Of a stretch of 64,000 bases of DNA, positions 1 to 64,000 are shown in pieces (positions within the stretch are counted from its first letter, which is position 1; the number at the start of each line of letters is the position of its first letter). Source of the DNA: Paramacrobiotus metropolitanus. Lineage: Eukaryota > Tardigrada > Eutardigrada > Parachela > Macrobiotidae. The notes beneath the pieces were generated by a model. It had not been told where the DNA came from. It saw nothing but the letters and a program-made list of their open reading frames with translations, and made no database searches. Location of the stretch: NCBI RefSeq assembly GCF_019649055.1, contig NW_026570322.1, positions 1 to 64,000 on the forward strand, written 5' to 3'. The position numbers and the translations under genes were made by a program.

Positions 1-329
1 AAACAATTTCGGTTTCACTACGGACATTTTACCGGTTAACCAACTTCAGTGACCTTAGCCAATTTCACCATTGCCGCTGTGATAGCGATTAACATAATCG
101 AACAGAATTGTCGGATCGGAGCCCTGGCATAGTTTATTAGATGCTTAGACCGTCCCGTGCCAACGTAAGAGCCGAAACTACTACAGTCAAGTTTGAAACT
201 GCCAAGCAAAGTCAAGACGATGTCGTGAGAACAGGCTCTCACAACATGGTCACAACATTAAATATCATTTCCTGTTTTAGCCTTGTCATAAAGCATTTTT
301 AAAAATAAATGTTTTGCCGTGTTTTGCAG

Positions 330-894
330 TCGACAATATCTAGCGGTCATCACCCGGTTACCGGTGATGTTCTCCTGCGCATGACGCACGAACGCTGCAC
401 TCTGACGCTGTACGTGCTAAAGCGCGCAATCTGAAAGCGGCCCAGGACACTGGCTACTCCGATCCCTTCTGCAAGATTCACGTGGTGCCTGGACGAGCGT
501 ACGTAGTTTTGAGCCAGAATCATGCTTAGTCATTTTCATATGCTAAGCGGATATTTGATTGAAATTATAGGGAGTACAAGTATCGCACGCGGCACATCCA
601 GCAGAATCTGAATCCGGAATGGAAGGACACCTTCACGTTCCAGAGCATCGATCCCAACGAGATCCACCACAAGAAAATCCAGATTGTCGTGTGGGATTGG
701 GATCGGCTGTCGGGCGATTTCCTCGGCGAGGTCATTGTGGATCTTTCCGGTATACGAAAGTGCTAATCCAGCTGAGAAAAAAGCAGGCATTTACAAATTG
801 GTTTTTACGTTTGTTAGATCCCATCCACCTGGATGGCACCCAGCGTTGGTATCAGCTCTGTGAGCGCCGTGCCATGGAAACCGAGGAACTGTAG
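330..894 (+). pseudogene. C2 array copy 1: Piccolo-like C2 domain gene, frameshifted
   Basis: Exons at 330-498, 571-749 and 818-894, with introns on GT-AG boundaries. The translation starts at a TSSGHHPVTGD-type segment and continues through YSDPFCKIHVVPGRA, EYKYRTRHIQQNLNPEWKD, DFLGEVIVDLS and LDGTQRWYQL. This is the strand order of a type-I C2 domain and resembles the C2A domain of the active-zone protein Piccolo. The membrane/linker exon, if present, lies left of the window. One A is missing in the codons before ARNLK (about 414-424), which throws the frame to a stop; the other copies have the extra A. The break sits in a short A run, so a consensus error is possible. The C-terminus (CERRAMETEEL) matches that of copy 3. 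The rest looks well conserved, so the loss is recent or artefactual. Confidence 0.7.
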
Positions 895-1559
895 CATCTG
901 CCATAGCACCACACCGGCGTTGAGTTGATTTACTGGTTAATACGAAAAGCGTTAGTCCAGTGCTTACTGTTATCGTACAGTGCATATGTTCCCAGTACTC
1001 ACGCCTTTTTCTGTCATTGGGAGTATGAAGTTACCTTTGTAATAAAAATATTCGCTTTCGACTTTCGTAACGATAGGGGAAGTTTTTGCCAAATGCGTAT
1101 ACAGCGGCAGATACAAAATAATACATACAAAAACTAATAGAATTCGCAGAACTTATTAAAGTACTTGAGTATTTATTTCTGAAATGTCCTTTAGTTGTAT
1201 TTTCCGGTAGCTCACTTTGACCGTACTAAGACCAGTGGGGGTTTTGGAATTGTTCACAAAGCTTCAAAATTTTAAAAAATTGTTATAAAATGTGGCTTTA
1301 GTCAGACCACCACATTTGACTGCAGAATTTTCCGTGTTGTACGGCCAAACAAAATTTGACCGGCGGCTGGCATGACTGTGGGCCAACGGGCAGTTTGTGA
1401 GCAATCTGATCGTGTCAGCCACTGCTGCAGTACTTACTTGTTCCTGCCAACCCATGCTCGAGAGAATAAACAATAATTAGGTCAAAAGGAGGTGGGTGGA
1501 AGCACATGGTCAGTAAATAGCCATGTTGGGGGGGGGGGGGCGTTTAAGCGGGGCAGTGG

Positions 1560-2045
1560 TAAAAGAAGATTGCGTTGCAGTGCCCGCACCGATATTGCAG
1601 TGAAAGCAGCCAGCTTACACCAGCCAGCGGATTATCGATCCACCTTCGCCAGCGTTCCTTCGCGAGGCGCCCACTATTGACCCATGCAGGCGCAGGCTGG
1701 CCGGAGCAGCCAGCATGTTTCCTGCTCACCAGCCTCACACATTCATTCAGTCTTGCATTTAATTCTATGACATGACTACGGGACAAACTCCTTCCCTGTA
1801 GTCATCACATGCGCAAAACTCAACCTGAGCCGCGGTTCTTCCTGACCTATTTAAATATGATACAGTATATGCTCTAAATACACGGTACACTGCAGCATTC
1901 AGCCTCATTATTGGAATCGTGACCATTGCTATTACCCGCAGCAAACTCCTGCTGATTGTTGGCGAGAAGACAAAGAGCTGGAACTAGCCTGGAAGTGCAG
2001 ATATCAATTGGTTAAGTCGGTTAAAAAAAGGTAAGAAAGCCCGAG
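1560..2045 (+). repeat. Duplicated 5' block of C2 copy 2 (promoter / non-coding first exon)
   Basis: This stretch recurs, diverged, before copies 3, 4, 5 and 6. Shared landmarks are a cattatcgatccacc core, ccttcgcgag, a ctggccggagcagcca segment, a tagtcatcacatgc box and a ttggaatcgtgacc-type stretch. It ends in aaaaggtaag, which reads as a splice donor. I see no conserved frame. It is best read as promoter plus a non-coding first exon copied along with each gene. Confidence 0.5.
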
Positions 2046-2773
2046 AGAGCATGGTTGAGTGTAGAGGTTTTACCTTGCACAGCGTGGTCACAGAAACAGG
2101 CGTTCTTAGCGCAAAAAGCGACCTAGAAATCCTATAAAATGTCGTAAAATACTTTTATAAAAATTATTATTGAGATTGTTTGGTCAAGCACATTTGGGAG
2201 CATAGTTTATCAATAACTTTAAAATTTTTTCTCAGCAATGTTTGTGTAATGCGGCTTCTGTAGGTCAAGTTTATCGTTATCGCCCAAAAACGACGGCCGT
2301 CAGTGGCGAAGAAGTTTTCAAAAGTATGTACTTCAAAAATTAGAGTATTCCTTATTCAAAGTATTCCTTAGAAACATTAATCGATTTTGCAAAATACTGG
2401 AAACACTACTCTTTCCAGTTGAAGCGTTAACGGTTTTCGCAAGAACACCGTTAACCATTTGTTAGCGTCGAGCTCTGCGCGAAACTATAGATCTTTATTA
2501 AATGAATTTAATTAAAAGCTCTAAGCGAAATTAATAGACATATACTGTACATAGTTTATAATATTCCGTCAAGCCCGAGTTTGAAAGGTTGTAGCGGCAA
2601 CCGATGAGTGTTTCAAGAGAATGCCAACAATGCCATGAGCTAGTGACTGCTATGGTTTTGTTTGTATGATTTAATTTAGTTGGTGAAAATTAAAGAGCGC
2701 GACGCTCACGTCGTGACAAGCGCTAAGAAAGGACTCAAGGGCATTGTCGATGTGGACGGTGCACAAGTTAACC

Positions 2774-3744
2774 ATGAATGAAACCGCCCTCCCAGGGACG
2801 CAGCGGGCTGGAGGAACGGCGGAGGAGGAGGACGATGAAACGTATGTGCCGCGAAACCACCTGGCACTGCCGTTGCTTAATGGTATCCTAACGCATAAGA
2901 AGGTACTGAAAGGGTGTGGCTAAAGCATTCAGGCTCGAACTGTTTATCAGCGCTTTGTGTAGCTGCTGTTGTGCACGTAAAAAGAATATTGGCTCATCAA
3001 TAGAAGCACAGCTGTGATATTGGTTACTGTTTACTAACTTACTAGAATCGGAAAACATCGAAGCACAGGCTCTTAGTTTACTAGAGTTTAGACCTTTTGA
3101 TCGTAAACCGGTTAGATGATATTATTTTCTCTTACGTGTTATCATAAAACTTTCTGGACGTTCAGTGCTTTGTCGTATCTGCAGTCAGACAGATCCAATG
3201 AGCTTTATCCGGTTACCGGTGATATCCTCCTGCGTATGACGTACCACCGCTGCATTCTGATACTGCAAATTCAAAAAGGGCGAAATCTGAAACCGCCAAA
3301 TAAACCCGGCTACCCCAATCCCTACTGCAGAGCTCATGTGGTGCCTGAACGAGCGTACGCAGCCCTAAACCAGACTTATGCTTCGTGAGTGTCATTAGCC
3401 AAACGGACATTTTTGCGTGCGCTGTAGGGAACTGAAGTGTCGCACGCGGTGCATCCAGCACGATCTTAATCCGAAATGGATGGAAACCTTCCCATTCTCG
3501 GGCATCGATCCCCGTGAGATTCACCACAAAAGAATCGCGATCTCGGTATGGCATCGAAATTGGCTGTGGCCGGATACTCTTCTAGGCGAGGTCATCGTCG
3601 ATCTCGCAGGTACGCGAGGCTGTTGATTCGTATAATGGAAAGCGGGCATACATAAAATAAACAAAGTAAGCATTAAGGTATGTTCTTATATAATTAGATC
3701 CGGTCAATCTGGATGGCGTACGACGCTGGTATCAGCTGGAGTAG
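2774..3744 (+). CDS. C2 array copy 2: single-C2 protein without membrane anchor
   Basis: Exons 2774-2902, 3185-3354 or 3185-3384, 3428-3609 and 3698-3744; all phases agree. The ATG at 2774 opens an acidic linker (EEEDDETYVPRNHLALPL) homologous to the linker behind the membrane segment in copies 3 and 4, but no membrane exon can be found. A soluble or differently anchored protein is therefore predicted, or the true start is upstream and lost. The C2 domain runs from LYPVTGDILLRMTY through NPYCRAHVVPERA and CRTRCIQHDLNPKW to LDGVRRWYQLE. Two in-phase donors flank the 10-codon segment YAALNQTYAS, so short and long C2 forms are possible. Ca2+ and lipid binding are family knowledge. In the first loop SNPYCR replaces SDPY, and other acidic loop positions are weak, so Ca2+ binding is uncertain. 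Confidence 0.65.
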
Positions 3745-4620
3745 CGGCGTGCCATGGAATCTGACAAACATTGCATTTTTAACGCTACCACGTAACCACA
3801 ACCGTGCTGTTGTAACCATCTGTACTGGTTGTGCAGTTTTCATAATGCTGCTCCTCATCTTTATTCCACACTGTTCCTTATACTGTAAGTGTTCCCGATT
3901 CTCAGGAACATTTTTAATTAATTGTGCTGTCCTAAATTTTGTACCTTTGCAACTTGGTTGCCTTAATCTAGATGTAATACGTGGCAGTGACACGATGCCT
4001 GGCGACTGCCACCGGGAAGGTCAGATTATTGACAAGCAGTAAAAGCTGGTAACTGCAGCAGGTCTGGATCGGCTTGAACTATAATTCTCGTGCACCAGCG
4101 CAATCAAAGCTCCGACGTATTTGTCTGGACGTTGTTAAAAAGCTTTCTGACAAATTTTTCGTGCACACATCTGCGTAATAACCACCCTCCCAATAAAAAC
4201 GCAGTTAAGGGTCTCCCAAAAACCATCCAGAAAGTTGATTACCCACTCTTTAAGAGCGGGTGCCCTCACATTTAACACTTTGGAGGAGTTGCTCATGCAA
4301 AAAACCGATGTACTCTTGAAATTTCATGGAAAAATTAACTTAAAAGGGATGTAGCAACGTGGCTATGTAGGCAATTTCTTATTCCAGAATTTCACCGATG
4401 ATGGAGGTGCTTTTAACTAGAAGGTGGTTCCAGCGGATCCGACAACGGTAATAGCAAGGCGAGCGTCTGCATAACCATACACTTCCGCGGAAACCTAACT
4501 GCAACATCTTTCTTAACATCTTCAAAGTTCCCTGGCTTTTCGCTGTTCCACCTACACAAGAATTTGTTCACATTTTTATATTTAGCCTGAACACAGTACA
4601 TGAGTCTTTATGCGTCTGTT
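3745..4620. other. Intergenic, no gene recognised
   Basis: This is the 3' flank shared with copy 5 (GTGCCATGGAA-type sequence directly after the stop) followed by unique sequence. Only short open frames are present, without family features. The following minus-strand gene ends at 4625. Confidence 0.5.
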
Positions 4621-4624
4621 GCAC

Positions 4625-7476
4625 TTACAGTTCATAGCACAGCGGGATAAATGGCCAAATACATGATCTTCCCTGTAAATCGTTTTCTGTGAGAGAATTC
4701 ATCCAGGTTAACAGATTCTTGACTTTGCTGTCTGGAAGTTCCGGACAAAACTGTTCAAGCGCTGACCGGAAGGAGGCTGCTGATGTGGACTTCGTTGCTT
4801 CCACGAAGCTGTATAGCCATTGCGGAATGACAACACGAAAGGGGTCGTGACAACAGGCGAGCCGTGAACGCGAGCCGAGGGTCATGTCGGTAATCTGCTG
4901 GAATTCAGTAATAAACGATATCGACGCCAAACATATCGAGGATTTGCTATAAAAAGAACAGTTCTTCATCAGTAGATGGTGACACACTGCGGCAAAATCA
5001 GGAGCCGGCCGATAAGTCCCTCGAAATGTAGTAAAACCATCATCGGTGTGTAACATCGGCCAGTGTTCAGGGAATTCCAAAAATTCGTTGAACAACAGCA
5101 GCGAATTGTCGGTAATGATCAGCCATTCCAGTCCCACATGCAAGAATTGCAGAAGCGGTACCAGTGCGCGCAGACAATTCTCCCAATCGCCAATGAGATA
5201 AATAGTTCTTGTGTTCTTCGTTAAAATGCTGCATAGCACTTGAGTAACAATATGGTGATCTCTGAAGAGACACGCCAGCGAATATAATTCCAGGTTTTCG
5301 AGATTATCGATAGACTGGCGTGGTACGATCAGGCACTGCTGAATTGTAGCAGAACTTAATAAATGATGAAAGTGCCTACACGTCCTGCAAGGAAACAATC
5401 CGCTGCTACTTATGCTAGTTCACAGGAAACCAAAGAAGCAGTAGAAACGAATAAATTTGCATTGCGGTGATACTTTAGCAGCCAGTCATATGCGTAATCA
5501 TAAATATGTACGCAAGTAATGCAGCACACAAACTTATTCCTTTGACTCCGTTGCACACTTTTCGTCGGGAGCACAAAAAAGAAGCGGTACCGATCTACCG
5601 GATAACACTCCCGCTAGTATATTAACGAGTGGGGTTATCGAGCTTTCGACTACTACGGGTTGCCGCTTGCGTGGGCTGTTCGGAATTGCGGCTCACAGAG
5701 CATAAAACTGGCAAGTTACTGTATCTGAATGCAGCTACATAGTTGGCCTAATAATTGTTTTCATATATAATATTTGCCTTAGATATACCTTTTTAAATTG
5801 CTCGTATTTGATCCACATGCAACAGATAATGCCACAAGCAGCGTGCCCGATAATAGTCGATAATTATATTCTCGTACCTGCGAAGCTGGTGTTGTTCGAA
5901 GACATCCAAATAGGAAAATACAACAAGATGCAAATCTACGTACAGGTCATTTAAGCGCAATTCACCGGGCTTGTCCATGTCTAGAAAGTAAACCGTAAGT
6001 AAACCGATATGTACTTCGCTATTTCTCGTATTCCGGTCACTTTGAGTGAATGGTTTCATATTCCGGTCACCGGTCTTTTGCGTCTCACCCGGTTTAGAGT
6101 ATTTTTACTGTATTTGTTTTGTTTTGTTAGTAAATTTATTGATGTTTACTCTTCAAATTTAATGAGAGAGTTTTTATGAAAACTAACAAGTTTTTATGAA
6201 AACTAACCATTTCTGTGAATTTTTTTTGTTAGGACATTTTGCTACCTGGTGACCGGAATATGAAACTGTATAGTTAAAGTGGCCGGAATATGAGAAAAAG
6301 CGAAGTATTCAGTGTTGAAGATTTACTCGTACGAGTATTTCTGCACATGCACTAAAATTTGCATATTCGCGCGCTCTCACACACCCTAAAATCGTTATTG
6401 CATCCAGTAGCCAAATAATTTGTACGCTATTTGTCGGTATTTGTCAAGTACCTATATAGAAGTACCATAAAACAGTTATTTTCTAAAATCCACTAAAATG
6501 CATTATATGCTATACATCTTATGGAAAATGCATAAATGGGTTTAATTATTTTAAACCGCAATTCGTGTTGTCAGCCGTCCAGTGGGTTTTTCTTGAATGG
6601 TAACATTAGGCAACTGCAATTATAAGCCAGCTGCAAGACAATGCCGAAGAAAAACAGATTTTGTCGGTATGTTGCCTTACCATCCACTGCCACAATAACG
6701 CTTAACATCTCGTCCAATATTCTGAGCGCCGTTTGGGTCACCGTAGGGACTGAGGCAGTAAACTGCGTAATGGCGAGGACCACGCGTTTGAAAATATCCT
6801 CATTCGTCGGGACTAGGCGCCGACCTAGCTCAATCAGCACGGCAATGCACTCGTGGACGACCCCGAGAAACATTATTTCCTTCCGAACGCTACCAGTAGT
6901 ACAAAGGAAATAACTGCGGAATTTTGGCATGTCCTGTATGCGACCCAGTACATCGGCAATATTGGGAATGGCATGAGTGAACATGGTCAGAGGAAGTAGA
7001 ACGTAGCGAAAGGACTGCTTGGTAACAGGCGACCCCAGCTGTCCGCGCCGACGGATACGCTTTCGAATGGCACCGACACCGTCGAACACGGAATAACTTT
7101 TGACGGTGTTATCGGGCATGGTAATGTCTACATTTACTAGCGAAAAGTCTTCGCACCAGAACCCATCAGTGATACGTGCTGGCTGCCATGACTCCGGATG
7201 ATCCTTGTCAACGCTGATCAGGAGGTCGACTCCTTCGGCAGCTTCAGTGGGCTTGATATTGGAGGATACGAACATTATTCGCAGCTTCTACATGGATACC
7301 AGCCGCCGTTGTTGCTGCATACAGCCGATTTGCACCCAAAATCGATCATTTTCCACTCCGCAGATGTATCCTCGGTATGTTGACGTATCATCATCCACAA
7401 CATCGACAAGGAATTGGCTATAAACTCCCGTTACCAGCGGTGTTGTGCATATCCGTGGGAACAAGAATTTCTCCAT
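4625..7476 (-). pseudogene. Tudor-like barrels plus F-box protein, interrupted by an in-frame stop
   Basis: Read on the minus strand. Exon 1 is about 7476-6571, the F-box exon is 5980-5878, and the last exon is 5384-4625. Exon 1 has two stretches that look like small Tudor/agenet barrels (TYRGYICGVENDRFWVQIG and ESWQPARITDGFW...LVNVDIT). The second exon holds an F-box helix set (LRLNDLYVDLHLVVFSYLD, EQHQLRR), which joins at a phase-2 intron to TCRHFHHLLSSATIQQCLIV, as F-box domains do. The last exon continues for about 230 residues without a recognisable repeat. A single TAG at 7288-7290 splits exon 1 while the frame continues open on both sides. The donor ending exon 1 could not be fixed. 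In the family, an F-box links substrates to SCF ubiquitin ligases; the substrate is unknown. A related gene lies at 55.1-58.1 kb. The gene lies antisense between C2 copies 2 and 3. Confidence 0.55.
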
Positions 7477-7624
7477 CCCGGATTACCGGATCTGTTGTTT
7501 TCTGTTCTTATGGATCACCTTCAAGTCCGATGGAAAATCGGCAATCGGCATATGAACAATGCACATCCCAATCGCTAATCTCGCACAGTAAATAGTAAAA
7601 TACCGGTATGTGTAAGCTTTAACG

Positions 7625-8160
7625 GCACTTAAGCGTGGCAGCGATGAAAGTGAATGCGTTGCAGCAGCCACACGGATATTACTGCAGTACTGCTGCACCA
7701 ATAGCCTGGCCGGCATCGATCCCGGACTTGTTATCGCTGGCTAAAGTTATCCCCATGCGCATATCGCCAGTATAGATTTTCCAGCGCATTATCGACCAAT
7801 CCTCGCCTGGTCGGTCTCCTTCGCGAGGTGGCTTTTATTGACCCACGCAGGCTCAAGCTGGCCGGAGTAGCCAATATGCTTACACTGCTCATGATCAGGC
7901 AGCCATTCAGTGCTGTGGTAGTGCTGCATTTACCTACGACTACGCGATAAATCCTTCAGAGTAGTCATCACATGGACAACGCTCAGCGTGAACGCGGTCC
8001 TTTCTGCCCTAGTACATTCTCTACATGCGCAGCAACATTCCATCTTTTATTTGACTCGTGACCTTTGCTCTTCCCGTAGCAAGATCCCGTAAATTGTGAA
8101 CGATAAGATAAAAGCCCGAAGTGTCAAGGCAATGGCCGTTGAAAATTGAGGTAAGCGAGG
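7625..8160 (+). repeat. Duplicated 5' block of C2 copy 3
   Basis: Same block as at 1560-2045 and most similar to the one at 21180-21670, sharing the ttgaggtaag donor and the downstream gcgcaacagcaggcgcc-like stretch. Probably the promoter and a non-coding first exon of copy 3. Confidence 0.5.
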
Positions 8161-8800
8161 CGCAGAGTGAGCCTGAGAGTGCATTTTTGTGTGTAGGCCC
8201 GTCTTTAGTTATTAAAGAGGCGCAACAGCAGGCGCCCCAAGGGCAAAAAATACCGCGTGGTGCTCCAGTTCCGATTTTTTTTAATTCTGGAAGATTTCTA
8301 ATTTTAAGACTTTTTTCCGGGAGGAGTGGCTCAGCTCTAAAGAGTGGCCTGGCCGTGTGAATGCAGCTGAAGATGCTACTCTGCCTTTTTGGGTCACGCA
8401 GGAGTGTCTCGCTAACTAACTTCTTGATCACTCAGTGTGCTTTCGTATAGCTTTCCTGCAGCAAGCCGACGCTGTTGTGTTTTAAGAACGCAATTGCCTT
8501 TTAAATTGTTGATCCTCGTTGTGAATGAGACCAGTGTCAGCATCTCAGAGTATCTGTCACGAACATTTGTTTATTAGATCGTTGTAATTCATTTCTAAAA
8601 CGTCGGCGCCGACAATAGCTACATATAACAGCGCCGATCATTAAATTTGAGATTAATGACTTTTAACGGTTTCTTAATGAAAGTTTCTTTTACTTCAGCG
8701 TGAAGATTGTCATTCTTCTTGTAGTTGTTTTTAAGGTGTCCAAAACTTGCCGTAGAAGCCGCAGCACCAGACCAAGCACGAGCAGGCTCCAGATAAGGCA

Positions 8801-10085
8801 ATGGCCAAGCCGAAGAAGAAGGGATGTAAGTTGAGGTCTTGACCTATTCTACCTAGCAGCTTCCACCAATTATTTCTTGGCATCAAGATCAGTTGTAACG
8901 ATTAAATTTGTTTATAGAAGTACTCGAACAGGTAGTAAAATTAATATATTGAAAAAATGAGCAATACACTCAGACTCTCAGTGGCCATGCAGTGCCAAAG
9001 TGACAACATAAAATAAAAAAAGGCATGCTGCGACAACTGAAAACAATTCAAAAAGAATCAGTTGTAGGTCATTTTGCAATCAATTTGCAGGTCATTGTAT
9101 TAAGTAAAATAAATGGTTGTGCTTCTGCAGTGCCTACGGAACTGGTGATAATTATCATCGCTTGCTGCCTGGTATTCCTGGCCATCGTCTACTACTGTGT
9201 CCGGCGTTGGTGCAAGCGCCGCGAGAAGGCCAGGGACGCCAAGAGGCGATTCAAAGGTGAGGCCCGTATGGAGAGTGTGGAGGCGTTGGACGGTGAATTT
9301 TATGTGCCACAGAACCATCTGCTACCGAGGTCGCGTAGTATCATGGCTCACAACAAGGTATTTAAGATTAAGCTTATTCAGCGCTTCGTAGGAGTTTCTA
9401 GCTGCGTAGGTAGGAGCAAGATATAAGGCCACCATTCAGCTACGATTAGGGTTACTAGAATCGGGAAAACACCGGAACACAGACTCTTAGTTTATCAGTC
9501 GTTTAGGTCTTTGCCGTGCTTGCAGTCGGCCACATCTAGCGGACTTCATCCGGTTACCGGAGATATCCTCCTGCGTATGACGTATGAACGCTGCGCCCTA
9601 ACTTTGCAAGTGCCGAAAGCTCGCAATCTGAAAGCCGGTTTCTGTGATCCCTACTGCAAGGTTCGGGTTGTGCCGCGACAATCGTACGTAGCCTTCAACC
9701 AAAATTATGCTTCCTCAGTTTTACTACTCGAACGGACACCTTTGTGTACACTTTAGGGAATACGCGCTCCGCACGCGGTTCATCCAGCACACTCTGAGCC
9801 CTGAATGGAAAGAAGCCTTCACTTTTATGGCCATCGAGCCCACTGAGATTCACGACAAGAAAGTCGTTATATCCGTATGGGACAGGAATCGGCTGTGGGC
9901 GGATACTTTCCTCGGCGAGGTCATCGCTGATCTCACAGGTATACGAAGCTGTTAATCCGAACGACAAATAAAGCAGGTGGTAATGAGTTTGCTTTAATCT
10001 TTCGTCAGATCCGACCCATTTGGATGGCATACGGCGCTGCTATCAGTTAGCAGAGCGGTGTGCCGTAGAGACCGGTGAAATGTAG
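8801..10085 (+). CDS. C2 array copy 3: membrane-anchored single-C2 protein (complete)
   Basis: Exons 8801-8825, 9131-9357, 9526-9683, 9757-9938 and 10009-10085 total 669 nt, giving 222 aa with every phase matching. The start exon encodes MAKPKKKG and ends at a strong gtaagt donor. The next exon gives a hydrophobic helix (ELVIIIIACCLVFLAIVYYC), a basic stop-transfer cluster (RRWCKRREK) and a linker ending FYVPQNHLL. The C2 domain follows: HPVTGDILLRMTYERC, CDPYCKVRVVPRQS, EYALRTRFIQHTLSPEW, DTFLGEVIADLT, and finally LDGIRRCYQL. The order N-terminal helix, basic cluster, linker, C2 is that of synaptotagmins, but there is one C2 and it resembles Piccolo C2A most. Expected topology puts the C2 in the cytosol at a membrane. 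This is the best candidate for a functional gene in the array; its role is unknown. Confidence 0.72.
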
Positions 10086-10875
10086 CATTCATCATATTTC
10101 ACACCGGTGCTGGAGTTGTTAGTGACTTGTTACACTGGTTTGTAAGGATAGTCGTATTCCTCCCCTGCTTTTCGTTATTATGTATTGTGCATGTTCCAAT
10201 GTTAACAAATTTTTTTAGTTACTTGTAGACTTGTAGTCTCCTAAATGTTTGTCTCTTCATAACTTGGTTTTACCGTAGTATTCGATTTTGCGACGGAATT
10301 TTGGAATGTGCCTGGTCTCCACATTTGCTTATGACGAAAATAAGCAATTTCCGACGTTTTGTGTCATTGAAACTATGTTCTGCTTGCGCATTACGGTTGA
10401 CATCTTTTTCTTTTGTTGCTTTACATACGGTAGCTTAATATGAAAAAACTTCACTAACATTAGTGCTGATTAGGCAGTTAACAAATGTGTTTAAACCTTG
10501 GAGAAGCTGTAATGACTGCGTGCAGGCAGAGGCTGGACGGCAGTGCACTTGGTTTCATGTCTAATTAACAGGGTAATTTGGCCAATTTTTGTGCATAAAA
10601 CAAGGGGAAAAAGTGTTTTGGGGGTGCACAAAGCAAATTGTAGTTGTTGTACTTGTACATGCACACGAATTTGACACCATGTACCGGCACACTTCCCTTA
10701 AATAATGCCGATCAACGGTTCCATAATGGATGTACGTCATATGTATTTGTGGACGGGTGAACATTATGTGGAGAACTGCCCCTGTGTTATACACTTGGTC
10801 TACTGGACAATTCGGTTCTCACGAGTCAGTCGCATTTACGTAAAAAAGGGGTGAATGTTATATAAGGGGGATCTA
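10086..10875. other. Intergenic, no gene recognised
   Basis: This is the 3' flank of copy 3. It shares the tgtagcattc/tgtagtattcgtcac start and the later ggaatgtgc-type stretch with the flank of copy 6, which supports a common duplication. No coding signal is seen. Confidence 0.5.
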
Positions 10876-11330
10876 CCATACCGTACTACTGCATGAAAAG
10901 CGTTGCCAGCATAAATCCCAGGCTGCTGGCACTGACTACTGTTACTCCTGTCAGTCCTAGTCAGTGAAACTACAGTCAGTCGTACCGCCAGCCTGTTTTG
11001 CCAGCGCATTATCGATCCATCGTCGCTCTTCCGCGAGGTATCTGGCACTGCCTGCTGCTGAACCTCCCAAGCTCAATTTAATCCGGGCAGCTAATAGATT
11101 GCCTGCTGACGCTGTCATTCGGTGTTGTGGTAGTGCTTAAATTCCACAATGACGATTGACTTCTTCCATTGAGTCATCACCCGAGCAACGCGGAGCCTGA
11201 TCGTGGTCCTTCCTGTCCCAACGCATTCCCTATAAACGCAGTAGCATATCTTCTCAGTATCGGACTCGTGATCTCTGTAACAGACGCAGCAAGCGACGAG
11301 GGATTGTGGACGAGAGAAAAAGGAACAGGA
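10876..11330 (+). repeat. Duplicated 5' block of C2 copy 4
   Basis: Same family as at 1560-2045. The landmarks ccagcgcattatcgatccatc, a tccgcgagg element and a ggactcgtgatctctg stretch are kept in order. It precedes the start exon of copy 4 at 11384. Confidence 0.5.
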
Positions 11331-11383
11331 ATTACCAAGGGCCGCACCGCAAGACGAAGGGAGAGCGCGCTCCCGACAATATA

Positions 11384-13368
11384 ATGGACAAGCTAAAGCG
11401 GCTGAAATGTAAGTGAAGACCTAGACCGGAGCGAGATTTAAGGGGATTAACTGCGATTTTGGGGTACCCTGACACTGATTTTTGAAAACGCCCAATCCTT
11501 TTTTTAGTTTCTTTGCCGCAGCTCACCGTATATCTATATTTGTAGATTCCTTTATGTTGAAGTTGAACATCACGCAAACATCAGTTGCTATGCGATTTTG
11601 GGGTACCCTGACACTGATTTTTGAAAACGCCCAATCCTTTTTTTAGTTTCTTTGCCGCAGCTCACCGTATATCTATATTTGTAGATTCCTTTATGTTGAA
11701 GTTGAACATCACGCAAACATCAGTTGCTATGTTGCGCGTATTACGGGGCCTTTTGCCTATCGTATCGCACAGTACTCTATGTAGGCATTCTGCCGCCTTC
11801 AGCTTTGATAGACTTAATGCAATATCAGTATGCTTACGTTGCTTTATGTATCTGGTGCGTACTCGTCAAGCATGCAGTATCCTGTGTTGGATTTCTTATG
11901 TTTATGTGTGTTATGTGTTCTTTCGTTTTTTCAGTAAAATACATATTGGATACACAGAAAACACTGAAAATACGGTGGTATACGGTAGTGAAAGAAAAGA
12001 TAGTATCAAAGGATGCATACAGGAAATGTAAAGGATACTGTCAAGTGTCAGGATACGATGAGATACTGAGGATACATTTCCCAAAAAAAAGCCCCAAAAA
12101 ATTTAACATGCATGAACTTATCTAAATCTGTATAATACGAATAAATACGGTGCAACTAGGCTGTAGTGCCGAAAAAAGCAGTGTTGGCAGCTGTTATCGC
12201 TAATTGCTGTCTGATCTTTCTTGCCATCACCTACTAGGCTGCGTCCGGCGTTGGTGCAAACGCCGGAGGACGGGCAAGGACGCCAAACAAGGACTCAAGG
12301 GCGCCGTCGATATGGAAAGCACGCAAGTGTTGGGTGAAACCATGCCAGAAAACACCCTCCTTGGGACGCAGCGGGGCGGGCGGACGGAGAAGATGGACGA
12401 ATACGAAACGTATGTGCCGCGCGATCAACTGGCGCCGCCGTTGCGTAGCGGTTTCCAGGCTCGCAAAAAGGTAGTGTAGCTATGTGACTACAGCATTTTT
12501 ACTCGAACTGCTTGTCTGCGCTTTGTGTTAGCTTCTAGCTGCGAAAATTGAAAGATGATTTAAGGTCACCAATGCAGCTGTGATTTAGTTAAAACCCGAA
12601 AGAACAGCGGAACACAGGCTCTTAGTTAATTAGACGTTTAGAACGTCTCGGACGTTGGTAAAACCGAAACTAAAGTCAATCTGGAAGCAGTATAGCACAT
12701 TTTGGGCAAAATAATGAGAACAGACATTCAGCACGTGATAAACCGATTAGATAGCATTAATTAAGAGTTTTCACTTAAGAGCTGTCATGAAAGTGTTTGA
12801 CGTTCAATGTTGTGGGCTGATTGCAGAGGTTCACATCAACGTGCTTTATCCGGTTACGGGTGATATCCTCCTGCGCATGACTTATCACCGCTGCTGTGTA
12901 ACATTGCAAGTACTGAAAGCACGCAATCTGAAAGCGCCTAACAAACCCGGTTACTCCAATCCCTACTGTAAAATTGACGTGGTGCCGCCTGGACGAGCGT
13001 ACGTAGCTTTAAACAAAAATTATGATTTCGACTGCCATTCTTCGAACGGACATCTCTGCGTGCACTATAGGGAATACATACAACTACCGCACGCGGTACA
13101 TCTCGCAGAATGTGAGTCCCGAATGGAAGGAAACCTTCACTTTCCAGGGCATCGACTGATGAGATTAACCACAAGAAAATCGCGATCTCCGTATGGCATT
13201 ATAATCCGATGTGGGTTGATATTTTTTTCTCGGCGAGGTCGTCGTAGATCTCAAAGGTACATGACGCTGTTAATCAAACGATAAAAGCAGGTATAATGAG
13301 TTAGCTTGTGTCTTTGATCAGATCCAATCAACCTGGATGAAACAAGGCGCTGGTATCAGCTAAATTAG
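11384..13368 (+). pseudogene. C2 array copy 4: broken membrane-anchored C2 gene
   Basis: Start exon 11384-11408 (MDKLKRLK) and membrane/linker exon 12167-12470 match copy 3 in position and phase, including the gtaagt donor. The membrane helix (LAAVIANCCLIFLAITY) runs into a TAG at about 12236; two extra bases relative to copy 3 shift the frame, after which CVRRWCKRRRTGKDAKQG resumes. In the C2 exons, the acceptor at 12827 gives the wrong phase. Further indels follow REY (about 13077-13090) and at GID (about 13150), where TGA codons appear. The last exon (13322-13368, LDETRRWYQLN) is still recognisable. Several independent lesions make this a pseudogene. The intron between the first two exons carries a 139-bp tandem duplication. 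Confidence 0.7.
11452..11729 (+). repeat. 139-bp perfect tandem duplication, two copies
   Basis: 11452-11590 and 11591-11729 read base for base alike, beginning tgcgattttggggtaccctg and ending catcagttgc. It lies in the first intron of C2 copy 4. No other copy is seen in the window. It is very recent or an assembly artefact. Confidence 0.85.
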
Positions 13369-13539
13369 GGTGTGCCATGGAACCGGACGAAATTTTGCAT
13401 TCTTAACGTTAAAGCAAAGAGGGTGTGCGTGATTATTATTTAACTACGAGTGATTTGTGCAGTGAGTAGTGACGCTGCTTTTCTTTATTGTATATTGCAA
13501 GTGGTTCTGAAGTTCACGTACATGTACAGCGTACGACGA

Positions 13540-13925
13540 AATGGTCGCATACCCAACATCTCCACATTCAGTACGTATGCAGCGCAGTGCACTGTACGAC
13601 TAACCATGGATAAGGGAGCATCCACAAATTACGTACGCAGAAAACCACGATTTTTTACCCCCTCCCTCCCCCTTCGTAGCGGTCCGTCACGTTTGCTTGA
13701 CCCTCCCCTGGTTCGTTCACTCGTAATACATGGAGCTGACCACCCCTTCCCCCATGGGTTCGTCGAGGCCGTCACAGCTTGTCACACTTTTTGGACCCCT
13801 CCCTCCCTGGTTCGCTGCGTACGTAATTTATGGACCCCCCCTAAGTTCAAAAATAATATCCGTTTCGTACAAGTGCACTGCACCGCTTGCGTACAGAATG
13901 CTGGGTATGGGGCTATGCGACCATT
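13540..13925. mobile_element. MITE-like element with long imperfect terminal inverted repeats
   Basis: The left arm (13540-13639) and right arm (13816-13925) are imperfect reverse complements over about 100 bases. They include the outer aatggtcgcat/atgcgaccatt pair, an agtgcactg-centred pair, and the inner pair aaattacgtacgca/tgcgtacgtaattt. The C-rich middle codes for nothing recognisable. It lies about 170 bp behind the last exon of copy 4. It is a non-autonomous DNA transposon by structure; the superfamily is not assigned. Confidence 0.65.
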
Positions 13926-15028
13926 AATTTAGTCCTACATTGTATCTATACTTTATTATTAATTATGGTGTTCTAAATGCTTGTCTGTTTGTTACTTGGT
14001 TTATATTATATAATTTTTTTGACTGGATTTTGGAATGAGCCGGGTTTCTGCAGCTTGATATGATGAAAATAATTTCTGACGTTTTATGTTATTAAACTTA
14101 TGTTTTGGCTGTGCATTCCGGTCCGCGGTTTTAATCTTTTGTTCCTTTATGAGAAGTTGCACTTACCTAACTTCATAGCCCTGAAAGTGATAATGAATGT
14201 TCTCTAAAGTAGCGTCAGCGTTCTGTTTTCCGATGATATGTCGTTATCTGCGGGGGCTATTCTAAAAAAAACTAGTACTTCTAAACAGGCATAATAAATA
14301 AATTCCACAAAAGTGTAACACATAGCCGCGTAGAAACGGTCATTTACCAAGCATTAGCCGGAAGCATCGAAAAACACACATTCGTTTAATTCGTTTCACA
14401 AAAATTAAGATAATACATATGTTCTATAATTTAACGCTATTTTCTCAATGGCACTACGAATTTCTAGCGTATTCAACGCTATTCAAAGCTTCTGTACCTA
14501 AATTTTACAAAGGCTCTGACAAGCTTCTGCTGGAATCTGCAGGTCGCCAAAATCTCGCCATCTGATAGAAACAGAGTGTGTGCACACAGTGTGTATAGAA
14601 TCATAATTCACGTCGCATATTTTCATGTCGCATTTCGTATTCATTATTTTATATTTATAATTTCATGTGGCAGCCGACCGAGTTGCTAAGACAAGTAATG
14701 TGAGGACTTTTGCCGCAACAGGAGACGGGCTCACATTTTAGCCGAATGCACATCTGATGAACTTCGGGGTGACATTAAGAAAAACTACAGTACAGTATCT
14801 ATGCATCGCCAGTAAAAAAAAAACTTTTCTAGCTTTGTGGAAGAGAAAAACAGTGTTACATGTCGTGATGTCGAAACAAGGCAAAAGCGAACATTTTGCC
14901 CGGATAGGAAGCTTCGCGGTAGCTTTACGTACTTGTACGATAAGCTGCTTACATCTGACATGAAGCCGGTGAAAATCCGTCAGCATATTTTATAGATCGT
15001 ATATTACAGATTTATTTAAATAAAAACG
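13926..15028. other. Intergenic, no gene recognised
   Basis: The end of this interval (about 14900-15028) resembles 28300-28467 behind the second LRR gene, including gaaaatccgtcagcatattttata and a cgtatatta stretch. It is therefore the duplicated 3' flank of the LRR genes. The rest is AT-rich without a coding signal. Confidence 0.5.
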
Positions 15029-16125
15029 TTAATTGCAGCTGGCATATACGCTGGGTAACAAGGGACTCTCCCGCGTGAACTCCTTCACTGAATCGTCGGT
15101 ATTCCAGGTCGATCCGCAGGTGGCCTTTACAGTCAGTGACCACGGTACCCCACGGTACGGATTACCATAGCGTGTGGCCCATTCGCTGCGCTTTGCGAAC
15201 CAATCGGCCAGAGCCTTCATGGCACAACACGCACAGTCCGCGTTGTCCGGGCACACTGGATTGTGGTGGATATCAACGGTCACATCGCCATACTGCCGGA
15301 CATCAAATGTGTCAACGACCTCCTTTGGAACGGATGACAAGCGGTTTGGTTGAAAGATATGGTTGTGATGTTCATGAAAAACAACGGCCCGCTGCGTCGC
15401 AGAGTCTGCAAGGGCATCAACTTCCAGTAGTCTCTGTGAAAACAGAATTTATGCAAACACTGCAATCGTAATTTTATTGCGACGAAGTAATTGTTGCGCC
15501 TACCAATTTGGGGGCTAACGGTTCCAAAACGCTCCAAGTCCAGTCCAACGTTTGCAAAGCATTTCCGCCCATCCTGAGCTGACCGAGGTTTACAAGCGGT
15601 ACGAAAGCGTTAAGTTCGATGGCACTGATGTCATTGTTGCGAACGTCCAGTCTTTTAAGGCGGTCAAAACGTCGAAGGAAATGGCGGTCAAGTGTGCCGA
15701 TTTTGGAATAATGCACATTCAAATTTAGGAGACTGGGCACTTCCGCCAGCAGGACGTCGATGGGCGCTCGGCCGCCTCCTTCCGCCTGGAAGCCTATTAG
15801 CGTCACATCCCATAACCAGGAGCGGTGCGAAAGGGCTGTGGCAGCTGAACCGATAATGTTGCAGTAGGTTGCAGTTGACACTGGTGGGACAGTCGAGGAT
15901 GAGTGTGTTGACGTCGTCGTAGGTGCGGCTGGTGTTGGAATACAGAGTTTCTATACGGAAGTTTCCGGGGATGTGTAAATCGGCATGGCTGCACGTCAGT
16001 TCATAAGAGTCGGAATAATGGCAGAGAGGGTGTGGGAAATGTGATGCCGTGTCCGGATCGCCGGGTCGCGTGCGCCAACCGTTTGCCGACTTCAGTACCA
16101 GAATTAGCAGCAGAAGATGCCGCAT
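15029..16125 (-). pseudogene. Secreted LRR protein gene, frameshifted copy
   Basis: Minus strand; exon 1 is 16125-15504 and exon 2 is 15433-15029. It is a close paralogue of the intact gene at 28468-29576. It begins with a signal peptide (MRHLLLLILVLKSANG), followed by a cysteine-bearing N-terminal cap, leucine-rich repeats (LKRLDVRNNDISAIELNAF) and a cysteine-rich C-terminal cap (NPVCPDNADCACCAMKALAD). Compared with the intact copy there is one extra base near 15866-15874, after DCPTSVN, and one missing base near 15338-15346, after NITTISFN. Both break the frame. Family knowledge: extracellular LRR proteins bind protein or glycan ligands. The gene sits antisense behind C2 copy 4. Confidence 0.7.
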
Positions 16126-17580
16126 TTTCTACTACGACAGTTTAAATTACAAACAGTCTTCACACTGCAGGCGGTGTGGAAAGTTGTGGTCAAAGACTGA
16201 AAACGGCAGGTTAGTTCTATATGGAACAGCTCTCAATGCTGTTGTGTATTTCCATATACTATAGAGCATGCAACGGTACACAAGATTACTCGGTACAAAT
16301 ACAATACCTTAGATCTTTTGACTCCTAGGATTGAACGTCCTACCCGCGGTGTGTTTCTTGTGGCACAGGTTAAGTAGCAGCTCACTCGGTTGCGGATGAA
16401 GTGTACGGATTGGTTTTCACAGAATGCGTGATCTCGAGCGTTCATGAGAAAAAATAGAGCGAGTGTAATGTTATTCAGTACTGTATAAGTACTTTCTATG
16501 TACGGAGCTCTAACGCATGCAAACTGAAACGCCCTAATACTGCTACTTACGAGTTGCAGTTCAAACTTGGCAGCATAATCGCCATTATTATGATTGATAT
16601 CGATCGGTTCCCATAAAACGGTTGAAGTTTTACGGTTCCCATAAAACGACAGCCAATACACTTGGCTTTTCTTGTAGAGTTCTTAGGCACTTTTTTACCA
16701 TGGCTGGCGACAAACAAACGTTAGGGCCCTTTCTTATTTCTGCTCGGATTCAGTGATCTATGACTCATATAGGCCGATTTAATGATGGCAATCGCTTTCA
16801 AGAGGCACGCAATAATATGCGTGATGCGTAAGTGCGTAAGAAACTCATAATATGCGATAATAATATGCGTAAGAAACTCATAATATGCGATAATATTTTT
16901 ACAAAGAGTTATACTTTTGACAGTTGAATTTTACTTTAGTAGTACTAGTAACATAACTCTTGTATTCTGTAAGTAGAACTACAGTAATCAAACCATATAA
17001 GTTGAAATGATCGTTGACAGACAGTCCTGACATACAGTAATTCCGAAATTTAAAAACTGGAAATAGGTGTCCTGTGAATACGAACAGAGCAGTAGATGCA
17101 GTCGAAAAAAAATTAATGTGTGCGTTAAAATTATCGCTCCTGAAATTACTGAGACGAAGTATGATGACGAAGCTCCTCTGCTTATCACGCAAAATGCATA
17201 TAAAGAGGGATATACAAAAAAGGGTAACTTACTTTCGGGATGCCATTTGTACGTGCCGGTCGCTCACTTTGACTGTTCTAGTACCAGCGGGTATTTTCGG
17301 TTTTCGAAATCTAAAAACTGAAACAAATTGTTACAAAAATAGCGTAACCAAAATGGTCTGCTTAGGCGACCATAGCGTTTGACTGTAGAATTTCCATCTA
17401 GGTATGTTTATTCCAGAGTCAACAAACAGTTTGATCGGCGGCCGGATTGGCTGTGGACCAAGAGAACATTCTGATGGTCACTGTCAGCATTCTGTTGCCA
17501 TAGCCGTAAGTTATGGTACTTGCCATTCCATGCATAAGAAAATAAAGGTAAACACTAAACACCATATATGTTAATTGGAG
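16126..17580. other. Intergenic, no gene recognised
   Basis: AT-rich sequence with short random open frames. Direct repeats of the aatatgcgtaagaaactcat type occur at about 16815-16890. The 17240-17400 stretch resembles 1190-1340 and 20840-20930 (tgccggtcgcccactttga and following), another part of the duplicated C2 unit. Confidence 0.5.
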
Positions 17581-17589
17581 GCGGGAGGA

Positions 17590-18200
17590 GGCGTTTGCAT
17601 GTTGAGTGTGAGTCCGCGTCGGGCGGCGTTTTGAGCGTTGCAGTGAATGCATTTCAGCTGCCCCACCGATATTGTACCCATGTCCAGTACGGTAGTACCC
17701 ATATCCTCGCCGGGTGAGCAGCCACTGGCTGCAGTCATTTCTGTGCACGTATCTGTACATGCAGGCAACGTATAACTATACACTTGCCAGCGCATTATCG
17801 ATCCATCATCGCAAGCGCTCCTTCGCGAGGCGCCTGCTATTGACCGATGCAAATGCAACCTGACCGGTGCTGCCAGCATGTTCCCAGTCACCCAGTCACT
17901 CAGTGCTAACCCAGTCACTCAGTGCTAAGGCAGTGCTGCATTGAACATGACTGCGAGATCATGACTGCGAGATTAACCCCTTCCATGCAGTCATCACATG
18001 CACAACGCTGAACCTGAGCGTGTTTTTTTTCTGACCTACATGTAATGCATGCTCTACATTACACAGCAGCATTCCATCTCATTATTGGACTCGTGACCTT
18101 TGCTATACCCACAGCACCCTCTTGGTGAGTGTGGGCGAGGAGATAAAGAGCTGAAAGGGGCAAGGCAGATGCACATTGGAACTTGGTTGCGAAAGGTAAG
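17590..18200 (+). repeat. Duplicated 5' block of C2 copy 5
   Basis: Same family as at 1560-2045. It includes cattatcgatccatc, ccttcgcgaggcgcc, the tagtcatcacatgc-type box (here cagtcatcacatgc), ttattggactcgtgacctttg and a final aaaggtaag donor. The following 18540-18600 stretch (taatgtggcttct, cgcccaaaaacgac) matches 2245-2300 before copy 2, pairing copies 2 and 5. Confidence 0.5.
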
Positions 18201-18859
18201 ACAGGGGAGAGTGCATAGAAAGTGCAGGCTTGTCTTTACCTTTTAGGGGGGAGGGGTGCAACAATAGGGATCCCTAGGGCAAACAATGACGCCGAGTTCC
18301 AAATTTTCTTAATTTTCTATGGGCATTTCAAAGATTTTTTGCCCGGAAGGGAGTGCACTATGCATAATGCACCGTATCCATTGTAAAAGCGGCTGGACGC
18401 TACTTTGGCTTACAACTAGACGGACGTTTTTACTGCGAGAACTGCTACTTCTAGAAATTCTATAAATCAAACAGTAAATTACAAAGATTTTCTGGTCGAG
18501 TACTTTTTGGAGTATATTTATTAATGAGTGAGTAACTATACTCAGCATTGTTTGTGTAATGTGGCTTCTTTAAGTCGTCTTTAATGTTATCGCCCAAAAA
18601 CGACCCTAATCAGTGGCAAATATAAGGGGGTGGGGTGGACACAGGTGCATGTTCCGAAATTCCGCAAGATTGCAGTCGCAAACGTCTCTTTTAGCAGCGC
18701 AAGGAATGGCATTTTAAATGCTTCTTAGGTATGCATGCAACAATTGCAGTGATATCTTCTGTGTGATGTGTGAATTGCAGCAATGCCATGAATTAATGAC
18801 GGTTCGTCTGTTTGTTTTAGTTCAGTTGGTAATTGTTAAAGAGCTAAGAACGGAAGCGC

Positions 18860-19854
18860 ATGTCGTGGCAGGCGCTAAGAATGGACTCGAATGCTTCGTC
18901 GATGTGGACGGCGCACAAGTGTTCGGCACAGTTAACCACGACGGAAACCACCTATTTAGGGACGGAGCGGGCCGGAGGGGAGGCGAAGGTGGAGGACTAC
19001 GAAATGTATGTGCCGCGGAACCAGCTGGCACGACCGTCGCGAAACAGTTTGGAGAAGCACAAGGTAAAAAACCGATGCTTTTAAAGCATCTCAACTGGAA
19101 CTGCTTATTTAGCGCTTCCAGGGAACAACGACTGTTGGAAAAAGAATGTGAGGTCACGAAGCAGTTACGATTACAGTTACCAGAATCGAGAAACACCTGT
19201 TTACTGTCCGGCCAGACCGCAGGCTTAATTTATTAGAACGTGACGTACGAACGGAAGAAGAAATAAAACTACAATCCAGTGTCTTATCTTGTTTGCAGTC
19301 GGCCACATCCAGTGGGCATCATCCGGTTACCGGTGCTGTTCTCCTTCGCATGACGTACGAACACGGCACGCTAACGCTGCAAGTGCTCAAAGCGTGCAAT
19401 CTGAAAGCGGGCTGTCGCACTGGTTTCTCCGATGCCTACTGCACAGCTCATGTGGTGCCTGGACGAGCGTACGCAAAATTGCAATAGGTCCAGAGTGTCA
19501 TTACCCAAACGGACATTTTGTGTGCACTATAGGAAATACAAGTGTCGCACGCGGTTTGTCTACCAGAATCTGGATCCCATATGGAATGAGACGTTCCCAT
19601 TCCAGGGCATCGAACCCAATGAGATTTATCACAAAAAAATAGCGATTTCGGTATGGCATAGAAATCGACTGTGGCCGGATATTTTTCTTGGCGAGGTCAT
19701 CGTGGATCTTTCAGGTACTCGTAGCTGTCGATACGTATAACGCAAAGCGGGTGTACAGGAAACAAACAAAGTATTCATTGAGAAATTTATATACAGTATA
19801 TTATTAGATCCCATCAATCTGGATGGCATACGACGCTGGTACCAGCTGGAATAG
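18860..19854 (+). CDS. C2 array copy 5: single-C2 protein without membrane anchor
   Basis: Exons 18860-19063, 19299-19468, 19533-19714 and 19808-19854, with all phases matching. The linker (KVEDYEMYVPRNQLARP) is as in copies 2 and 4. No membrane segment is found upstream, and the start at 18860 is chosen only because it is the first in-frame ATG. C2 domain: HHPVTGAVLLRMTYEHG, FSDAYCTAHVVPGRA, KYKCRTRFVYQNLDPIW, DIFLGEVIVDLS, LDGIRRWYQLE. The coding frame beyond the donor at 19469 meets TAG at 19484-19486, so only the short C2 form is possible. SDAYC replaces SDPYC in the first Ca2+ loop. It could be a working gene or an early pseudogene lacking its anchor. Confidence 0.6.
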
Positions 19855-21175
19855 GGGCATAATGTCATGAAACTGACGAAATCTCGCATTCTTAGCGTTT
19901 TTGTCTGTCATTAGTTGTGTTGGTTTTACTAGTTTGCGCAGTGCCGCTGGTTACCTTTATTGTACATTGTAAGCGTTTCCGGTGCTCACGCATTTTTCCA
20001 TTATTGTCCTATGTGTTTGTACCCTTCCAACTTGGCTTACCTTAATCTAGATTTTGTAGGGGATTTTGGAATGTGCCGGCTTTTTATTATTGTATGTGTT
20101 GCCAATAATTTCCGAGGTTTAGTGTTATTGAAACTATGTTCTGTCGCGAATTACAGTTTGCGGTCGTCCATATGTTGTATTTTTATGTGCATTTAAGAAG
20201 ATGGAACAGAAATCCAAGCATGTTGTCAGCGCGGTAAGCAGCAACATTGTCAAAGGCAATAACGACAGTTTCTGATAATCCTACTAACCCACAAACAAAC
20301 TCATCCACTTCTCTTGTAAAGTAATTCAAAATTTGTGCTAATGTTCTTGGTTGAACCAGAGGGTTCTCAAGACAAATGTCAGCCGCGATACGTTCTGTTT
20401 CCGGTATCGGGCTTCAAATAGAGTGAATTTCATGGCGTCATTTACCCCGTCTACTTGGTCCAGGTGAAGAAAAACCTCCTACTCACCAGTATCAGCACAA
20501 GGGTCATGTCAAACCGCATTAAATACTCATGCTTTTGTTTAAAGTATTTTCGGCGGCAAATGTTAAGGTGCAGAACAGTGCAGAACGGATGTGTATGGCG
20601 CTGAATCAAGCGGCCATGGCACAGACGGGGCTGCGCTTTACAATTTGGAGGCGGAAATAGTGCCTTGGTGAGTACAGTACGCACAAATAGCGCGTAGAGC
20701 ATAAGGTAAGTACTGCTCGCGGTGAATTAACCAATTTAAAAGCGGCATTCGTTTGCATAAAAATGTAGCGCAATCAGAATACCCTGTGTGCAGAGTACGT
20801 ATACTACACAAATATGTACTACGTAGCTACATACAGTATTTGCCGGTCGCCCACTTTATTCGTTTTACTGTAGCACCAGTGGGGACTTTTTTGGGATGAT
20901 TAAAATATTACAGTAGAAATTTTAAACAGTATGTTTTGAAAATGTTTTGTTTAATTAAAAGTTACCGGCAGTAACCTTTAAGTTCTGACAGTAACAGTAA
21001 TTTTTCTTTTGTCTTTTATCTACCGTAAACCAAACGAAATTCGATTGGTGGCTATGGCTGTGAGCAAAAAGGACATCTTTTCATCATTCTGCTGCATTTG
21101 CATGATGCGCTTGGGCGGCATGTGAACATGGCAGTGATAAAAGTACTGTACGTACATACTAAATATGGTGCAGCG
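19855..21175. other. Intergenic, no gene recognised
   Basis: It begins with the 3' flank shared with copy 2 (acattgtaagcgtttccgg, ttaatctagatttt). No coding signal. Sequence from about 20840 matches other pre-block stretches of the array. Confidence 0.5.
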
Positions 21176-21179
21176 GTCA

Positions 21180-21670
21180 CGCCGTTATTACCACTGCATC
21201 AAAAGCGTTGCCGGCATCGATCTCGGGTCAGCAGGCACTGGCTACAGCCATTCCCGTGCAGTACAGCCAGCATACACTTGCCATTATCGATCCATTCCTC
21301 GCCTCTTACGTTAGAGTAGGTGCTATATTGACCCACAGTCCATACAGGCCTAAGCTGGCCGGAGCAGCCAACATGCTCATGCTGCTCAGACAGCCATTAC
21401 AATGCTGTGGCGGCGCTCGATCCATTTGCCCAAATCTAGAACAACTGTGCGGTAAACTTCTGCAGTAATTAAATCACTTGTGCAACGCTAAGCGTGGAAG
21501 CGGTCCTTCCTGACCTAACCCAATCTCTATAGTCCCTACATCCCACTGCAACATTCCATCTCATTGTTGGACTCTGTGACCTTTGAGAGAAACCCGCAGC
21601 AGGCTCTCGTGGAGTACGGACAAAACGATTAAAGCTAGAAGCTAGAAGTCGTTGAACGTTGAGGTAAGAG
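21180..21670 (+). repeat. Duplicated 5' block of C2 copy 6
   Basis: Same family as at 1560-2045 and closest to 7625-8160. Shared features are ctggccggagcagccaacatg, cattccatctcattgttgg and a final ttgaggtaag donor. Downstream 21740-21850 matches 8225-8335. Confidence 0.5.
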
Positions 21671-21959
21671 GGCCGGAGAGTGAGCCCGCGAAGGCATGGT
21701 TCTGTGCAGGCCCGTCTTTAACTACGTATAAAGGGGCCGCAACAACAGACGTTCCGCGCGCAAAAAAAGGTAAGCGGTATTCCAGCTCCAATTTTTTTTA
21801 ATTCTGTAAGAATTTTAAGACCTTTTCCCGGGGAAGAGGGTGCCAGCTTAAAGACTACGGCTGAAGACGATGCTCTTGGTTTTGCTTCACGTACACAGGA
21901 GCGTCTCATTAACTAGCTTCCTAATCACCCGGTATACCCTCGTTTTCCCCTCCCCGCAG

Positions 21960-22740
21960 AATAACTATGACAGCGCCGATCATCTGATTTGTGGTATCTT
22001 GACTCACAAGAAGGTATTTAAGCAATATAACGATGGAACTTATTTAGCGCTTGACAGAACCTTCCAGCTGCGCAGGCAGGGACAAGATAAAAGGCCACCA
22101 CTGCAGCTACGATAAGGGTTACTAGAATCGGGAAAACACCGGAACACAGACTCTTCTAATTTTACCAGCCGTTTAGATTATTGCTGGGTTTGCAGTCTGC
22201 CACATCTAGCGCGCCGCATCCGGTTACGGGAAATATCCTCCTGCGTATGACGTTTGAACCTTGCAAGCGCTATCTAACATTGCAAGTGCTGGAAGCGCGC
22301 AAACTCAAAGCCGGTTACTGCGATCCCTACTGCAAGGTTCAAGTGGTCCCTGGACAAGCGTACGTAGCCTTAAAGTCTTCAACCAAAATTATGCTTCTTC
22401 AGTGTCATTACTCAAACGGACATCTTTGCGTGCACTATAGGGAATTCCCGTACCACACGCGCTATATCAAGCACACTCTGAGTCCTGAATGGAAGGAAAC
22501 CTTCACATCTGGAGCCATTGAGCCCGCTGAGATTCACGAGAAGAAAGTCGTTATGTCCGTGTGGGACAAGAATCGGCTGCTGGCAGACACTTTCCTCGGC
22601 GAAGTCATCGCGGATCTCACAGGTATACGAAGCTTTTACTCCAAGCGGCAAATAAAGCAGGTATTACTGAATTTGCTTTTTATGTGTTATAAGATCCAAC
22701 CCACCTGGATGGCGTACGGCGCTGGTATCATCTGGAATAG
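21960..22740 (+). pseudogene. C2 array copy 6: truncated, membrane exon deleted
   Basis: Exons 21960-22013, 22196-22359, 22441-22622 and 22694-22740 are in phase. C2 domain: HPVTGNILLRMTFEPC, CDPYCKVQVVPGQA, EFPYHTRYIKHTLSPEW, DTFLGEVIADLT, LDGVRRWYHLE. By comparison with copy 3, the sequence jumps from its intron (acagcgccgatcat, about 8628) straight to the end of its membrane exon (ctcacaa, about 9347). A deletion of some 700 bp therefore removed the start exon and the membrane helix and made an 18-codon hybrid exon. No clear initiator remains, though an upstream ATG could feed the frame. The C2 itself has no lesion. A soluble C2 product cannot be excluded. Confidence 0.6.
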
Positions 22741-23740
22741 CGGTGTGCCATGGAGACCGATGAAATGTAGTATTCGTCACATTGCCACACCGGTGCTGTC
22801 TAGGAGCTGTTGCGTGTTGGTAATTAGTTAGTTGTTACGCTGGAATGTGAGGAAAGTCTTGTACAATACTGCAGTATATCGCTATTCTACATTGTAGGTG
22901 TTACGAGCGTCTGCGCATTTATTTTGAATATTTGCAGCTACTTACATGTTTGAACCTTTGTATATTTTGGTTTCCCTAAAAAATATTTTACATTGTGAAG
23001 GGATTTGGAATGTGCGGAGTTTGTGCATTCGTACCTGAAGTCTGAAGATGATAATTTCCCAGATTCACGCAAGCACATTAGACATCGAATCTCGCGCGAA
23101 TGTATGTAATTTAGCCGTATTTAACAGTGCTTGGACAAGAGGTTTTTTGAAACCCTGCGTGTTGGCAGGCTGAACTTTATGCTTCATCCAGTCTCGCTTC
23201 CATTTTTCCCTTCCGGCGGCCGCAATACAGATTTCAGCCTTTTTGCTGTTACTGGGGCAGTAATCGGTCGAATAGGCTTTTTTTAACAAGAAAGACATAC
23301 AGCCAAATTAGATGGCAAATTACCTTTATCTGTAGAAGTTCACGATGAGTGGTTGAACTTAACTGTTTAACATACAAACAGCACTCGTAAGCCAAGGCTG
23401 CAAAAAGTAGCGGCAGCATTCTACTTTTTTTGTTTGAAATGTCATAATGTGTTAATTTCATGACCAAAAAAATTAGCAGTTTTAAATAGAAATAAGTAAA
23501 TAAGTCACGAAAAAGGATTAGTAGTCGTTTGCGAAGTTGCTTATTAAAACGGGAATACATAACTAACGGCTTATTAACATTTAACACCATCGGAAGCATC
23601 GAAAATACACAGTTGCTTTACTTCTCTTCACAACGCTCGTAACCCAATTCCGCAACCTTTACCACAGCCGCTTTTTTCTTTTTTGTTGTTGTCGTTTTAG
23701 GAGATTGAGGAATATACTCTTCCAAGCGATCGAAGTGGAA
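22741..23740. other. Intergenic, no gene recognised
   Basis: The first part is the 3' flank shared with copy 3. The remainder is unique AT-rich sequence. I see no family signature on either strand. Confidence 0.5.
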
Positions 23741-23747
23741 TATATTT

Positions 23748-23945
23748 ATGGAGAGCTCGCGGAGTTGGTACACCAGTGTCGCTGTCGTCGTAATAAGCAT
23801 CTTCACCGCTGTCTTGGCAGCGCGATGGGGTATATCCCAACATCCTTTGGAATCACATCCGCGTACTCAGTACAATTTTCCGGTGGTAAAAGGCGGTAAC
23901 TGGACGAATGCAGACCGACTTTGTTGCGGCAGCCTTTTGTTTTGA
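23748..23945 (+). CDS. Small single-pass membrane protein, hypothetical
   Basis: A 65-codon frame opens with MESSRSWYTS and a hydrophobic helix (VAVVVISIFTAVLAARW), followed by a polar tail with one N-glycosylation sequon (NWT) and a CC pair. This resembles a signal anchor with a short lumenal stem. After the stop, another frame (about 23997-24110) reads protein-like (FAILPWQSNFINDVVYSGNF), so this may be the start of a longer, frameshifted or spliced gene. No family recognised. Confidence 0.3.
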   Translation: MESSRSWYTSVAVVVISIFTAVLAARWGISQHPLESHPRTQYNFPVVKGGNWTNADRLCCGSLLF

Positions 23946-24324
23946 TTGAAGATTTCCTTCCCCTGCAAGCTTGGTACATCTTCGTGACTCTTGCGTGAAA
24001 TTGTTTATGAAAGTAGAATTTGCCATACTGCCATGGCAAAGCAATTTCATAAACGATGTCGTTTACAGCGGCAACTTTCGCAATATCTACAACATCGCGA
24101 AACTGGTGTGACAATACGTCACTACGTACTGATTTTATAATCACGAATTGGAAAATATCACCGCTGGTAAAACGAATACTAAATATCGCCACTATGTTGA
24201 TTTAATGCCTTGCTGACCACGATACTACCCTTGTATTTATTTAAAGCACCTACGAGTGCTTGCACAACACACAACCTCACCTGCGAAACCGTAACCAAAA
24301 TTTGCAGCAGTTTCAATTTACCCG

Positions 24325-24777
24325 TCAATTATCCATACCTCTCGTATTAGCCGCATCTGGCATTCCTTTCTCCCAAAGATTTTTTAGCTTCGCAGGCCGT
24401 GCCGGCCGCGAAGGATAAATCGTGCACAAAGATGCGCCCTCGTCCCCATTATCGTTCGCATTAGCCGCAAATTTCGTCGATGTTAAGCTGAGAGTGCTCC
24501 CATTGTAGCGATAGAACCAGGGGTATGTTTGGTAGCAGTGTACCGTAAGATGCAGGTTAAGGTCGCGGACGTCGTCAGCTGCATCCTCCGCGAGTTCTCG
24601 CAGGCGTTCCGGTAGTGTCCAGCGCTGGCGCTTGTTCAGGCTATATTCCGGGGCGCAGCCGGGAACGATATCCATGCCGTCATCCAGGAGGTTGCGTCGC
24701 ATTACCGCATCATTGTAGAGGAAAGCGTCGGCTAGCTCTGCGGCGCGATGCCATGACTGTGGCAACGGCCAGGTCAA
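24325..24777 (-). CDS. Unrecognised protein-coding frame
   Basis: A GC-richer open frame on the minus strand, extendable in frame upstream to about 24870 (YPCCTSSPHTEGVIRKG), so the ATG at 24777 may not be the true start. The composition looks like real protein, with amphipathic helices (WTLPERLRELAEDAADDVRD), a YQTYPWFYRYNG stretch and a low-complexity tail. A tttatt on the plus strand at about 24236 gives an AATAAA signal about 85 bp past the stop. No domain recognised. It lies in its own gap between the C2 array and the retrotransposon fragment. Confidence 0.4.
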   Translation of the reverse strand: MTWPLPQSWHRAAELADAFLYNDAVMRRNLLDDGMDIVPGCAPEYSLNKRQRWTLPERLRELAEDAADDVRDLNLHLTVHCYQTYPWFYRYNGSTLSLTSTKFAANANDNGDEGASLCTIYPSRPARPAKLKNLWEKGMPDAANTRGMDN

Positions 24778-25910
24778 ACTATTCAGGGCGTCGGGTGGAC
24801 CGAAGCCCTTGCGAATAACACCTTCTGTATGAGGCGAAGAGGTACAGCAGGGATAGCGTTTAGATCGGCGAATTTTACCTTCTCGTCATGAGGCGAAGTC
24901 ACGGATACTTGATTTCAGCCGCAGTCTAAACCGGATGCAGCGTTTGAGCACTGATAACGGTACATAGGCCGTGAATTTATCGCCGTAGTAAGCCATTACA
25001 ATGATACAGCATGCACTCACTGACTACGGTATTCCGTTCATGATCCGTTAACTGCAGCAGGGACTAGTAAGCTTGCCTCGTACCATAATCACTGTATTAT
25101 TCAGTCTCCGTTAACTGCCGCACTAGTAGCGCTTACGATACTTAAAAGTTACCACAAAAATCAAAGAAATACTGTCGTAAATATAAATGCAGTGTAGAAA
25201 CAACTTAAGTGCTGACCTTTACCGAATAAAAGTTTGCATTACAACGTGGCTACAAAACAGTGCAGATACTGAGATGTAAAATACTGCACGTGTTTATCAA
25301 TAAATCGACACAGCACGATAATAGCAGTTGAACCAATAAATACTATAGGGCGCAGTACATGCTTGCCGGATACTGTACGCTTTGAGGTCACGGCCTTAAC
25401 ATCAGGAACAATAACTGAAGTCATCAAGATTTTTGCTTATTTGTTCAGGCTGGAATTATGATCTCATGCTATGCCCATGCAGATTGCAGACTAGTACCAA
25501 CCTTGTTGACTCATATTATCTGCTGCTCTCCTTATCGTCCCAGTACGGTAAATATCTAACAGAGGTAGGCGCACCTCGTGGTACGGTACCGGAAGCGTTT
25601 ACAAGGTGGATTGAAAACAGATGCAACTGCAATCAATAGACCTACAGATAACCAGTGACTGTACAATCGGTTGTACCAAATATTTTATCCGACTAAGGAT
25701 CGTCATAAATTAATGAAACTTGATTTTACTACAGTAGTTTTATATCCAACGACGTTACGCGGATTAATGCATCAACCGATTAATGGTTAACGATTTACCA
25801 AAATATCCCAACTGGAAACAAAAAAGTTTTGCTTATAAACTTCTCCAGTACATCAAAAACGGGCGAAAACAGATTGTCTGATTCTTAGCAATGTACAGTG
25901 TGCAATTTAC

Positions 25911-25985
25911 GAAAAGACTTACGCTTTAATCCCAATAGTACGTTTAAATCGCAACAGAAACTGCGATTAAAGCGTAAGTCTTTTC
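25911..25985. repeat. Perfect 21-bp inverted repeat (hairpin)
   Basis: gaaaagacttacgctttaat at 25911 is mirrored by its exact complement at 25965-25985, with 33 bases between. It stands in a 1.5-kb gene-free interval. Structure fits a short MITE or hairpin remnant. Confidence 0.75.
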
Positions 25986-26417
25986 ATAAACGTTCGGCTT
26001 GCTTTGCTACAACTACTGTATACCTCGAAGCTAAGAATCAGCTAAACGAGCAGCGAACAAAACTGTTCACATAACCAGAATTAACAAACTTGGCTACATA
26101 CTCGTATTTATGCAGTTTCAACACATTTTATCTTTGACAAGTACGACAAAAGATGAGCCGGTTGGTTTCTTGGCAGATATACGTCAATTAAGTACCTAAC
26201 CGATTACTTAACCGATTAATTACGTATTACTCCTTCGGTCGTGAAATATCATTTTTATTTATTACAAACCTTGTGCACACTGAAACGTAAAAGAAAACGA
26301 GAAAAGGGATGTGCACAAAATTCTTTCATTCATACTTTGTACAGGCAGATGCCCTTTTCACTTAAAACCGAGTATCCAATCGCTAGAACAATTGAATAAA
26401 ACAACTCTTCCACTCTT

Positions 26418-27200
26418 TTGAACAACCAACAGTTTCCCGAACAGAGAATTCCCAGTTCCCATTTCCGCGCTAAATTTCAGCAATTTTACAGTACGCTGCC
26501 ACAAATATTCGGTAGCGCGCGCCTCCCCTGTCTGATCTTTTATGGGACAACCAACTTACTTATCCGGAAGTTATTCGAAATACTTATAAAAATCATTATC
26601 TACTTAAGATTGCGAATGGGTAGTGCACTTACAGATTACTGTGGCCGGCTTCGCGAGATAAACTGGGACGGTGTTGAATTGCGTCGCATTAAAACCTCTT
26701 TGTGTGTTGCATATAAACTCGTATTCGGCATGATACCTTTCGGTAACAACTTTTTCATTAGTTATGAGTCAGTTACTGCCGCTATCACTGTTGCAGGCAA
26801 CACTCGGAATGCGGATCGAATGTCGCGCCACCCATTCCCGATTCAAGCCGCCAGGACCAGTTTTTGTGGAGCGGAAGTGCCAGTCAGCGAAGACTCCTTC
26901 GCATGGAGGATCGCTAAAATCTGGAACGACCTGGATTTGGATCTATCGTCGTATCGCTCACTGCAAACGTTCCAAACAGCACTGGAAGACGTCTCATGGA
27001 AGGAGATCGCATCTGCTAAAGACCACCTGCCATCGAATAACCTTGACCTTTGATAAAATCGATGAACTGTTTCATTTCTTTCTTTTAAGAGTTTTAAATT
27101 ATTGTTTTTCTTATTTTATTATGTTGACCTGTCTATAGATCTCGATAAGGAGTGATTCCTTGTATCTGTAGACATTAAGCAATTAAAACCTAAAACCTAA
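26418..27200 (+). mobile_element. 3' fragment of a non-LTR (LINE, CR1/Jockey-like) retrotransposon
   Basis: The frame 26418-27053 ends like the C-terminal part of LINE ORF2 proteins: LREINWDGVELRRIKTSLCV, AYKLVFG, then TSFCGAEVPVSEDSFAWRIA, KIWNDLDLDLSSYRSL and FQTALED. This corresponds to the usual pattern of a conserved R..R.....YK segment followed by ...R....WN.LP and F...L. No reverse transcriptase core or endonuclease lies upstream, so it is a 5'-truncated copy. About 130 bp after the stop it ends in a short (aaaacct/aaacct/aacct)n tail at 27184-27212, as many such elements do. Confidence 0.7.
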
Positions 27201-27212
27201 ACCTAACCTAAA

Positions 27213-28460
27213 AAATGATTATCCGAAACACTCCCCTTAAACCGAACTTCTGTTAAGGATACGCAGACTCAAAGGTCAACAGTCATCATGCAGCCAACGT
27301 TCGCATTGAAGTACGTTCTTAACGTTTTAAGTATGGCGTTCCGTTGAGTTGGGCTTTTACTAAAGAGCATGGGATCAAGTCAAATACTTAGGTCTTATCC
27401 CGAGTTCGAAGCGAATCTCGCTATGGTACGGTTGATCAACCGCAAGAAGTGGCTGTAGGCAGTGGCCACGCCTACAGATACGATACGCGAAGCCACCTCG
27501 CGAGATGGAGTTGCTGTATCGCAACAACATGATTCGCTTCAAATTCGGGACGAGAACTTGGTTCCGTTTCCTACATTACATCACCAACGCTCAAAGTCGG
27601 AAAGCTTTTCTCGGACGTCCGAGCCCGTATTTGCGTTTCCACAGCCTTCATCCAAACCAACTAACCAAATGCAGGTGCCACCATTTGAGAGAAACGGAAA
27701 TGTGTGAATAAAAAAAGCCTCGTCACTGCTATGGTATGTTTTCAACACTGAAATGGAATAATTTTCATCTGGCGCCTTCTGTTACGCCAGTTTAACGCAA
27801 TCCAAGGGTTTTGGTTGATTATTGCAGTAATCACTATGACACACTCCGCTGTACCCTGGCACGGCATATAGTATTCCCTTTGTTCAGTACTTTACCTACA
27901 AAACTTGGTTAAATACAGTACTGCCCAGATCATATTGTAGCGATAGAAATCGAGAATGTACCGTCAGACGCCAGTAGGGATGTCCACTGTCTTTCGCAGC
28001 TTTTTATTGGTTGCACTAATGCAGATCAGAATTTTTTTGCTCTGCATTTTTCGACCGCATCCCACGGTCAGGATGACCGTGAATTTAGTCCTGCTGCAGC
28101 CTGCTCAGGGATCTTGCCCCTGTTATCTTGCTACGCGCCTTCCGTGCTGCTTATACGCATCTTGCTCTTCAATTATTTTTTCACTAACAGACAGATCGTG
28201 GCCACGTGGATTGACCAACCACTAGAACAGTAGACAAACCGGTTTCTGTTTATGATAGGTATTGTATAGTCATATCTATCTACAGTGTCTGCAGGGGAAG
28301 CTTCACGGGAGCTTTACGTACTAAGTACTCTAGTACTTGCATCATAATCTGTCAGCAGCTCAAACAACACAATATAAGCGATCCATTATATCTAACATAA
28401 ATTAAGCCGGCGAAAATCCGCCAGCGTATTTTATAAATCGTATATTATGGATTTATTAAA
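27213..28460. other. Intergenic, no gene recognised
   Basis: There is a serine/proline-rich frame at 27462-27707 with no homology I recognise. From about 28300 this is the duplicated LRR 3' flank. Nothing else is supported. Confidence 0.45.
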
Positions 28461-28467
28461 ATAAAAA

Positions 28468-29576
28468 CTAATGATGACAATTGGCATATACGCTGGGCAA
28501 CAAGGGGTTCTCCAGCGTAAACTCCTTCACTGCATCCCTGGTGCCGGCATTCCATGTTAATCCGCAGGTGGCCTTAACAGTCAGTGACCAGGGTTGCCCA
28601 CCGAACGGATTACGATAGCTTGTAGCCCATTCGTTGCGCTTTGCGAACCAATTGGCCAAATCCTTCATGGCACAGCATGCACAGTCTGCTTTGTCCGGAC
28701 ACACGGGATTGTGACCAATATCAAAGATCACATCACCATACTGCCGGACATCAAAGGTGTCGACGACTTCTTTAGGAACGGATGACAAGCGGCTGTGGTT
28801 CAAAGCTAGTGTTGTGATATTAATAGAAAACAACGGCCCGCTGCGTCGCAAAGTCTGCAAGGGTGGATTCTGCGCGTCAACTCCCAGTAATCTCTGTAAA
28901 AACCAAAGGCCCTGCAGTAATAATTTTATTTCAATAAAGTAACTCTAATGCCTACCAATTTTGCGGCTACCGGTTCCAGAACACTCCAGTCCAACGTTTG
29001 TAAAGCATTCCCGCCCATTCTGAGCTGAACGAGTTCCACAAGCGGTTCAAAAGCTTCAAGTTCAATGGTACTGATATCATTGTTGCGAATGTCTAGTCTC
29101 CCAAGGCGGGTGAAACGCCGGAGGAAATGCCGGTCCAGCGTGCCGATTTTGGAATAGTGCACATTCAGGGTTAGGAGACTGGGGACTTCTGCCAACAGGA
29201 CGTCAATAGGCGCGCGGCCACCTCCTTCCGCCTGGAAGCCAATCAGCGTCAAGTCCCACAACCAGTAGCGGTGTGAAAGGGCTGTAGCACCTGGACCAAT
29301 GGTGTTGCAGTAGGTGCGGTTGACACTGGTGGGGCAGTCGAGGATGAGCGTATTGACGTCGTTATAAATTCGGCTACTCGTAGTGTTAAAGTACAAAGTT
29401 TCCGTGCGGAAATTCCCGGGGATATGCAAGTCGGCATGGCTGCACGTCAGTTCATAAGGGTCGGAATAGTGGCAGAGAGGATGCGGGAAAAATGGTGTCG
29501 TGTCGGGATCGCCGGGTCGCGTACGCCATCCGTTTGTCGACTTTATCAGAAGGATTGCTAGCAGTAGTTGCAGCAT
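28468..29576 (-). CDS. Secreted leucine-rich-repeat protein, intact
   Basis: Minus strand; exon 1 is 29576-28956 and exon 2 is 28893-28468, joined at a gtagg donor and tttttacag acceptor. The total is 1047 nt, 348 aa, no lesion. Residues 1-16 are a signal peptide (MLQLLLAILLIKSTNG). A cysteine-bearing N-terminal region follows (HPLCHYSDPYELTCSHADL) with several N-x-S/T sites. LRRs then read LTLNVHYSKIGTLDRHFL, LGRLDIRNNDISTIELEAF and LVQLRMGGNALQTLD. In exon 2 come INITTLALNHSRLSSVPKEV and a C-terminal cap with clustered cysteines and NWF (CPDKADCACCAMKDLANWF). No membrane helix follows, so the product should be extracellular. Ligand and role unknown. The paralogue at 15029-16125 is broken. 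Confidence 0.75.
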
Positions 29577-30480
29577 TCCCTACGATGACAGGTACATTAC
29601 ATACAATCACCAAACTGCAGCCAGTACAAACATACAGGCTCAAGGCAACATTACACTTCCGTATGTATCAGTACCTGGGATTCAGCGCTCCACTAGCGGT
29701 TTATTTGTCTAAATGCAGAACACTACCATAAATGCCGCAGCACAGGTTAAACGTGGGAAGTGGTAAAGCCACGAGTTAGCGGTTAGGAGCTCCAATACAA
29801 CGCTTGTTCTGTGCTTTCCGTAACACAACGCTCCTAAATACTCGGTTTCCAAAGTCGACCATCCAGGCACGCACGGCTGCCGGCTCACAAACGGTAACTT
29901 GCCCGCGACTACTTAAAGAAGTTTTCTCTCTAATGTGCTCCTTGCTCAGTATTATCTGAGTACGCATCTGTGACTGATTACAATCGTTTTTACGGAGCAC
30001 ATATTTCGAAATTTCACTGGCTGGCTTATCCAGATTTCAGATCTATATGGCCACGAATGGGATACACCAGAGCCGGTAAACCAGAAAAGACTGACCCAAA
30101 CCAATATTATATTCTGAAAGCCCGTAGTCGAAAACCCGGCCAGATAGTATTCATTTCTTTCTGAACCTCTCCCGCTTCGAACGCCAAAGCGGAAGAGTTG
30201 ACTACCTTCACCCAATGCAACGAAATTATTATAATAATAATTATCATCGTGGTATTTTTAGCCACGCAATGTTGCCACGTAAACCAACTAAATTATAGTC
30301 AAAAAATGAAAGTCCGCTCTACTGATTAAATTATCAAATGAATTTAATTAGCAGACCATTATTACGGCAAGAACAACTACGTATGTAACGTTGTCATCAA
30401 GTACGATTTATGCACTAGTGCCGGCCGAGCAGCTATCGCTACGCTGTCACTAGTCACGACCATGATTGTCTGTTCAATCA
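29577..30480. other. Intergenic, no gene recognised
   Basis: This is the 5' flank of the LRR gene, then unique sequence. No coding signal supported. Confidence 0.5.
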
Positions 30481-31960
30481 GGGATCGAACTACCGCCACT
30501 GTTCGGTGCACACACCCGTTAGTTCAGCGGGTGACCGAAATACCACTATAGTGTAGTTGACACAGCCCGCTAGGCCAGTAAGTGACCAAACTACCACAAT
30601 AGTTCGGTAGGTGTGCGGGTGGCCGAGCGGTGACTACTGTCCCGTGCAAAGAACTCGTTAGGCGAGCGATTAACTGAGCTGTCACTATTGTCAAGTGCAC
30701 AGAGCGCGTTAGAAAACCGGTGACCGAGCCACCACTACTGTCCGGTGCAAAGAGATCGCTAGGTGAACGGGTGACCGAGCGGTCACTACTGTCCAGTGTG
30801 CAAAGCCCGTTAGGGAACGAGTAAACGAGCTGTCACTACTGTCCGGTGCAAAGGGCGGTTAACAAGGCCCGGTTAACACCGAACCGCGGTTAACAAGACT
30901 TTGGTGAACGAGCGACCGAACTGACCCTCTAGGTTAGGGAGTAACCGAATTGTCTTAACCCTCCAGTAACAAGACTAGGTCAGCGAGTGACTGAACTACT
31001 GTATGTCCAGTGCAAACGTTCTGGGAGTTAGTAGATTAGTACGTGGAAGACAGGGGTAGGTTCGTTTCGCGGATTCAAAATAAATTATTCGTAGATCCAA
31101 AAACCAGAATTAATGTCTTCCAGTACTCAGAAACAATAAACCGAATTTTCTACCAAATCTGCCTTTTTATGCTGTTTGGCGACATAAGATATTAACAATA
31201 AACCCATGAAATTATTGGAATAGACCGGCCGTGGACCACAAGAAACGCAGAGGCAAAGCAGAAGCTGTTTTTTTAAGCTACCGGTACTGTCCATAGCACA
31301 GAACCCGTCAACTGAACGAATGACCGAGCTGACACTACCGTCCAGTTCACAGAGCCCGTTAGGCCTACGAATGACCGAGCTACCGGTACTCTCCCGTGCA
31401 CAGAGCCCGTAAGGTCAACTATGCCGTTAGGTACTATCCAATGCACAGTGCCGGTTAGGTGAGCGGGTGACCGAGCTACCTCTACTGTCCAGTGCACAGA
31501 ACCCGTTAGGTCAACGAGTGACCGAGCTACCGGTACTGTCCAGTGCAAAGAACCCGTTATTTGAGCGGGCGACCGATCTACCGCTACTATCCAGTGCACA
31601 AAGCCCGTTAGGTGAGCCGGGTGACCGCGCTACCACTACTGTCGAATGGCCGGGCTACCACTACTATCCAGTGCACAGAGCCCGTTAGGTGAGCCGGGGG
31701 ACCGCGCTACCACTACTGTCCAGTTCACAGAGCCCGTTAGGTGAGCGGGTGACCGAGCTACCACTGTCGAGTTCAAAGAACCCGCTAGCTGAACGAGTAA
31801 CCGAGCTACCACTAATGTCCAGTTCACAGATCCTGTTAGATAAGCAAGGTATCACTATTCACTATTGACCGGACATATATTAGCGGGCACAAACCATTCG
31901 CCAGTGACAAAAGCCGGCGAAGTGACCGAGTTACCGAACTAGTGATAGTGTCCAGTGCAC
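30480..31960. repeat. 51-bp minisatellite, two blocks
   Basis: The unit reads roughly cactactgtccagtgcacag, agcccgttaggtgagcgggt, gaccgagctac. The period is 51 in the better block (about 31280-31830). The first block (about 30480-30990) is more diverged, and a non-repeat spacer of about 270 bp separates them. Because 51 is a multiple of 3, the array reads open in several frames and gives 17-residue repeats (TGSVHWTVPVARS...). That alone is not evidence of a protein. Confidence 0.85.
31224..31275. repeat. Dispersed short repeat, copy a
   Basis: gtggaccacaagaaacgcag followed by a gaagctgttttt-type end, matched at 32205-32262. Both lie next to the minisatellite and can fold as a hairpin (aagaaac with gtttctt). 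Confidence 0.6.
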
Positions 31961-32204
31961 TTGCACTATTTCAGATTTAGTACCCTATAGACAGTGAGAT
32001 TTCGGATTTCTTTTCGGGTAGAGGATATAACAAAAATAATCTGTGCAGCCACAGGGAACGCTTTCGACCTTAAGAGAATCATGGAGTTATTTTTATATAA
32101 AATCCGTGCTTTTGCCTTATTGTGATGTACCTATCGATCATTTTTCGACGAAATATAGATGTATACCAATAAGTATTCATTAAAATTAAATCATTAAATT
32201 AAAT

Positions 32205-32262
32205 AAAGTGGCCGTGGTCCGTGGACCACAAGAAACGCGGAGGCGAAGCCGAGGCTGTTTCT
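32205..32262. repeat. Dispersed short repeat, copy b
   Basis: ggccgtggtccgtggaccac then aagaaacgcggaggcgaagc and gaggctgtttctt. It contains nested inverted repeats (gtggtcc/ggaccac, ggcgaagcc, aagaaac/gtttctt). Copy a at 31224-31275 shares the core. Confidence 0.6.
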
Positions 32263-32754
32263 TGTACATTTATATTTTCCAGAATGTACGGATTCTACAC
32301 ATCGACACCATATACTGTACAAGCCCGTCCACAAAATAACCGACCAATGTAAGCGGGGAAGTTCAAAGATGAAAACACGGACCGAGTCATTTAGCATACT
32401 ACGGCACACTACACCATCGTGGTTACGTTAACGACGACCGAGATATCATAGGCAATTTGCATGGCCGTATGGGCAACGTGCATTCTTTGATTGCACTCAC
32501 TCTTACCGTACTTGAGAAGGCTGAGATGCAGCCACTGCTCTACGCTAATTTTCTGCATTATTGTATGCATCTCATTATGCCGCCGCTTACACGGGTCGTT
32601 CGTTTTGTGGGCGGACTTGTACAAGTTGCTCGGAACCTTGAACTTCGATACGAAATATATTACTAGTACTCTTAGTATGGCTCCGATTCGGTTTCTATTT
32701 TCAAGTTCCGGTTTTGTGCCTTGTCATCTAGCTTATAGATGCATATAATGGTAG

Positions 32755-33875
32755 CACGACAGCTCTATGACCTTCATTTCGCTGACCGACAATTTGATGA
32801 CCGACTTGTTGCTAACTATCACAACTTGCTGACCAACAAATCGCTGACCGACATTTCGCTTTTTTACAGACTGGCTGACCGACATCTTGCTGAAATTAAT
32901 TTGCTGAACTACAGCTTACTTGTCGGTCAACGAAATACCTGTAATCGACAACTCGCTGACCGACAACTTGTAGAAGACGAAAACTTGCTGACCGACGATT
33001 TTCTGACCAGTTCAACACACATTAGGGATATTTACGCGAAAACTAGAATCTTCGTTTTATGTTTCATAAAAAGGAAGCAACACTAAGACAGCTATAACTA
33101 AAATAAAACTTTTTGCCATTTATTACGCCGTATTAAGTAGTTCACGAGTATGTTATTGTCTCAGTCAATATTAATTATTTATTATTAAACTGTTAAAAAT
33201 GTTTTAATAATTACACCGGTTTCTTAGGTTTCTCAGGTTATTTAGGTTTCTCAGGATTCTTAGGTTTCTTAGGCTTCTTAGGCTTCTTAGGCTTCTTAGG
33301 TTTCTTAGGTTTCTTAGGTTTCTTAGGTTTCTTAGGTTTCTTAGGTTTCTTTGGTTTTCTTAGGTTTCTTAGGTTTCTTAGGTTTCTTAGGCTTCTTAGG
33401 TTTCTTAGGTATCATAGTTACCTTCTGTTCTATAGGTTTTTTATGAAATTCGCTCGGACGCGCTCGAGCAGAAAAAATGAGAAGTGTACGACTGGAATTG
33501 TCATAATATTATTGCTGCATAAGCCGGCAGCTGCTAATAGCAGGAGAAGTGTGTGGTATCCGATCATAATCGCTCAAATTGTTTTTACAAGGATTACTGT
33601 GGTCTGCGAGTTGTCGGGATTTCCATAAAACGTCGGTCAGTAAAATGTCGGTCAACAGTTTAGCAAGTAAGCAAGTTGTCGGATAAACATTCTGACAGTC
33701 AACAAAATGCCGTCAGCAAGTCGTCGGTATCAGCGAACTGTCGTTCAGCAAAATGTCGTTCAGCGATTTGTTGTTTCAGCAAACTGTCGAGTCAACATTT
33801 TGTCGATCAGCAAGTAGTCGTCAGCAAGTTGTCGGTCAGCAAGCTGACCGTCAGCGAGTTGTCGGTGTGCCGCAT
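32755..33875. mobile_element. Foldback-like element: inverted arms built from short tandem repeats
   Basis: The left arm (about 32755-33010) is a run of diverged ctgaccgacaacttg units. The right arm (about 33635-33875) is the same motif on the other strand, caagttgtcggtcag. Between them lie about 620 bp including a 9-bp microsatellite. Long inverted arms made of short tandem repeats are the hallmark of Foldback-type transposons. No transposase frame is present. A solitary pair of the same units occurs at 61200-61240 beside kinase gene K5. Confidence 0.6.
33217..33412. repeat. 9-bp microsatellite (tttcttagg)n
   Basis: About 20 units of tttcttagg with occasional gcttcttagg variants. On the minus strand it reads CCT AAG AAA, i.e. 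Pro-Lys-Lys, in one frame, but a shift in the array and stops close the frame. It lies between the foldback arms. Confidence 0.9.
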
Positions 33876-33992
33876 ATAATACGTATTTTGCGGTTGTGCT
33901 TGTGCATTCAAAAAAATCAAACACTAATTTGCAGTTTTTTCGAGCGGTGGATGAGCGGAGCCTGCTTGAATCGCAAGAACAGAGAACCAGGG

Positions 33993-34862
33993 TACGAGGA
34001 CATTTGGGTGCTGTGAACATACCCTGCTCGATTAGGCTGCGATGAACAGCTGGTTAGCCGTAGCTCGCAACGCTACTGATATCACAGTCTGAATGCAAAC
34101 GGCTATAAATTTAGCCGGCTGTTCATCGCAGCCTAATCGTGCAGGGTCTCCGAAAATTTTTGTCATATTTATTTTTTATCTCATTCCAGGAAGATCTGTA
34201 ATACCTATACTATCCGCTGCAACAATTAAAGATAGCGCACGGCAAGTTGTCATCAAAATTCTGAATCTTCAGAACGTTTATTTAATTTTTATTTAATCTC
34301 CGTTTAAATTCTGCGTCGTTTTAGCCATAAACTGTTCATATCTGAGCGTTTTTCGAGTAGGGACATTGATTTTGCCATCGCAAAAACAACAGTTTTTGGC
34401 TGTTGCTTTCACTTGTTACTGGCAACTTTTTTAATTCTCAACGAAAAAATTCATAAAAGTTGTAATTCGGATTCTTTTTTTGATCGAACAAGCTTCGCCT
34501 CTAACAAAGGGCACAGAGTAACTGAAGCTAACGTAACAGAAGTGGCTACGTTTGGTGCTTTACCGAGTCACACTGAAGCCTCGCGCGGAGCGCGAAGCTG
34601 AGGATGCTTTTTGTCCTAAAAATTATAGAAATTCTATAAAAATTAGTTGAAAATATTAATTTTATTTCGGATAATGCGGATTCATAATTACTTCCGAATC
34701 CAATCCATTCAGGCAAGCCTAAACTCCGAAGCCACTCCGATCCGAATTTTTTTAAAACAAATCCGTCCAATCCGCTCCGAAAATCGGAGTGGATTCGGAG
34801 CGGTTCGGATTTACCAGTCCGTTGCAGGGCTCTAATGTTCACAGCACCCAAATGTCCTCGTA
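33993..34862. mobile_element. Nested inverted-repeat element
   Basis: The outer arms are 28 bp: 33993-34020 (ggacatttgggtgctgtgaa core) and its complement at 34835-34862. Immediately inside the left arm is a second inverted pair, 34021-34055 with 34111-34147 (gctgttcatcgcagcctaat core), a 127-bp hairpin. The right part (34680-34820) is rich in tccgaatccgctccg-type words often seen in hAT-like non-autonomous elements. Probably one MITE inserted at the edge of another. Confidence 0.6.
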
Positions 34863-35199
34863 GTGTTAGTAATTTCAATATTGCAATCGGCCTAGGTGGC
34901 GGTATCGCCGGTATATGTACAGCAAGTACGTAATGTAAATTCACTACTGCAGAAACACAGTTTGGTTATGTAAGCCTGTCTTCTGAGCTTTTTGGACTTT
35001 GGACAAAGAAATACAAATGTAGCTCAAGAGCGAACGAGACTCTTCTGTAATTCTTGACAGGTCACTGAGTGCTTCGCGAACAAACCTTCTGCCAGCCGTT
35101 TGTTGCTGGCTGCTTTACTCAATCTCACAATGTGTCCAGAATCCCACATAACAACAAAGCACCAAAGTATGCATGTCTCCAAGACATCGAACAACTGTG

Positions 35200-37288
35200 C
35201 TATAAATTCGGAGAAGTAACTAAAACAGCACAAGGCTCGGCAAATTTCTGATAAACTGGCTCACATGTACTATTATCAGCCCGGAAAGCGACCTTTTCCC
35301 ATGAATTCCTTTCAGGATCATAGATATCCACGATTCGCGACACATATTTGTTTTTATCTGACCATCCGCCAATGATGTAAATGCGTTTGTTTATTACAAA
35401 TGCGCAATGCTTCATCCGGGCTTTTGGCATGGAGCGTCTCTTCTCCCAAGTACGCGTTCGCATATTTAAGCGTACACACGAGTCCATCGCTCCGTGACCG
35501 AGGGTTTCGCCTCCCAAAACGTATACGCACTCGTCCAGTGCAACCGCCGCAAAGGACCACCTGGATTCGGGCCACACCGGGAACCTCTGCCACTCCTGGT
35601 TTACCGTGCTAAAGCTCTCAACGCATACCGAAAGCGGAATTCCCTGCTTGAGGAAAATGTTTATCCCGATGTAAATTATCCGGAGACCGGTTTGTACTCC
35701 ACACACGACTTGCCCAATCCTGCAACAGCGAACATACACATTGCAATCAGAATCCAGCAGGGGACAAACTGAGAAACTGGTATACATACTCCTCCCATAC
35801 TATCGCAGATGTCATGGGTAGCTTCGGTAACACGACCACTTTTCCATCTGTGACACTTAAAACTTTGAAGTCGTTGTCCATATTGTCGATGTAATACACT
35901 TTGTCCTGTATAGCCAATGCAGTATGCTCGCGAACTGATACACTGGGAAGCATAATGTAACGCCAAGTTTTTTCCACCACATTCCAGGTAATCGTTCGCC
36001 GATCCGCGCTTTTCTCCTTAGGGTCCCAAATTCTGCAAGCGATTCCATTGTTCGCTATAAGGAACTCGTTGGAAAATCGTTTGGTTTGAAGCTCTACAGG
36101 CACAGGAAAGTCCTCCACAGTATTATTGTAGGCATCCATCTGCTGAACAGACATTTTGGACGGTTTCCTTGTTGCCGCTTCGGTGTCGTAAAACAAAAAA
36201 ACGTAATCTATGAGTTTTGGATCTTTCTCGACCAAACTTTGCACTTGTCGCAGTACTCCCTCTAGCTCCTGAGCGGTTGCCCTGTTCTCACTTTTTGCAC
36301 ACAAACAGCGGCGAATACATGCGGCCAAATCTGCCGGGAGTGCGTCGGGAATTACGGGAACGTAACCAGCGATCATCAGTGTAACGAACCCAGCGTTAGA
36401 GAGTTCACTTGTTTTCTCAAGCTTTCCTTCTGGACCCAACAGCACAAGTTCATCATTTGATCTTGTGACACAGTTTCCCATTTCTAGGACAATACATCCA
36501 ACGCTCCACAAATCGGTTTTAGCCCCTGAGCTTCCTGTCCCGGTTTTTCATTGCGTAACGTGGCGAACCTCTGAAGCATTTCGGGCGACATATAACGGAT
36601 CGTGCCACGAAGATGTGTAATATCGTTTGTACAGGTCATGTCTCGCTGCATTTCTACCAAATCATCCAAATCGCCAATTAGCAGTCTTTTTTGGCCGGAG
36701 TTAGTGCGCTTGATCAGCACATTGCCTGGTTTCAGGTCTCCGTGAATGATGTTATTCTGGTGAAGGAACTCCACTCCTTTAGTGATTTCGATGGCATACA
36801 GAATAGCTGTTTTCTGATCAAGCAGACTTTGACTTTGCCGTAACTGGTATAAAAGAGCTGCCAGATCACCTAAAAGAAGCGTAAAGCAGCGATGAGAATA
36901 CGGCAGAAATTAGTCGTTTTTGTTAGTAATTTTTACCATCATGGTACTCCATCATTAGCTCGACCGTGACTCCTCCGACCGCTCTGATGATAGTCACTTT
37001 ATGATAAGCAACCAAGTGCTCGTGCCTTAGATTCACTAACGATCTCAATCTATTCCGCGCTTGTGTGTAATTTTTGGGGTTTACCAGATTTTCCATTGTT
37101 GATTCCAAGTGCACTACCTTAACTGCCACTGAATCCTCCCCTGTGTAGTTTCCGCCATCTGTAACCGTTGCCTTGAATACGCTGCCGTAAGAACCTTTTC
37201 CAATGAAATCGTCATGGGTGCTATAACGATATGTACACGTGGTGCCAAATGTTTCGCATTTCGGTATCATAAGGAAACCTGCTTCCAT
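35200..37288 (-). pseudogene. Kinase-Kelch fusion gene with one frameshift
   Basis: Minus strand; exons 37288-36937 (start perhaps at 37270, MIPKCETFG, like K4), 36869-35790 and 35719-35200. Exon 1 is a kinase N-lobe: glycine loop GKGSYGSVF and lysine in VAVKVV. Exon 2 has a catalytic loop HGDLKPGN (HRD changed to HGD), IGDLDD at the DFG position, RYMSPEM, TDLWSVGC, and then Kelch blades (TITWNVVEKTWRYIMLP). Exon 3 continues the propeller (FAAVALDECVYVLGGE, RTWEKRRSMPKARMKHCAF, RIYIIGGW, NSWEKV). One base is missing in the G run at 36522-36526; adding a G restores the frame between MSPE and TDLW. All else is open, so a real gene with an assembly slip is nearly as likely as a pseudogene. The promoter is presumably divergent with K2. 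Confidence 0.65.
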
Positions 37289-37500
37289 TGCATGCAGTTA
37301 ACAAGCGCGAAGAGACTTATTGTTAATCCAACCGGTTTAATATCATAAATGTCGTGCAGGAGTAAAAATGGAGTCTGTCCCTCAAGTATCTTCTGTAACT
37401 GCGCATTCCTCCAATTACTAACATAAAGATGAACAGTGATCAAAACGGTAACGCGGGGATTATAACTCTATCACAATAAAGTTTAACGCTGCGGCTCTAA

Positions 37501-37565
37501 AGATATCAAGGAAAATTGTGCTGTACGGTTCAGTGAACCATATAGCACAATTTTCGTTAATATCT
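37501..37565. repeat. Hairpin in the divergent promoter region
   Basis: gatatc, gaaaattgtgct and ggttca on the left are mirrored by tgaacc, agcacaattttc and aatatc on the right. It lies in the 666 bp between the kinase-Kelch gene and K2. It could be a MITE remnant. Confidence 0.65.
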
Positions 37566-37953
37566 CTCAAACATTCAGATTCATTACGTCTGGCTTTTGC
37601 TGAGAGATAAGAACGGCACTGCGATAAGCTATGCTTTATTGCAGATTAGTATTATGCCCCGTACTTCATCACATAAAGGAAACCGTTATTCGGTAGTTCT
37701 TGTGATGAGCGTGAAAACGCAATACGGCGGCCGGTATCTGACTGTTTGCAATCATATAATTAATGTTTACGGCCTGCTGAATGATAGTGGGGTCTTGCAA
37801 ACTGGCCGGGGCTTGGTTATATTGATTGTGTCGCATGTTTATTTACCATGTACGAGATCAATCTAAAATAATTTAATGTAAGACGCTTTAAGAATTAAAC
37901 GCACTTTTATACAACCACTGTAGTGCGTACATGAGATAATACACCATTCCATC

Positions 37954-40917
37954 ATGATCGCATCTGTTGGTAGCAACTGCACCTACGCTTATGATAGTAA
38001 AGCTGATCTTGTGGGAGTGGGGCAGTTTGGCACGGTGTATTTAGCAACTATTACACACCGTGGTGATTATTTCAGGTCGCTGTTAGGAGATCTACTGGTA
38101 TTTAGCAACTATTACACACCGTGGTGATTATTTCAGGTCGCTGTTAAGGAGATCTACTGGAGAGAAGAAGAGAACGTAGAACGTGAAGACGAGCGCATGT
38201 TGCGCAACTGCATATCTGTGCTTCAGCTTAAACATGAAAATTTGGTACAGTACTACAAGCTTACAACTCGACATGTTCATAAAGGGATAGTGGCAGAAAT
38301 CATGATGGAATATTTTCCAGGTTTGTTCTACGTAAATATTTCATCCTCATATGTGTTGTGAATTTGCAAAGACTTTCAGCATAAAAATAAGTGGTACAGT
38401 ACAGTAAAGTACTAGTACTAGTTTCAGTACAATACAGTAATAGTTTTAACTGCAGACGGGAAGCTGGATTCTTTCTTGAGGAACACCCCCAAAGACAAAT
38501 TCTCGCTAATTAATCTGGTGAATTTTGCCCACCAAATATCCAAGGGATTGGCATTTTTGCATGCTAATCGGATCATTCATGGCGATCTGGAACCAGAAAA
38601 CATATTTTTACATTATCAAAGAAACGAGGGGTATAATTTGCGTATAGGTACTTTGGAATACGTAGATTTTTGTACCGTCGAGGGCAAACGAACGCCAGAA
38701 ACCGGACCCGTAAACGTATCTTATATGTCCCCAGAAATGTTAACCCATATCACAGGATGGGGTGATGTTAATCGATGTGGCAGGAAAACCGATGTGTGGA
38801 GTCTTGGCTGCACTATTCTTGACCTCGCACACTGCCATTACGGCATCCAGAAAAGATGGATGTACAACAATAAAGCAGAGAAGAAATTCCGCATGGACCA
38901 CTTCACGATAATTGATCTCTGTGTTAGCTTGATGGAAGGCTATCTACCGATGATACCAGACATCGTTTACGGAGGAATAAAAACAGTCACACAGCGCTGC
39001 TTTTGCCAGGATGTTGATTTACGCATTACCGCTAGTGATGTTGCTGATGCACTGGATCGTTTAGCCGTCGCCATACGACCAGTCAAGTGTTTCGGTAGTT
39101 CCTGTCTTTATCATTACGACCACAAGAGCGACCAGATAGGCGGAGGTGCTTCTGGTTGCGTTTATAAGGCCAGGATAACAGAGCGGGGAGATTTTACCGG
39201 TGACAGTGTGGTGGCAGTTAAAAGAATTTTTCTCAAGACTGATACTCGTACATGCGACAGCTCTTTCCACAATCCAGAGAATGCAGTTTACGAACAAATG
39301 TGGACGTCCTTACTGTCCTTGAAACATGATAATGAAGTGACTTACTATAAAATTGACACGGAGAGGCAACAAGTGGCCACCATCGTAGAATTAGTAATGG
39401 ATTACGCTCCAGGTACGGTTCACAGTAAAAGGACTATCCTTGATTCCAGAGATAACGGAAAAAGAACATCATTTTGAGTCCATTTAATAAATCTATACAG
39501 GGCAAGGCTTAAAAATGTTTATTTTCACCGTTAAACTTCTTCTGTATTATTTTTTACTTAGAAGGCACTGGTAAGATGTTTGTTATCACCAACCTGCAGT
39601 TAGGTAGTTAGGATTTTAGTACCTTACTGTTGCACCATAACAAATAGCGGATAATGCGACAGGGTACTAGTGCTAAACGCCAAGTGTTGGAAACAGATTG
39701 CTTACTCTACTCGTATAGAATCAATGAACTATGAGATGCGTATAATTACAACATTTCGACTTCGTATGCAGATGGAGACTTGGATGGTTTTATTAAATCC
39801 GGAAGGTCATTGTCCTGGGCTAATGTTATCAGTTTCAGTCAGCAAACAGCTACCGGCGTGGAGTTTCTGCACGCTAATAACTTTGTGCACTGTGACTTGA
39901 AACCCGCAAATGTGCTTATGCGCCGTCAGTGCCGGGACAAATGAAACCTCCAGATCACGGATCTGGATGATGGTATCATCACCGAATACAGCCACGTATG
40001 CACCAAAGACATTGGACGAGCTAAAGGAACTTCACGATACATGTCACCGGAAATTGCGAAGATGCATGCAGAATGTGACCTTATTAAGCCTAGCAAGAAA
40101 ACAGATATCTGGAGCGTGGGTTGTATTGTCATGGATTTAATGGATTGCCATTATGGTAATCACGATAAATGGTTTCACCTCTCATCCGAAAGCGATGGTG
40201 CTTGTATAGATACGAGGATTAGAATGTCTGAAAGGGGAAATGCCAAACGCGTTATAGTTCAAATAGCCATGGGTTTCGTACCACTAATGTTTTCCTCGGC
40301 GCACGGAAGAATCATCGACAGTGTAAAAAACTGTTTCTGCTACGAAAGCAGAGATCGAGATTCTGCGACACAGTTGTTAGCGAAACTGAAGAAACTGGAC
40401 CCTCAACTAGGCGATATGGAAGAAAAAACTTCTGGTACGTTTGTACATTCAGCATGCGTAAAACCTGTTCCTCCCTGTAAAATCGAATAAATGCATGCGT
40501 ACAACGACAAATCATACATGCGTAACAATTCAAACCTCTATTGTAGGGATCCTAAACCGGGCATCTTCAGATTACACTGCACTTTTGAAGATTTTAAACT
40601 CCATAACTGACGAAGACGTCCAGCTGACGGTTGCATGGGTTATTAAGAACCGTGCCAATCAAAATCGATCCGAATGGGGTGGGGTGTCAATAGCCACCGT
40701 CTGTGACCACCTGGATTTACCGGTGTCAAATTGTCCGCAGGAAACAGAGATTGCATTGAAGAGTTTTATGTTTCGTCCCGATATTGCCACTTGGCTGGAA
40801 AAGGTATACGAACGTCTCGATCCTACAGACGGAGCCGTGTACTGCAGCACAGTACGGGACCAGTTACCGCGTCCGGTGTGCAAAATTGGAAACTACTGGT
40901 TTCAGAATGACCTGTAA
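37954..40917 (+). pseudogene. K2: tandem-kinase plus SleB-like gene, broken copy
   Basis: Exons 37954-38320, 38456-39412, 39772-40434 and 40547-40917, positioned as in intact K4. Exon 1 starts MIASVGSNCTYAYDSKADLV with loop GVGQFGTVY. A 61/62-bp tandem duplication (38037-38159) and loss of the codons before VAVKEIY then destroy the first N-lobe. Exon 2 is open: IIHGDLEPENIF (HGD; the catalytic-loop Lys is Glu), a TLE instead of DFG, KTDVWSLGC, then the second N-lobe GGGASGCVYKA and VAVKRIF. In exon 3, FVHCDLKPANVLMRR is followed by TGA at 39942-39944 where K4 has Trp. The frame is otherwise open through TDLDDG, RYMSPE and KTDIWSVGC. Exon 4 encodes an intact SleB-like domain (VQLTVAWVIKNRANQNRSEW, DPTDGAVYC, NYWFQNDL). 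Confidence 0.7.
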
Positions 40918-42085
40918 GAACGGTGTTGCCTGACAAGAGGAAGAGGAACAAACATCTGCCATAGAATTGTTCGAAGTTTGTCTACTTGCATTAGATGTAT
41001 CATGTACGCTACACCGTAATATGTTTTTGTGCATGAAATATAGTGAAATTTGCTGTTACTTGAAAATGGTGCAGTTCAGATTCTTCAAATGTGCGACTTA
41101 AACTGAAACCTTCATTATACAACGCCAAAGTTACAAGAAATGAATCAATATTTTAAGAAGAGCTGTTATGCGAAAAGCTCGTTTTGTTCCATTAGAAGAA
41201 AACACCAACAAACCGGGTAAATCGGTTCAGTAGAAAATGACCCAAACTCTCATAAAAAAATTTTAAAAAAATCTCTCAGAACTGAGAAAACTAAATCTCA
41301 TCTATTATTGTGCTTAACTGCTAGAGTAGAGTAACAGACACAGATGTGCATGGGGGGTGGATTTTAATATTAAAATCCCTGGCGGACGACTCTGCCCGCT
41401 GGAGTGATCACTGAACAACAACTTGCGCACGCACAAACACCCAACAACGCCTGCACACACGCAGGTATGCCTCATACACTGAAAAAATAAGAACAACAGA
41501 CTCACTGTGTAGACAACAAACAAAAGCTAAAGCTGAAACGCGTCGCTAAAACAAAAGGAGCATCAAGCCAAAGCTACAACACGCTACATCTCATCCTTGG
41601 ACGCTTGCTGATCCAACTCCTCGATCCATTGGGTGGGCGGGAGGGAAAATCCGCTTGCTGCTGCTGTAAAACGAAAGCAACTGGAAGTTGCCGGTGATCC
41701 GTTACTGCTTTTATGACCGCTGACGGCTCAGGGCAGGGAGGAATGGCCATCCGTGTCAGCCAATAATAAACAGATTCTCTCTCGGGGAGAATCCTACTCT
41801 ATATTTCAGCTGGGGGTGATCATCATCATCTTGCGCTCTGCTCACCACTGCATGCATCACGTTGGAAATGTCGTATGAGAAAAATTACTTGTATCCAATA
41901 AGCGGGCAATTCACGAAGCTCCAACACTTGTCGCACAAACTACAGTACTGTAGAACGACCGCGGGTAAATTAATGCACAATGCACAGAAGTTACTAGGGA
42001 CCTATTACGCCGTTAATCGGGGACGAGACAGTCTAGAACCACCATTAATTTTTAACTAGCAGCACTAAGCAGCAGTACCAGTACA
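40918..42085. other. Intergenic, no gene recognised
   Basis: This is the K2 3' flank, then unique sequence. No coding signal. A palindrome starts at 42086 where K3 sequence begins. Confidence 0.5.
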
Positions 42086-42128
42086 CTCTGTAGACGGTGC
42101 CATCTTAACCATGGCACCGTCTACAGAG
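42086..42128. repeat. Perfect palindrome at the K3 glycine-loop codons
   Basis: The arms ctctgtagacggtgccat (42086-42103) and atggcaccgtctacagag (42111-42128) are exact complements with a 7-base spacer. The right arm contains the codons for the GTVYR part of the kinase glycine loop. Everything that should precede it in the gene is missing. Confidence 0.85.
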
Positions 42129-44174
42129 CCATCGTTAAGAAGCGCGGGGATTTCACCGGTCCAGACAGAGTCGCTGTGAAAGAAATTTATCGAGGAAACG
42201 ACGTAAATGATGACCTGGGCTCGTCGCAAATTGGCCGTGTTTTATTATACGAAAATGAACAGCGTCTTGTATAATTCTAATATAATTCTTGTATAATTCT
42301 TGTTGTATAATTCTTGTTCTTGTTAACTTTTATTGCAGCAGCAATGAAAGATGGTTGAAGAAAAACGGAGTTGTGGAGAATTTTTTAACTAATGGTTCCA
42401 GTGAAAATGCAGTCGCCTTCATGGCTGCGAAAGGCTACATCCCAGTGGTACCACACGGTATTCACGAAGGAATCAAATCAGTTTTTGAGGTTTGTCTATG
42501 TGAAGTTAACTCACGTGCCTCCGCTAAAGACGTACAGGAATCGCTACGAAACATGGTCTGCAAGTTGACAGCGATTTGTTCTTTCGGTAGCTCTTGCGTT
42601 TACCATTATGACCACAACAGTGACCAGATAGGAGGGGGTGCTTCCGGATCGGTCTATAGAGCAACCATAAAAGCACGTGGAAACGTCACCGGCAGCGATG
42701 TAGTGGCGGTCAAAAGGAGTTTCCTGAAGGACGACACAAGCGGAACTGAGGAAAAGAATTGGGTGGACGGCGTGGATGGAAAGATGTGGTTACCTTTATT
42801 GTCACTTAAGCATGAAAATGTGGTGGCATACTACAAAATTATCACCAAAAAGAAGCAAAATGGAACAGTAATTGAGTTATTGATGGATTACGCTCCGGGT
42901 ACACGCACAACAGTCGCCACATAATAATTACACATGAAACCGCAAAGCTAGAACTTAGGACGAGGAATAAATTTAATATACTGTATATTTAATATTCCAG
43001 CTCATGGAGTTTAAACATAAAGACGAACGTTTATTTGATTTCCAGACGGAGACTTGGCGACAATTACGAAATCCTATGAACAGCTTTCTTAGGCCATTTT
43101 GCGCGGCAAATAGCAACTGGTTTAGTGTTCTTGCACTCGCATAATTTTGTGCAATGCGACCTGAAGCCGCTAAATGTTTTAATAAGGCGCAACTGGGGAA
43201 ATAAGTTTCACTTACAAATAGCCGATCTGGATGATGGCATTATTACCGAACACACTTACGTCTGCACTAAAGATGTCGGAAAACTTAAGGCCGCTGCACG
43301 ATGTATGTCACCGGAAATGGCAAAAATGTTTGTAGAATTTGACCGAGGCAAGCCGGGAAAAAAACCGACGTCTGGAGTCTTGGTTACATTATCATCGAGC
43401 TAATGGACGCACACTGCGGCATTCATGACAAATAATTCCAAAAGACATGTACAACCGCAAACGAAAATGTACGGATGCGAATGTCTGACAAGAGTGGCGG
43501 AGGGCCTACAGTATTGCGAGTTGCGATGGGTTTTGTGCCGCTGTTGCTTCCATCGGTACATGGAAGAATTATTGAGGCAACGAGAAACTGCTTCTGCGAG
43601 GACAGTACACAACGAGATTCGTCAGCAGATTTACGTGCAAAACTAAATGCTCTTAACCCTGAACTCGGCGAGATGTAAAAGGGATCGTCAGGTACATGGG
43701 CTGTATTTGTTATGAGTCTGTCATCTGTAGGTTACACATGTACGGTATGACAGCGCAGGTCTTACCGGTTTTGTTAATTTTGTTGCAGAAGGGTTGGGCC
43801 GAACCTCCAATGATTACTCTGCTCTCTTAAAGGCTATGCTCTCCATAGCTTTTATGGAGCCGGAAGACGTCCAGCTGGCTGTGGCGTGGGTTATAAAGAA
43901 CCGCGCGGATTACAATCGCGCCGAATGGGGTGGCACTTCCATCGTCTGTGTATGTGGACATCTGGATTCGCTCGAGAGTTTCAAGAACGAAGTGCCTGAG
44001 CTGCACGATGCGAATTCTCAAACGAAAATCGAAAGCTGGCTGGAGAATGTTTACGACCGGCCCGATCCTACTGACGGAGCAGTGTATTTTACAAAAGAGA
44101 AAGATGAATTTTACGAAACACGCCGGTCACTGTGTAAGATTACGGGATACTGGTTCTTGAAGGACTTAGAGTAA
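42111..44174 (+). pseudogene. K3: tandem-kinase plus SleB-like gene, heavily degraded
   Basis: The first N-lobe survives only from GTVYRAIVKKRGDFTG to VAVKEIY (42111-42250). The rest of kinase 1 up to ERWLKKNG is absent, replaced by a tgtataattct repeat (42257-42320). Sequence resumes at about 42337 and runs to 42898 with the end of kinase 1 and an open second N-lobe (IGGGASGSVYRA, VAVKRSF). Exon 3 (43046-43691) has TAG for Trp after EQLS, an 11-base-scale deletion behind it, a -1 slip in an A run near 43359, FVQCDLKPLN at the catalytic loop and later stops. Exon 4 (43789-44174) is intact and SleB-like: EPEDVQLAVAWVIKNRADYN, DPTDGAVYF, CKITGYWFLKDLE. Clearly a pseudogene as a kinase. Confidence 0.75.
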
Positions 44175-44399
44175 GCTAGTTCACTACAGCAGAGCTGGGG
44201 AATATGTGTATATTCTACTGTCGTTTTTTCGTATTCAGAACTCGGTAACTTTTTAGTTTCTCAATTTGCTTTATTCATCGCGGCATGCTAAGTTTCTGTG
44301 GCACTGTTTTTTCCTTTCGTTATAACGAGTATTTCACATGCCTTCCATCATTGACTGAGGTCTACTCTTAAAAAATGGCAAAGATTAGTTATCCGATTC

Positions 44400-44580
44400 T
44401 AACTATAGGCGGTAATTTCGTATGTACAGTTGATTGCGTAAGCGGTATTGGTTCAAAGCTGCAATATCCCAAAAACCGCGGTCTCTGACCATTGAAACCA
44501 AGTAAACAACAATCCGACATGCGAGATGAACTGCACGAGACGAAGTGGAAGTGACAAGATTGATAATATTAGAAAAAAGT
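44400..44580 (-). pseudogene. Relic of the last exon and flank of a trypsin gene
   Basis: On the minus strand 44405-44455 reads NTAYAINCTYEITAYS then stop. This matches the last exon of the trypsin gene at 63135-63194 (NTAYAMNWIYEIMANN). The adjoining gaaaccaagtaaa, atccgacat and acgaagtggaagtga words match 63270-63340 in order. No other trypsin exon follows, so only the 3' end was copied or kept. Confidence 0.6.
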
Positions 44581-44711
44581 GCCTTGCGGCTGGTTTTAGT
44601 TAGGCAACCATCAAAACTAAACAATACCTATAACTGCTTTAGTAGTACTCAGATTGTTCTTATAATTGTCGTACATGTGATACTTGTTAAAGTCCAGAAC
44701 GAATATTCAAG

Positions 44712-44815
44712 GATACGAATTCGAAAGTCTAGGAATAGCACCGCATGTACTATACAGATATAAGGGGCCCCCATATATTAATAGCTGCGGTGCTGTTCTT
44801 AGACTTTCGAATATC
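44712..44815. mobile_element. MITE-like element, about 104 bp
   Basis: The left arm 44712-44745 and right arm 44786-44815 are near-perfect complements sharing cgaaagtcta and gcaccgca. No coding capacity. It lies in the K3-K4 gap. Confidence 0.7.
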
Positions 44816-45518
44816 AATGCAGCGCCGTTAAAGCATGTACAAAGTACAAACGTAGTGTTACTACTGTCACTACTGTGTTAAAACCATAGCGTGAAGCGCA
44901 ATAAAACTCTGGTAACCTATACTGCTATAGAGCATTCTGATGATAGTGTTAGTAGTATATAGGCGTTTATCTACTAGCACTTACGGTACTGCGGCGTCGC
45001 ATAACAGGTTCAGTTGGGCGATAACGTACATCCGAGCGCACATCCATGCACGTTTGTAGACGCGCTGTACTTACAAACTGACAGAGCAGAGAATTGCTGA
45101 AGGGCACTATTTGGTTTGAATGCAAGGCTAAAAAATCTTAACGCTGCATATCTAAAACCGAACATATAGAGGTCTGCATTTTTCACCATTTCTGCAGTGC
45201 ATGCGAACAAGAGTATGATTGTTACTGCTGATCTACACTAGGTAAACGCTAAACTGGTAAAGTATTTACGTAAGCAAAGCAATACTGACAATGTTGGGTT
45301 TGTCTCATTGCTTGCATTTGCGAGCCGTGTATTTTTATATTGTCGATATCATATTAACCTGAAAAAATTTCGCAAAATATCCGGCCTAGCTGTAAATTGC
45401 CGGTCGCGATATCATCAAACCCACTCAAATCCATTTTTCATTCACTGATCGTAGTATTATTGCAATTTTAGTTCTTGATTCAGCTTCTGCAGAGTATGCA
45501 GTACTGCATTATTCCGCT
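44816..45518. other. Intergenic upstream of K4
   Basis: No gene seen. The last part, directly before the K4 ATG at 45519, should contain its promoter and 5' UTR. Confidence 0.45.
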
Positions 45519-48500
45519 ATGATTGCATCTATTGGCAGCACTTGTACTTACGTCTATGACAGCAAAGCGGACCTGGTGGGCGTGGGACAGTTTGGTACTG
45601 TGTATTTGGCAACCATTGCAAACCGTGGCGACTTCTCTGGGCCCAATCAAATCGCTATTAAGGAGATTTATGGTAAAGATGAAACAGCGAACAATCAAAC
45701 TTTGCGCGAACACAAGCGTCAACGCTTGCTATGTAAATGGAATTCCGTGCTCCGGCTTAATCATGAAAATTTAGTCCAATATTACAAATTTACGATTCGA
45801 CATGCGCTTAAAGGGATAGTGAAGGAAATCATGATGGATTATTTTCCAGGTTTGTGTTTAAAATTCCATAAGAAGGTATGTTGGTATTGTGGATCTGTAA
45901 TACCTATCTGTAACTCGAAAATGCATCAGACTAATGGTAATGCATTACGGTAATTTCAATTGCAGATGGAAAACTGAGCACTTTCTTAGAAAACACACCG
46001 AAAGACAAATTCTCGTTTCTTAATCTCGTGAGTTTTGCCCAGCAAATCGCTAGAGGCTTGGCATTTTTGCATGCTAATCGGATCATTCATGGCGATCTGG
46101 AACCAAAAAATATATTCTTACATTATCGAGGAAATGATGGCTACAATTTGCGCATAGGTACCCTGGAGTATGCAGAATACAGTATCACAGGTCGCGAGAA
46201 AAGTTATATTTTCGGACAGCTGATATATATGTCACCCGAAATGTTGGCAAAGATAACGCAGGTGGGTGGTGCTGATCATTGCGGCAGGAAAACAGATGTT
46301 TGGAGTCTTGGTTGCACTATCCTTGACATTGCACTTTGCCATTATGGGGTCAAAGACAGATGGTTGTACAACAAGGAAGTACAGAAGAAATTCCGCATGG
46401 ATCACCTCACGATATTCGAACTCTGTGTTAGGTTAGTAGAAGGCTATCTTCCCATGATACCCGACATTGTTTACGGAGGGATAAAGATGGCTATTCAGGG
46501 CTGTCTTTACCAGGATGTTGGTTTACGTTTGAACTCTGCTGATGTTGTCGATGCACTGGATCGCTTAGCCGTCGCCATACGACCAGTCAAGTGTTTCGGT
46601 AGCTCTTGTCTTTACCATTACGATCACAAAAGCGACCAGATTGGCTTAGGTGCTTCTGGTTGCGTTTATAAGGCCAAAATAACGGAGCGGGGAGATTTTA
46701 CCGGTGACAGTGTGGTGGCAGTTAAAAGAGTTTTCCTCAAAACTGAAACAGGTTACAGCACGGACAACAATCCAGAGAATGTAGTTTACGAAGAAATGTG
46801 GATATCCTTACTGTCTTTGAAACATGATAATGTAGTGACGTACTACAAAATTGACACGGAGAGGCAACAAGCGGCCACCATAATAGAACTAGTAATGGAT
46901 TACGCTCCAGGTAATACACAACTGTCGCAGTCTTTAACAGGACAGATATTAAAGGCAGTAGTGAAAAGCGGTGTACAATAATGAACGCCAGTTACTGGTG
47001 GCGCAGTATACTGTATGATGCTAGTAGGTCAATTGATTTACTTGGTCATGTACGGCAGTCCTAGCATGTACTGTGTATCTTGGACGGTGCTAGCGTGTTC
47101 ATTAAGTATTAATACCATCCCGAATAAATTCCCGATCCACCTCTTTGAAGGCCCTGGCCTTCAAAGAGGAACCATGAAGTTTCGCTGTTGCCTAAAATCA
47201 ATTACGATTATATAGATATTCATTTATAAATCACATTGTATCGCATAACAGGTAGCGCAACAGGGTGATAATTCTAAAGTTTGGAATTAAAAATGATCAC
47301 CTTACACAGTAAGATGAATTACGGGAAGTGTCACGATGACTCACATACATGAGGCCACCACGTGCCCGTCAAGGTCGAACGCCAAGGACAATGCAGTCAT
47401 AACTGCGTCATAATTACTCATTCTTGCATCATAATGACATCATAGGGATGATTCACGATCACACCCCAACCGGCTTCGATCCATATATAAAGAGCCCACC
47501 AAAGACATTCAATTCAGTCCAGTATCAGTCGAGTATCGTTCTGTCTAGTGATCACTTCTAATAGTATACTGTAGTGGGCAATGGTCAAAGATTATTAAAA
47601 GGTCGTGTACACCTGGTTGTTTGGTTCATTTGTAATCTACATAGGTACTGGTCATCGTTGACCTTTACACAGGACTCATATACACACAACACACAGAATA
47701 GGTCACACACAGGTAAAAGAACTCGTCACACCATTGTTGTGACAAATTGTCGTGAAGGATGAACCTGTTAGTGTGACCTTTGAATGGATTGAAGTTATAT
47801 GTTATTGATTTATATTGGATTATTGTACTGGATTGCTGGGAAATTTATTAAGTGCACAGTTATTAAATGAATTTTGTATAAGTTTTGGATTTGTCCTCGA
47901 GGAAATTTTTAATACAAGCCCACTTGCGGCACAGGTATTGTAAAGTGGTCCTACTGACCATAGGTCACTTTCATTACAGATAGTCGCAGACGACACAGGT
48001 ATCTGTCTGTTGTTGTTACCTGGTCCGTAATAGCGCAGCTGCATACAGATAGTCGTATGATTTTGATTTGAGCCCGTGGTAAAGATGATTTTTACTGAGT
48101 CCGTGGTAAAGTGTGAAATATTTGAATTATTTTAATAGTTTCCATTTGATCTTATTGTAAAATTTAGTTTGTTTTAAGGTATTACTAAATATGTAAAATT
48201 TAGTGAAAAGAAGACTACAAATCTATCTGAACGGAATAACAAAAAAAACGAATTGCTGAACTGAAATAAGTTAAAAAAAATTCCGAACAAATTAGCATTT
48301 TTATTTAAAAGTACTCATTCTATGGAACGATAATTATTGTGATTGGTGTTACTTGGATAAAACAAAAAAGCAGTTTACTCATTATGTACACGATTTGCTG
48401 ACACCAACAATCAGTGCCTATATGGTTTCACTGATGCGCAAATAGTAACACTGTGCAAGTTCCCCGCATAGTCGTATCATACGGGTTCGCTGGAGCGATC

Positions 48501-51500
48501 TTTGGCCGTGGTCTGTAAGATACTAGTATAGAAGGGCGTAACCGTGATCGATGCAAGCTAGCAAAGCATAAAACGAGAGAATTCCGATATGCCTTAATAT
48601 TACTGATTTTGCCAGCGGCAAAATAATTATTTAAATAAATTGGTATAAATCTGGTCGGTACAATAATATTTATCGAAAAAATTGCAAAATTTTTTTTTAT
48701 TAATTATTAATTAAACTTGCGCCTAAAAAACCGCAAGAACAGCGTAGTGTTTTAAAACATAGTACAGTTGCCGAGCGCGTTTCAAACAGACTAAGGAACC
48801 TGCCACCACCAATAGTACCAGAAGAACAGATTAATAGTAAATATTGGAATCCTGGAGGCAACAGTAATTTAGTAAAAAGAAGCATACCAGAAGTGAAAAG
48901 AGCTTCAGATAGAAAAAAAACCCCCGAAGGCTCCCCTGACACAAGCCTTGAAGAAAATTTGGAAGAAAATCTGGAACAAAAAACTAACGAGGACCTTATT
49001 GAAGGAGACGAAAAAAAAGAGAATTTACACGAGACTGCGTTCATAGAGGACGTTCGTGAAGAAGAATCGGACACCGAAAATTTTGAAGAGAATAATTTGA
49101 AGGATAAAGAGGAGGATTTAGACAACGGAAATTTACCTTTAAATCAAGATCAAGTGGAGGACGACAATTTCAACGGTCAGGAAGAATTTCAAAGAATGGC
49201 AGAGGGACCAAAGATTAAATTACCGCCTCCATTTTCAGCCGCTCCACATGAAGATGCGGAAACTTGGCTAGAATCTTATCTTCGATGCGCCGAGTCGTAT
49301 GCGTGGGACGATGCCACAAAAGCAAGAAGATTTCCCGAAGTCTTAGCTGGTACCGCAAGAAAATGGATCAAAAACCGTCCAGTTAATGCTGCAGCCGAAT
49401 GGAATGCAGTAGAAACAGAATTTCTCAAAACTTTTGGAAAAGTCGGCACACCAGAGCAAGCCATCGATATGTTGATATCGAGGCAGCAAGGAAACGATGA
49501 GAATTTTCGGACGTATTACTTTTCCATCCTGGACTTATGCAAACACGCCGACGCAAATATGGACCAGACAGAAAAATGATATTTTATTCTAAAAGGAATG
49601 CGGGACAAGCAAACAGCGATGCAGTTACGCATCATGGGCAAGAAAACACCGAAGGATATTTTAGAAGTAGCTGAAGAATTGTATCCTGTGAAATACAGGA
49701 CTCGTGAACAAAATATTGAAACACCAGCAGTATCTTTAACCCTGCCTTTTGCAAATGCAACAAAGAAGCATTCCACGGAAACTGATGAAATGACGAAAAA
49801 ATTGATGAGATTTTAGAAAAGTTGAACAAAATTGTAAACATGGAATTTTCGTCTGATTTTCCCAACAGAAGAGCAAAAGACCGCTCTCCACAAACGAAAG
49901 TCGAATCGGAAGAAACAGACTATGGTGAAGCAAGCTGCTATTACTGCGGTAATGAATTACCGATGCACAATGTCTATCATCTTCATTTTGGCATCGATCA
50001 GACATATCAAATACGTGCCGCAGAGAAAAGTCAGTACCGCATGGCAACGGAAAATATTTCGAAGTAGTAAATTAAGCAGAAGATGTATTACAGAATGCAT
50101 TGCATCATAGAATGGTTAAGCAATGATTGTTATTATTTTCATACCGTATTTTAACAAAGGTTTTCAGTTAAAGTTTATTTTCTAATATTCATTCATGTAT
50201 ACGTTTTACTGTTGTTTTATAATGATTTAAGGAACCGAAAATTATATTTTTTGAGCTACACATTATTTTGAGTTGAAATAGTTTATTTTATTTGTGAAAA
50301 GAGCGATGACAGAGAAGCTTTTATATATTGGTGAGCATATATCTTATTTCTTTTCTTTATTATCTGGCAAACCTGTTACTCGTTCTTCAGACTCTATTTT
50401 GCTTGCATTTTTTGTCTGCTATGATGACTTTATATTTGCATTAATTTGCTTGTAGTAATTTTTAATTGCTGTTTTGTGTTTTTTTATCTGTTTTGTGTTT
50501 TTTCTGTTTGTTTTTGTGTTTTCTTTGTGATACCTCAGTTTTCTCACGAGAGCATTGTGCGCATGAGTTTGCTAGCTTTTCTTTGACCATGATTTTCCTG
50601 AAAACCACCCTATCGCTACGATCAGAATGATTGGATTACCCGAATACCTAACAGAAATGCTGGATATAATTCACTATTTGTATTATTATGAATTTTTGTT
50701 TGCGTTTTATTAATTTTGTGACCTAAAATTCTGCTGTATTTATGTTTTCGAACTAGTCTTGTTGAGCCCACTACAGTCTGTAAAATGAATGCATAATCTA
50801 ATAACATGTTGTATAGTAACTGAACTCTTATATTTATTGTTTTTGTTAATTCTTCTAAACCTTTATCACATCCCGCTTTATTCGCCAGAGACGGCGAATT
50901 TCAAAGAGGAGGATTGTCACGATGACTCACATACATGAGGCCACCACGTGCCCGTCAAGGTCGAACGCCAAGGACAATGCAGTCATAACTGCGTCATAAT
51001 TACTCATTCTTGCATCATAATGACATCATAGGGATGATTCACGATCACACCCCAACCGGCTTCGATCCATATATAAAGAGCCCACCAAAGACATTCAATT
51101 CAGTCCAGTATCAGTCGAGTATCGTTCTGTCTAGTGATCACTTCTAATAGTATACTGTAGTGGGCAATGGTCAAAGATTATTAAAAGGTCGTGTACACCT
51201 GGTTGTTTGGTTCATTTGTAATCTACATAGGTACTGGTCATCGTTGACCTTTACACAGGACTCATATACACACAACACACAGAATAGGTCACACACAGGT
51301 AAAAGAACTCGTCACACCATTGTTGTGACAGAAGCTCGTATAAGTTTTTGAACTGATTTTCAGATGGCGATTTGGACGGCTTTATTAAATCCGGTAGATC
51401 GCTGTCCTGGGCCAACGTTGTCAGTTTCAGTCAGCAAACAGCCGCTGGTGTGGAGTTTCTACACACTCATAACTTTGTGCACTGTGACTTGAAACCCGCA

Positions 51501-52491
51501 AATGTGCTAATGCGCCGTCAGTGCGGGGATAAATGGAACCTGCAGATCACCGATTTGGATGATGGTATCATCACCGAATACAGCCATGTATGCACCAAGG
51601 ACATTGGACGAGCTAAAGGAACTTCACGGTACATGTCACCGGAAATTGCAAAGATGCATGCGGAATGTGACGCTAATAAGCCTAACAAGAAAACAGACAT
51701 CTGGAGCTTGGGTTGCATTGTTATGGATTTAATGGACTGCCATTGTGGCAATCACGATAAATGGTTTCACCTGCCATCCCAGAGCGGTGATGCTTGTATT
51801 GATACGAGGATCAGAATGTCGGAAAGGGGAAATGCCAAGCGCGTTATAGTTCAAATAGCCATGGGGTTTGTACCGCTAATGTTTCCCTCAGTGCACGGAC
51901 GAATCATTGGTACCGTAAAAAATTGTTTCTGCTACGACAGCGGAGAACGGGACTCTGCAGCCCAGTTGTTGGACAAACTGAAGAAACTGGACTCTCAAAT
52001 AGGTGACGTGCAAAAAAATTTTTCGGGTACGATTCTATCCATCTTTCGTTGCCGCAGTGGTGCCTTAGTCTATTGATTTATCCAAAACAAAGTATAACAA
52101 ACCATTGTTTAACTGTGCAGCTAGCCTGCACCAGACGTCGTCGGACTCTGCCGCACTCTTGAGGATCTTGGGCCCTGTAACTGACAAAGACGTCCAGCTG
52201 GCCGTTGCATGGGTTGTTAAAAATCGTGCCGATCAAAATCGATCCGAATGGGGTGGAAGATCAATTGCCAGCGCTTGTGACCTTCTAGGTTTACCAATGT
52301 CAGATGGTCCACAGGAAACAGATACTGTTTCAAGGAGTATCAAGGTCCACCCGGATATAATCTCTTGGTTGGATAGGATATACGAACGACCCGATCCCAC
52401 TGATGGAGCCGTGCACTGTAGCACAGCACGAAACGAGTTACCGCGCCCAATATGCAGAACAGGAAACTACTGGTTTCAGAAGGACCTTTAA
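45519..52491 (+). CDS. K4: tandem kinase (pseudokinase + non-RD kinase) fused to a SleB-like domain, intact
   Basis: Exons 45519-45849, 45966-46910, 51364-52026 and 52121-52491 total 2310 nt and give 769 aa without a lesion; all introns are phase 1. Kinase 1 (about residues 1-330): GVGQFGTVY and AIKEIY are good, but the catalytic loop is HGDLEPKN and the DFG site is TLE, so catalysis is unlikely. Kinase 2 (about 345-640): LGASGCVYKA, VAVKRVF, FVHCDLKPANVLMRR, TDLDDG, RYMSPE, KTDIWSLGC. It keeps Lys, catalytic Asp and metal-binding Asp but has HCD for HRD (non-RD). It looks MAP3K/TKL-like. The C-terminal 123 residues resemble the Hydrolase_2/SleB fold: VQLAVAWVVKNRADQNRSEW, RPDPTDGAVHC, TGNYWFQKDL. 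No signal peptide, so it is probably intracellular. Intron 2 carries an LTR retrotransposon. Substrate and role unknown. Confidence 0.75.
47140..47169. repeat. Palindrome in K4 intron 2
   Basis: cctctttgaaggcc and ggccttcaaagagg flank a 2-base centre. It lies 230 bp behind exon 2. Confidence 0.8.
47329..47744 (+). repeat. 5' LTR
   Basis: 416 bp, TG...CA ends, TATA-like box, identical to the 3' LTR by eye. Confidence 0.9.
48893..49816 (+). pseudogene. Retrotransposon gag, with internal stop
   Basis: The frame is open from about 48713; the first clear Met is at 48893. An acidic, low-complexity N-terminus (LEENLEENLEQKTNEDL) leads to a Retrotrans_gag-like core: ETWLESYLRCAESYAWDDA, ARKWIKNRPVNAAAEWNAVE, EQAIDMLISRQQGNDENF. 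TGA at 49577-49579 interrupts the core, after which the frame goes on (LKGMRDKQTAMQLRIMG) to 49816. A shift near 49790 leads to a further frame, to 50067, with a Cys pair (CYYC) that is a poor zinc knuckle. The gag is therefore defective in this copy, so mobilisation would have needed proteins in trans. Confidence 0.75.
50915..51330 (+). repeat. 3' LTR
   Basis: 416 bp, identical by eye to 47329-47744, followed by the GAAG target duplication. Confidence 0.9.
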
Positions 52492-52788
52492 AACAACATT
52501 TTCCTAATAGCTGAGAAGAGCAAGCGCCTGGAATATGTTACTGTGTGGTATCTGTTTGCGACGCATGGGGCGCCACGTGAATGGAATTTAAACTGTTCTA
52601 TTACAAATTTTTCGGGTCTTTATATAATGGTGCTTCTTAATCTGAAAGTCGGGATTATACAACGGTGCATAATCTTTCAAAATGTGCAAGTGTGTATGAA
52701 GAGCACATTGTTTTTAACAATGATTTAGGCGCCGTTTGGGGCGGCGTTTGGATAAAAAATCTGAAAACGAAAGACACAAATAGATAGA

Positions 52789-53614
52789 TATGGCCCATTT
52801 CGTCTCTAGAAAACCGACCCCCTTTTTTTGTTACTGTATTCCATGTATTCCTAAGTATTCCGGTTGTATTCCTACTGTATTCTCCGCTTCCGATATAATA
52901 TGATTTCAGTATTCTCTGCCAGTTGGCCGGTATTCCTGTGTATTCCGCCTGTATTCTGCCCAAATTCAAGGCGTATTCTAAGTTTTCTAATTCGGAAACC
53001 CAAGAATACATGGGGAATACAGGCGGAATACGGGAGAATAAGGGGACACACTAAAGAAAACAACAGTCATGTCTGAATTAATGCTATATAATGGAAACTC
53101 CCTCGCGAATACAGTAGGAATACCGGCAGAATACGGATGGAATACGTGGGAATACTGTTAAAGACTAAAGGTACCTTAGTCATAGAGGCGAGATTAATAT
53201 ATCTGTGGAGTGTGCCCGTATTCCCACGTATACTTCCTGTATTCTGCCTGTATTCCTAAAGTATTTCCTAACTCACTTATCTAACCTCAGTGACTGCTGC
53301 CTTCCTGCAGCATATTAGCGCATTCCCATGTATTCAGCCAGTATTCACCACGTATTCCCTGTTCTAGATAAAAACCTAAGAAGCCTAAGAAACCGAAGAA
53401 TACATTGTCAACAAGGACAGCATACGGGGAGAATACGTGGGAATACGGTATTTAATACAGCACAAGAAGACGTAGTCAGCCGTACTTGCAAAAGCAAAAT
53501 AATGGATAACATAACGTGAATACAGACAGAATACGTGTGGGATACATAGGAATACGTGGAATACAATCAACAAAAAAGGGGTCGATTTTATAGAGTGGTA
53601 CGAAATGGGCCATA
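52789..53614. mobile_element. Foldback-like element with gtattcc repeat arms
   Basis: The terminal inverted repeats are about 40 bp (tatggcccatttcgt... with a run of C and T, mirrored at 53571-53614) and are flanked by TA. The interior consists of short gtattcc-containing units whose orientation alternates: plus at 52835-52985, minus at 52990-53160, plus at 53215-53365, minus at 53400-53565. It can therefore fold twice on itself. No transposase frame. Similar in design to 32755-33875 but with unrelated sequence. Confidence 0.75.
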
Positions 53615-55050
53615 GGTGTTGCAAATAGAAAGCCAACTCAATAAAATTTGTGGGCGATGCAGACCTCCTTTTAGTCTAGCTACATGCCAGTAGACATGTT
53701 GCCAATGTGTTTGTGATCGAATCAGCCAGGGAAAGTGCGAGCAGTCTGCTCTATGCCCAGTCGCCGGCCTCCGGCCTTCTCTAAGGTGGGCCAACGCGGT
53801 TCTCTAGGGGCTGTATTGTATTTTCATACAATACAGTGAAGCCCCTTGAGTGGGGCAGTGGGTGGGCTGAACGAGAACAGCAGTTGGCTGTCCTGTACCG
53901 TATGTCGCGTTCGTGGTAGTGAAGGCTTGCCGTATTCGACCTGTAGTCCTGTCTAGTGTCTACATCTCGGATGCAGCATTAGAGCTTCCATTGTACCGGT
54001 AAATTTTTAGAGGAATAACAAGGGTACGGGGTTGCTCACATCTGCAGTGTGTTGATTCTAGCCTCTTGATCTCTCTGTTCTCTTGGTTAAAAATATTATC
54101 AGGATACAGGATACCGATACACCCTTCGCCCAGTTGAGTTGGATCTGATGGCAACTGAACTGCTTAATACAATTGTGCAGACATGTGCTATCTGCAGTAC
54201 GAGTATATGGATATATCCAAGAAAAGTTACTATAGCCACGACTGTGCTATAGCTGTCATTAGATGAACTTACTTCTCGCACTATTTGTAAGTACTTGATA
54301 TATATATATCGCATGTCACAAATAAAATGTTTTGATTATTATGTTCTGGGAAATAAATTGATGTAGGTCATTGTAGGGCTGACCCGGCTGAGTGAAGCCA
54401 TAAAACTGTGTTCAGTGGATTTGGTCTCCCGAAACCTTCCATTTACTGTCTTAAAATTTTTCCAAAACTTTCTTCTAGTTTCATCTCATTTCAGTTGGCA
54501 CCAATATGGACTTGCCATAATAATTATTCGAAACTCTCCTTTTTGACACTCATAGCCGTTCTGGCAGAAAGCAGGATCAACTGATCATAAGTATCAGCTG
54601 TTACCTGCATCCGAGGTCTCATTGATGATTCTGATTGAAAAGGGTATGTCTAAGCCTAACACGCGTGAACGCCTACTGCATTTTGGGTGGCGTCATGATT
54701 CAGTCACAAGTCTTATCATGGTAAAACTAGGTCTCACTAATTATAAAATTCATATAACTGAGTTCCTATAGATTTCAGACGGGGTTAACCCCTCATGTAC
54801 GGTTCCGCCTGGCCTCGTAGATAGGCGGGCTGACGCTGGTTGCGTTGGTAGTAACTTGATACCAATAGTACAGACAGTGTACAGTACCTCAGTGCGAGTT
54901 ATTACAACCAAGGGATTTGTACGAAGAGCAAGCAAGGCATTATTTTAGGGTTTTATTGCCCAATATCAAATAAATGTAATATTGATTGATGGCAGCAACC
55001 AGTGGATTTAGGATTGAACTATAAACAAGGCTGAAAAGTAATACCGTCAA
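53615..55050. other. Intergenic, no gene recognised
   Basis: Contains a small hairpin at about 53814-53838 (tgtattgta/tacaataca). No coding signal supported. Confidence 0.5.
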
Positions 55051-55113
55051 ATGCTTGTTTTTAATTTTAATGCCCTTTTTCAGGCATTGCAGTTATATTT
55101 TGATTCAGTCCTG

Positions 55114-58066
55114 ATGATGGCTGCTACCTCAACCTTTTTTCGAGCAGGACAACGTAATGGTCGTCAGTTTAACATGGCAAATACAGTTGTGGTCAATATG
55201 TGCAACGATGTGTTCTGCCTGGGATACCTGCAGGATATCAGAAGCGACGCTGCGTTTATAGATTTTGACTGTTCTGGTGTACCTGCTCGGTGGATTCATA
55301 TTGAAAACATCTGGGAGAACACTCTTATCTCTTGTCACTACCCAGTAAATGTTAACGTAGCGCTGCGTTGCGAAGACGGTCCATGGAAAGGTGCTTACGT
55401 TTTCGGACCGCCCACTAAGGTTATACATTGCGATCATAGAAATCTCTTTGTATGCTTTGTTGAGACAAATGGATCAGAAAAACCATTTACTCTGGTGCAT
55501 CGATGGCAACTCGCAACGAAATTGCCGCCCCATTCGGATAGTTATTCTTTATTTCGTCGTATCAAATACCTGCAGTCTCTTAAACATGTCATACCCTTGC
55601 CAAGGTTGGAATTACTCTCAGTATGTGACGAAAATCGCATCAATGCGTTTCTGGATGTAGTATTCCGAAACGGGGAGCCCTTTGGTGGACGGAAATTTAA
55701 CAGAAATATTAGAGGAGCAGCAGACCAATTGTTCGTGGAAATAGGAGATGACCAAATTACAATTATACTTATGCACATCTACCTGCATAACGGAGCCGGT
55801 GACAGCAGGCTATGGGCGGATTCTGCTGGAGACAAAATACTAGCTGCTAAAGAATATCTGGTGAACAATTTGTTTCTTCCAAAATCATGCCGGAAAGTCG
55901 ACGAGCCAGGCCTGGTCAGTGCATACACTGGCGACCAGGAAACCTGTCGTACGTATCTGTTTACTAGTATATTATGGTACATATTTTACTCCCATTAGCC
56001 GCATAATTGGAGCCATCCGCATTTTTAAAAAGCAGATGCATTTGTAAATTGTATGTCACGTAGTGACGCAGATGTTGCATAGTTGGAACCGGCTAGCCTA
56101 ACTTATGATTAGCACGAGTGTGATAATACGAGTAGGCGCACTAACAAGCGCACGAATGAATATCGGCTTGCGACTTATGATAAACTTTCACATTTCCATT
56201 TGTCTGTACACTACTGTGTTTTGAATTGTTTATAGCGGTAACTGAATTAAGAATTGCGTAAAAGTTGTTTTTGCGTGAAAATGGCGCTAAAACCGTAATC
56301 GTTTTTAGCGTGACAGGTAACACGAAAGGGACCTCCCGTTTCAATGTTGTTAGAGCTCGCTCGGTGCAAAAGTTGTGGTTAGCAACCACCATCATTATTA
56401 TTTATTTATTTCTTTGTCACATCATGACGTTGAATTTCGCAAATGTCGGTACTTCTACTAATACTAAAGCTTTGCCTACCGTATTCAGTGTGTTTTTGCA
56501 TCTGTTGTCTTGCATCACCAGATCTACCACTCATCACGGCCTTACCTTTGGAAATCTTGTCCTGCATTTTCTCCGGCTTGGACATACATTCGTTCGCTAA
56601 CGTGAAGTGGTAAGGAAGAATTAAAGTTTGTGACTGATCAGTGTGTACGAGTGTGGTATGTTACTTCATCAAGACTGAATCTGAATTACTGGATGTGTAC
56701 GCATACATACGTTATTCTGTGTGGTTCAGATAACGGCTTTTAAAGGTAAAACAAAAATCAGAAATTAGACAGGCTGCTACGATAGAAAAGCTGCTGTATT
56801 AGAATGCAAGTATTTCCTCGCAGAATGTCTAGCTGCTAAATATCCCGTCGACTAAATGTCTCACGAAGAAAAATCGCCGGGCGGGTTGAATGCGCGGCGA
56901 AATATCTGCGAGTCGGCGACAGAATATCCTGTGGCAAGCTGCGACAGAATGACTTCCCGCCACTGTCGCGATGTCCGTGGCGAAAGGTCGGGTGCCCAGT
57001 GAGCTAATCTTCAACGACATGGCTACGAGTGTTATTGTTCCGACATTCGTGCAGCATTTTACTTTAAGCCGATCGAGGGCCAGTTCTGTGTCAACAGCTT
57101 TAAAGCTTGATTGGCCAAAATTAAACTACATTTCAGCCTCTAGGATGCCGCGTGGAGCCACAAAAAATCCTTTTCTTACACCTTTAAGCGTCATTAGTGG
57201 AAATTTTTGTCATGTTTAGCATCCTGAGAAAGCAGTTTCAGTAACTGAATTTACTTTCTCGGAATTCTCACACGCATTACAGAACAGTTATCAGTTATCA
57301 CACCAACGGTCTTGCACTTGCCACGCTAACAAAGGTTTTTTTTTGCAGGGTATCCAAGCTTTGGAGCGCAGTGCTGATGGATCGAGCGAGAGGTCTTACC
57401 TGTACGATAATCGATTTCCGGAACATAGCAAAAAAAATCTTTTCTTGCTTGGAAACGGAAGGATACAACATCGCGTTTCTGCTTGAAAATTTCGTTAGCG
57501 CGTCTACAAAATTTCTCGCACTGGTCAACATAATTGACCGCCACGAAAACATAGACCTATACACAGCTGCTCGGTTCGATACTACAGTTTCCTTTGTCCT
57601 GAAAAGAATTGGAGCTCATCCCCAAAAAATCCTGATAAAAAATTATTATCGATCTGGTTTCCAGCCACTCGGTTTTTATGGCCCTTTTTATGCAAATGGG
57701 TCTGGCCTATTTTATTTCCCTTTAACATGCCTGGCCAAATGCACAAGTCAACTGATTCTGAACAATTTCACTGTTGCGATCAATAACGAGCTGGTGGATG
57801 ACACATCAGCAAGAATACCACTGCCAGGCTACTGCCGTCAAGATCTCAACGGTCGTCTGTTGGTAGTAATACAACACTTGAGCCTGGACACTGCTAATAC
57901 AGAAATCGGCACAATTATACGGCATTATAAAAATTCTTTGGAAGAAAACTGCCCTCTGATTGATGAACCAATAGCGCAACAGCTTAGGACACTACATTCT
58001 AATTGGCTTAAATTGGTCACGCCTCCGGACGGTGGCTGGTCATCATTTCGCGATGTACTTCAATAG
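55114..58066 (+). CDS. Tudor-like protein related to the F-box family gene at 4.6-7.5 kb
   Basis: Exon 1 is 55114-55952 and exon 2 is 57349-58066, joined in phase 2 across a 1.4-kb intron. The start at 55114 (MMAATSTFF) follows a possible acceptor; an in-frame Met at 55051 is the alternative. Exon 1 has two barrel-like segments, VVNMCNDVFCLGYLQDIRSD followed by FIDFDCSGVPARWIHIENIW, and VNVALRCEDGPWKGAYVF. These align in order with the 7.5-kb gene. Exon 2 begins RGLTCTIIDFRNIAKKIFSC; the F-box itself is weak or lost. It continues like the C-terminal part of that gene (LYTAARFDTTVSFVLKRIG against LYSLACLFRDHHIV). Lineage-restricted family; function unknown. Confidence 0.55.
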
Positions 58067-58310
58067 TAAGAACTGCAGAGTCACAACTTTACAGGGCTAA
58101 TTAGATCGGGTATCTGGTACAACGATCTAGCACAACGTTACAACTGCCAACTCCATGTAAAAAAAGTGCCGATGTGGACATTTGCTGATCGGAGGGCATC
58201 TTTGGAAGGAAATGCAAGACTGCGCTTTAATAAAATAGATACATATAGCATGCATTTGCGCATTTATTTGCACATATTATGCATAATTTTCTTGTTTGGT
58301 ATTATTTTAG

Positions 58311-58456
58311 CTACGATTCGAGTGACAAGTCCAACGATTTCTGGAAGAACCTGGATTTCAAAAACTTTGACGATCTACCGTTTGGAAAAATGGCTCAACT
58401 GTGCATTGCTAGAGATTATTTAGCCTGGGTTCCCACCTCCTGTCGTCGCCGCTAAC
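58311..58456 (+). CDS. Possible extra 3' exon
   Basis: After an acceptor tattattttag, a frame reads YDSSDKSNDFWKNLDFKNFD, DLPFGKMAQLCIARDYLAWV and PTSCRRR before the stop. It looks coding and could be an alternative last exon of the 55.1-kb gene or a fragment of another. No matching donor in phase 2 was found. Confidence 0.35.
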
Positions 58457-59431
58457 CGAAATTATTCAACCAAGAATTTTTTGTTATGATCTTTTTTATG
58501 CGTAGTACTGCCACAGCTTAACAGTCTACAAGGCCGTTTTAAAAACGGCGTCTTTACTTGGTTGTACTACAAAAATACAGATACCTACTTTCTGCAATGT
58601 GCAATTCTTATAATTGGATGCCTTTCATCCGCAAAACATCTGCATATCTGAAGTGTGTACAAGCCCATCTCATATCAAGGTCATGTTTATCTGTGTACCT
58701 AGGAAATCACTAGCCACCATTCCAGTTAAGCCGAAAAGTCGAAAACGTATCGCGGTTGTATTTTTTAATGTGAAAGTGCGGTATGATGTCCTGTATCAAC
58801 CAGAGGCCTCAAGAAAACCGGAAGAATGTTGGTCATGTAAAAAAAGAATTAGGATAAGGCCCGAGTCTAACTACATGTAAAATCAACAATTTTTCAACTG
58901 ACTTTTGCGCTGCAGGTGCATTTTGCCCTCTGCTTTCGCTGTAAGTATCGCTTCCGTATGCAATCATGTATACGATAAGCGGGCTTATCGCTATGCTTTT
59001 CACACTGTCGCACAAAATTAACGTAGTGCAGAAAAGTTCGGATATACCGCCGTACAGGCCTATACTGCACCGTACTTGTAACAGTCATGTTACGCTCAGG
59101 TTCTCAACAGCAGAGTCCAACAGCAGAACAAGAAAGCCAAACCTAAGCAACCATGAATTTTTATAATGCGCTAATGGATTGCGAGTGCCCTAGGTTGTCT
59201 TCCTCATCTAGAGTAGATATTCTGTCTGCAGATTTCTGCTCTGGTCGATAAGACTTATTGCAACGTAGACTTATTGAAACGCGCTTGTACATATAATACA
59301 TATATATAGATTAGCTCACAACATTCACTGTTTTTACCCTCTGCACTGTTAGTAACTGCAATAATATGGCCTGGATTCTGATTTTTACCAATATCTGCTT
59401 GTAAATGTAACGTTTTTGAACATCTTTAATC
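58457..59431. other. Intergenic upstream of K5
   Basis: No gene recognised. The K5 promoter is expected close to 59431. Confidence 0.45.
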
Positions 59432-60571
59432 ATGATTGAGTCTTTCGGCAGCAATTGCACATATGTTTATGACAGTAAAAACAGCTTAGTAGGTTACGGT
59501 CCCTTTGGTTCTGTTTACACAGCCACCGTAAAAGAGCGTGGTGATTTTACCGGTCCGGAACAAGTGGCTGTTAAGGAAATCTATCGAGACTCATCATTCA
59601 GTGGACCATTGTTTCTGTACGAAGATGTTCGCAGTAGGTGCGAAGTCTTGTTACAACTTAAGCACGAGAACTTGGTTGGGTACTACAGAATTACCATTCG
59701 AGAAGTAGCTAAAGGAACCGTGATGGAGATCATGATGGATCACTTTCCGGGTATGGGCTTCATCGTTAGACACTTTGGAAACTCATATGTTATTTTTGGG
59801 GCATTTGTATGATGCATGGGACTCCCTCAGTTAGACGTGGTAAAGCTCAAAACCAACTTAGCCAAAACATTTTCTTATTAATTTTGCAGAAAGCCACTTG
59901 AGTCAATTTTAAAGAACAGGCCAAGGGAAAGTTTGTCCTTGATCAATCTGACAGATTTCGCGAAGCAGATTGCTAATGGCTTAGTATTTCTGCATAAAAA
60001 CGGAATTGTGCATTGCGATATTAAACCAGCGAATACATAGTTGCAAGGGAAAGCAAATGGAGGATACAATTTGCACATTGGCTGTTTAGAGAATGTTGTC
60101 AGGATACAGCAAAGCAGCACACGTACGAACGACATAGCACAACTGCGTGGAACCATGCGGTATATGTCACCCGAAATGCTGCGCCGTTTTATGGCATTTA
60201 CCACAGACCCACCCCCTGGCAGGAAAACAGATGTGTGGAGTCTCGGTTGTGTTATTCTTGATCTAGTTGACTTTCATTATGGCATCAAAGAAAGATGGTT
60301 GAAGAAAAACGGAACTGCGGAAAAGTTTCTGACAGATGATGCAAGTGCTGAAGCGATCGCCTTAATGGTTGTGAAAGGCTACTTCCCAGTGGTACCGGAC
60401 GGCATTCACAAAGGGATCAAATCAGTTTTGGAAGTTTGTCTATGCGATGTCATCTCACGTTGCCCGTCTAAAGACGTACTGGAACTATTGCGCAACATTG
60501 TCCATGAAGTGACAGCGGTCAGGTCTTTCGACAGCTCTTGCACTTACCATTACGATCACAGTAATGACCAG

Positions 60572-60624
60572 ATAGGAGGAGGTGCTTCCGGCTGGGTCAC
60601 CCAGCCGGAAGCACCTCCTCCTAT
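60572..60624. repeat. 26-bp-arm perfect palindrome in the K5 glycine loop
   Basis: 60572-60597 and 60599-60624 are exact complements around a single base. The left arm is the normal coding sequence for IGGGASG; the right arm is its inverted copy, followed by tagcctgggtctataaa where the gene resumes. Confidence 0.9.
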
Positions 60625-61195
60625 AGCCTGGGTCTATAAAGCAGTTATAAAGATACGTGGAAACTTCACCGGCAACGATGTCATGGTGGTGAAGAGGATT
60701 TTTCTGAAGGACGAGATAAGCGGGAATGTGGGGAAACATCGGGTGGGCGCAACTGATGGATTAGTGTGGTTACCTTTATTGTCAGTTAAGCATGACAATG
60801 TGATGGCCTATTATAAAATAATTATCGAAAAGAAGCAAGCGGGAACCATAATTGAATTGCTGATGGACTATATTCCAGGTTTGTAGCATTTACGAGCAGT
60901 ACCAGCTAGCTACCAGCCTTCCACGTGCAAGTATATTTGGAAAGTCATTTTTGCGTATAACTTTACTGGCTGCTTATTATGCGTATAACATGACTAGCTG
61001 CTTGTATACTCTTTTACGTTATAAGCAGCAACTGTACATGTACAACCACCACTACTAGCAGTACTTCTACTGCGATTCGCAGTGATTGTACGGTTTCTGG
61101 TCAACTTTCTGCTTATACATTCGCAGTTACTCGCAGTCTTTGAACATGCTTACATAGGATTCAGGATTGCAAAAGGGCAGCAAAATTGTAGAAAA

Positions 61196-61245
61196 GCGAA
61201 TTGTCGGTCGGCAGTCTGTCGGTCAGCAAAACGGAGTAAACTGAC
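61196..61245. repeat. Short run of foldback-arm units
   Basis: attgtcggtcggcagtctgt followed by cggtcagcaaaac repeats the unit of the arm at 33635-33875. It lies in K5 intron 2, just before exon 3. Confidence 0.55.
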
Positions 61246-62435
61246 GTGCTACCATTTGAAAATAGTAAAACAATTGAATTATTTTATTATCAGTATTTTG
61301 CAGACGGAGATTTGACGACGTTTACCAAATCCAGTGAACCGCTATCTTGGGCCAACGTGGTCGACTTTGCGCAGCAAATCGGAACTGGTTTGATGTTTTT
61401 ACACTCTAGAAACTTCGTGCACTGCGACCTGAAACCAGCAAACATATTATTGCGACGGCACATTGGGAAAACTTTTAACTTGCAGATCGCTGATCTGGAT
61501 GATGGTGTCATAACCGAACATAGCCGCGTATGCAGCAAAGATGGCGGAAAACTCAAGGCTACGGCACGGTATATGTCACCGGAAATGGCAAAGGCGTTTG
61601 TTGAAACCGATTGTGGCTTGCCGGGAAGAAAAACCGACGTGTGGAGTCTTGGTTGCATAATCATAGACTTAATGGATTGTCATTACGGCAATCTTGACAA
61701 ATGGTTTCAAGGTGGACGGAAATGGATATACGCGAATGTGAATTTCTGATAAAAGTGATGGAGCTCCTACAATATTTCGAATTGCGATGGGTTTCGTACC
61801 GCTCATGCTTCCATCTATACATGGAAGAATTATTGAGGCAACAAGAAACTGCTTCTGCGAGAACATTAAACAGCGAGACTCTTCAACAGAGTTACTTGAA
61901 AAGTTAAAGAAGCTTGATCCTGGACTCGGCGAGATGAACAATGGATCGTCAGGTACTCACACTGTATTTGTACATATTACCTAATTATGTGATACGTGTA
62001 CAGTATAACCGAACGATGTGACAAAATGTACTGTACTAGTTGCTTTTATTTGCTGCAGCAAGGTTGAGCCGAATTTCGGATGATTACACCGCGCTCTTGC
62101 GAGTGATAAACTCCACAGTTGGAAAAGAGCCGGAAGACGTGCAACTGGCTGTGGCATGGGTCATAAAAAACCGCGGGGATCAGGATCGTGCCGAATGGGG
62201 TGGCGGTTCCATCGCCTCGGTGTGTGGCCATCTGGAGTCGCTCGGGAGTTTTAAAAACGATACCGCCGAGTTACACGATGCGAATTCTCAAAAGAAAACT
62301 GAAAGCTGGCTGGAGAGGGCGTACGACCGCCCGGATCCTACGGAAGGAGCCGTGTACTTTACCAAAAAGAAAAACGAAACACAACGGTCACTGTGTAAAA
62401 TTGCGGGATACTGGTTCCAAACGGAACTGGAGTAA

Positions 62436-63134
62436 GAAAGTTAGCAGTTAGAAGGTTAGCAAGTTAGCAGTTAGAAAGTGAAAGTTAGCAGATACATGTC
62501 CTACTTTTTTCGTACTAATGTTTCAAGTTTTTCACTAGCCTAGCGATCATACGTACATGTATGTACTTTGAATTTTTTATTACTTCAAACCATCATTATA
62601 TAAAAATGTATCAAATGCAATTAGAAAAACAAAAGCTCGTTAAATAACTCAGCTTTCTCCACGGTGCTCATGGCTGAAACTGCGCCACCCCGCTGCGTCT
62701 CTATCTAGAGACAGTCACTGTCGTAGAAATTGGTGCTTGTACTCTTTTTTTGTGTGCCTCAAATCGCCGCATCCATCGTATCTTCAAATTTTTTTGTTGT
62801 TTCGCGTGCTGTCCGTAATACTGTCAAATGACGGGGTTTGCAGTGTTTTCCACTATGTACTGTACTACAATGGGGCTTCCCTCGTCTCGGAAAGGTGCAT
62901 CGTTTTTCATTAATTAAGTAACAATTTTTTATTACAGTTAAATAATCCGCAGAACAGTCAATTTCAAAGCAGGTATATTTTTTATTTTCAAACAATTTTT
63001 GGTAGTTTTTCAACAAGACATTTGTATACAGTCGACAATGTAGGTGTGAGCAGTCGTTTAATCAAGTAGGAATGGAATGCACGCGGCGTTATAGTCAGTG
63101 CACTAAACACAAAGTACTATAGCTGTTACCAAGT
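62436..63134. other. Intergenic, no gene recognised
   Basis: Short direct repeats gttagcagttagaa follow the K5 stop (62440-62490). The rest shows no coding signal. Confidence 0.5.
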
Positions 63135-64000
63135 CTAGTTGTTGGCCATAATTTCGTATATCCAATTCATCGCGTAAGCGGTGTTGGCGTAGACCTGTAA
63201 TACCGAACCAGCTTATTAGAATTATCTGTATGCATTGGCTGCGCGTGTTAATAATAGCGGTCTATGACTGTTGAAACCAAATAAAAATTAATCCGACATC
63301 CGAAAGAAACCGTACGGGATGAAGCGGAATTGGCAGTATTGAAACCGTACGGGACAAGATTGAACTGGCAGGATCGAAAACACTAAAATAAATTCATACC
63401 GCGGGAAAATCGATGTGCGCACAAGTCGGTGGTCCCCAGCTAACAATCCCGGCTACCATGTATTTGTTGTATTGGTTCTTGCAGACAAAAGGTCCGCCCG
63501 AGTCTCCGTGGCAGGTGTTCTTCCCGCCTAGCCAGTTTCCAGTTAAAAGCATGCACGCTCGTTAAATGAAATCAACATACCGATTCCCAAGAATCCCGAG
63601 CAGATCATGCGATCATTGATCCTGAGAGAAAAACACGACATTATTTTAAGTTTTTAACCGGTTTCTAATAAAAAGCTGCTCACTTGTTCGGACCGTGCAT
63701 CTCACCACAAACGGTTCGGTTAACCACCGGTACGGTCACGTGGCGCAGTGGTTTACCACCGTTTCGTGTTTGCGGTGCCAGGTTCGCAAATGTTTCCGGA
63801 TTAGGAACCCACCCACCGGTATTTCGCCCCCAACCTGACAGAATTACAGAACATTACCCGTAAACAATAATAAGCGATAAAGATAAACCGTCCAAATTGC
63901 GAAGACATAAACGCACAAAATCGAAAATTAAACGAATGAAAAGGTAAAAGATTCGTACCGGATGCTATGCACATGGTATCGGGCGCGACCTCTTGTCCTT
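63135..64000 (-). CDS. S1 family (trypsin-like) serine protease, C-terminal part
   Basis: Minus strand; exons 64000-63959 (continues beyond the window), 63834-63684, 63621-63581, 63527-63400 and 63194-63135, with all phases matching. Order of motifs: VAPDTMCIAS joined to GWGRNTGGWVP (the conserved SGWG), LRHVTVPVVNRTVC, INDRMICSGFLGIGG, then CHGDSGGPFVCKN with the catalytic Ser, AGIVSWGPPTCAH, and VYANTAYAMNWIYEIMANN ending in a stop. The His and Asp of the triad lie outside the window. Specificity pocket: GGKNTC places Lys, not Asp, at the position six before the catalytic Ser, so trypsin-type Arg/Lys cleavage is doubtful. Usual role: secreted digestive or immune protease. The PAVY in place of PGVY is unusual. 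A relic of the 3' end lies at 44400-44580. Confidence 0.85.

Follow-up and report, generated by a model that had tools for sequence, protein, structure and literature searches.

A tardigrade tandem-kinase gene, K4, with a terminal domain related to SleB cell-wall hydrolases

The K4 gene and its paralogues

The window analysed here, a stretch of 64,000 nucleotides from the tardigrade Paramacrobiotus metropolitanus, contains the kinase gene K4 (gene C) and its paralogues A, B and D. K4 spans positions 45519-52491 of the forward strand and comprises four exons and three introns, all of the latter being of the GT-AG type and in phase 1, which together specify a frame of 769 amino acids uninterrupted by a stop. 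The order of domains is kinase 1, kinase 2 and a SleB-like (Hydrolase_2) domain. The features discussed below are:

37954..40917, + strand: gene A, exon order as in K4, broken; its SleB exon (40547-40917) is open
42113..44174, + strand: gene B, exon order as in K4, with kinase 1 mostly absent; its SleB exon (43789-44174) is open
45519..45849, + strand: K4 exon 1, kinase 1 N-lobe; ATG at 45519; donor CAG/GTTTGT, phase 1
45966..46910, + strand: K4 exon 2, kinase 1 C-lobe and kinase 2 N-lobe (VAVK), with phase-1 introns on either side
47329..51330, + strand: LTR retrotransposon within K4 intron 2 (46911-51363), outside the protein
51364..52026, + strand: K4 exon 3, kinase 2 C-lobe (HCD, DLD) and linker; donor TTTTTCGG/GTACGA
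52121..52491, + strand: K4 exon 4, SleB/Hydrolase_2-like domain lacking the catalytic Glu; stop codon at 52489-52491
59432..62435, + strand: gene D, exon order as in K4, broken; its SleB exon (62059-62435) is open

The Pfam kinase profile PF00069 matches the frame of exon 2 in two stretches (4.3e-27) and that of exon 3 (6.2e-22); exon 1, which has homologues in genes A and D, falls under the cut-off against the Pfam kinase models (2.5e-4). The coordinates, the open frame and the PF00069 matches agree with the preliminary description of this locus, in which K4 joins two kinase domains and a C-terminal exon. Kinase 1 has the motifs IAIK and HGD, and the position of its DFG motif, which reads TLE in A and C and CLE in D and belongs to a region missing in B, has lost the Asp. 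Because this Asp is replaced, kinase 1 is predicted to be a pseudokinase. Kinase 2 keeps the ATP-binding Lys, the catalytic-loop Asp and the DFG Asp in VAVK, HCDLKPAN and ITDLDDG, with the DLD motif present in all four genes, and thus looks active. The closest solved chains are MAP3K5 for kinase 1 and ULK1 for kinase 2. That K4 is cytosolic, as was initially suggested, is plausible, given that the frame starts right at the kinase, that no leader is seen by eye and that the Lys and both Asp residues of kinase 2 are kept.

The arrangement had also been described as common to four paralogues. Exon order is indeed the same in all of them, as are the splice sites and phase between exons 3 and 4, but A, B and D, as assembled here, are broken in their kinase parts. 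Gene A carries a tandem duplication with a stop in exon 1 and a TGA (39942-39944) in kinase 2; gene B has a frame break around 43365 and stops at 43433-43435 and 43676-43678; and gene D combines a TAG (60038-60040) in kinase 1 with a palindromic insertion at about 60574-60622 and a frame break around 61710 that is followed by a stop. K4 is the sole copy open throughout, and the existence of four working paralogues is rejected.

The same junction bears on whether the kinase and SleB exons might belong to separate transcripts, with no fusion protein being made. Read-through from exon 3 into the intron does meet a stop within 18 codons, which would suit such transcripts. However, there is no common Met at the head of exon 4, the donor of K4 exon 3 recurs in each of A, B and D, and the acceptor, phase 1 and an intron length of 94-112 nt are likewise conserved in all four genes, even though some pairs of them are saturated at synonymous sites; we therefore consider separate transcripts very improbable.

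The retrotransposon in intron 2, a recent insertion of about 4 kb, has two 416-bp LTRs that are 100% identical and outer flanks that both read GAAG. It includes a gag-like frame (48704-49579) matching Retrotrans_gag (PF03732, 1.7e-6), and its LTR has 25 matches across the genome, its own two counted in.

Identity and descent of the SleB-like exon

Against the Pfam profile PF07486 (Hydrolase_2; cut-off 27 bits), the SleB exons of B (27.8 bits, 4e-6) and D (30.0 bits, 8.3e-7) score above the cut-off, and those of K4 and A (13.2 and 12.8 bits; E 0.14 and 0.19) under it; thus, the profile search that the preliminary description had proposed finds the family in two paralogues but not in K4's own exon. 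The K4 exon does match an intact standalone SleB-like gene of the same genome, on contig C36 (E 1.1e-16), which itself scores 71.5 bits against PF07486. A profile of the four copies aligns with a profile of 20 bacterial and phage SleB domains (one row being titled archaeon) at an hhalign probability of 98% and an E-value of 2.4e-13. The 20-domain profile scores 24-38 bits on the four window exons, against 6-10 bits for the best shuffle (1,000 shuffles per exon, of which 753-962 were reported). Chance resemblance is rejected by the shuffle control and the profile-profile comparison, and the likeness to SleB that was first recognized by eye is sustained. At the level of sequence, the membership of K4 in Hydrolase_2 would rest on its homology to B, D and the C36 gene, along with the hhalign match.

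Structure prediction, likewise proposed at the outset, points the same way. An AlphaFold model whose input alignment included bacterial and viral rows has a pLDDT of 76 and a pTM of 0.72, and SleB accounts for the first 3 of its 22 PDB matches in Foldseek, at E-values of 0.15-0.43, none being at or below 0.001. In VIA-align, SleB ranks at the top with Z-scores of 10.1 (against 4fet, over 110 residues with an rmsd of 3.0) and 9.9, the next entry standing at 2.1. The Foldseek E-values being weak, the assignment leans on the Foldseek rank and the VIA Z-scores; and since a model from the four window sequences alone fails (pLDDT 39), support for the fold leans on the bacterial relatives in the alignment. 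The C-terminal domain of K4 is accordingly modelled as having the SleB fold, and we hold the anatomy of K4 and the origin of this domain to be highly probable.

At least 11 SleB places exist in the genome, four in the window cluster and seven on five other contigs: four are kinase-fused, two are standalone, four have the catalytic Glu replaced by Gln, and one, on C94, has four stops. The notion that SleB exons are confined to kinase genes is rejected by this count. Three of the Glu-to-Gln copies (C9, C123 and C36:1.02M) adjoin an unrelated domain of about 500 amino acids, which has 22 matches in the genome and no Pfam match above the cut-off; for the fourth, on C46, no partner domain was found within the 10 kb read. 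The phase-1 acceptor of the SleB exon lies at the same place to within two codons in the four window exons and, by eye, in C46, C123, C36:1.02M and C9 as well. The two standalone genes, both on C36, retain the catalytic Glu, have no leader evident by eye and show an apparent UTR intron that ends 3 nt upstream of the ATG.

In a tree of rows from this one animal genome and from bacteria and phages, the ten open SleB copies form one clade against the 20 bacterial/phage rows (99/97), which is placed with phage PBC5 at weak support (88/69). The row set (A3) omits two near copies (L012 and L016), a 39-residue match (L014) and the C94 pseudogene; 6 of 275 phage records and 4 of 6 plasmid records with SleB matches were used. 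The four kinase-fused exons also form one clade (100/100), and the fusion was therefore duplicated as a unit. Judged from these comparisons, the SleB exon is of a bacterial/phage-type lytic transglycosylase family, which in this animal occurs standalone with its Glu and also, deprived of that residue, as the last exon after either the tandem kinase or the unrelated domain of about 500 amino acids.

Reports of foreign genes in assembled tardigrade genomes have met with dispute, and one study of Hypsibius reportedly found no evidence for extensive transfer, which lends some substance to contamination or mis-assembly as an explanation. Such an origin is nevertheless barely conceivable: the genes of the window, C9 and C123 all have apparent introns, as do the standalone genes ahead of their ATGs; the G+C content of the window runs at 38-48% with no break; the kinase and SleB exons follow one order in four genes on a single contig; and the seven other places are spread over five further contigs.

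Catalytic loss and constraint

The column of the catalytic Glu, which we take to be E151 of B. anthracis based on the alignment and structural numbering, holds E in all 20 bacterial/phage rows and in both standalone rows, V in K4, I, I and T in A, B and D respectively, and Q in all four rows from C46, C123, C36:1.02M and C9. As the Glu is absent from K4, A, B and D, these are not classed as active SleB enzymes. Q58, F59, W109 and H122, each present in 19-20 of the 20 bacterial/phage rows, are missing from every kinase-fused copy, and N35, R36, G46, D90, T92, G94, A95 and F124 are retained in every one. With the four residues and the Glu gone from all four copies, the old cleft has probably not survived intact, on the assumption that the lost residues line it. 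The earlier characterization of exon 4 as a former peptidoglycan-cutting domain is supported by its homology, by the fold match and by the loss of Glu in all four copies.

These residues are central to one alternative, in line with the bacteria-sensing role suggested in the preliminary description, in which the dead SleB domain would directly sense peptidoglycan or muropeptides by gripping glycan strands and thereby switch the kinase. Non-catalytic PGRPs exemplify such a course, being a peptidoglycan-cutting fold that lost catalysis, kept ligand binding and was turned into a signalling module. The kinship of K4's domain with peptidoglycan-cutting enzymes is in keeping with this sensor, and the Glu-to-Gln sister group, with W109 kept in four of four copies and F59 in three of four, has the pattern expected of a dead binder. 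The kinase-fused copies themselves, however, have lost the Glu and all four accompanying residues, so that, if sensing means peptidoglycan held in the old active site, the sequence evidence leans against it (with the same assumption as to the cleft), and we regard a direct sensor as improbable.

Values of dN/dS, computed with stop and gapped codons excluded and with synonymous sites saturated between some of the four genes, span 0.07-0.27 over the kinase and SleB modules. Between A and C they are 0.26 for kinase 1, 0.23 and 0.07 for kinase 2 and 0.26 (0.20/0.76) for the SleB domain; between B and D they are 0.27 for the kinase 2 N-lobe and 0.25 (0.18/0.73) for the SleB domain. These ratios indicate purifying selection on the kinase and SleB modules, to which the dead SleB domain remained subject after catalysis was lost.

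The K4 system may nonetheless be dying, since three of its four copies are broken and a recent LTR element has entered K4. A fusion that worked once might thus survive as a relic, K4 being simply the last copy to break, and the SleB domain of K4 does have the longest branch (0.39) among the four kinase-fused copies, in addition to the stops or frame breaks in A, B and D and the identical LTRs of the 4-kb insertion. Against such decay stand the fully open 769-residue frame of K4 and the constrained divergence between A and C, and some of the frame breaks could be assembly errors, provided that the assembly is the Nanopore-based one of PMC8277472; on balance, we think a decaying relic unlikely.

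Retention of the eight residues from N35 to F124 despite the loss of the Glu could also reflect a non-immune scaffold or regulatory module, wherein the SleB fold was co-opted for dimerisation, stability or substrate docking in a stress or developmental kinase. Related kinases adjoin HSP70-like and Kelch partners, and therefore partner swapping need not imply immunity. However, pseudogenes, tandem duplication and a bacterial-wall domain that follows two partners unrelated to each other would rather resemble a defence family, and such a non-immune role seems to us distinctly unlikely.

A putative kinase switch with a decoy domain

We tentatively prefer to see K4 as a cytosolic switch made up of a pseudokinase and a kinase, in which the dead SleB domain serves for recognition or as a decoy, a reading to which we give somewhat less than even weight. 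The SleB exon would have been captured via its phase-1 intron. Kinase 2 would provide the signalling output under restraint by pseudokinase 1, and the SleB domain would serve for recognition without catalysis, most likely by binding a protein as an integrated decoy. This protein could be of microbial origin, an inhibitor or effector directed against the host's standalone SleB enzyme, or it could be a host partner of that enzyme; its binding at the SleB domain would release kinase 2. Such a role in protein recognition fits better than peptidoglycan gripping, which is possible, if less likely. The fusion may thus be a home-made immune sensor, a link suggested by the origin of the domain, its turnover and analogy. 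Counting against the decoy switch, at least one Amidase_2 (PGRP-type) match over the cut-off is found in the genome, on C25 at 28 bits, and hence there is no obvious vacant niche; replacement of lost PGRPs by SleB is rejected by the same match.

Several known systems resemble K4 in part. The SleB lytic transglycosylases (Bacillus SleB, 4f55 and 4fet; phage endolysins; alphaproteobacterial cell wall hydrolases) share family and predicted fold with its C-terminal domain, which differs in lacking the catalytic Glu and four more near-invariant residues and in lying behind two kinases. Non-catalytic PGRPs likewise use a dead peptidoglycan-cutting fold in signalling, but belong to an unrelated family (Amidase_2) and keep ligand binding, whereas K4 has lost most of the near-invariant residues tested near the former active site. 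JAK-type proteins are pseudokinase-kinase tandems in which, as in K4, a pseudokinase precedes an active-looking kinase; in contrast, the kinases of K4 are closest to MAP3K5 and ULK1, its gene model leaves no space for additional N-terminal domains, and a SleB domain is added.

The preliminary description knew of no animal protein with this arrangement, and we found no earlier report of a tandem kinase-SleB fusion in animals in the open-access literature searched, but Hydrolase_2 genes by themselves had already been described from ecdysozoans, among them a tardigrade (PMC7807722). The animal cwh genes of ladybirds, springtails, Daphnia and Hypsibius are horizontally acquired Hydrolase_2 genes to which the C36 standalone genes are similar in their lack of an evident leader (by eye), their apparent intron and their Glu; the ladybird products keep the Glu, with or without a signal peptide, and are described as antibacterial effectors rather than parts of kinases, neither "kinase" nor "fusion" being present in the main text of that paper (PMC7807722). 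K4 suggests a likely path from a bacterial enzyme gene to an animal signalling module, by acquisition of a small gene, its capture as an exon by way of a phase-1 intron, loss of catalysis and subsequent constraint. In tardigrades, one survey found few components of Toll/Imd and detected no NF-kB (PMC7056985), and K4, together with its sister fusions, offers concrete candidates for the detection of bacteria by these animals. The broader proposal, that K4 stands for a hitherto unknown class of cytosolic immune receptors in animals, in which a pseudokinase-kinase pair carries a horizontally acquired dead wall-cutting enzyme as decoy for microbial anti-lysin factors, is rather doubtful. If true, the wall-cutting enzyme would have been converted a second time in the Glu-to-Gln sister lineage, there to a glycan-gripping lectin, and the kinase-plus-decoy design would be convergent in animals and wheat. 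Wheat Lr9 (WTK6-vWA; PMC10260399) and Pm57 (PMC11153570) are described as joining a kinase and a pseudokinase to an extra domain at the C-terminus, for which the role of integrated decoy has been proposed, and the likeness of K4 to these plant WTK-type proteins is one of architecture, by gene model, and not of common descent. The kingdom and kinase families differ, the additional domain is a vWA domain in wheat and a bacterial hydrolase in K4, and the putative pseudokinase is the second kinase in Lr9 (PMC10260399) and the first in K4.

K4 and the identity of its last exon

The gene model of K4 (gene C, which shares its kinase-SleB architecture with genes A, B and D of the window) comprises four exons:

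45519-45849, +, exon 1, beginning of kinase 1
45966-46910, +, exon 2, end of kinase 1 and beginning of kinase 2
51364-52026, +, exon 3, remainder of kinase 2
52121-52491, +, exon 4, SleB-like domain

All three introns are GT-AG and of phase 1, and the frame remains open for 769 aa. The kinase-kinase-SleB order claimed in the preliminary description is real, and it is very improbable that the kinase and SleB exons are not fused. An exon-3 donor 24 nt upstream was dropped and the later one preferred because A, B and D have counterparts of it. The G+C content of the window is 38-48%. We found no earlier report of this fusion in the open-access literature searched. Protein kinases are recognized by lysine, HxD and DFG-type motifs, which in kinase 1 read IAIK and HGD, with TLE where DFG is expected, and in kinase 2 VAVK, HCD and DLD. 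The best solved chains are MAP3K5 for kinase 1 (5e-16) and ULK1 for kinase 2 (2e-16), matches that do not fix the kinase group of either.

The likeness of the last exon to Hydrolase_2 (PF07486), proposed at first reading, was recovered in a Pfam search for B (4e-6) and D (8.3e-7), but not for K4 itself (0.14) or A (0.19). In a genome search, exon 4 of K4 matches two standalone genes on contig C36 (E 1.1e-16 and 2.3e-16), for which the matches are 9.6e-20 to PF07486 and 6e-9 to Bacillus cereus SleB (4f55). Profile-profile comparison aligned the window exons with bacterial and phage SleB over 113 columns (98%, 2.4e-13). K4, A, B and D score 28.1, 24.2, 37.2 and 37.7 bits with the bacterial/phage profile, and the best of 1,000 shuffles per exon reach 7.6, 10.1, 6.1 and 8.2. 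AlphaFold gave no usable fold from the window rows alone; with bacterial and viral rows in the alignment it gave a model of the K4 domain (pLDDT 76), with which SleB takes ranks 1-3 of 22 in Foldseek (E 0.15-0.43) and VIA Z is 10.1 and 9.9 for SleB entries and 2.1 for the following entry. Support for the SleB fold comes from the model that draws on bacterial and viral sequences.

Loss of catalysis, constraint and decay

The column of the catalytic glutamate holds E in 20/20 bacterial/phage rows and both standalone rows, Q in all four rows of a second group (contigs C46, C123 and C9, and C36 at 1.02 Mb), and V, I, I and T in K4, A, B and D, respectively. It is position 120 of the 222-residue chain sequence of 4fet_B; as the 4fet_A model ends at residue 253, this corresponds to residue 151, which we take to be the catalytic E151 of SleB. 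SleB needs a catalytic glutamate (PMC12331253). In 44 columns, conservation reaches 14 or more of the 20 bacterial/phage rows; of these columns the standalone genes retain a mean share of 0.76, the Glu-to-Gln group 0.50 and the kinase-fused copies 0.40. All four of the latter lack Q58, F59, W109 (an alignment gap) and H122, and retain N35, R36, G46, D90, T92, G94, A95 and F124. With such losses, we regard a peptidoglycan sensor, the kind of bacterial sensing first proposed for K4, as improbable.

By NG86, with kinase comparisons tested by Fisher on rounded counts, A-C dN/dS is 0.26 in kinase 1, 0.23 in the kinase 2 N-lobe and 0.07 in part of its C-lobe, and B-D dN/dS is 0.27 in the kinase 2 N-lobe (p <1e-4 each). 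For the SleB domain, dN and dS are 0.20 and 0.76 (A-C) and 0.18 and 0.73 (B-D); the remaining pairs in the window are close to saturation or have reached it. The dead domain was thus retained after the loss of catalysis and the splitting of the copies, over some of the ensuing period at least. Alongside this constraint stand the lesions of the sister genes. In gene A, exon 1 is tandemly duplicated with a stop inside the duplication, and kinase 2 is interrupted by a TGA; B lacks most of kinase 1 and has one frame break and two stops; D has a TAG in kinase 1, a frame break, a stop and an in-frame palindromic insertion. K4 carries a mobile element in intron 2. The palindrome of D and the element of K4 lie as follows:

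about 60574-60622, palindrome (by eye), in-frame insertion in kinase 2 of gene D near the glycine loop
47329-51330, 4-kb LTR element in K4 intron 2, LTRs identical over 416 bp, GAAG on both sides

As the two LTRs are identical, the insertion is recent. A gag-like frame is the sole coding part recognized; the LTR has 25 matches genome-wide, its own two included, and a further pair, a 100% match, lies at C1:2441641 and C1:2445226. Frame breaks may be assembly errors, an explanation less likely for the substitution-type stops. That the whole arrangement is an artefact is extremely improbable. That K4 is a relic seems rather unlikely.

Copies and provenance of the SleB exon

Searching the 169.8-Mb assembly (533 contigs) with PF07486, K4 and the exon at C36:1.02 Mb recovered at least 11 SleB places: four in the window, two standalone on C36, and one each on C46, C123, C36 (1.02 Mb), C9 and C94.

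L001 (C36:814.8k), 6827-7216, standalone SleB-like gene, intact, catalytic Glu kept
L002 (C36:825.0k), 5976-6365, standalone SleB-like gene, intact, catalytic Glu kept
L006 (C9), 4413-5993, ~500-aa domain, begins ...ITKIGGSVAHQL...
L004 (C123), 2641-4302, -, ~500-aa domain, begins ...ITKIGGSVAHQL... as in C9
L005 (C36, 1.02M), 4008-5479, -, ~500-aa domain
L007 (C94), 2076-2399, -, SleB pseudogene, four stops, ~29-30% identity to the C36:1.02M copy

The standalone genes, 93% alike, open with MDRNSHDY or MDRHSHNY, show no leader evident by eye and have an apparent GTAAG...CAG UTR intron whose last base lies 3 nt upstream of the ATG; they are likely to be acquired, active wall hydrolases. On C9, C123 and C36 (1.02 Mb) the Gln-bearing exon lies downstream of the ~500-aa domain, which has no Pfam match over the cut-off and 22 matches in the genome, the C123 and C36 versions being 47-65% identical to that of C9; it was not found in the sequence flanking the C94 pseudogene. 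In all four window exons the acceptor leaves two nt before the first codon, with a spread of at most two codons, and by eye the Glu-to-Gln group fits this same range, while the C9 and C123 donors, likewise by eye, are of phase 1. From this shared acceptor place and phase we read the SleB exon as one movable terminal exon.

The nearest outside relatives found are Pseudomonas phage proteins (~40% identity), several annotated as endolysin, viral contigs (38-41%) and seven bacterial loci, one titled archaeon (30-46%, the 46% spanning 39 residues). In a 30-row tree the ten animal rows group together (99/97), as do the kinase-fused (100/100) and Glu-to-Gln (98/92) rows. These two groups join at 89/76, and therefore the exon may as well have been captured once and later switched partner as have been captured twice. 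Hydrolase_2 genes of ecdysozoans, Hypsibius included, are reported to have been gained from bacteria (PMC7807722).

Possible role and related kinases

Anatomy, homology, glutamate loss and constraint are demonstrated at the sequence level; the mechanism would run beyond them. K4 would be a cytosolic protein with an immune role, in which kinase 1 would regulate an active kinase 2 and the SleB domain would bind a partner. Among the related kinases, which have varied partners, K4 joins a predicted pseudokinase and a kinase to a terminal dead enzyme. The closest design known to us is wheat Lr9, a tandem kinase with a vWA domain, whose second kinase and vWA are proposed to be integrated decoys (PMC10260399). 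By this analogy we tentatively favour the SleB domain as a recognition or decoy module with kinase 2 as output, a reading we put at somewhat below even chance; a non-immune module is unlikely. The interest lies in an acquired enzyme turned stepwise into a signalling module.

Relatives of these kinases include an apparently single kinase on C254 and the following:

L032 (C170), 7251-9035, -, kinase 2 relative and HSP70-like part in one open frame (PF00012, 2e-15)
L033 (C32), 1933-3363, +, kinase 2 relative and HSP70-like part in one open frame (PF00012, 1.9e-12)
window 35203-37297, -, kinase of K4's group running into Kelch repeats, frames ~36926-37297, 36484-36909 and 35750-36547

The last, with Kelch repeats (PF01344, 9.1e-19) at 35203-35799, is probably a kinase-Kelch fusion gene. 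Elsewhere in the window a C2 domain is recognized in one frame (22160-22828, +; 6.8e-14), and leucine-rich repeats occur in a frame present twice (15477-15950 and 28929-29579, both -; LRR_8, 7.8e-9 and 5.9e-9).
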